From a virus: DNA of 30,670 nt. This document shows positions 1 to 30,670 of this stretch, piece by piece. A program made the translations under genes and the position numbers. The first letter of the stretch is position 1; each line of letters starts with the position of its first letter. The stretch spans positions 1-30,670 of IMG/VR virus record IMGVR_UViG_3300025120_000314; one strand, written 5' to 3'. Under the pieces are notes generated by a model that worked only from the letters and a program-made list of their open reading frames with translations, had not been told where the DNA came from and did no database searches.

Positions 1-1
1 A

Positions 2-112
2 GCAGGTGAGTACCATCAGTTCATGGCTCATCAAGAGACTGAGGCTCTGGAAATATACTGGACAGAGCTAAGTCATAATGATATCATACGAGAAAATGTA
101 GGAGGAATATAA
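2..112 (+). CDS. 3' end of an unknown protein, cut by the window edge
   Basis: An open frame enters from the left edge and encodes 36 residues before a TAA, ending in RENVGGI. The start lies outside the window. The fragment is polar, with several His, Gln and Glu residues, and I do not recognise it. Its stop overlaps the ATG of the next small ORF (TAATG), the same tight coupling seen throughout this strand, which supports it being real coding sequence. No function is assigned. Confidence 0.5.
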   Translation, partial: AGEYHQFMAHQETEALEIYWTELSHNDIIRENVGGI

Positions 113-192
113 TGATAACAATACTAGTGGTGATTTTAACAGTGCCTACTATACTAGATGTAATAGATATAGTAGTCACAAAAGTTTTATAA
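112..192 (+). CDS. tiny hydrophobic peptide (26 aa), possible membrane peptide
   Basis: A 26-residue ORF begins at an ATG that overlaps the upstream stop (TAATG). A very good Shine-Dalgarno, GGAGG at 101-105, lies 6 bases before the start. Nearly all residues are Ile, Val, Leu or Thr, with two Asp and one Lys near the C-terminus, so it could be a single membrane-spanning helix. It precedes another hydrophobic mini-ORF and the membrane-anchored SleB hydrolase gene. A lysis accessory or leader peptide would fit, but this is inferred only from position and hydrophobicity. Confidence 0.45.
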   Translation: MITILVVILTVPTILDVIDIVVTKVL

Positions 193-205
193 AGGAGATA
201 TATAA

Positions 206-244
206 ATGATTTGGATTATATTAGCATTACTAGGTGTACTATGA
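206..244 (+). CDS. 12-residue hydrophobic leader ORF
   Basis: The ORF encodes MIWIILALLGVL and stops. AGGAG at 193-197 sits 8 bases before the ATG, an ideal distance. Its stop overlaps the next ATG (ATGA at 241-244), so ribosomes finishing this peptide could restart on the following gene, which has no good Shine-Dalgarno of its own. It may act as a translational-coupling leader or a very short membrane peptide. An ORF this short could also be chance. Confidence 0.35.
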   Translation: MIWIILALLGVL

Positions 245-423
245 CATACATAATAGTTCAGATAGAAAATCCTATGGACTTAGAGAGTATGTCTATACTA
301 CCAGATGAAAATGATCTAAAAGTTAAACAATTTATTAATCAAGAAGATGCTGTTAGGTTTTTAGATAAGCATGGTATGCTCGAAGAACTTGAGTATGATG
401 CAAAGATTGTGAGGTTACATTGA
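241..423 (+). CDS. small hypothetical protein (60 aa)
   Basis: I place the start at ATG 241 because it overlaps the stop of the preceding mini-ORF as ATGA. A longer reading from TTG 211 is possible but has poorer ribosome-binding-site spacing. The product begins MTYIIVQIENP and is mildly acidic, with an N-terminal beta-like stretch and a helix-prone middle; the segment EDAVRFLDKHG looks like an amphipathic helix. No family is recognised. The stop overlaps the TTG start of the SleB-type hydrolase gene, so both are probably translated from one message. Confidence 0.55.
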   Translation: MTYIIVQIENPMDLESMSILPDENDLKVKQFINQEDAVRFLDKHGMLEELEYDAKIVRLH

Positions 424-911
424 AATATTTAATAAGGTATATGTTATTTATGATTGTATTAACGGTAATCTTTTATAGTTTACCTAGTAAATCCAATGAC
501 TTAGACTGCTTAGTTGAAGCAGTATACTATGAGGCTAGGTCAGAAGGAATAATACCTAAGATAGCAGTAGCTAATGTAATACTACAAAGAGTTAAAGATA
601 AGAGGTATCCTTCTACAATCTGTAATGTAGTACACCAAGGTAAACATAGTAATGGTAGGATCATACGTAACAAATGTCAGTTCAGTTATTACTGTGATGG
701 TAAGAAAGAAAGAGTAAAAGATTATACATCCTTACTAGAAGTATTAGATGTAGCATCTTTAGTACTGGAGGGTGTGCTTCTTGAAAGAACTCAAGGAGCT
801 ACCCACTACCATGCTTACTATGTTAAACCAAGATGGTCTATCAATAAAAGGTTTAAGAATTTAGGTAGGGTAGGAGCGCACATCTTTTATCTTGACAAAG
901 GTAATCAATAG
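420..911 (+). CDS. SleB-type cell wall hydrolase with N-terminal membrane anchor (likely endolysin)
   Basis: This 163-residue protein belongs to the SleB/CwlJ hydrolase family (Hydrolase_2), whose members cut peptidoglycan glycan strands. Family signatures visible are EAVYYEARSEG at about 33-43, where Glu38 is the likely catalytic acid, then IAVANVILQRV, a YPSTICNVV segment and CQFSYYCDG. Residues 1-22 are hydrophobic after two basic residues, so the protein is probably exported or held in the inner membrane as a signal-anchor (SAR-like) endolysin. The start is TTG 420, overlapping the previous stop, with GAGG at 411-414 five bases upstream. It is the best endolysin candidate on this strand; the holin lies about 12.5 kb downstream. 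The end of the gene carries a promoter-like TTGACA (892-897). Confidence 0.85.
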   Translation: MKYLIRYMLFMIVLTVIFYSLPSKSNDLDCLVEAVYYEARSEGIIPKIAVANVILQRVKDKRYPSTICNVVHQGKHSNGRIIRNKCQFSYYCDGKKERVKDYTSLLEVLDVASLVLEGVLLERTQGATHYHAYYVKPRWSINKRFKNLGRVGAHIFYLDKGNQ

Positions 912-920
912 GAGTATACT
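892..920 (+). promoter_or_regulatory. sigma70-type promoter candidate
   Basis: TTGACA (892-897), 17 bases, then TATACT (915-920), one mismatch from consensus. It straddles the end of the SleB gene. Predicted initiation near 927 would be just inside the 922 ORF, so transcripts would mainly serve genes from 1064 onward, including primase and polymerase. Confidence 0.5.
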
Positions 921-921
921 A

Positions 922-1071
922 ATGTATAATAAAGAATTAGATAAAGTAATACGTACTAAAACAGATCCACTTCATAAGCATATCGAAATACTTAAGAAAA
1001 GAATAGAAGAGTTAGAAGAAACTAATAAAAAAATAAAAGGTACAACTAAATGGGTAGAGGACAATGACTGA
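922..1071 (+). CDS. small charged helical protein (49 aa)
   Basis: The ATG at 922 follows AGGAG (910-914) at good spacing. The 49-residue product is Lys/Glu-rich, and the middle (residues about 20-37, HIEILKKRIEELEETNKK) is a strong amphipathic coiled-coil-like helix. It ends WVEDND. Its stop overlaps the ATG of the next gene. It resembles no family I can name; a short coiled-coil of this kind could bind a phage or host protein. It fits the compact early-gene organisation. Confidence 0.55.
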   Translation: MYNKELDKVIRTKTDPLHKHIEILKKRIEELEETNKKIKGTTKWVEDND

Positions 1072-1246
1072 AAACTTATGGGAACGAGAGAGGAAAGATT
1101 TATATTACTCTAAAATTAAAGAGTACCAAGAAGAAGGCTATGATCTACCAGAGTCTAAGTCTCTAGCTAAGAAAGAAGTAGGTGAGATCATGAAGGATAG
1201 GGAAAGTTTTGTATCACAGATATGGAATAGCTCTTATGAAGAATAA
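1064..1246 (+). CDS. small hypothetical protein (60 aa)
   Basis: The 60-residue product begins MTENLWERERKDLYYSKIKE and is highly charged and probably all helical. The start ATG overlaps the previous stop by 8 bases, and the end overlaps the next gene, so it belongs to a run of coupled small early genes before the primase. No domain is recognised. Small proteins in this position are often phage takeover or accessory factors, but nothing in the sequence shows that here. Confidence 0.55.
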   Translation: MTENLWERERKDLYYSKIKEYQEEGYDLPESKSLAKKEVGEIMKDRESFVSQIWNSSYEE

Positions 1247-1403
1247 AAAATGGGAATTAATTCTTGAGAAAGATTTAGGTAAGATTGGTATTGAAACCTT
1301 TAACAGTAAGGAGCAAGCAGAAGAAGAGCGAGACAATAGGAATAGACTTTGTGTTGCTATGTGTTGTTCTCCTGATATTAATTACATAATAAAAGAGGTG
1401 TAG
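1236..1403 (+). CDS. small hypothetical protein (55 aa)
   Basis: I choose ATG 1236 (MKNKKWELILE), which overlaps the end of the upstream gene, rather than the in-frame TTG 1209. The product is 55 residues, with a basic N-terminus, a helical SKEQAEEERDNRNR stretch and a late Cys pair (AMCCSPD). I do not recognise it. The stop at 1403 is one base before the primase-helicase ATG, so it is probably co-translated with that gene. Confidence 0.5.
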   Translation: MKNKKWELILEKDLGKIGIETFNSKEQAEEERDNRNRLCVAMCCSPDINYIIKEV

Positions 1404-1404
1404 T

Positions 1405-3051
1405 ATGTCTAATGCTAAGATGGGGGAATGTCCTAAGTGTGGGTCTAGTGATGCCAACGCTACGTATCCCGAAGATGGGCATTCATATTGTTACAGTTGT
1501 CATGTTTACTCTAAAGGAGATAAAGGAATGGAACAGCAAGCCAAGGTAGTACCAATAAATAATCCTGCTACATCTACACTTAAAAGTGTGGGACAAGTAG
1601 CTGACATACCTGAACGTAAGATTAAGAAAGATACCTGTAAGAAATATAACACACAAATTATGCGATCTGGTAACACAACTACGCATCACATCTATCAGTA
1701 CTTTGACAGAGAAGGTAAGCATATAGCTAACAAGGTACGTGAGGTACAAGGTAAAAAGTTTTGGTCTGAAGGTAATCTTGCAAGCTCTGGATTGTTTGGT
1801 GAGAATATCTTTGCGGCTAGGGGTAAGTACGTTACTATATGTGAAGGTGAGATAGATGCTATGTCTGCCTATGAGATGCTTGGTTCTAAGTGGGCTGTTG
1901 TATCTATCAAGAATGGTGCAGCATCAGCACTAGAGAATTGTCGTAGGTCTTTTGAATACCTTAATAAGTTTGAGCGTGTAGTAATTTGTTTTGATAATGA
2001 TAAACCAGGACAAGAAGCCGCTATTAAAGTAGCTGAGTTGTTTGATCCTAACAAAGCTAAGATTGTTACCCTTGGTCTTAAGGATGCCAACGAATACCTT
2101 AAGACTAATCAAGGTAAGAAGTTTAGTGAGGATTGGTGGAATGCTAAAGAGTTTACACCAGCAGGTATCGTAAACCTAGCAGAGTTAGGTGATACCCTAT
2201 ACGATGAGAAAGATTGTGAGACAGTACCTTATCCTTGGCAGGGGCTTAATGAGAAGACCTATGGCATACGTACTGGTGAACTAGTAACCTTTACTAGTGG
2301 TGCTGGGATGGGTAAGTCCAGTATCATACGTGAGCTAATGCATCACATCATGAAAGTAAGTAAGGATAACATTGGTGTCTTAGCTATGGAAGAAAGTATT
2401 AAGAATACTGCATTCAATCTTATGAGTGTAGAAGCTAATCAAAGATTATACATCAAAGAAATTAGAGATAAGTTTACCCGTGAACAACTTACTACATGGC
2501 AAGATGCTACCGTAGGTACTGGTAGGTTCTTTGCCTTCGATCACTTCGGATCTATCTCCAACGATGAGATACTAGGAAGGGTTAGGTTTATGGCTAGTGG
2601 ACTAGGATGTAAGTGGATCATACTTGATCACCTATCTATCTTAGTATCAGGTCAGGAAGATAATGGTGATGAACGTAAGTCTATCGACATCCTAATGACC
2701 AAGCTACGCTCTCTTGTAGAGGCTACAGGCATAGGCTTATTACTTGTTAGCCACCTACGTAGGCCATCAGGTGATAGAGGTCATGAGGATGGACGAGAGG
2801 TGTCTCTGTCACACCTAAGAGGGTCAGCATCTATTGCTCACCTATCTGATAGTGTGATTGCATTGGAACGTAATCAACAAGCAGACGATGAGGTAGAAGC
2901 TAACACTACAGTGCTACGTATCCTTAAGAATAGATACACTGGTGACACTGGTGCATGTTGTCACTTGCATTATGATAAAGAAACTGGTAGAATGACTGAG
3001 ATAAATAATCCCTTTGAGGAGAACCAAGAAGATGACAACGGCAATAGTTGA
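1405..3051 (+). CDS. T7 gp4-like primase-helicase
   Basis: This 548-residue protein unwinds the replication fork and lays down RNA primers, as T7 gp4 does. In order: a zinc-binding primase domain with Cys9, Cys12, Cys29 and Cys32; a TOPRIM fold with Glu147 (CEGEIDA) and the Asp197-Asn-Asp199 pair (ICFDND); and a RecA/DnaB-type helicase with Walker A GAGMGKSS at 299-306 and a Walker B-like ILDH around Asp408. A later SHLRRPSG and SLSHLRGSASIAH region fits the arginine-finger and DNA-loop part of hexameric helicases. Length matches T7 gp4 (566). The last 20 bases overlap the DNA polymerase start, as expected for a coupled replisome operon. Confidence 0.95.
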   Translation: MSNAKMGECPKCGSSDANATYPEDGHSYCYSCHVYSKGDKGMEQQAKVVPINNPATSTLKSVGQVADIPERKIKKDTCKKYNTQIMRSGNTTTHHIYQYFDREGKHIANKVREVQGKKFWSEGNLASSGLFGENIFAARGKYVTICEGEIDAMSAYEMLGSKWAVVSIKNGAASALENCRRSFEYLNKFERVVICFDNDKPGQEAAIKVAELFDPNKAKIVTLGLKDANEYLKTNQGKKFSEDWWNAKEFTPAGIVNLAELGDTLYDEKDCETVPYPWQGLNEKTYGIRTGELVTFTSGAGMGKSSIIRELMHHIMKVSKDNIGVLAMEESIKNTAFNLMSVEANQRLYIKEIRDKFTREQLTTWQDATVGTGRFFAFDHFGSISNDEILGRVRFMASGLGCKWIILDHLSILVSGQEDNGDERKSIDILMTKLRSLVEATGIGLLLVSHLRRPSGDRGHEDGREVSLSHLRGSASIAHLSDSVIALERNQQADDEVEANTTVLRILKNRYTGDTGACCHLHYDKETGRMTEINNPFEENQEDDNGNS

Positions 3052-4666
3052 TATCGAAACTGATAGTCTTGATGCTACTCTTATACATTGTATAGTAGCT
3101 TGTGACTATACTACTGGTAAAGAAAAAGTGTGGATACAAGATGAGTGTTCTCAGTTTGCATCTTGGTCTAAGAAGATTGATACTTTTATTATGCATAATG
3201 GTGTAAGCTTTGATGCACCAGTTCTTAATCGACTAACAGGATCTAATATAAAACTATCTCAAGTAAGGGATACTCTGATAGAGTCTCAACTTTACAATCC
3301 TATTAGAGATAAAGGACACTCACTAGCATCATGGGGTCAGCGACTAGGATTTCCTAAGGGAGATCATACTGAGTTTGAGTACTACTCATCTCAGATGTTA
3401 GAGTATTGTAAGCAAGATGTACGTGTTACTAGGAAGGTGGCACAAGCATTAGAGATAGAGGCTAAGAAGTTTTCTTCTAAGTCTTATGTCTTGGAAAGAA
3501 AAGTAAGAGCTATAGTAGATCAACAAGAAAAGAATGGTTTTTGTTTTAACTTACAGGAAGCTATACCTTTTCTTGCTGGACTTGAAGATGAGTTACATAT
3601 CTTAGAAGATAAGGCTCAAGAGATCTTTGAACCTACTGAAGTAGTGATGAAAACTAAGACTAAGTACATACCATTTAACATTGGCTCTCGTAAGCAGATA
3701 GCTGAACGTCTAATAGGATTAGGATGGAAACCTACACACCATACAGATAAAGGTAATGTAATAGTCAGTGAAGAAATACTATCTAAGATTAAACTACCAG
3801 AGGCTGAGATGTTTAGCCGATACTTTTTATTACAGAAACGTACTGGCTTACTCAAAGCCTGGATTAAAGCATGTGAAGACGATGATAGAGTTAGAGGTAG
3901 AGTAATGACCCTTCGTACCGTGACAGGCAGGATGGCACATAACTCTCCTAACATGGCTCAAGTTCCAGCAATCTATTCACCTTATGGTAAGGAATGTAGA
4001 TCGTTATGGACTGTCTCTAATCCAGATACACATACCTTGATTGGTACTGATGCATCTGGGTTAGAGCTACGTTGTCTTGCTCATTACATGAATGATCCTG
4101 ACTTTACCAATGAAGTTCTTAATGGTGATGTACATACAGCTAACATGAAAGCTGCTGGTCTTACTGATCGTGACCAAGCTAAGACTTTTATCTATGCATT
4201 CTTGTATGGTGCTGGCCCTGCTAAGATAGGTAAAGTAGTTGGTGGTAATGCTAAGAGAGGACAACAGTTAATAGCTACGTTCTTATCTAACATGCCGAAG
4301 CTTAAGAAGCTAAGAGATGATGTTGCTAAGTGGTCTAAGAATGGTACTATACCTGCTCTTGATGGTAGGTTATTGCATATTAGGTCAGAACACGCAGCAG
4401 TTAATACATTACTACAAGGTGCAGGAGCTATCATATGTAAGCAATGGCTTGTGCATATCACTGAACGTATACGTAAGTCAGGTGTTGATGCTAAGTTAGT
4501 TGCATCTATACATGATGAATACCAATTCGAAGTAGCTAAGAAAGATGCTCAAAGGTTTGGTAAGATTACCAAGGATGCAATGAAAGATACTGAGAAGACA
4601 CTGAAGGTTAAGTGTCCTCTTGATTGTGAGTTTAAAACTGGTACAACATGGAGTGATACGCACTAA
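3032..4666 (+). CDS. family A DNA polymerase with 3'-5' exonuclease (T7-like)
   Basis: The replicative polymerase is 544 residues from ATG 3032; a TTG six codons upstream is also open but less likely. The DnaQ-like proofreading motif I is near the start (VDIETD, Asp7 and Glu9). Polymerase motif A is DASGLELR (Asp340), motif B is RDQAKTFIYAFLYGAG (Arg380, Lys384, Tyr388) and motif C is HDE (494-496), so all catalytic residues are present. Tyr388 occupies the E. coli Pol I Phe762 position and matches T7 Tyr526. The protein is about 160 residues shorter than T7 gp5, so it may lack a full thioredoxin-binding insertion. It follows the primase-helicase and overlaps its end; the next gene begins at its stop codon. 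Confidence 0.95.
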   Translation: MTTAIVDIETDSLDATLIHCIVACDYTTGKEKVWIQDECSQFASWSKKIDTFIMHNGVSFDAPVLNRLTGSNIKLSQVRDTLIESQLYNPIRDKGHSLASWGQRLGFPKGDHTEFEYYSSQMLEYCKQDVRVTRKVAQALEIEAKKFSSKSYVLERKVRAIVDQQEKNGFCFNLQEAIPFLAGLEDELHILEDKAQEIFEPTEVVMKTKTKYIPFNIGSRKQIAERLIGLGWKPTHHTDKGNVIVSEEILSKIKLPEAEMFSRYFLLQKRTGLLKAWIKACEDDDRVRGRVMTLRTVTGRMAHNSPNMAQVPAIYSPYGKECRSLWTVSNPDTHTLIGTDASGLELRCLAHYMNDPDFTNEVLNGDVHTANMKAAGLTDRDQAKTFIYAFLYGAGPAKIGKVVGGNAKRGQQLIATFLSNMPKLKKLRDDVAKWSKNGTIPALDGRLLHIRSEHAAVNTLLQGAGAIICKQWLVHITERIRKSGVDAKLVASIHDEYQFEVAKKDAQRFGKITKDAMKDTEKTLKVKCPLDCEFKTGTTWSDTH

Positions 4667-5136
4667 TGACACATAACAATAGAAGATTTGATAAGAAATC
4701 ATATGAAGCTAATGATGCTAGAGCTAAGAAAGCTATGGTAAATTACTTAACACTTCATAACTTTACTGATATTGTAGATAAAGAAGATTATTATTTTGAT
4801 GTCTCAGCTAATAAGAAAGACCAAAAGTTTTTCTTTGAGGTTGAGATTAAAAATCAATGGGGTTCTAATTGGAATCCTTCTTGGGAGGAGGTACGTATTC
4901 CTCAACGTAAACAAAGATTGATCAATAGAAAGGAGAAAGATTACCCAGACCATGAACTATATTTTGTTATCTTTAATACAGATTGTACTCAGGCTTGGTT
5001 CATTAAAGATAAAACTGTAGATGAATCGAGTGTAGGTACTATACAAAACTCTACTAGAATAGGTGAGCCACATCTAAAAGAACCTTTCTTTCATATACCT
5101 ATAGACAAAGCTAAAAAAATTCAAATTAGTTGTTGA
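4666..5136 (+). CDS. predicted PD-(D/E)XK-type small nuclease
   Basis: This 156-residue protein has a pattern typical of the restriction-endonuclease fold: Asp45 in YYFDVS, then FEVEIK with Glu60 and Lys62 as the (D/E)xK pair, then an alpha/beta tail (LYFVIFN, AWFI). A VRIPQRKQRL segment follows the core, like the basic helix after the catalytic strand in several such enzymes. It directly follows polymerase, overlapping its stop, so a role in DNA processing such as branch resolution (the job of T7 endonuclease I) or host DNA degradation is plausible. I cannot show homology to T7 gp3. The fold assignment rests on motif spacing only. Confidence 0.5.
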   Translation: MTHNNRRFDKKSYEANDARAKKAMVNYLTLHNFTDIVDKEDYYFDVSANKKDQKFFFEVEIKNQWGSNWNPSWEEVRIPQRKQRLINRKEKDYPDHELYFVIFNTDCTQAWFIKDKTVDESSVGTIQNSTRIGEPHLKEPFFHIPIDKAKKIQISC

Positions 5137-5161
5137 CCTATAGAAATATGTGTGGTATAAT
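5133..5161 (+). promoter_or_regulatory. sigma70-type promoter before the SSB gene
   Basis: TTGACC (5133-5138), a 17-base spacer, then a perfect TATAAT (5156-5161). It lies in one of the few real intergenic gaps of this strand, 62 bases before the SSB start, leaving about 55 bases of 5' leader. Only one base differs from the full host consensus. Confidence 0.75.
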
Positions 5162-5222
5162 TACGTTCTAATTAATTTAAACTCATGTCACAATAGAGTG
5201 ACGATAGAAAAAGGAAATAGAA

Positions 5223-5696
5223 ATGAATGATCCAATATATGTTACAGGTAAATGCCATTACGCTTCTCTCGTAGAGCCTAACACTAAGTTCGAGCCAGTG
5301 TGGTCAATTCAAATTGAAGTAGATGATACCAACCGTCCAGTGATTGAAGGTGCTGGACTTACAATCTCTAACAAAGGTGATGATCGTGGAGACTTTGTTA
5401 CTATTAAACGTAAGGTAGCTAGAGCAGATGGTACTAAGAAACAAGGACCAATAGTAAAAGACTCTCAGAATAATGACTGGGATGGTAAGTTGATTGCTAA
5501 TGGTAGTACTGTTAATGTTAAGGCTATCCCATTTGAGTGGAGTTATGCTGGGAAGTCAGGTATATCTGCTGACTTAGCTGCTGTACAAGTAGTAGACTTT
5601 ATTGAGTACAGTGGTGGCACAGGTACTGACTTTGATGTTGTTCCTGGTGGCTATGTAACCCCAATAGTTGAAGAAGATATTCCTTTCGCCTCTTAA
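5223..5696 (+). CDS. single-stranded DNA-binding protein, T7 gp2.5-like
   Basis: This 157-residue protein has an OB-fold-like N-terminal part, the diagnostic FDVVPGGYV segment near residue 138, and an acidic C-terminal tail ending EEDIPFAS. Such tails in SSB proteins recruit polymerase and helicase and regulate DNA binding. It coats single-stranded DNA at the fork and in recombination. It has its own promoter (5133-5161), a GGAAATAG ribosome-site region before the ATG and a strong terminator just downstream, so it is probably made at high level on a short transcript separate from its neighbours. It sits next to PolA and the recombination genes. Confidence 0.85.
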   Translation: MNDPIYVTGKCHYASLVEPNTKFEPVWSIQIEVDDTNRPVIEGAGLTISNKGDDRGDFVTIKRKVARADGTKKQGPIVKDSQNNDWDGKLIANGSTVNVKAIPFEWSYAGKSGISADLAAVQVVDFIEYSGGTGTDFDVVPGGYVTPIVEEDIPFAS

Positions 5697-5714
5697 TTTA
5701 AACTAAGGGAGACT

Positions 5715-5755
5715 TGGGGGTAGAGATTGTGTGTGGTTTCTACCCCTATTTTTTT
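5715..5755 (+). terminator. intrinsic terminator after the SSB gene
   Basis: GGGGTAGA (5717-5724) pairs perfectly with TCTACCCC (5739-5746). One A-T and one G-T pair can extend the stem inward to 10 bp around a 10-base loop. A run of seven T (5749-5755) follows. This is a textbook rho-independent terminator that isolates the SSB transcript. Confidence 0.85.
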
Positions 5756-5774
5756 AAAATAGGAGATAAACTAA

Positions 5775-6089
5775 ATGAAAAATCAAACTTCATCATATCC
5801 TTATTATCCGGGATTTAAAGATAAGGAAGGTACTACCTCTGCTGAAGCTGCTGAATTAATAGCACCAGACAGTAAAACAATTAGAGAGAAAGTCTTTAAT
5901 ATTATCAAACAGAAAAAAACTTTTGGTGCAACTGCTGATGAAGCAGCAGAGTTATTAAACTCAAGTCGTTTCACAGTTAGACCAAGAGTTACGGAATTAT
6001 ATAAACAAGGTAAGATAGAAAGAACAGTTACAAGAAAAAATGATAGTTCTAGAAATGCTTATGTTTATATAGTTAAGGAACAATTATGA
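5775..6089 (+). CDS. winged helix-turn-helix DNA-binding protein (104 aa)
   Basis: After a flexible N-terminus rich in Tyr, Pro and Ser (residues 1-20), residues about 35-100 form a winged-helix pattern: GATADEAAELLNSSRFTVRP gives the recognition helices, RVTELYKQGKIER the next helix, and the tail ends in a beta wing (AYVYIVKE). This resembles the small HTH proteins found beside exonuclease genes in many phages. AGGAG precedes the ATG, and the stop overlaps the exonuclease start. It may regulate the downstream genes or guide a DNA enzyme; the sequence does not tell which. It is the first gene after the terminator and has no recognisable promoter of its own. Confidence 0.7.
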   Translation: MKNQTSSYPYYPGFKDKEGTTSAEAAELIAPDSKTIREKVFNIIKQKKTFGATADEAAELLNSSRFTVRPRVTELYKQGKIERTVTRKNDSSRNAYVYIVKEQL

Positions 6090-6946
6090 AAACAATAGAT
6101 ACATTAGTTAAAGACATATACGATTTGTTTTCTCTTGATCCAATTAAAATGGATGAGCAGGAAGTAGATAAACATATTGATACCTTTGGTGAGATGCTTA
6201 AGGTACACATCAAAGCGTTCATGTACGAAGAGCCTCGTACTAGGGGAAATCTTAGACTATCTGCAATAGGTAAACCTGATCGACAGTTATGGTATGATGT
6301 CAATAGTAAGAAAGATATTGAAGACCTACCACCTAGTACACGTATTAAGTTTCTATATGGTTATATCTTAGAAGAACTTCTTCTACTATGTGCCTCTATT
6401 GCAGGTCATAAGGTTACCGATCAACAGAAAGAAGTTAGTGTTGAAGGTGTCTTAGGGCATCAAGATGCTATGATAGATGATATCTTAGTTGATTGTAAGA
6501 GTGCATCAGGCTTTAGCTTCAAGAAGTTTAAAGATAATAAGTTACTTGAAGATGATCCCTTTGGCTATATAGGACAGATCTCTGCCTATGCTCAAGCTAA
6601 CGGTGTCAATGAAGCAGCATTCTTAGTGATAGATAAATCAAGTGGGGAGATATGTCTTACCCCTGTACATCAGATGGAGATGGACAATGCTAAAAACAGA
6701 GTCAAGCATCTTAAAGGAATGGTTAGGCATACTAGTGTTCCTGATAAGTGTTATTCTCCAGTACCTGATGGTGAGTCTGGTAATCTTAAGCTTGCTATTG
6801 GTTGTATTTATTGTAATCATAAGCGAGAGTGTTGGTCTGATGCTAATCAAGGGAAAGGATTACGTGCATTTAAATATGCCAGAGGTCTTAACTACTTGGT
6901 TAAAGTATCTAAGGAACCTAAAGTTGAAGAGGTAGTTAACTGGTAA
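6086..6946 (+). CDS. PD-(D/E)XK exonuclease, Cas4/AddB-like with C-terminal cysteine cluster
   Basis: This 286-residue nuclease resembles RecB/Cas4-family exonucleases. The active site is readable: Glu96/97 in YILEELLL, GHQD (His125, Asp127), VDCKS (Asp136-x-Lys138) and the QISAY motif (Gln164, Tyr168). C-terminally Cys240-x2-Cys243-x5-Cys249 has the spacing of the Cas4 and AddB iron-sulfur 'staple', with Cys222 just upstream. The usual early Cys of Cas4 appears replaced (SAIGKPDRQLWY, Asp at the expected site), so Cys222 may be the fourth ligand. Its likely role is degradation of host DNA or DNA end processing and recombination, filling the place of T7 gp6. It overlaps the HTH gene before it and touches the GIY-YIG gene after it. 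Confidence 0.8.
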   Translation: MKTIDTLVKDIYDLFSLDPIKMDEQEVDKHIDTFGEMLKVHIKAFMYEEPRTRGNLRLSAIGKPDRQLWYDVNSKKDIEDLPPSTRIKFLYGYILEELLLLCASIAGHKVTDQQKEVSVEGVLGHQDAMIDDILVDCKSASGFSFKKFKDNKLLEDDPFGYIGQISAYAQANGVNEAAFLVIDKSSGEICLTPVHQMEMDNAKNRVKHLKGMVRHTSVPDKCYSPVPDGESGNLKLAIGCIYCNHKRECWSDANQGKGLRAFKYARGLNYLVKVSKEPKVEEVVNW

Positions 6947-7341
6947 TGCATTGGAAATATAGTACTAAGCCTAACCTAACTAAGTTTGGTTTTGTTTATT
7001 GCATAACTAATATTAAAACCAGGCAAGCTTATATAGGTTGTAAACAATACTTTAATTATAAAAAAGGTAAGAAGAAAGCTGAGTCTAATTGGAAGTCTTA
7101 CATGGGGTCTAGTAAACATTTACTTGAAGACATAGATAAATTAGGTAAAGATAATTTTAAATTTGAAATGATAGCTGAGTTTAAAAACAAACGAAGCTTG
7201 CGTTACTACGAGTGTTACTATCAAATGAAACATAATGTTTTATGTAGTACACTCGAAGGAACTGACTCACCTGCATACTATAATAACTATGTAGGTGGTA
7301 AGTTCTATAGGCCAGTGGAAGAATATTATGATAGAGAGTGA
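6946..7341 (+). CDS. GIY-YIG-like nuclease domain protein
   Basis: The 131-residue product carries a variant GIY-YIG core: GFVYCI at 15-20 and AYIGCKQ at 28-34. A WKSYMGSS segment and RYYECYYQ follow, with Glu89 in the place of the metal-binding Glu. Many phages carry such stand-alone domains, either as free-standing homing endonucleases or as recombination nucleases. No DNA-binding NUMOD-type tail is visible, and the gene does not interrupt another gene. It starts at the exonuclease stop (TAATG), which argues for integration in the recombination operon more than for recent mobility. Confidence 0.7.
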   Translation: MHWKYSTKPNLTKFGFVYCITNIKTRQAYIGCKQYFNYKKGKKKAESNWKSYMGSSKHLLEDIDKLGKDNFKFEMIAEFKNKRSLRYYECYYQMKHNVLCSTLEGTDSPAYYNNYVGGKFYRPVEEYYDRE

Positions 7342-7675
7342 TGACTTATATGATTTAAGTGCAGATGTTACAGTTAGTTCTTTATACGATTTAACAGATA
7401 AAAATGGACACCAATCTTTATACGTTTCTGTTGTCCTTCAAGCCCTGTTAGATCTTACTAAGCCGTTAAGTAAGAGCGAAGATAGCTCAGTTCAAGTATA
7501 TAGAGATCAAGCACAGTCATGGATCTTTAAAGAAGTTGGTGTTACTTGTGAAGACTTTGAAGAAGTATGTTTCTATGCAGGATTAGAACCTAGATTGATA
7601 AGAAAGTTTGCTTATAATGTAATTAACTCAGAGGATATAAGTGATGTCAGAAGAAATTTCCAAGCCTTACTCTAA
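7328..7675 (+). CDS. conserved-looking phage protein of unknown function
   Basis: I start at ATG 7328, which overlaps the GIY-YIG gene end by 14 bases; an in-frame start at 7295 would overlap more. The 115-residue product is acidic at the N-terminus (MIESDDLYDLSADV). Its C-terminal half reads SWIFKEVGVTCEDFEEVC, then an AGLEPRLIRKFA helix. Proteins with an FxxVCxxAGxxPxxIR motif occur in other marine phages, but I know no function. Its position between recombination and nucleotide genes suggests an early or middle gene. Confidence 0.65.
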   Translation: MIESDDLYDLSADVTVSSLYDLTDKNGHQSLYVSVVLQALLDLTKPLSKSEDSSVQVYRDQAQSWIFKEVGVTCEDFEEVCFYAGLEPRLIRKFAYNVINSEDISDVRRNFQALL

Positions 7676-7883
7676 AGCTTTACATAATCAAGTAGGTGGT
7701 AGCCACTACACAGATTGTGGTATACAGCCAGTAGAATATATCCATGCGAATAAGCTTGACTACTGTGAAGGTAATGTGATAAAATATATAACTCGACATA
7801 GAACTAAAGGTCAAGGTAAAAAAGATATAGAAAAAGTTATACACTATGCACAACTAATCTTAGAATTAGATTATAATAATTAA
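7644..7883 (+). CDS. DUF3310 family protein
   Basis: The 79-residue product from ATG 7644 (a GTG lies one codon earlier) has the DUF3310 signature: NQVGGSHYTDCGIQPVEYI, then CEGNVIKYITRH and GKKDIEKVIHYAQLILEL. The family is widespread in phages and usually sits among nucleotide-metabolism genes; it is sometimes labelled nucleotide kinase, without strong proof. GAGG (7631-7634) gives a good ribosome site. Here it immediately precedes the ribonucleotide reductase, consistent with a role near dNTP supply. Confidence 0.85.
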   Translation: MSEEISKPYSKALHNQVGGSHYTDCGIQPVEYIHANKLDYCEGNVIKYITRHRTKGQGKKDIEKVIHYAQLILELDYNN

Positions 7884-7896
7884 AGGAATATTGTAA

Positions 7897-9588
7897 ATGG
7901 AAAATGAAGCACACTACGGTATGACACTCCCCATATCCGAAGAGATAGATTCAGTTAAGTATAGACAAACAGGTGAAGACTTCTATAGTAAAGTTGTACG
8001 TATAGCTGAGTCACTTAAAGATACACCTGACCACTTTGAAAACTTCAAGGATGCACTTAGGCATATGAGGTTCCTCCCTGCTGGTAGGGTACAGAATGCT
8101 ATGGGTGCAGCTAGACAAACAACTGCATATAATTGTTTTGTCAGTGGTACTATCGAAGATAGCATGGACTCTATCATGGGCAGAGCTACTGATGCGGCTG
8201 AGACAATGCGTAGAGGTGGTGGCATAGGCTATGACTTCAGTAGGCTACGTCCTAGAGGTGATCGTATCAAGTCCTTAGACTCTAGAGCATCAGGTGCAGT
8301 AAGCTTCATGCAAATCTATGATGCAGTATGTCAGACTATAGCCTCTAGTGGACACCGTAGAGGAGCACAGATGGGTGTACTTAGGATAGATCATCCAGAC
8401 ATAGAACAGTTTATCACAGCTAAGAACGATGGTACTTCTCTTACTGGTTTTAATATCTCAGTTGGCGTGACCGATGAGTTCATGCGATGCCTTAAAGATA
8501 AGAAGCCTTTCCCTCTACAGTTTGATGGCAAGGTACATGAGGAAGTAGATCCTGCTGCTCTATGGGATATGATCATGCGTAGCACATGGGATTGGGCAGA
8601 GCCGGGTGTGTTGTTCATTGATACTATCAACAAGATGAACAACCTCTACTACTGTGAGACTATCGAAGCGACTAACCCTTGTGGTGAGCAACCTCTGCCA
8701 CCTTACGGTGCTTGTCTTCTTGGTAGCTTTAATCTTACTAAGTATGTTAAGGAAGCAGAGTTTGACTTTACATTATTTACTGATGACATACAGCACGTAG
8801 TCAGAGCTATGGATAATGTTATTGATAGAACTATCTACCCTCTTGCTGAACAAGAGAAGGAGGCTAAGAACAAACGTAGGATGGGGCTAGGAATTACTGG
8901 CCTAGCTAATGCAGGTGAGATGTGCGGTAAGCCTTATGCTTCTACAGAGTTCATGAAGTTTACTACTAAAGTTCTTAAGATACTTAGAGACTATTCTTAT
9001 TCTGCAAGCTCCTCTTTAGCACAAGAGAAAGGTTCTTTCCCTATGTATAAACAAGATAAGTATATAGAGGGAGAGTTCTTTAAGACCTTATCACCTTGGG
9101 TACAAGATCAGATCAAGGAGCATGGTATACGTAACTCTCACCTAACTTCTATAGCACCTACAGGTACAATCAGTTTAACTGCTGACAACGTAAGCTCTGG
9201 TATCGAACCACCCTTCAGCCTCTTCTATGATAGAACTATACAAGAGTTTGATGGTCATCAGATACAGAGAGTAGAAGACTATGCTTATCAACACGGGGTG
9301 AATGGAAGAACTGCCAACGAAATTAGTGCAGACGAACATCTATCTGTACTATCCTTAGTATCTAAGTATATAGATAGTGCTGTGTCTAAGACCTGTAACG
9401 TAGGCAGTAATGTAAACTTTGATGAGTTCAAAGAGTTATACTTCAATGCTTGGAAGCAGGGCTGTAAAGGTATTACTACCTTCAGAGCAGACGGTAAACG
9501 ATACGGTATCTTAAACGAAGTCAAGGAAGAACCACAAGCAGAGGCTTGTTTCATTGACCCTAACACAGGACAAAAATCTTGTGAGTAA
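7897..9588 (+). CDS. nrdJ: class II (adenosylcobalamin-dependent) ribonucleotide reductase
   Basis: The 563-residue enzyme reduces ribonucleotides to deoxyribonucleotides using coenzyme B12. NPCGE at 260-264 holds the thiyl-radical Cys262 and Glu264. Cys80 and Cys273 form the expected redox pair; the 11-residue gap from Cys262 to Cys273 equals that of Cys408 to Cys419 in the Lactobacillus leichmannii enzyme. GLGITGLANAG and APTGTISLTADNVSSGIEP are further family motifs. No N-terminal ATP-cone is apparent, and no separate NrdB-like subunit gene is near. The tail ends C-x10-C-E (Cys551, Cys562), presumably the thioredoxin-reducible pair. It would supply dNTPs without oxygen or iron but needs host B12. 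It ends the operon; a strong promoter follows. Confidence 0.93.
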   Translation: MENEAHYGMTLPISEEIDSVKYRQTGEDFYSKVVRIAESLKDTPDHFENFKDALRHMRFLPAGRVQNAMGAARQTTAYNCFVSGTIEDSMDSIMGRATDAAETMRRGGGIGYDFSRLRPRGDRIKSLDSRASGAVSFMQIYDAVCQTIASSGHRRGAQMGVLRIDHPDIEQFITAKNDGTSLTGFNISVGVTDEFMRCLKDKKPFPLQFDGKVHEEVDPAALWDMIMRSTWDWAEPGVLFIDTINKMNNLYYCETIEATNPCGEQPLPPYGACLLGSFNLTKYVKEAEFDFTLFTDDIQHVVRAMDNVIDRTIYPLAEQEKEAKNKRRMGLGITGLANAGEMCGKPYASTEFMKFTTKVLKILRDYSYSASSSLAQEKGSFPMYKQDKYIEGEFFKTLSPWVQDQIKEHGIRNSHLTSIAPTGTISLTADNVSSGIEPPFSLFYDRTIQEFDGHQIQRVEDYAYQHGVNGRTANEISADEHLSVLSLVSKYIDSAVSKTCNVGSNVNFDEFKELYFNAWKQGCKGITTFRADGKRYGILNEVKEEPQAEACFIDPNTGQKSCE

Positions 9589-9596
9589 AAAAAACC

Positions 9597-9625
9597 TTGA
9601 CAATCTTTTAAATATGTAGTATAAT
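9597..9625 (+). promoter_or_regulatory. perfect consensus sigma70 promoter before the glycan block
   Basis: TTGACA (9597-9602), exactly 17 bases, TATAAT (9620-9625). Both hexamers are perfect consensus and the spacing is optimal. It lies in the 71-base gap between nrdJ and the glycosyltransferase gene, with a leader of about 28 bases containing AAAAAGGAAC as ribosome site. Confidence 0.85.
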
Positions 9626-9659
9626 AGTAAACAATTTATTTAGAAAAAGGAACATACTA

Positions 9660-10436
9660 ATGAGTATTAGTAAAGAGAAGAAAGTGAATACAGTTTTTAT
9701 AGGATATGATCCTAAAGAAAAGGTTGCAGCCCAAGTTCTAAAGTATTTAATTGAAGCTAACTCACCAAAGGATATTATAGTTAAGTTTCTACGTAAGGAT
9801 ATCTTAGAACATATGAATATGTTTAACAGACCTTATGAGATGGTTAACAATCAGATGATTGATTCAATAGATCAGAAGCCATTCTCTACTGAGTTCACCT
9901 TTACTCGCTTTCTAGTACCTGCTTTGATGCAGTATGAAGGGTGGGCATTGTTTATGGATTGTGATATGTATCCCAGAACAGATGTCAATGAGATATTTGA
10001 AGAATACAACGATGAGTTCTATCCTTTATACTGTGTTAAACATGAATATGAACCAGACGATAAGTTCAAGATGGACGGTAGAGAGCAGACTAGATACAAT
10101 AGAAAGAACTGGTCTAGCCTAATGCTGTGGAACTGTGGTCATGAATTAAACAAAAAGCTTACACCATTCATAGTTAATAATAAGACAGGTAATTACTTAC
10201 ATACATTTGGATGGTTACCTAATAAGAACAGTGCTATTGGTGGGATGACAGAGGATTGGAACTGGCTTGATGGTCACTCTGATCTTGATATAGATCCTAA
10301 GATGGTACACTTTACAACAGGTGGTCCTTGGTTTAAAGAATGGAAATGTAAGCGTGAGAAGGATGGCCTTATGGCAACAGAATGGAATGGTGATTATTCG
10401 CATTTAGTATTACATGGAAAAGTAGATGAATTATAA
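9660..10436 (+). CDS. glycosyltransferase (GT8-like, DxD motif)
   Basis: The 258-residue product begins VFIGYDPKEKVAAQVL, like the N-terminal nucleotide-sugar-binding strand of GT8-type retaining glycosyltransferases. TRFLVPALMQYEGWALFMDCDMYP contains the metal-binding DxD (Asp100-Cys-Asp102). SSLMLWNCGH and a WNWLDGH segment near the C-terminus match the acceptor and sugar-binding parts of that fold. It would transfer a sugar from an activated donor. It is the first gene after the perfect promoter and overlaps the large fusion gene by 11 bases, so donor or acceptor may be shared with that protein. The acceptor (host envelope glycan, virion protein or DNA) cannot be told from sequence. Confidence 0.75.
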   Translation: MSISKEKKVNTVFIGYDPKEKVAAQVLKYLIEANSPKDIIVKFLRKDILEHMNMFNRPYEMVNNQMIDSIDQKPFSTEFTFTRFLVPALMQYEGWALFMDCDMYPRTDVNEIFEEYNDEFYPLYCVKHEYEPDDKFKMDGREQTRYNRKNWSSLMLWNCGHELNKKLTPFIVNNKTGNYLHTFGWLPNKNSAIGGMTEDWNWLDGHSDLDIDPKMVHFTTGGPWFKEWKCKREKDGLMATEWNGDYSHLVLHGKVDEL

Positions 10437-12807
10437 AATAGTAACAGCCTTCAATGAGACACACCTACAGCATAGTACGTTTCATTTATTAAACGAGTTC
10501 AAAGAAAACTGGGAGCCAAGCATAGAGTTTCATTGTTACTACTACGATGTTGACCTAGCTAACTACTCTCTTCCAAAAGCTAAGAACATATTCTACCACA
10601 ACCTACTAGAGATGGAGGAGTTCACACAGTTTAGAAGTTCATTCCCTCAACACAATGGTACTGAGGGTGGAGCTATACCTTACAATGATATACTAGATGC
10701 ACAAAAGTATATGCCTAAAGTAATGGCACTTACTGAATGTGCATTTAATAACGCAGATAGCTGGTTACTATGGCTTGATCCTCTTACTATGAATACTAAA
10801 GACATATCACAAAAGACTTTAAGTGGTTTGTTTCCTGATCATTCTAATAACATTGACCTAATAACTATTAAAGATAGTCATTACTTTACTGCCTTTAATT
10901 TATCCAGGACAACACCTGTTGAATTACTAGGTGATCTACGTGGTGCTTACACATCAGGAGAGTTTTTAAACTACAGGGAATGGCATGATGTCTTTGTATT
11001 CAACAGGTTAAGAACTATCTATACTGCTCATGGTATGCACGTACATGAGTTTACAGAAGAGAACTCTCCTATTGGTGAGTTGCTTGTAGATATGGCAGAC
11101 AAGAAAAACTCTGCTCTTAGGGACAAAAAAGGTAAGCGTATCTTTGAGTTGTCAGAGACACAGACTACTGGTGATATACTTCCTAATAGATACAAGCAAC
11201 TTGCTGATCTTATACGTGCCTACAAGCCTAAGACAATACTAGAGACAGGTACTTGGAATGGTGGCAGAGCTATTGAGATGGCACTTGCTGCATTCAAGAA
11301 CAACGATGCTGTACATTACATAGGCTTTGATTTGTTTGAGGACGCTACTGTTCATACAGATCATGAAGAGTTTAATGTTAAGCCTCACAATACAATGGAA
11401 GCAGTAGAGAAAAGGTTCACTGAGTTTGCTGAACATATGAAGGAGAAAGAAAAGAAAACTTTTACCTACGAATTAACCAAGGGTAATGTTAGAGTTACTC
11501 TAGATAAGTTTGTTAAGACTGAGGCACTGAATGAAGTAGACTTTGCATTGATGGGTAGTGGTAACAGTATAGAGACTACCAAGATAGAATACCAAGCATT
11601 TAAAAATATTCCTATAGTTGTTGTTGATCATTTCTTTACTAAAGAAAGTGATGAAGATGAAACTATGCCACCTGAAAAATATCACGGAGCTAAGAATGTA
11701 TTTGATAGCGTCAAGACAAAGATGGTTGATACGAAAGAGGAGGATACGGAAGGCTGGACAATCTTTGAAGAGGAAGATAGTATACGCAAGTACATATTGC
11801 CGTCCCAAGATAAAGTGGCTGGGGGTGGGCATACTCATCTTGTTGTATTTCTTCATAACAGATTGCTTGATAACATTCCTAAAGACCTCAAAAGTGTGCC
11901 TATTATAGTACACCCTAGAGACTGTGTACCTAGAGATTATATTAATAACAACATCAAGAGTAACATGACCTTGATTGATCCTGCTAAATGGGTGACTAAG
12001 CATGACGCTCATAGGCAGACTGCTATCATGGTATCTGGTGGGCCTTATCTTGATTATGGTTTACTTAAAAAGTTTGTTAGTGATAACCCAGATGCTAAGA
12101 TGCTGGCAGTTAAACATGCTTACCCTCATTTAATGGAGCATGGTATTACACCTTGGGGTTGTATCTTACTAGACCCTAGACCTATTACTGGTGTGTCTAC
12201 CCATAACGTAGTACGTAAGGATTTGTTTAAGAACATAGATTTAAATACTAATTTCTTTCTTGCTTCTATGACTGATCCTTCTGTTACTAACTTTATGATT
12301 GATAAAAAAGTTAAGTTATTTGGGTGGCATGCTTTCACTGATTCTCTTAGGACAGAGAGTGAGCAAGGACATCAGATACAAAACCAACAGGTTAAGATAG
12401 ATGAAGCATTAGGCATACCTCAAGGTGCTACCATGATTACAGGTGGTACTTGTGCTGCAATGCGAGGCATTGGTATGCTACATACGATGGGCTTTAGAGA
12501 CATACATCTCTTTGGCTTTGATTGCTGTCGTGATGAACCTACTAAAGAAGAACTTACTGAGACTACAGGTGATGTAGAAGGTGGAGAAGTACCGAAGCCT
12601 AAGTACATGCAAGTAACTGTCAATGAGAAAGAGTACTGGACTACAGGTGAGCTACTAGCTATGGCACAAGACTGTGAGAAAGTATTCTGTGATGATGGTC
12701 TTGAAAACTCCTTGACATTTCATGGTAAAGATACTATGGTAGCAGACTTATGGGACATCTCTCAGAAAAAGAAAACAAAACCAGCATTTGAAGGATATTA
12801 CAAATGA
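10426..12807 (+). CDS. three-domain fusion: GT-like / SAM methyltransferase / Maf-DUF115-like
   Basis: The 793-residue protein appears to join three enzyme-like parts. Residues 1-220 resemble a glycosyltransferase fold but carry LWLDPLT (Asp118) where a DxD would be expected. Residues about 255-400 form a class I methyltransferase-like domain with the SAM loop ILETGTWNGG (271-280) and an acidic strand GFDLFED. Residues about 480-790 match the Maf/DUF115 (MptE-like) family: IMVSGGPYLD (Ser537-Gly-Gly-Pro), then AVKHAYPHLMEHGITP and HLFGFD (694-699). In bacteria Maf proteins add nonulosonic acids to flagellin. It lies between a glycosyltransferase and a methyltransferase gene and overlaps both. 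A glycan-building or decorating role is inferred. Confidence 0.75.
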   Translation: MNYKIVTAFNETHLQHSTFHLLNEFKENWEPSIEFHCYYYDVDLANYSLPKAKNIFYHNLLEMEEFTQFRSSFPQHNGTEGGAIPYNDILDAQKYMPKVMALTECAFNNADSWLLWLDPLTMNTKDISQKTLSGLFPDHSNNIDLITIKDSHYFTAFNLSRTTPVELLGDLRGAYTSGEFLNYREWHDVFVFNRLRTIYTAHGMHVHEFTEENSPIGELLVDMADKKNSALRDKKGKRIFELSETQTTGDILPNRYKQLADLIRAYKPKTILETGTWNGGRAIEMALAAFKNNDAVHYIGFDLFEDATVHTDHEEFNVKPHNTMEAVEKRFTEFAEHMKEKEKKTFTYELTKGNVRVTLDKFVKTEALNEVDFALMGSGNSIETTKIEYQAFKNIPIVVVDHFFTKESDEDETMPPEKYHGAKNVFDSVKTKMVDTKEEDTEGWTIFEEEDSIRKYILPSQDKVAGGGHTHLVVFLHNRLLDNIPKDLKSVPIIVHPRDCVPRDYINNNIKSNMTLIDPAKWVTKHDAHRQTAIMVSGGPYLDYGLLKKFVSDNPDAKMLAVKHAYPHLMEHGITPWGCILLDPRPITGVSTHNVVRKDLFKNIDLNTNFFLASMTDPSVTNFMIDKKVKLFGWHAFTDSLRTESEQGHQIQNQQVKIDEALGIPQGATMITGGTCAAMRGIGMLHTMGFRDIHLFGFDCCRDEPTKEELTETTGDVEGGEVPKPKYMQVTVNEKEYWTTGELLAMAQDCEKVFCDDGLENSLTFHGKDTMVADLWDISQKKKTKPAFEGYYK

Positions 12808-13481
12808 TAACCTGTGATACAAAGTTAAGTAGAAAGAAACCTTCTAAGAGGTACAAAGAATTACTAAAAGAATATGTTAAGATGCATTCTTCTGCTGAAG
12901 GTATGTTCGATGGTAAGAGTTTGATTAAGTTTATCTACATCATTGATAACTTCTTGAAGAGTAATAAATGTAAAACTCTGCTAGACTATGGTGCTGGTAA
13001 AGGTACTCTCTATACTGAGAACTATACTAAGTTTATCCCTAAGTTAGGTAAACCTCTACGAGAGTATTGGGATTTAGATGTAGCAGATCGTTATGAACCT
13101 GCACTACCTGAGTTCAATGTACTACCTGATAAGAACTATGATGCTGTTGTATGTACTGATGTACTTGAGCATGTACCTGAGAGTGATCTAGGATGGGTAG
13201 CAGATGAGCTACTTAGTCGTGCAGATAAGATGCTTTTTCTAAACATAGCTTGTTATCCTGCACTAAAGAAGTTTGCTGATGGAACTAACGTACATATATC
13301 AGTCTTCAATCCTGTTGATTGGTTAGAGTTCTTTACTGCTAAGATAAAAGATTACTCAGGGCTATCCATATATCTTTTCTTTGATGTTATGAATGAGAAT
13401 AATAAAGCAGTTACTCTGGAGGGATTTAAGATAGATTATAAACCAAGAGTAATACAACTACAACAACAGGAGGAAACATAA
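12804..13481 (+). CDS. class I SAM-dependent methyltransferase
   Basis: The 225-residue product has the SAM-binding motif I LLDYGAGKGT (59-68), an acidic DLDVAD after it and motif IV-like AVVCTDVLEHVPE near residue 119, typical of small-molecule, sugar or ubiquinone-type methyltransferases. No DNA-methylase (D/N)PPY motif is present. It overlaps the fusion gene by 4 bases (ATGA) and its stop touches the holin start. With its neighbours it probably methylates a sugar or lipid-linked acceptor. The C-terminus is Gln-rich (QLQQQEET), perhaps because it overlaps the holin ribosome site (AGGAGGAAAC). Confidence 0.8.
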   Translation: MITCDTKLSRKKPSKRYKELLKEYVKMHSSAEGMFDGKSLIKFIYIIDNFLKSNKCKTLLDYGAGKGTLYTENYTKFIPKLGKPLREYWDLDVADRYEPALPEFNVLPDKNYDAVVCTDVLEHVPESDLGWVADELLSRADKMLFLNIACYPALKKFADGTNVHISVFNPVDWLEFFTAKIKDYSGLSIYLFFDVMNENNKAVTLEGFKIDYKPRVIQLQQQEET

Positions 13482-13888
13482 TGTTAGGTATAGCTGAGTC
13501 AGTAATAGGAGTAGCAGGTAAAGTCCTTGATAAGTTTGTCGAGGACAAAGACCTTAAGACTAAGTTAGCAGCAGAGCTTAAGACACAGATGGTGTCATTA
13601 GACCTAGCTCAAGCACAAGCTAACATAGAGCAAGCTAAGCATCCCTCTATCTTTGTTGCAGGTTCTAGGCCAGCTATCATGTGGATCTGTGCCTTTGCTC
13701 TAGGCTGGCAGTTTATCTTTGCTCCTATCATATCATGGGGTCTAGTGATATGGTATCCTATCGTAGAATTACCTAGCTTGCAGACAGCAGAGCTTACGTC
13801 ACTAGTGATGGCTCTCTTAGGACTAGGTGGTATGAGAAGCTTTGAGAAGTCTAAAGGTGTCCAACGGAATAACATGAACAAGCGATGA
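13481..13888 (+). CDS. holin, GTA-type 3TM family
   Basis: The 135-residue product begins with an amphipathic region (MLGIAESVIGVAGKVLDKFV) and a charged stretch. SRPAIMW, a hydrophobic ALGWQFIFAPIISWGLVIWYP and a C-terminal LVMALLGLGGMRSFEK follow. The RP...W...P and LGLGGxRxxEK signatures match the 'holin of 3 TMs' family known from gene transfer agents and alphaproteobacterial phages. It would open the inner membrane at lysis and let hydrolases reach peptidoglycan. It sits apart from both cell-wall hydrolase genes. A strong AGGAGG ribosome site precedes it. The family match also favours an alphaproteobacterial host. Confidence 0.85.
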   Translation: MLGIAESVIGVAGKVLDKFVEDKDLKTKLAAELKTQMVSLDLAQAQANIEQAKHPSIFVAGSRPAIMWICAFALGWQFIFAPIISWGLVIWYPIVELPSLQTAELTSLVMALLGLGGMRSFEKSKGVQRNNMNKR

Positions 13889-13980
13889 GTAGAATATATA
13901 AAAGATTAAAGGTTTGCTTTAATGTGTGGTGTAAAACTTCTTATAAATCTTGGATAAAGGCTGGAAGACACGATGATTAA
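13885..13980 (+). CDS. very small basic ORF (31 aa)
   Basis: An ATG overlapping the holin stop (ATGA) opens a 31-residue frame beginning MSRIYKRLKVCFNVW, and its end overlaps the next gene's ATG by 8 bases. The peptide is strongly basic with two Cys. Chaining of start and stop overlaps with both neighbours is the main argument for it. It closes what would otherwise be an 84-base gap. No function is assigned; it could be a lysis accessory peptide or chance. Confidence 0.4.
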   Translation: MSRIYKRLKVCFNVWCKTSYKSWIKAGRHDD

Positions 13981-14296
13981 TTTAACTGATAGTGCTGACA
14001 TACATCTATCCTCAGTTATCAATGAGAATGCTGGCATGTTTACAGACATTAGGTTGTCTGTTACTAGTGGTGGTTGCTCTGGTTTCAACTACGATTGGCA
14101 GTTAACTAGCTCAGAAGGAGTAGGTGATCATGTTATTAATCTTGATTCAGGTAGACTCTTTATTGATTCTGTCTCCCTCTTATACCTTGAGGGTATGACT
14201 ATAGATTATAAGAAGGATATCTTTGGTCAGAGATTAATGATAGACAATCCTAATGTTAAATCCACATGTGGTTGTGGTGAAAGTTTTCAAGTCTGA
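13973..14296 (+). CDS. A-type iron-sulfur cluster carrier (IscA/ErpA/HesB-like)
   Basis: The 107-residue product matches the HesB/IscA family over its whole length, and all three cluster-ligand cysteines are present: Cys35 in SGGCSGFNY, and Cys99 and Cys101 in STCGCGESF. Proteins of this family accept [2Fe-2S] or [4Fe-4S] clusters from the host assembly machinery and deliver them to client enzymes. No other Fe-S assembly genes (IscS, IscU, SufB) are nearby, so it would plug into host machinery. A possible phage-encoded client is the exonuclease at 6086 with its C-terminal cysteine cluster. It is followed without a gap by a small membrane protein. Confidence 0.9.
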   Translation: MINLTDSADIHLSSVINENAGMFTDIRLSVTSGGCSGFNYDWQLTSSEGVGDHVINLDSGRLFIDSVSLLYLEGMTIDYKKDIFGQRLMIDNPNVKSTCGCGESFQV

Positions 14297-14553
14297 TGTC
14301 AAACCTAATTGAGAAGATGTCACCAACCCATACTTTTGATTGGTATCTTAAATGGATAGCTTCAGTCTTACTAGTATCTGGTGTTATCTTAACAAGTAAT
14401 AATATCTTCCCTCTTAATTTATTCTTTCATGCTGGTGGTATGCTTGGGTGGCTTGTTGTTTCTATCCTATGGAATGACAGAGCATTGCTTGTTGTTAATG
14501 CTGTATCACTAGCCCTCTTAATCAATGGATTGATAGCTCACTATGTTAAATGA
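14296..14553 (+). CDS. small membrane protein with about three TM helices (DUF6552-like)
   Basis: The 85-residue product has a polar N-terminus (SPTHTFDWYLKW) and three hydrophobic segments: roughly residues 20-35, 42-59 and 62-82. The GWLVVSILWNDRALLVVN pattern resembles a small phage and bacterial family I believe is catalogued as DUF6552; the name is from memory. It starts at the stop of the Fe-S carrier and overlaps the terminase small subunit by 11 bases. No enzymatic motif is visible. It could help holin function, alter the host membrane or work with the Fe-S protein; order alone does not decide. Confidence 0.65.
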   Translation: MSNLIEKMSPTHTFDWYLKWIASVLLVSGVILTSNNIFPLNLFFHAGGMLGWLVVSILWNDRALLVVNAVSLALLINGLIAHYVK

Positions 14554-15085
14554 AAAACAAGAAAAGTTTGCACAGTCTTATGTGCTACATAACAATGCTA
14601 CTGAAGCAGCTAAGTCAGCAGGTTATGCAGCAGCATCAGCAGCTAACCAAGGCTATAGACTTCTCCAAGTAAGTGAGATTGCAGAACGTATACGTATACT
14701 TGAACTAGAACTGGAGACTAATGTAGATGTCATTGATGAACTGGAAAGTCAGTACGCATTTGCCAAACAAAATGGACACACTAATAGTGCAATCAAAGCT
14801 CTTGAGTTACTGTCTAGAGTACGTGGTGCTAACTCTGATGTTAATCCTAATCTAGATTCGGAGACACTTGAAGGTGCAATCGTAGGATGTCTTAATGTTT
14901 TAGGTGAAGATGTAGTAATAGGCATGTTAGCTAAGTGTGACTTCGCAGATAGCCTGTTTTCAGAGGAAGATCTAGAAAATATAGGGACAGAGAGCGTCAT
15001 AGAGAGCATTACAGAGGATTCTCTGGACCCTACCTACCCAGAAGACACTACTTCTACTGTAACAGGCTTAGAAGAGAACACATAG
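14543..15085 (+). CDS. terminase small subunit
   Basis: The 180-residue product opens NEKQEKFAQSYVLHNNATEA, followed by AKSAGYA and an IAERIRILE helix: the terminase_2 (small subunit) pattern, a helix-turn-helix that recognises viral DNA before packaging. Residues about 70-100 form an oligomerisation-type helix (NSAIKALELLSRVRG). The C-terminus is long, acidic and Ser/Thr/Glu-rich, as is common for these proteins. It is the last + strand gene. The large subunit is not adjacent and is absent from the window, which is unusual because the two are normally neighbours. Transcription from the opposite strand begins to converge 7 bases later. Confidence 0.85.
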   Translation: MLNEKQEKFAQSYVLHNNATEAAKSAGYAAASAANQGYRLLQVSEIAERIRILELELETNVDVIDELESQYAFAKQNGHTNSAIKALELLSRVRGANSDVNPNLDSETLEGAIVGCLNVLGEDVVIGMLAKCDFADSLFSEEDLENIGTESVIESITEDSLDPTYPEDTTSTVTGLEENT

Positions 15086-15104
15086 CATTTAGCTATTTAT
15101 AGCT
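15082..15104. other. overlapping short inverted repeats at the convergent junction
   Basis: ATAGC (15082-15086) pairs with GCTAT (15092-15096), and AGCTAT (15091-15096) pairs with ATAGCT (15099-15104), so two mutually exclusive hairpins are possible. There is no T-run of terminator quality on either strand. They span the 7-base gap between the two stop codons. Confidence 0.3.
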
Positions 15105-15470
15105 CCATACCCACGGTCTTGGGTGTGTCTCACTGTTCTCCATCGTATCAAGGTGTATGAATCTCTTCTCATGCTGCCCTCTTTGGGACACACCTATGCC
15201 ACTGAAGCCATACTGGATAGCTAACTTGATTAGACGGTAGGCTTTCTTACCACTGATGATTACATCAACTGCTTTACCAAATAAATGTGGAGAGTTCTTA
15301 GCTCCACCGATAACTTGATTGTAAGATAGATCTCTATAGGCAGAAGATATAATCATAGGCTCATTAAACTCTTGTCTTAGTGCCTCTAATGTAAGCATGA
15401 ATTGCTCGTCCATACAGCACTCATCTGTACCCTTACACTTTAGTTCATCTTCTGTGAAGTATTGCCACAT
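15093..15470 (-). CDS. peptidase M15-type cell wall peptidase
   Basis: The 125-residue product is the Zn-dependent M15A-type peptidase fold, which cuts peptide bonds in peptidoglycan (D-Ala-D-Ala or L-Ala-D-Glu type). Zinc ligands visible are His62 and Asp69 in SPHLFGKAVDV (H-x6-D) and His106 with Asp108 in FIHLD. SSAYRDLSYN is the conserved region before them. No signal peptide is seen, so it needs the holin or acts as a virion-associated enzyme. It is the last gene of the structural transcript and overlaps the stop of the gene before it (TAATG). With the SleB protein, the phage carries two different wall-cutting activities, encoded on opposite strands. Confidence 0.88.
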   Translation of the reverse strand: MWQYFTEDELKCKGTDECCMDEQFMLTLEALRQEFNEPMIISSAYRDLSYNQVIGGAKNSPHLFGKAVDVIISGKKAYRLIKLAIQYGFSGIGVSQRGQHEKRFIHLDTMENSETHPRPWVWSYK

Positions 15471-15826
15471 TATTTTGCTTCCTTTGTTGTTGGTGGATGT
15501 TTTCCATTGTGCATAGATACCATACGGTTCATGCGTTCTTCTAACATTCTTATACGTTCTTCATTCCTACCATCTCGCTCACTCTGAGTCTTCAGAATCT
15601 GTGGTGATAAGATATCCTGACTAATAATCTTTATACTATTCTGTAAGACTGCTTGAGTAGCTTCTTGATTGTCTACCTGCTGATAGATCTTAGTCACATC
15701 ACTCTTGATGTCATCGACCTGACCTACGATAGACTTGATGGTGGCCTTGAGTACACCCCATGTGGCTGCTAATCCTGCTAACACAGTTCCTAGTGTGAGC
15801 AGTTCTCTTGGACCTAGCTCTAACAT
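15470..15826 (-). CDS. membrane-anchored coiled-coil protein, spanin-like candidate
   Basis: The 118-residue product has a hydrophobic segment at about 9-29 (LLTLGTVLAGLAATW) followed by a long heptad-like region (VDDIKSDVTKIYQQVDNQE, then RNEERIRMLEERMNRM) and a short polar tail. One N-terminal TM helix plus a periplasmic coiled coil just before a peptidase gene resembles an inner-membrane spanin or similar lysis accessory. Small virion-associated membrane proteins can look alike. No lipoprotein partner is embedded or adjacent. The call rests on topology and position, not on a sequence family. Confidence 0.5.
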   Translation of the reverse strand: MLELGPRELLTLGTVLAGLAATWGVLKATIKSIVGQVDDIKSDVTKIYQQVDNQEATQAVLQNSIKIISQDILSPQILKTQSERDGRNEERIRMLEERMNRMVSMHNGKHPPTTKEAK

Positions 15827-15832
15827 TTCTTG

Positions 15833-18800
15833 TTAATCCTTAACTTCTAGTTCTTCTGGTACATCTTCAGATAATGATTTAGCTTCGTATCTACTTTCTA
15901 TATCTCTAAATAGTTTCATTAAACTTTGCATATCTACATTATCTCTATTTGATTTTCGTATTCTTGCTCTAAGTTTTTTATCTTGAGATAATTTTTTACC
16001 GCTAGATGGTTTATATTTATTACTCATGAGAAATCTAACACCTTGTTTACTTAAAGATCCTGTAGCTTGCTTATCGTTAAGCATCATTTTACTAAGTTCT
16101 CTTGGACTCATAAATCTACCATAACTAATTACTAAATCAGCAATTTGTTTTGTAGCTGCAAATTCTTCAGATAACATTTCATCATACTCTTTTGCTATAG
16201 CTTTATAATCAATAGTTAATTCTGAATCTGTTAGCATATTACTTATGTCTTCCTTACTAGATTGAAAATCTCTATCAGAATTTTTTAATAAAGTTCGTGT
16301 AGTAAAAGTAAAATTCTTTTTAGGATTAAATTCTCTTTCTTTAGAAGCAAAAGACCAAGGAGCTAATACAACAGGCGCACCAGTTTTAGGATCATAAGTA
16401 TTATAATTAAAGTTTGGTCCTAGTCTAGCTAAGAAATCAGCAACATCTCCTGTATCAGAAAATCTTTTTCTTTTCTCATCAAAATATCTAGGGTTCATAG
16501 CCCTTTGTATGTCATCAGATACAATATCCAAATTTGTGCCAGCTTCTCTAGCCATTTGTAGCAAACCAGGTTCTGCTATTTTATAATATTTAATTAATGC
16601 ATCTGCTGTTGCATCATCATCTCCTGTGTTAAGAGACATTGAAGCATCAAATAACTGCCTACCTGCTTCTAAAGCCATTGATGGATCTAAGAAAGCACCT
16701 GCTTGTTTAGTAGCAATTCCAATCATAGTTTTAGCTAAATTTTTTGATAAGTCTTCTCCGTTAGCAGCGGCTACCATGAATGGCATAACAAAATCAATAG
16801 CAAATTGATCTGGATTATTATAACTTAAGTCAGTGTAATAATATTTATCTTTATCTTTTTTAGTATCACCTTTACGAATAGCAAGTGCATGATTTTTAGA
16901 CCAAGGAGATCCAGCTTCTCTTAATGCTGGAGTAACATTAGATGTTCCTTCTATTGCATTATAAGTATGAGCAGCAACAGAAGGAGCAGAAGCTATGATT
17001 GCTTGACTAAGAAGTCTATTCTTACCTGCTTTAATAAGTTGTTTATTATTAGTTAGAATACCTTCCTGTATTTCTTCTCCAGCTATTTTAAATAAATGAT
17101 ATTTATTTCTTAAGTTCTCTGCTGGAAAAGCAGTAAAAGATCCAAGCACAGGAAACCCTCGCATCTTCTCTAGTACTTTAGGTATACGAGAATAAACAGG
17201 AAGAAGATTCATAGTCTTTTGTACTGCTGCTTCGTCTAATAATTTATTTTCAAAGTTTTTAGCGTTAAAACTTTTACCTGTCATAGGTTCATTAAAATTT
17301 TCAGAAAACTTTTTCTTTAATAAATCTTTTTGTTCTACTGATCTAGCATTCCAAATACTTTCTGCTCTTTTTCTTTCTCTTAAAAACGTAGCTATCTTAC
17401 CTAAGTCATCAGTTGCTACATAAGCTGTTTGTGCAGCTTTAGATATTGCTCTACCTACCTGAAGTTTTTTACCTTTACCTAAAGGTATAGCAAGTTTTTC
17501 TAATGCTGGCATACCTAAAGTAGCTATATTTGTTATAGCATTTGAAGCGGTTTTATTATTAACTTTATTTAAATCTCCAATACGAGTCATGATTTGATTA
17601 ATATCTACTTGACTTCCTTTAAGACCTAACTTACCTACAGCTTCGCTTACTTCTTTTCTTCTAGCAGGATTAGACAATAGTTTTATGCCATCATATAAAC
17701 CTCTAAAATTACCTGAACCTATTGTATACTGTACTGCACCAAGAGCATTACGAGCATGAGCATTAGGATTATAAACTGTCTTACCTTTTTTTAGATAGCC
17801 TTGTATACCAGCAAGAGTATCACCTATGTCTCCTAATATAGTTTTATTAAACTGCATTTCTTTAGGAAGTCTACCATCAAAACCTTCTGATAATTCTTTT
17901 AGTATAGAAGCTTGATCTTTAGTAACAAATATTTTTGTTAATTCAGGATCAATTAATTTTTCTTTAAAAATAAAAGGAGATCTTTTCTCTACTGCTTCAG
18001 GAGATTTAATTTTCATTTGTGTCACTAAAGAAACCATATCTTGTTCAGGAAGACCTGTTTGTTTAGCATGAAGTCTAGATGCCTCAACACTATTGTCTGC
18101 TTTAATAGCTAACTTTCTACTTAAGAGACTATCAGCTAAAGAAGAACCTAATCTAATTCTATTAGAAGAATCAATAACACCTTTAGCAGTTTCTAATGCC
18201 CTTACAGCAGGATTAAAATTCAAACCAAATATTCTTTTAATCACATCAGGAATATTTTTTTTCTTTAATAATGCTCCACCTCTAGCCGATCTTTCTGTAG
18301 TAGGTAGATATAATTCTTTAACAAGTTTTGATACCATAGTTACTTTATCTTTTTCTGTTTTAAATTTAGGCTTACCAGCTTTATTAAATAATCCAGACTC
18401 TACTCCTAACCCTTTCTTATCTTTAGTAACAGCTTCAAATACTTCATCAACTATATTTTTATTTTCAGGCCGTTGCATAAAAGAATTAAAGTCTGGTCTA
18501 TCTACTCCTTCAAATCTTTCATATATATCTCTAACATAAGGAGTATTCTTTTTAGGTTTATATACTCCTCTAACTTGTTTACTTAAATAAGAAGCCCCCA
18601 TAGCTGTTTCTTGTGCTTGCTCAATAAACCCTCTCCAATCTTTAAGAATTGTTTCCATTTCAGGATCTATCTTTTTAACTTTAGCTAGTGATCCTTTTTG
18701 ACCTTCCATAGCAGCATTAATTAATTTAGTTCCTTCATCATTATTAAATTTAGCTTTAATTCTATCATCCATTTTTAATGATAATTTTTCTACAGCTTCT

Positions 18801-19711
18801 TGTATAGGCCGTACTTCTCCTGAACTTCTTTCTACTAGTCTTGTAGAAATTTCATCTCTTGAAGATAGAGATCCTAAATTATTCATTAAGTAATTTGTAA
18901 CATCTTTTATAGACTGATCATCTATCCTTGATCTTATCGGACTTCCCTCTTTAGTTGCCGCTTCAACTGATTTCTGTATTAATTTTTTAACTCCTGTTAA
19001 ACCACCTTTTACTACAGGCTTAACTAATTTTTTACCTACAACATTAATTGCTGTTCCAGCTACAGGAGTAATAAGACCTTCTAACAATCCTTGTTTAGCT
19101 ATTGCAGCATAATCATATACACCTTCTTTACGCTTACCAAGAGACATATCTACTTCTTGAGAATACTTTTGTTGCATACCTCCCCCAACACCAGCTACTG
19201 CTCCTTCAGCACCTAATCCTTTTGAAATATTCCAACCAGCTTGAGCTAAAGTTTTTCTACCTATCTGAGATTTAAGAGTTGCCATGACTCCTTGTTTAAG
19301 TGCTTCCTTACCTGCTTGAATAGCAACACCACCTGTACCACCAGTAACTATACCAGCAAGTATAGATATTAAATTAGTAGGATCTGATATTGCAGCAAGA
19401 CCATAATCAATAGCTGCATCACCTTTAGGTGCAGACCCCTCACCAAAGTTAGGAAGAGCAGTGGTTTTATCTAATGCATACGAATAGAATTTTTTATGTG
19501 CATCATCAAGATTTTTAATCTCATTACCTTGAACTATAGTAGATCCTAAATTAACATCAAAGTATCTACGTTTAGTAAGAAAAGTATCTAAGATATCTTT
19601 CGGATCTTCAGATACATCATTATCACCCATAGCACGTAATGATAAATAAGCAGTACTTAAAAAATTAGTATCTTTAAGTAAGCCATCATAAGTAGTTTTT
19701 TCATCAGCCAA
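15833..19711 (-). CDS. very large internal virion / ejection protein (1292 aa)
   Basis: Large proteins of this size at this place in podoviruses (compare T7 gp16, 1318 aa) are carried inside the capsid and form the DNA-ejection channel. The sequence is helical and Lys-rich, with Gly/Ala-rich segments near 95-175 (SILAGIVTGGTGGVA, then GAEGAVAGVGGGM) that could insert into membranes. The N-terminus shows no lytic transglycosylase motif of the kind in T7 gp16. I find no other enzymatic motif. It is encoded with an adjacent smaller gene (19726) in the same order as podoviral internal proteins. Low G+C and many AAA/TTT codons distinguish it from the fibre region. Confidence 0.65.
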   Translation of the reverse strand: MADEKTTYDGLLKDTNFLSTAYLSLRAMGDNDVSEDPKDILDTFLTKRRYFDVNLGSTIVQGNEIKNLDDAHKKFYSYALDKTTALPNFGEGSAPKGDAAIDYGLAAISDPTNLISILAGIVTGGTGGVAIQAGKEALKQGVMATLKSQIGRKTLAQAGWNISKGLGAEGAVAGVGGGMQQKYSQEVDMSLGKRKEGVYDYAAIAKQGLLEGLITPVAGTAINVVGKKLVKPVVKGGLTGVKKLIQKSVEAATKEGSPIRSRIDDQSIKDVTNYLMNNLGSLSSRDEISTRLVERSSGEVRPIQEAVEKLSLKMDDRIKAKFNNDEGTKLINAAMEGQKGSLAKVKKIDPEMETILKDWRGFIEQAQETAMGASYLSKQVRGVYKPKKNTPYVRDIYERFEGVDRPDFNSFMQRPENKNIVDEVFEAVTKDKKGLGVESGLFNKAGKPKFKTEKDKVTMVSKLVKELYLPTTERSARGGALLKKKNIPDVIKRIFGLNFNPAVRALETAKGVIDSSNRIRLGSSLADSLLSRKLAIKADNSVEASRLHAKQTGLPEQDMVSLVTQMKIKSPEAVEKRSPFIFKEKLIDPELTKIFVTKDQASILKELSEGFDGRLPKEMQFNKTILGDIGDTLAGIQGYLKKGKTVYNPNAHARNALGAVQYTIGSGNFRGLYDGIKLLSNPARRKEVSEAVGKLGLKGSQVDINQIMTRIGDLNKVNNKTASNAITNIATLGMPALEKLAIPLGKGKKLQVGRAISKAAQTAYVATDDLGKIATFLRERKRAESIWNARSVEQKDLLKKKFSENFNEPMTGKSFNAKNFENKLLDEAAVQKTMNLLPVYSRIPKVLEKMRGFPVLGSFTAFPAENLRNKYHLFKIAGEEIQEGILTNNKQLIKAGKNRLLSQAIIASAPSVAAHTYNAIEGTSNVTPALREAGSPWSKNHALAIRKGDTKKDKDKYYYTDLSYNNPDQFAIDFVMPFMVAAANGEDLSKNLAKTMIGIATKQAGAFLDPSMALEAGRQLFDASMSLNTGDDDATADALIKYYKIAEPGLLQMAREAGTNLDIVSDDIQRAMNPRYFDEKRKRFSDTGDVADFLARLGPNFNYNTYDPKTGAPVVLAPWSFASKEREFNPKKNFTFTTRTLLKNSDRDFQSSKEDISNMLTDSELTIDYKAIAKEYDEMLSEEFAATKQIADLVISYGRFMSPRELSKMMLNDKQATGSLSKQGVRFLMSNKYKPSSGKKLSQDKKLRARIRKSNRDNVDMQSLMKLFRDIESRYEAKSLSEDVPEELEVKD

Positions 19712-19725
19712 TGTATTTACCTTTA

Positions 19726-21747
19726 TTATTTAGTAAGTCTCTGTAATAATTCATTTACATCTTTAACTATTTGATCTTTACTAGCACGGTTTACACCTCC
19801 AGTACCTGCTAAAGAAGAACCGCTACCTGTTACCCTTTTTGATAAAACACCTACCATTATTTCTCTAATTGTTGCTGGATCAATTTTTGCTTTATTAAGA
19901 GCAGCTATAGCAGCTTCTTTATTTGTATCGTATTGATCCATAAATTCTTTAATAACTTTTGCTTGACTAATACTTACATTTGCTAAATCAACTTCTTCTA
20001 ATTTTCTTAACTTTAATATATAATTTTTATCATCATTTTTAAGTTTAGCTAAAGCACTTTTAAGTTTTAACTCTTTATCTAATTCAGATATTTCTAAAGT
20101 TTTTATAATTTTAAATTCATTTAAATATCTTTGTTTGAGTTTAGCTGGTAGTCCATCATATACTCGAGATAACTCTGTATCTCCTTTAATAATATCTAAA
20201 CCTTCTGTTTTTCTTTCTTTAATTTTTTCACGTTTTGTTTTAAACTTATCATCAGCTAATTTTGATCTCTTATCAATAAGCTTTTGATCAAGTTGTCCAA
20301 GTTCTTCTAATACTTTAGGAGCAGCTTCTGCAGCTCCAGCTAATGCTCCACCTTCATTAGTCATTATTGATGCTATTAATCTTTGTATAGCTGCACCTCT
20401 AGCCATAGGATTAGCCTGTATATTTGCTTCTCTACCTGCAAAGTATGCTTGATCTAGAGCATCTAATTCAGCATTACTTTTAGTCCTTAAATCTTTTTGT
20501 AAATTGTTAGCTTTTTCTTCTCTTTGCGTTACAACATTTATATTAAGATCACTATTTCCAAAAGCACTCATAGCTTGAGAAGGAGTTTGATTTCTAAGTT
20601 GTTTTGAACTTGATATAAGACTGTCTTGTCCTATAAGTGGCTCGTCTCTACCTCTACGAAACTGATTCATTTCTGGAATACCATATTGATCTGGATTAGT
20701 TTGACCACTCATATTACGATTAACAACAGGAAGACCAGCTAAACCACCACCAACTTTACCACCAGAAGCTGCCCTTCGTGGTGGCTGTGAATATATATTA
20801 GCAGGATTAAATTTACCAGGAGTAGGCATACCAAATCCCCCAGCCATACCATACATATTAAGACCAGTTAAACCTAGACCTAATAAGTTTTGCCCAGTAC
20901 TAGGTTGGTAAGGAGTGCCACTAGTAGACCTATTAAAATTAGGAGTACCAAGAACAGGATTACCATAGATAGTTCCAGAGTATTTAGCTAACTCACTTTG
21001 AGGATATGCTTCTTCTTCTTTAAATTTATATAAAGATTCATCTAATAAGTTCTGAGCTATACCTCGTTTAGTAGAACCTACACCTTCTAATGCACCTGCT
21101 TCAGCTAAACCAGATTGAAATAATGCTGATCCTGTACGACCCAGATCACCAGCCATTTGACGTTCTCTATTTAACTGATCACCAAAAATTCCTTTAGCAT
21201 CTTGGTAAGCTTTGTTTGATCCTTGAGCTTGTATATCAGCTAACAGTTGAGTTTGACCACGTTGTAGTTCTGCTGATTCTATACCAGCCCTAGTTCCTAA
21301 TCCACCTGGACCACCACCTCTACTTATAGCATCAGCTTCAAATCGAGGCATAACATTACCTTCAAAGTTTTCTCTTGCTTTTCTTAACTCTATATCAGTA
21401 ACTGCTTGTTGATAAGGAGACATTAATCTTTGAGCTTCTTCTCCTGTAAACTCTCTGGCTCCTGTTCGATAGATATCTTCAGCCTCACTAATATAAGGAT
21501 CTACTACACCAGCAAGTCCTGATACCCTTTCCATAGCTTGTACTTCTTCAGGAGTAAGATCAGCCGTGGTCTTACCTGTATAAGGAACATACCCTGAAGC
21601 CATGTTATCTTTAAACTGAGTCTGTGCAGACTCCATAATTTCTGTCACATAAGGCTTAAGTTCTGCTGGTATTGTAGCAGATTGAATTACCTGAGACTGT
21701 GCTGGTTTTGCATCATCAAAACCAAATAACGAAGATAAGAAACCCAT
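19726..21747 (-). CDS. internal virion or ejection-type protein (673 aa)
   Basis: The N-terminus is short and hydrophobic (MGFLSSLFGFDDA), followed by an Ala/Glu/Gln-rich helical region (residues 30-240), then a Gly/Pro-rich middle (TGLNMYGMAGGFGMPTPG near 294-311; SGGKVGGGLAGLP) and a Lys-rich helical C-terminal third. This layout fits podoviral internal proteins that leave the capsid with the DNA. I do not recognise a catalytic motif. It lies 14 bases upstream, in transcription order, of the 1292-residue protein, so the two probably work in one ejection complex. Confidence 0.55.
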   Translation of the reverse strand: MGFLSSLFGFDDAKPAQSQVIQSATIPAELKPYVTEIMESAQTQFKDNMASGYVPYTGKTTADLTPEEVQAMERVSGLAGVVDPYISEAEDIYRTGAREFTGEEAQRLMSPYQQAVTDIELRKARENFEGNVMPRFEADAISRGGGPGGLGTRAGIESAELQRGQTQLLADIQAQGSNKAYQDAKGIFGDQLNRERQMAGDLGRTGSALFQSGLAEAGALEGVGSTKRGIAQNLLDESLYKFKEEEAYPQSELAKYSGTIYGNPVLGTPNFNRSTSGTPYQPSTGQNLLGLGLTGLNMYGMAGGFGMPTPGKFNPANIYSQPPRRAASGGKVGGGLAGLPVVNRNMSGQTNPDQYGIPEMNQFRRGRDEPLIGQDSLISSSKQLRNQTPSQAMSAFGNSDLNINVVTQREEKANNLQKDLRTKSNAELDALDQAYFAGREANIQANPMARGAAIQRLIASIMTNEGGALAGAAEAAPKVLEELGQLDQKLIDKRSKLADDKFKTKREKIKERKTEGLDIIKGDTELSRVYDGLPAKLKQRYLNEFKIIKTLEISELDKELKLKSALAKLKNDDKNYILKLRKLEEVDLANVSISQAKVIKEFMDQYDTNKEAAIAALNKAKIDPATIREIMVGVLSKRVTGSGSSLAGTGGVNRASKDQIVKDVNELLQRLTK

Positions 21748-21751
21748 TGTA

Positions 21752-22567
21752 TTAAACCCTTTCTATCATTGGACGTAGTGAAGCAAGACCATTTATTTGA
21801 TTAGGTTGCTTGTCTGTACCATACGCCTTTTTTCTAATATTCTTTACCATGCCATCCATGTATCTAGCTCCTTCATCTGCACTACCATTACCTAGTGCCG
21901 ACATAGTGTGTGCATCTAATACATACTCATCAGGACTAACAGCTAATGTTGCTACTTGTTTACCTCTATTTCTTTCTACTATAGGCATAAAAACATTGTC
22001 TTCCATACCATGACCTTGGCCTGGAACTTGACCTGCAAAGTTATTCACACCACCGCCCATCCTTGCTGATTGTGTAGGCATACTTGCTGCCATACCCATA
22101 AGACCACGATCTTCAGGTGTAGCATTCCGTGGGTCAAAATTCATTGCATTCTGAGGTAAACCACGACCCATTTTTTGTTGTAACATATCTGCAAGTTTAA
22201 CAGCTTTAGCTTGATCTCTAGCTTCATCTTGTTTTACTTCAGCTATCTGTATACCTTCTTGTACTGCTCTAGGTGTAATACCTTTTATAGCATTAGCAAC
22301 TAATATATGATTCTGTAAGATTGCAGTTTGATTTATTTCTTTTTGAGGTTCAACAGGAGGCATATTACTTTGAACTGGAGATGCAACTGAAGAAGAAGGA
22401 GGTGGACGTTGTTCAGCTTCTACAGGTACATTACTTCTAGGTAGCATATTCATAGCTCCCATTGTATCACCTTCTGTAACAGTTTCTTGAAAGTCTACAA
22501 GATTCTCAGTAGGAGTTTTTATTTCTGTTTCACTTATACCTAACATATCAACTGATTGATCAGCCAT
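21752..22567 (-). CDS. virion-associated protein of unknown function (271 aa)
   Basis: The product is polar and low-complexity in its first 100 residues (TPTENLVDFQETVTEGD; a proline-rich RPPPSSS) and probably flexible. A Met/Gly-rich segment follows, then a more ordered C-terminal part, EYVLDAHTMSALGNGSADEG, near residue 213. The motif DEYVLDAHTMSALGNGS occurs in structural-region proteins of other marine podoviruses as I recall, but no function is known to me. It overlaps the preceding small gene by 8 bases and sits 4 bases from the next gene, so it is part of the virion operon. Confidence 0.55.
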   Translation of the reverse strand: MADQSVDMLGISETEIKTPTENLVDFQETVTEGDTMGAMNMLPRSNVPVEAEQRPPPSSSVASPVQSNMPPVEPQKEINQTAILQNHILVANAIKGITPRAVQEGIQIAEVKQDEARDQAKAVKLADMLQQKMGRGLPQNAMNFDPRNATPEDRGLMGMAASMPTQSARMGGGVNNFAGQVPGQGHGMEDNVFMPIVERNRGKQVATLAVSPDEYVLDAHTMSALGNGSADEGARYMDGMVKNIRKKAYGTDKQPNQINGLASLRPMIERV

Positions 22568-22799
22568 ATCTATATCCTATCTGCTGTAACTGATTAGCTG
22601 CAAAGTTATTTGTATCACTTTGAGTATCAAAGTTATTTTTGTTATTATAATTATAACTTATTTTTCCTGATTTCGCAAATTGTTCTGGAACTTTTTGTGT
22701 AGACATGTATCTACTTTCATCAATAACTTGACCAGTATTATAGTTTCCAATTAAAGTACTGTTATTAACTAGATTAAAATGATCCGACATAATGCTCAT
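22560..22799 (-). CDS. small Asn-rich structural-region protein (79 aa)
   Basis: I choose ATG 22799 because it overlaps the upstream stop (TAATG) with AGGA about 12 bases before it; an in-frame ATG at 22817 would overlap more. The product is rich in Asn, Tyr, Ser and Gln (KISYNYNNKNNFDTQSDTNN) and looks flexible, ending QQIGYRYG. No family is recognised. Location between tail and internal proteins suggests a minor virion component or linker. Confidence 0.5.
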   Translation of the reverse strand: MSIMSDHFNLVNNSTLIGNYNTGQVIDESRYMSTQKVPEQFAKSGKISYNYNNKNNFDTQSDTNNFAANQLQQIGYRYG

Positions 22800-23104
22800 T
22801 AGTTTAAATCCTGCCATGATGTTTCTGCGCCTAGACTAACATAACCCTTAAACTTACCAGTGTTTTTAGAGTATGCTATGTCACCTTTAGATGGTCTTCC
22901 TATATCTGTAATCGTAACAACTGTATATATATTTGTACTTGGTCGAGCATCTATTTCTATATCTTTACTGTCTAACTCATCTATTAAAACAGATCCCCAT
23001 TGTTGTATTTGTTCGTACATTCTACGTAGATCTTCCACACTGAACTCACCATTCGTCTGATAGTTTCTACCTTGATACACGGGTAAACTAGGATATCTTG
23101 CCAT
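22799..23104 (-). CDS. small conserved-looking structural-region protein (101 aa)
   Basis: The product starts MARYPSLPVYQGRNYQ, has a helix EDLRRMYEQIQQWGSVLIDEL and then a beta-rich half with TVVTITDIGRPSKGDIAYS. The latter resembles short beta domains seen in tail and fibre-associated proteins (a 'GDxxYxxxxGxF' type segment at 76-86). Its start overlaps the stop of the 728-residue tail protein by one base. I cannot name a family; a role in the tail hub or nozzle is likely from position. Confidence 0.55.
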   Translation of the reverse strand: MARYPSLPVYQGRNYQTNGEFSVEDLRRMYEQIQQWGSVLIDELDSKDIEIDARPSTNIYTVVTITDIGRPSKGDIAYSKNTGKFKGYVSLGAETSWQDLN

Positions 23105-25290
23105 TATCTGCCACCATCAGGTTGAGCCGCTAAACGGATTGATCCCCATTCCCATTCAGCACCATTTGATTCACAAGATACCCTAATCCGTGCTTGCCTT
23201 CCTCTCGCTCTAAAATCTATCTTCTTAGTTGTATTGTCTATTGTCTTAGATACTGTTGTTAAAACTGTACTCTCAGGAAATTGTTTAGGACTAATCTTAA
23301 TAACTAATTCTTTATTATTATTTAATTCAAAGTCAGGTATAATTCTATTCATAAACATTAGTTGATTACCATCATCAATATCAAAGTCAGCAGATTCTAC
23401 ATATGATATTAATGTAGAACCATCACCAGTATAGACACCACTAGGTTCATTGTCATATAGTAAGTTACCTGTGGTAGTTGCGCCAGTAGTTAAAGTATTA
23501 TTAAATATTTCTCTATCTCTAAAGGTAGTAAAGAATGTATCTCCATATATCCAATAGCCTGCTTCTGGAGAATGTATAACATATTTATCACACTCATCTG
23601 AAGTACCTGATGGATATAACCATACGATCTCTCTAAACTCTGAGTTGATACCAGCATATATCTTATCATAATATGTATCATTTAAACCATCAAATACAAA
23701 CTTACGTACTGAACAATCTAGTAATGTAACTTGACCACTATTAGAGTAGAAGTTATCATATCCCATCCAATAGGTTACACCATTATAATCTATAGCTGCA
23801 TGTGGTCCTGCTAGTCCACAGTTAGTACCTGCCTGAGTAAACTTAAATGTAAACGGTGGGCCAACAAACTGCATTAACCATAAGGAGTTGTCTGTCCATA
23901 TATTAATTGCATTCTTAGATCTTTTTGCTCCTACAATCCTAGTGCCATCTGTAAGTACAACCTCGCCAGCCGTATTAGTCTTTGCTGGACTCCATGTAGT
24001 ACGATCATCTTGATCAGACCATCTAACTAACATAGGATTAAATGCACCACTTACAGTAGCACTTGCTTCAAACTGGTTACACCCTAGAGCAATTAAGTGT
24101 CTATCATTAGGTGATACTATAATAGAGTTAACACTTACAGGACTTGTAGTTACTGAGGTAGCTCTAGTAGGGCTTGTAGAAGCATCTACATCAAAGTAAT
24201 ATATACCACTACCCTTACGATTTAAGACAACATCTTCACCCCAGTTGTCTAAGCTCCATTGTGTTATGTCTAGATTAACTCCTTCACCTATAGTAGCTGA
24301 TTGATTCCAAGCTCTACCTGTACCAGATCCAGATGTTTGCTTGTATATTAAAGCAGTCATATTAAAACCAGATGTTACATCACCACTTGCACTTGCATTA
24401 GCTGCTGCACTTATAATAACTTGTGTACCATTTACAGACACAATAGAGAACTGTGGTCCTCCTGCTGCTGGCTTAGTTAAGTTTAAGTTACCACCTACAG
24501 TAGCTGCAACATTAGTAATAGTAGTATTTTGAAATACAATAAAGTCATTAGCTGCTCCTCCATGTGCAGAAGCACACGATACAGTTACCAAAGCATTGCT
24601 TCCAGTTGCAGTTATCTTGCTTAATCCTACAGAAGTAGGAGCAGCAGCGTTATAATTTCCAGCCCCATATCCAAGTCCTTGTGTTTGTACAGATGTTCCT
24701 GTAGCTATATAGTAGTTAAAGTTTGCAGCACCTGAAGTAGATGATGTAGCAGCAGCAGTATTAGATACTGATATTGTAAACGAATTAGTATTAATTATTG
24801 AAGTGATACCGTAAACGTGATTATTAAGAAGAATATTGCTACCAATAGTAGTAGACGCACTAGTAAAATATACATAGTCACCAACAACCCTTCCATGACT
24901 TCCATCAGAACAACATACTCTTGTTGTTCCTATACTAGTTCCAAAGCAGCTAGTCAAGGCTACAGTAGATGCAAGTGGAGTGATATCAAAAAGATTACCA
25001 CCATTAAATTCATAAACTTTATCTGGTGTTGCAAACAAAGCCCGTCTTATATTACCATTATCTCTCCATGCCAGCAAAGCTCTAGCTGATCCATCAAAGC
25101 TACCACTAACAATCGGCATTACTTTACCAGAAGCAGCAGGTACTTTAGTAGTATAACCTCTCATATTCTCAGGTTTACCAGCACGAAACCTTACACGGTT
25201 TCCATCGTACCACTTACCTTCTTCAGCATATTGGGTACTTTCTCTATTGAACCCTGCCTTAAGTTTAAATTTTGATAGTATAGCAGCCAT
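23104..25290 (-). CDS. large tail protein, probable nozzle/stabilisation beta-propeller (728 aa)
   Basis: The N-terminus KAGFNRESTQYAEEGKWYDG followed by NRVRFRAGKPENMRGY is a recurrent opening of phage tail proteins in marine and alphaproteobacterial podoviruses. The rest is beta-rich with repeated short strands, WxDN and GTRIVGAK-type segments and aromatic turns, suggesting a propeller-like fold as in podoviral tail nozzles (T7 gp12-type or P22 gp10-type). Low-complexity Ala/Ser/Thr stretches lie around residues 120-300. The C-terminus ends with an acidic and aromatic strand (EWEWGSIRLAAQ). It sits between a fibre gene and the internal proteins, consistent with a tail-machine role. The exact family is uncertain. 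Confidence 0.6.
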   Translation of the reverse strand: MAAILSKFKLKAGFNRESTQYAEEGKWYDGNRVRFRAGKPENMRGYTTKVPAASGKVMPIVSGSFDGSARALLAWRDNGNIRRALFATPDKVYEFNGGNLFDITPLASTVALTSCFGTSIGTTRVCCSDGSHGRVVGDYVYFTSASTTIGSNILLNNHVYGITSIINTNSFTISVSNTAAATSSTSGAANFNYYIATGTSVQTQGLGYGAGNYNAAAPTSVGLSKITATGSNALVTVSCASAHGGAANDFIVFQNTTITNVAATVGGNLNLTKPAAGGPQFSIVSVNGTQVIISAAANASASGDVTSGFNMTALIYKQTSGSGTGRAWNQSATIGEGVNLDITQWSLDNWGEDVVLNRKGSGIYYFDVDASTSPTRATSVTTSPVSVNSIIVSPNDRHLIALGCNQFEASATVSGAFNPMLVRWSDQDDRTTWSPAKTNTAGEVVLTDGTRIVGAKRSKNAINIWTDNSLWLMQFVGPPFTFKFTQAGTNCGLAGPHAAIDYNGVTYWMGYDNFYSNSGQVTLLDCSVRKFVFDGLNDTYYDKIYAGINSEFREIVWLYPSGTSDECDKYVIHSPEAGYWIYGDTFFTTFRDREIFNNTLTTGATTTGNLLYDNEPSGVYTGDGSTLISYVESADFDIDDGNQLMFMNRIIPDFELNNNKELVIKISPKQFPESTVLTTVSKTIDNTTKKIDFRARGRQARIRVSCESNGAEWEWGSIRLAAQPDGGR

Positions 25291-25298
25291 ATTTTATC

Positions 25299-26270
25299 TT
25301 ACTTAAAATCGTGTAACATTACTGCATCTATAGTCGTAGCACTTCTACAACTAAAGACTAGTATACTCTGCGCTCCTGCTGATGTATCCATCGTAGGAGC
25401 AGACCCTGATACAAATTGATATGCTGAATTATAACTTAGAGTACGTCCTCCTGTAGCATCTTGTATCACTCTAATACTTCCTGTCTGGCCTATACCTGCA
25501 CTTGTAGGTGCTGCTAATGTTCTGTTACCACCTAAGGTAACTACAAAGGTATTACCTGAATCAAAGCTTGGTACGATAGAAGCTGCATCAGTTAGTGTAA
25601 CTGTGTTAACATTAATAGGCGCACTGACTACAACTGATCCTGTAAAGGTAGCTGTGCTTGTCATTACTGCTGCACCAGCTATTGTTACTGATCCTGTAAA
25701 GGTAGCTGTGCTTGTCATTACTGCTGCACCAGCTATTGTTACTGTACTGGTAAATGCTTTAGCTCCTGTTATTGTTTGAGTACCAGCGAGTGCTACATAC
25801 TTAGCATCAGCTTGAGTAGTTGTTATTGCACCAAAGCCAGCAGCATTAAGAGAATTAACAGATGTTCCATTTGTGAAGAAGTATCCAATACCACCATTAG
25901 GTACAGTAACTCCATGTGTCTGTCCAGCTACTCGTAAGACAACTGCATCACTTGCTGTTGTATTAGCTGAGACTGCATTCTTAATTGCATACGTTTTAGA
26001 TGCACCACTAGGTAGATAAACAAAGATAGAAGTATGCGCTCCACCTACCGTACCTACAATCTCTAAGATAGCTGACCTAGCTTGATCACCACTACCTGAG
26101 TTTTCTGTTAGTGCTACACTTGATGTTGCACCTACAGTTATAGTTGTATACGTACCTACAGCTTGGTCAACAAGGCTTATAACATTGTTAAGGATCTCTC
26201 CCCATGTATTAGCATTGTCTCCATCACCCTGTTTAGTTAAACGTATATTTGTTGTATAAGTACTAGCCAT
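25299..26270 (-). CDS. tail fibre-like protein with 18-residue perfect repeats (323 aa)
   Basis: The product begins TTNIRLTKQGDGDNANTWGE, a common opening of marine phage fibre or fibre-connector proteins. Its middle (about 170-215) carries repeated beta units TIAGAAVMTSTATFTGSV, encoded by two identical 54-bp copies. The C-terminal part is a beta domain with GQTGSIRVIQDATGGRTLSYN, like fibre tip domains. It is nearly free of charged residues and Ser/Thr/Ala-rich, as expected for a trimeric beta-structured fibre. It overlaps the secreted-protein gene upstream by 8 bases. Likely role: adsorption to host surface glycan or protein. Confidence 0.7.
   Translation of the reverse strand: MASTYTTNIRLTKQGDGDNANTWGEILNNVISLVDQAVGTYTTITVGATSSVALTENSGSGDQARSAILEIVGTVGGAHTSIFVYLPSGASKTYAIKNAVSANTTASDAVVLRVAGQTHGVTVPNGGIGYFFTNGTSVNSLNAAGFGAITTTQADAKYVALAGTQTITGAKAFTSTVTIAGAAVMTSTATFTGSVTIAGAAVMTSTATFTGSVVVSAPINVNTVTLTDAASIVPSFDSGNTFVVTLGGNRTLAAPTSAGIGQTGSIRVIQDATGGRTLSYNSAYQFVSGSAPTMDTSAGAQSILVFSCRSATTIDAVMLHDFK
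25633..25740 (-). repeat. perfect tandem repeat, 2 x 54 bp
   Basis: The block at 25633-25686 is identical, base for base, to 25687-25740. The unit is 18 codons long, so copy-number change keeps the frame of the fibre gene. A diverged half-unit lies further toward 25760. Confidence 0.95.
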
Positions 26271-26598
26271 TTAATCCACTCCCGGTTTCTTTTGTTTTAT
26301 TTCTTAATACACCAAGACCACCAGTAAAATATATACATGCTAGTCCAGCAGAATTTTCCATCATAATTGCAAAACCATTAACGTCATTCATAATAACTTT
26401 AATAATACTAGTTTGACTTATCATTCCAGTAAATACTATATCTTTATTTTTAAATACTTTACTCATTTCCATTGAACTAGCACAGGATACAGGAGTAACT
26501 ATAGTAAATTCTGTGACAGTCCCTACTTCATTCTCTTCAGCTAAAGAAGGAAAAGATATTAAAACAAATAGAATACTTAAGATAATTTTTTTAAACAT
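26263..26598 (-). CDS. secreted small protein with Sec signal peptide (111 aa)
   Basis: The N-terminus MFKKIILSILFVLISFPSLA is a classic signal peptide: basic start, hydrophobic core and a cleavage-like SLA before EENE. The mature part (about 90 residues) has two Cys (SCASS and LACIYF) that could form a disulfide in the periplasm. It contains beta-prone segments (IVFTGMI, SIIKVIM, GFAIMM). No lipobox is seen. It lies within the fibre gene cluster, between a chaperone-like gene and a fibre gene, which is odd because virion proteins are not normally exported. A host-surface or superinfection-exclusion role is one possibility; I recognise no family. Confidence 0.65.
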   Translation of the reverse strand: MFKKIILSILFVLISFPSLAEENEVGTVTEFTIVTPVSCASSMEMSKVFKNKDIVFTGMISQTSIIKVIMNDVNGFAIMMENSAGLACIYFTGGLGVLRNKTKETGSGLNG

Positions 26599-27125
26599 TA
26601 TTCTTCCAATTCAGGCCAATCAAATAAGATGCCTGTTTTATTTCCATCTTCATCCCACACTAAGAACAAAGCTTTAAAAGCATCCATGTCACTTGCATCA
26701 GTAATAGCTTTTTCCATTGCTGTAGCTTTAGTTCTAATGGCTGCTCTCCATGTAGCTATCTTAGTTGGTACAGCTACATCTGAATCAGCCTTACGAATTA
26801 TAGCCCAATCTGTTTGAGCTAGTAAAGAACCTTGTTGTTCTTTAACTTTTTGAATATATTCAGAACGTATACCTTTTACAGTTCTTCCATCTTTAGTAAT
26901 ATCATCTAAAGGTTTATCTGTAATATTAGATATACCATCAATACCGTTGTCTATCCACTTATGAAATCTTCCATCTGGTTTAGCATCCAAAGTAATCTCT
27001 TCTATATTCATAGATGTTTTATAATCATTACTCCAGATATTCCAGTTCTTAGGATGACGGACACCATTAACATCTTTCCATCCCCTTCCCGGCTTAATCT
27101 CTGTAGTTTTGTTATATAGAAACAT
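26598..27125 (-). CDS. tail fibre assembly chaperone-like protein (175 aa)
   Basis: The C-terminal half has the signature of phage tail fibre assembly proteins: GSLLAQTDWAIIRKADSD, then VPTKIATWRAAIRTKA and a DASDMDAFKALF segment (about residues 98-160). The N-terminal half (GRGWKDVNGVRHPKNW and following) matches the substrate-side beta region of such proteins. Such chaperones help fold or trimerise a neighbouring fibre. It overlaps the start of the secreted protein by one base and is near two fibre genes, so its client is probably the fibre at 25299 or the one at 29670. Confidence 0.65.
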   Translation of the reverse strand: MFLYNKTTEIKPGRGWKDVNGVRHPKNWNIWSNDYKTSMNIEEITLDAKPDGRFHKWIDNGIDGISNITDKPLDDITKDGRTVKGIRSEYIQKVKEQQGSLLAQTDWAIIRKADSDVAVPTKIATWRAAIRTKATAMEKAITDASDMDAFKALFLVWDEDGNKTGILFDWPELEE

Positions 27126-27141
27126 TTCTTTCTCCTGTATT

Positions 27142-27654
27142 CTATTTCTTCATGTTAGACATAATTATATAAAAAGTAATAAAACAACCACCAACAACTA
27201 AGATAAGACTTCCTATAATTTCTAAAGCTTTATACCACTTCTTAGTTAACTCACTCTTATTTCTTTTTTGTTTATCTAGTTGTTTCTTATGTTGTTCTAA
27301 TCTATGTTGTCGTTCTAAAAGTATATCTTCCCAAGTACCTAAACCAAATCTCTGATTAACCATTTTTCTTACTTTACGAATCTGTTCTTCTGCTAACTTT
27401 TCTTCTATAGTTTCTTTAGCTATAGCTCCTAAAGATAATCTATCAGCAGTAGATCCTATAGTCTTGTTTAAGAAGCTATCCCACTTACTAGATAAAGGAT
27501 GTGATTGTTTCTTTACTTCTTCCTTACCTTTAAAAAGACTATCTATCTGTCCTGCAATCTCAGACATATCTTTTGCTGTTGTTATTACACCTTTAATTCC
27601 TTTGACTGTACTGTTTATAAGAGCCAATCCTGCTAGAGTTTCTGCAACTACCAT
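27142..27654 (-). CDS. coiled-coil protein with C-terminal membrane anchor (170 aa)
   Basis: The N-terminal third is Ala/Gly/Ile-rich (MVVAETLAGLALINSTVKG). The middle is highly charged and helical (EEKLAEEQIRKVRKMVNQRF, then GTWEDILLERQHRLEQ). Residues about 145-165 (IIGSLILVVGGCFITFYII) form one TM helix near the C-terminus. The EEQxRxxRxMVxxRFGxGTW pattern recurs in structural-region proteins of marine phages as I recall, but its function is unknown to me. Possible roles are membrane-linked virion component or lysis regulator. Confidence 0.6.
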   Translation of the reverse strand: MVVAETLAGLALINSTVKGIKGVITTAKDMSEIAGQIDSLFKGKEEVKKQSHPLSSKWDSFLNKTIGSTADRLSLGAIAKETIEEKLAEEQIRKVRKMVNQRFGLGTWEDILLERQHRLEQHKKQLDKQKRNKSELTKKWYKALEIIGSLILVVGGCFITFYIIMSNMKK

Positions 27655-27664
27655 TATCTTCCAG

Positions 27665-28420
27665 CTATAATTCTACCGGCTCAGATCCAGCAGTTAAAGC
27701 GCCATATTCCGTAAAGCCACCCCCTGTACCGTCATTAGTGTGCCATGAGTCTACTGCGCTATTAAAGAATAACCTTGCGGCTGTACCAGTAGGTGTAGCT
27801 CCGTCAGTTCCCATATCTACAGGAGTACCGTCAGTAGAAATAAATTTAGCTAAGTTGGTAGCATTACTTAGGTCAATATACTCGTTAGTTATATAGAATT
27901 GAGCGAGGTCAGCATTTATCTTATCAGCGCCAGAAGTGCCTGATCCTAGATTATGAGTTCCTCTAGTGTAATCTATTGTCCCTGTTGCATTAGTAATTTG
28001 GGTTATATCTGATACTCCATCTACAAATAGATGTTGGGTTGTCGTTGCAGTATTCCAACTTGCACACAGGTGATGCCAACTAGAAGAAACTCCTGCGAAG
28101 CTAGTCGAAGTTTTGAAATTTCCTTTCTGACTACTGCCTGCATCATAATAAATAATTGAGATTGAACCATTCGCAGAACGCCTTATATCAAAAAATGTCC
28201 CTGCCGAAAGATAGAAATATGTGATAGCTTCAGGACCGGGGGCTGTTGATGAGGCATTAAATTTAAACCAACACGAAAATGTTCCTGTTGTGCCATTTGG
28301 CATAGGATCGCCAGAATATTGCATATAATCATTACTGCCGTCAAACTTTACAGGTGGAACAACGGCTGCACCACCACTTGCATTAGCTGCTGCTGCCATT
28401 AATAAATTATTTTGAAACAT
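27665..28420 (-). CDS. LamG/concanavalin-like carbohydrate-binding domain protein (251 aa)
   Basis: I choose ATG 28420 (MFQNNLLMAAAANASG), which overlaps the end of the upstream gene by 14 bases; the longer reading to 28546 would overlap it much more. The body is a LamG-like jelly-roll: KFDGSNDYMQYSGDPMP, GTFSCWFKFNAS, SSSWHHLCASWNT and HLFVDGVSD are the classic strand motifs of this fold. LARLFF and WHTND-type segments end the domain. Such domains bind sugars or proteins and are often attached to fibres. Position among fibre genes suggests receptor or glycan binding. Confidence 0.75.
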   Translation of the reverse strand: MFQNNLLMAAAANASGGAAVVPPVKFDGSNDYMQYSGDPMPNGTTGTFSCWFKFNASSTAPGPEAITYFYLSAGTFFDIRRSANGSISIIYYDAGSSQKGNFKTSTSFAGVSSSWHHLCASWNTATTTQHLFVDGVSDITQITNATGTIDYTRGTHNLGSGTSGADKINADLAQFYITNEYIDLSNATNLAKFISTDGTPVDMGTDGATPTGTAARLFFNSAVDSWHTNDGTGGGFTEYGALTAGSEPVEL

Positions 28421-28778
28421 TTTCGACCCAACCTTTAGAATTGTCAGCTTGGTATACATCTTCATTCCAAGAATATTTCTTGTCGTCATCAGGCATCGTA
28501 ATTGGTGCTTGCCAATTATCATCGCTATCCAATGCCCATGAAGCAAAAAGCTGAGGAGCTATAAATTTATCTTTGTCAACATCGTAGCTATACCCAACCC
28601 CTGCAAATTGCTTGCGAATGTTGTTATTGTAGCTAGTCTTCACCCAATCATCAGCGTGGACGTTAGCTTGAAGCCAATCGATGCAAGCTTGTTCGCCTTC
28701 GTTGGTTTCCATCTCGTTATCCATCACGAGTACATTGACAACAACATTGTCTGAATTTACTTGCGCATAATGAGCCAT
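28407..28778 (-). CDS. conserved marine-phage tail-region protein (123 aa)
   Basis: The product starts MAHYAQVNSDNVVVNVLVMD, continues with DDWVKTSYNNNIRKQFAGVG and ends with FIAPQLFASWALDSDDNWQ and PDDDKKYSWNED. This order (AHYAxV, KTSYNxxxRKxFAGxGYxYD, PQxFxSWxLD, WxAP) is a family I recognise from cyanophages and other marine phages, found near tail fibre genes, with no proven function. Its G+C content and codon use resemble the adjacent LamG protein, so the two may have been exchanged together. Confidence 0.75.
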   Translation of the reverse strand: MAHYAQVNSDNVVVNVLVMDNEMETNEGEQACIDWLQANVHADDWVKTSYNNNIRKQFAGVGYSYDVDKDKFIAPQLFASWALDSDDNWQAPITMPDDDKKYSWNEDVYQADNSKGWVENVSK

Positions 28779-28812
28779 TACTTAATTACCTTTAACTTTT
28801 GCATTTTAATTC

Positions 28813-29670
28813 CTACTGGAATTTATACCGAATTATTACAACGCCAGAGCCGCCTGTTTGACCTGTTTGATAACCACCGCCACCTCCGCCACCACCGCTT
28901 CCAGTGTTTGTTGCTCCAGCCGTAGCTACTCGAACTGCGTTATTACCTCCAAGACCACCACCACCTGTACCAGCATCACCACCATCATAACCGCCACCTC
29001 CGCCACCTCGTGTAACGGATGACCCTGAAATTGTTGACGCAAGGCCGTTTCCACCATCTCCACCACCACTTGATCGGCCAATACCTCCTGCCGTACCAGC
29101 TCCCCCGCCACCGCCACCATAATTTCCTATCGAAGTTCCACCAGCAGTTCCTTGCCCAGAAGTGGCATCACCGCCTGTAAGATTAAATCTACCACCACCC
29201 CCGCCTGAACCACCGTCTAAGTCAGGGCCTGATGTGTCTTCGTATCCTTGACCTAGGCCGCCTCCCACACTTGTAATTAATCCAAATACAGAATTGGCAC
29301 CTTTACTTCCACTATTACCGTTAGGTGCGCCTAAAGCCCCACCAGCACCCACAGTAACAGTGTAATCACCAACTTCCCCTGTCAGCCCAGTTTCGCTTGA
29401 ACCTCCACCACCACTAGTTTCGGAGTTCCAAGAAGCACGATAGCCACCAGTTCCACCGCCACCACCTGATGAGCCACCACCTCCACCGCCAGCGATGACA
29501 AGGTAGTCGAGAATAGCGTCAGTGCCAACTGAGCTAACGGAAAAAGTCCCACTGGAATTGAAGGTATGTATTTTATAATCTCCACTGGTTGTGATTGTAC
29601 CGCCTGTAGCCGCTGTAAAACTACCACCAGACGATACGCCCCCTTGCATTGAATAAAGCGATGCGAACAT
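28813..29670 (-). CDS. glycine-rich adhesin-like tail tip protein (285 aa)
   Basis: After a short N-terminal beta region (SGDYKIHTFNSSGTFSVSS and ILDYLVIAGGGGG, a typical opening of glycine-rich phage domains) the protein is dominated by poly-Gly runs separated by short variable loops (SGGGGGTGGYRASW, GGGGRFNLTGG, TRGGGGGGYDGG). It ends GGSGVVIIRYKFQ, the usual closing strand. Such layouts fold as packed polyglycine-II helices, as in T4-like gp38 adhesins, with loops making receptor contacts. GGN codons make this the most G+C-rich part of the window. Its start abuts the end of the fibre gene. Likely role: exchangeable receptor-binding tip. Confidence 0.75.
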   Translation of the reverse strand: MFASLYSMQGGVSSGGSFTAATGGTITTSGDYKIHTFNSSGTFSVSSVGTDAILDYLVIAGGGGGGSSGGGGGTGGYRASWNSETSGGGGSSETGLTGEVGDYTVTVGAGGALGAPNGNSGSKGANSVFGLITSVGGGLGQGYEDTSGPDLDGGSGGGGGRFNLTGGDATSGQGTAGGTSIGNYGGGGGGAGTAGGIGRSSGGGDGGNGLASTISGSSVTRGGGGGGYDGGDAGTGGGGLGGNNAVRVATAGATNTGSGGGGGGGGYQTGQTGGSGVVIIRYKFQ

Positions 29671-30670
29671 TATTGTAGTGCCTTCACTGTCAAGAGGGAG
29701 AACCCGTTTGCCTTGGTTAGGTAGAAAAAGAAATCATGCCCATTGGTTGTGCTAATTGTATCTCCATCAACTAGTGTGAAGCCAGAAGTAGTGATCGTTC
29801 CAGCGGAAGCGTTATTTGTGTATTGAATAATTACAGCGCAATCATCTGTAGTTGGAGCTAATGTGTGCGCTCCACCATTCACTGCTTTTTGAATGTTACC
29901 GTTGTCTTGATCAGGTGTGTAGGTTCCTGAAGATTTAGTGCCAGCATTGTGAACGGTTGTAGAGAAACCAGCCGTGAGATTGTCTGCGACATCTGCAAAT
30001 AGAGTGTCTGCGTTGTAGGCAGCTACATCAGATCCTATTGCGACACCGATTGAGGATCTAAGGGTAGCTCCGCTTTCGGCTACTGGATCTGTTGTACCGT
30101 CTCCAACGATCATTTGCCCATCGGTTAGTACAGCCATCGCTTGAATTGCGCCTGTGCCGTTGCCTAATAAAACACCACCATCTGTAAAAGTAGAAGCACC
30201 TGTTCCACCATCTGCTACTGGAACATCTGTACCTCCAGCACGATAAACAAGATTGCCTTCGATATTTACATTACCAGCACTAGCTCTAGAAAGAGTGGTA
30301 TCTGATGCAGCTCCTAATTCAATAGTATCTAGTCTTGCTGCTCCAGCTACTGATACTGTGCTTTGAAGATGTACTGCACCTTCAACTGTTACAGTAGAAG
30401 CAAAGACTGCTGCTCCACCTACTGACACAGTACTCTGAAGATGTGCTGCGCCTTCAACTGTTACAGCAGCTTCAAATTGAGTAGCATCTCCAAAAGTTTT
30501 GTTTGTCAAGGTATCTGTTGTTGATGTTCCTACAACAGTAACAGTACTAGATGGTAAAGTAATTATTACATTACCACTGTAGGAAGCATGTGGTGGTGAT
30601 CTTAGTTGAGCATAGTGAGCATTACCAGACTCACAGTAGAATCTAATGTATGCTGGATCTGAAGCACTTG
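29670..30670 (-). CDS. tail fibre protein, 5' end cut by the window edge
   Basis: The frame stays open from the right edge to the stop at 29670, giving at least 333 residues. An internal TTG at 30509 is not the real start, because coding-like sequence continues upstream (SDPAYIRFYCESGNAHYAQL, then TVTVVGTSTTDTLTNKTFGD). The latter is a common module in marine podovirus fibres. Residues following it carry 24-residue repeats (TVEGAAHLQSTVSV type). The C-terminal half has LVYRAGGTDVPVADGGTGAS and a beta-rich ending. It is Ser/Thr/Ala-rich with few charges, as in trimeric fibres. The N-terminal part, which would attach it to the tail, is missing here. Confidence 0.8.
   Translation of the reverse strand, partial: SASDPAYIRFYCESGNAHYAQLRSPPHASYSGNVIITLPSSTVTVVGTSTTDTLTNKTFGDATQFEAAVTVEGAAHLQSTVSVGGAAVFASTVTVEGAVHLQSTVSVAGAARLDTIELGAASDTTLSRASAGNVNIEGNLVYRAGGTDVPVADGGTGASTFTDGGVLLGNGTGAIQAMAVLTDGQMIVGDGTTDPVAESGATLRSSIGVAIGSDVAAYNADTLFADVADNLTAGFSTTVHNAGTKSSGTYTPDQDNGNIQKAVNGGAHTLAPTTDDCAVIIQYTNNASAGTITTSGFTLVDGDTISTTNGHDFFFYLTKANGFSLLTVKALQ
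30337..30480 (-). repeat. imperfect tandem repeat, 2 x 72 bp in the fibre gene
   Basis: Units at 30337-30408 and 30409-30480 share most bases. Each encodes 24 residues of the TVEGA-HLQSTVSV-GAA type. The beta unit resembles that repeated in the other fibre gene (25633-25740). Confidence 0.75.

Follow-up and report, generated by a model that had tools for sequence, protein, structure and literature searches.

A conserved three-domain transferase-like protein in uncultured marine phages and its putative phage-encoded glycan module

Introduction

The capsid glycan of chlorovirus PBCV-1, a giant algal virus, is finished by two viral proteins, A064R, in which two glycosyltransferases and a methyltransferase have been proven within one polypeptide, and A061L, a separate methyltransferase (PMC9614988). 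In bacteria, Maf proteins carry a degenerate methyltransferase-like Rossmann domain that precedes the DUF115 domain (PMC11339370). In the open-access part of the literature, no paper was found that describes an MptE/DUF115 or Maf protein from a phage. Here, we analyzed a window of 30,670 nucleotides (the whole stretch of DNA under study, positions 1 to 30,670 of IMG/VR virus record IMGVR_UViG_3300025120_000314) that carries the genes GTa, FUS and MTb. As in A064R, one viral protein, FUS, joins three transferase-type domains, two of glycosyltransferase type and one methyltransferase, and is accompanied by a separate methyltransferase.

Results

Three coupled genes at 9660-13481 behind a perfect promoter had been proposed in the initial annotation, and the reading frames, their overlaps and the 12/12 promoter match are all present (Table 1). 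The frames overlap by 11 nt between GTa and FUS, by 4 nt between FUS and MTb, and by 1 nt between MTb and the holin gene (TAATG, 13479-13483), which probably belongs to one operon with the other three. Promoters with a 12/12 match are enriched 5′ of GTa, occurring there in 19 of the 114 relatives examined compared with 21 of 2000 random 250-nt windows, a count that is only approximate because the relatives are non-independent and slicing errors affected a few rows close to contig ends.

Table 1. Features of the cassette and their positions in the window.
Feature	Coordinates	Strand	Evidence
Sigma-70 type promoter, TTGACA-17-TATAAT	9597..9625	+	12/12 match, sole one within 1-16000
GTa, 258 aa, GT8-like glycosyltransferase, DxD intact	9660..10436	+	phrog_28018, motif, homologues
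FUS, 793 aa, three-domain protein	10426..12807	+	homologue loci, AlphaFold, purifying selection
FUS N domain, residues 1-236, GT-A fold, DxD reduced to D-P-L	10426..11133	+	
FUS M domain, residues 237-466, class I SAM O-methyltransferase fold	11134..11823	+	
FUS C domain, residues 467-793, Maf/DUF115 (PF01973)	11824..12804	+	
MTb, 225 aa, second SAM methyltransferase, Methyltransf_23-like	12804..13481	+	
Holin gene, start overlapping MTb stop	13481..13888	+	GTA_holin_3TM E 7e-11; phrog holin E 4e-26

Relatives of FUS are encoded at 153 IMG/VR loci, and a protein-only search with FUS returned 28 contigs that keep a single long frame, mostly full length and with 61-100% identity. As this frame is conserved across the 28 contigs and 153 loci, it is the product of neither chance nor a false join; a sequencing or assembly error fusing separate genes, the artifact against which the initial annotation had cautioned, is ruled out by 92 unique ORFs carrying N, M and C together. 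Strong purifying selection acts on all three domains (dN/dS of 0.07-0.09 in each), whose limits lie near those first proposed. In 151 of the 214 loci read, GTa, FUS and MTb stay together and their frames overlap; most of the other loci are cut by contig ends. The cassette is carried by a widespread, previously undescribed group of uncultured marine phages.

FUS had no match in isolate phages at E 1e-5, the PHROGs search gave nothing useful, and the profiles of FUS and C, run against PDB sequences, produced only chance matches to asparaginase. Besides the phage contig, no copy of the fusion was found in 190 genomes around the Sneathiella MAG, while PF01973 was present in 37 of 289 genomes of a class-wide sample around this MAG, mostly in Maf-sized proteins. 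Frameshift-like splits of FUS were observed in a few contigs (L056, L089 and L134).

The glycosyltransferase, methyltransferase and Maf/DUF115 folds first proposed for N, M and C were each backed by AlphaFold models and Foldseek/VIA-align comparisons, so the fold assignments stand. GTa matched phrog_28018 (E 1e-47) and, weakly and under the cut-off, Pfam Glyco_transf_8 (E 0.012); both aspartates of its DxD motif (MDCDMY, D100 and D102) are invariant in 32 homologues, and its phage homologues carry glycosyl- or nucleotide-sugar transferase annotations. The N domain aligned with 2p72, the PBCV-1 A64R glycosyltransferase (Z 14.4 over 171 aa, rmsd 3.1), and its fold matches include 4ayj; a stand-alone homologue is Mosig_00189 of Pelagibacter phage Mosig, and Caulobacter phage C1 gp164 did not match N. 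The earlier reading of LDP in place of DxD is correct for the window, where residues 117-119 are LDP and the second Asp is missing, but it does not hold for the whole family: DxD was lost in 69 of 92 copies and kept in 23, including L097, L084 and the outermost copy, L155, so that N belongs to a DxD-bearing GT-A family and the lineage of the window most simply lost the motif.

The M domain matched the folds of SafC, COMT and CalS11 (Z 14-15), and Pfam Methyltransf_24 was found in 26 of 39 FUS members at E up to 0.05, the window protein scoring under the cut-off only. Its assignment as a methyltransferase is upheld by the fold and by a nearly invariant SAM-binding motif (LETGTWNGGRA), but the initial annotation missed that the metal/base motif (DGxH ... 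DD; DGGH/DD) survives only in L155, whereas 91 of 92 copies have G-G-N and either DH or DN in its place. Because DxD and the metal/base motif have been lost, the N and M domains of the window may be altered or non-catalytic. MTb matched phrog_24759, a methyltransferase (E 1.9e-16), and Pfam Methyltransf_23 under the cut-off (E 4.6e-5).

The C domain scored 47.4 bits against PF01973 (curated cut-off 34.6), and 39 of 39 members matched this family at E up to 0.05. Its best-supported likeness is to the central MAF_flag10 domain of Maf 5mu5 (E 8.9e-7, Z 16.3 over 216 aa, rmsd 4.3), whereas the match to the HPPK fold of MptE 8sd5 was weaker (Z 13.4 over 192 aa, rmsd 4.1). With hhalign, C matched bacterial Mafs at E 3e-7, the sequence profiles aligning over 525-704 only. 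The C model aligned with residues 244-503 of 5mu5, where FUS ends, and a helical, flagellin-chaperone-like C-terminal domain of Maf was absent from all full-length FUS copies; over FUS residues 241-777 and 5mu5 residues 36-502, 353 residues aligned, but at an rmsd of 15. The window FUS matched none of the NCBIfam PseD/Maf equivalog models, and two members (L155 and L215) matched the flagellin modification model PseD far under its cut-off. The nonulosonic-acid or pterin role considered earlier gained no backing, given the weaker MptE match and the absence of NeuB and CMP-sugar synthetase from 14 records, although these records may be incomplete and the donor could come from the host; a sugar-nucleotide pathway gene was likewise not found in these records, and anti-phage defence models had no match.

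In the family of the window, the cassette comes after an RNR gene and adjoins the holin and terminase small subunit genes, far from the genes for the terminase large subunit and the putative capsid; a LamG protein, taken to be a virion component, is encoded at 27665-28546. Relatives of its parts occupy other positions in unrelated phages: MTb and GTa relatives lie between the capsid and phage stabilization genes of MW202512, others follow the tail fibre genes of Caulobacter phage C1 or lie inside the head module of Tetraselmis virus S20, and the nearest C homologue found in cell genomes is in a prophage, between its genes for terminase and portal. The MptE-like C1 gp162 and S20 gene had weak Pfam matches under the cut-off (E 4e-5 and 0.002) and were not significant against the C profile, so they are leads only. 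Other neighbors of GTa relatives are sulfotransferase, GT9 and GT29 genes.

Discussion

We propose, with a probability of roughly 0.45, that the cassette is a phage-encoded glycan module acting most likely on the phage's own virion proteins, the activities, division of labour and acceptor being inferred. As a cytoplasmic glycan-building module, it would use GTa, with its intact DxD, to add a sugar from a host nucleotide-sugar, and FUS would be a multi-transferase whose Maf/DUF115 domain moves sugar onto a protein or a protein-bound glycan. N would serve as a further GT-A unit, one that is altered in the lineage of the window, and M, together with MTb, would O-methylate the glycan or help to bind it. 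The likeliest acceptor would be a protein of the virion, and by analogy the product on the particle would most likely be a small methylated sugar. In favor of virion decoration, the three genes are kept together under strong constraint, N resembles a PBCV-1 capsid glycosyltransferase, C the protein glycosyltransferase Maf, and M sugar or catechol O-methyltransferases, A064R with A061L offers a proven viral precedent, and in MW202512, C1, S20 and the prophage the related genes have structural genes nearby. Against it, N is without its second Asp and M without its metal/base motif, no sugar-nucleotide pathway gene was found in the 14 records, and since the cassette of the window lies far from the capsid and terminase large subunit genes, the link to the virion is by analogy. 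A more specific proposal, that this phage lineage turned a Maf-type protein glycosyltransferase and an A064R-like GT-A domain to methylated-glycan decoration of its virion proteins, is tentative and in our view doubtful; if it holds, protein glycosylation of the Maf type would exist as a viral system and be common in the ocean.

The main rival, which we consider rather unlikely, is that the cassette alters a glycan on the surface of the infected host (LPS, capsule or flagellin), blocking superinfection or the loss of progeny on debris, with C acting Maf-like either on the flagellin of the host or on a glycan precursor in the cytoplasm. Maf enzymes do modify flagellin in the cytoplasm (PMC4065374, PMC11339370), phages are known to modify host capsule sugars such as 8-epipseudaminic acid (PMC12053666), and the cassette is outside the structural modules. 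However, it is not accompanied by a membrane protein, flippase or acetyltransferase, its coupling to the holin suggests late expression, the chaperone-like domain that Maf has is absent, and stand-alone relatives tend to adjoin virion genes; nothing found favors superinfection blocking, an early suggestion for this locus, over virion decoration. An explanation that fits either target, possible though less likely than not, is that neither N nor M still works as an enzyme: FUS would be a Maf-like transferase whose other two domains, dead or rebuilt, serve to bind donor, SAM product or acceptor and to position GTa and MTb. The lost motifs in domains constrained as strongly as C are consistent with this, as is the degenerate N-terminal domain of Maf itself (PMC11339370), while the near-invariance of the SAM-binding motif, the 23 copies with intact DxD and the existence of metal-independent GT-A enzymes, 4ayj among the fold matches, argue against it.

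Phages with glucosylated DNA, such as T4, encode glycosyltransferases, and the position after the RNR gene would fit glycosylation and methylation of phage DNA bases; we regard this as very improbable, as the fold of C is Maf-like, GTa relatives keep company with sulfotransferase, GT9 and GT29 genes, and the 14 records, possibly incomplete, hold no member of the thymidylate synthase/dCMP hydroxymethylase family. It is no more credible that C is an MptE-type pterin pyrophosphokinase changing a folate precursor pool: Pfam names PF01973 after MptE and 8sd5 does align, but Maf 5mu5 aligns better, L155 and L215 match the PseD model, and the neighbors are glycosyl- and methyltransferases.

Should virion decoration be its role, the module would give a large group of uncultured marine phages the enzymes to build glycoprotein particles themselves, with possible consequences for adsorption and for how hosts and grazers recognize the particles. 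It would also be a parallel, built from different domains, to A064R, of all viral enzymes with three transferases the one worked out best. Because DxD and the metal motif are eroded in some copies and intact in identified relatives, the family forms a natural series on the change of catalytic domains within a fused enzyme.

Among known systems, several phages hold the same parts as separate genes: GTa homologues adjoin MTb or N-domain homologues in Caulobacter phage C1, Stenotrophomonas phage DLP_6, MW202512 and Pelagibacter phage Mosig, without the full fusion. The closest C homologue found outside the family (L249:9244-10053, 268 aa, MptE-like/DUF115, hhalign E 9e-17) is also a stand-alone protein, in a phage glycan cassette of an alphaproteobacterial prophage, with sulfotransferases and a TPR/fucosyltransferase-like gene as neighbors. 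Nearly the whole of FUS is spanned in Foldseek by A0A6J7X5Q0 from an uncultured Caudovirales phage (714 aa, E 8e-57, 27% identity), an uncharacterized database entry named for one domain. M shares the fold and motif I of metal-dependent class I O-methyltransferases (Methyltransf_24/TylF/COMT) but not their metal/base motif. Bacterial Maf, a flagellin glycosyltransferase (5mu5, PseD), shares the fold and Pfam family of C and may also share the methyltransferase-like Rossmann domain that precedes it; the models suggest that M and C may jointly resemble Maf, in which case the genuinely added part may be the N-terminal glycosyltransferase domain alone; FUS differs in this extra GT-A domain, in having no C-terminal helical domain, in the SAM motif kept by M, and in its phage context, where no flagellar or nonulosonic-acid genes were found. 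The nearest functional precedent is A064R, whose domain 1 (2p72/2p73) has the closest fold to N. The order of domains differs (GT-MT-Maf in FUS, GT-GT-MT in A064R), A064R domain 2 is its own glycosyltransferase family and not Maf, and DxD is present in A064R and lost in N of the window; PBCV-1 is a eukaryotic virus with N-glycans, and the parallel is one of architecture and fold.

Results

The 30.7-kb linear virus record is a podovirus-like fragment, in which the cassette follows genes for a primase/helicase, a family A polymerase, a Cas4-type exonuclease and RNR, and precedes holin, Fe-S protein and terminase small subunit genes and then converging structural genes. Its primase is nearest to that of Pelagibacter phage HTVC115P (49%), and one tail protein is nearest to phage DSL-LC04 and HTVC023P-type Pelagibacter phages (33%). 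The three cassette genes delimited in the initial annotation, GTa (a GT8-like glycosyltransferase), FUS (the three-domain fusion) and MTb (a second SAM methyltransferase), were recovered at the same coordinates, overlapping one another and the holin gene, and the promoter proposed upstream of them was confirmed with a 12/12 match. Most other syntenic relatives (L001, L002 and L084 among those compared) carry a different, longer RNR with ~25% identity to the window type, and two types at the same place suggest gene replacement. A Fe-S gene similar to that of the lysis/packaging block lies upstream of the polymerase in the phage contig L215, and the product of the structural-region gene with a Laminin-G/concanavalin-like domain is possibly a glycan-binding particle protein.

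Features of the cassette, its surroundings and related loci
Feature	Location	Details
RNR	window 7897-9588	563 aa
GTa	window 9660-10436	258 aa
FUS	window 10426-12807	793 aa; domains N 1-236, M 237-466, C 467-793
MTb	window 12804-13481	225 aa
HesB/IscA-like Fe-S cluster biosynthesis gene	window 13973-14296	PF01521, E 1.7e-18
Laminin-G/concanavalin-like domain gene	window 27665-28546	PF13385, E 8.5e-13
Hsp20 small heat-shock gene, between RNR and GTa	L215:6723-7151	PF00011, E 7.5e-17
Tandem GTa-like gene directly upstream of GTa	L114:2898-4574	also in L207 and L211; one subclade
Alphaproteobacterial prophage with C homologue	L249:4650-14185	hhalign E 9e-17

Scanning with the single FUS protein found relatives at 28 loci and scanning with an alignment found 153, of which 80 were retained, nearly all full length with 60-88% identity. 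Read with domain profiles, the order GTa, N+M+C, MTb was present in 151 of 214 loci, contig ends cutting most of the others. The most distant members are L215, which lies inside a Sneathiella MAG (46% identity), and L155, whose C domain is 46% identical and which has GTa and the fusion without an adjacent MTb. Median dN/dS was 0.07 for N, 0.08 for M, 0.09 for C, 0.07 for GTa and 0.11 for MTb, showing that every domain is maintained; the values are rough, with synonymous sites close to saturation. The tandem GTa copies are 41-42% identical to each other in L114 and L211.

The AlphaFold model of FUS, built from 39 sequences (pLDDT 75, pTM 0.42), is usable for single-domain folds and not for packing between domains. 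The GT-A domain N best matches 2p72/2p73 (Z 14.4, 171 aa, rmsd 3.1), the glycosyltransferase for the major capsid protein of chlorovirus PBCV-1, and M matches SafC, COMT, TomG and the rhamnose O-methyltransferase CalS11 (Z 14-15). Modelled alone (pTM 0.75), C has Maf 5mu5 as its top match (E 8.9e-7, Z 16.3), with MptE 8sd5 second (Z 13.4) and SteA, thiamine pyrophosphokinases and mammalian sialyltransferases weaker (Z 7-11), so that pterin chemistry, to which the MptE match would point, is unlikely. The sequence accords with this fold, as PF01973 was found in 39/39 members, and hhalign matched C to bacterial Maf proteins at E 3e-7, one of which matches 5mu5 at E 3e-81.

At the DxD site of N, 23 of 92 unique copies have D-x-D and the others D-P-L/M/S/T, E-P-L or different forms, a pattern that takes three changes on the tree. 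Because DxD is kept in the outermost copy, L155, and in the stand-alone Mosig_00189, it is simplest to suppose that the window's lineage lost it. Metal-dependent O-methyltransferases are expected to carry a DGGH...DD motif; the SAM motif of M is nearly invariant, but DGGH...DD occurs in L155 only, all others having G-G-N and DH or DN. Both Asp of DxD are kept in GTa in 32/32 aligned rows, making GTa the glycosyltransferase most confidently predicted to be active. N and M, with their eroded motifs, are possibly altered or non-catalytic domains. That both have lost catalysis outright we consider less likely than not.

Discussion

Maf proteins act in the cytoplasm, where they glycosylate flagellin (PMC4065374, PMC11339370). 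The Maf of Magnetospirillum has a degenerate N-terminal Rossmann domain, with weak methyltransferase similarity, ahead of DUF115 (PMC11339370). By this likeness, it is plausible that FUS arose by addition of a GT-A domain to a Maf-like unit made up of M and C, and the two-domain structural match of M+C supports such a unit, though with a poor rmsd.

We tentatively propose, at a probability of about 0.45, that the cassette glycosylates the phage's own virion. This reading draws on PBCV-1, whose capsid glycan is completed by A064R, a proven three-domain enzyme with GT, GT and MT activities, together with a separate methyltransferase, A061L (PMC9614988). In other phages the cassette parts are found apart, not fused, and the genes around them suggest a link with virion or surface glycans. 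Capsid and phage stabilization genes flank MTb and GTa in MW202512, the head module of Tetraselmis virus S20 contains a relative of MTb and a gene with weak likeness to MptE, and the closest homologue of C found among cell genomes, a DUF115 protein in prophage L249, sits between terminase (Pfam E 5e-5) and portal (PF12236, E 5e-131) genes and adjoins two sulfotransferases and a TPR/fucosyltransferase-like gene. GTa and MTb are adjacent in Caulobacter phage C1, between tail fibre and lysozyme genes, in a region that also holds a GT9 gene and one weakly resembling MptE. In Pelagibacter phage Mosig, GTa adjoins a stand-alone N homologue, and genes for FkbM-type methyltransferases and for a sulfotransferase are close by. 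In Stenotrophomonas phage DLP_6, GTa occurs together with two MTb relatives and a gene of the GT29 sialyltransferase type. Within the window's own family, a long distance separates the cassette from the likely genes for the terminase large subunit and the head (both assigned by eye), so the argument from neighbours to the virion is one of analogy. Alteration of the host surface is the main rival, which we rank below virion glycosylation as less likely, and modification of DNA by the cassette is unlikely. A non-catalytic N and M concerns how FUS works and is compatible with either target, so our confidences in these readings are not meant to total one.

The FUS architecture is already present in a public entry from an uncultured phage (A0A6J7X5Q0), and we found no description of it in those parts of the open-access literature that our search reached. 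Glycosyltransferases and methyltransferases are common in phages, and a viral enzyme joining three transferases is known, so the cassette varies a known theme rather than representing an unprecedented type.
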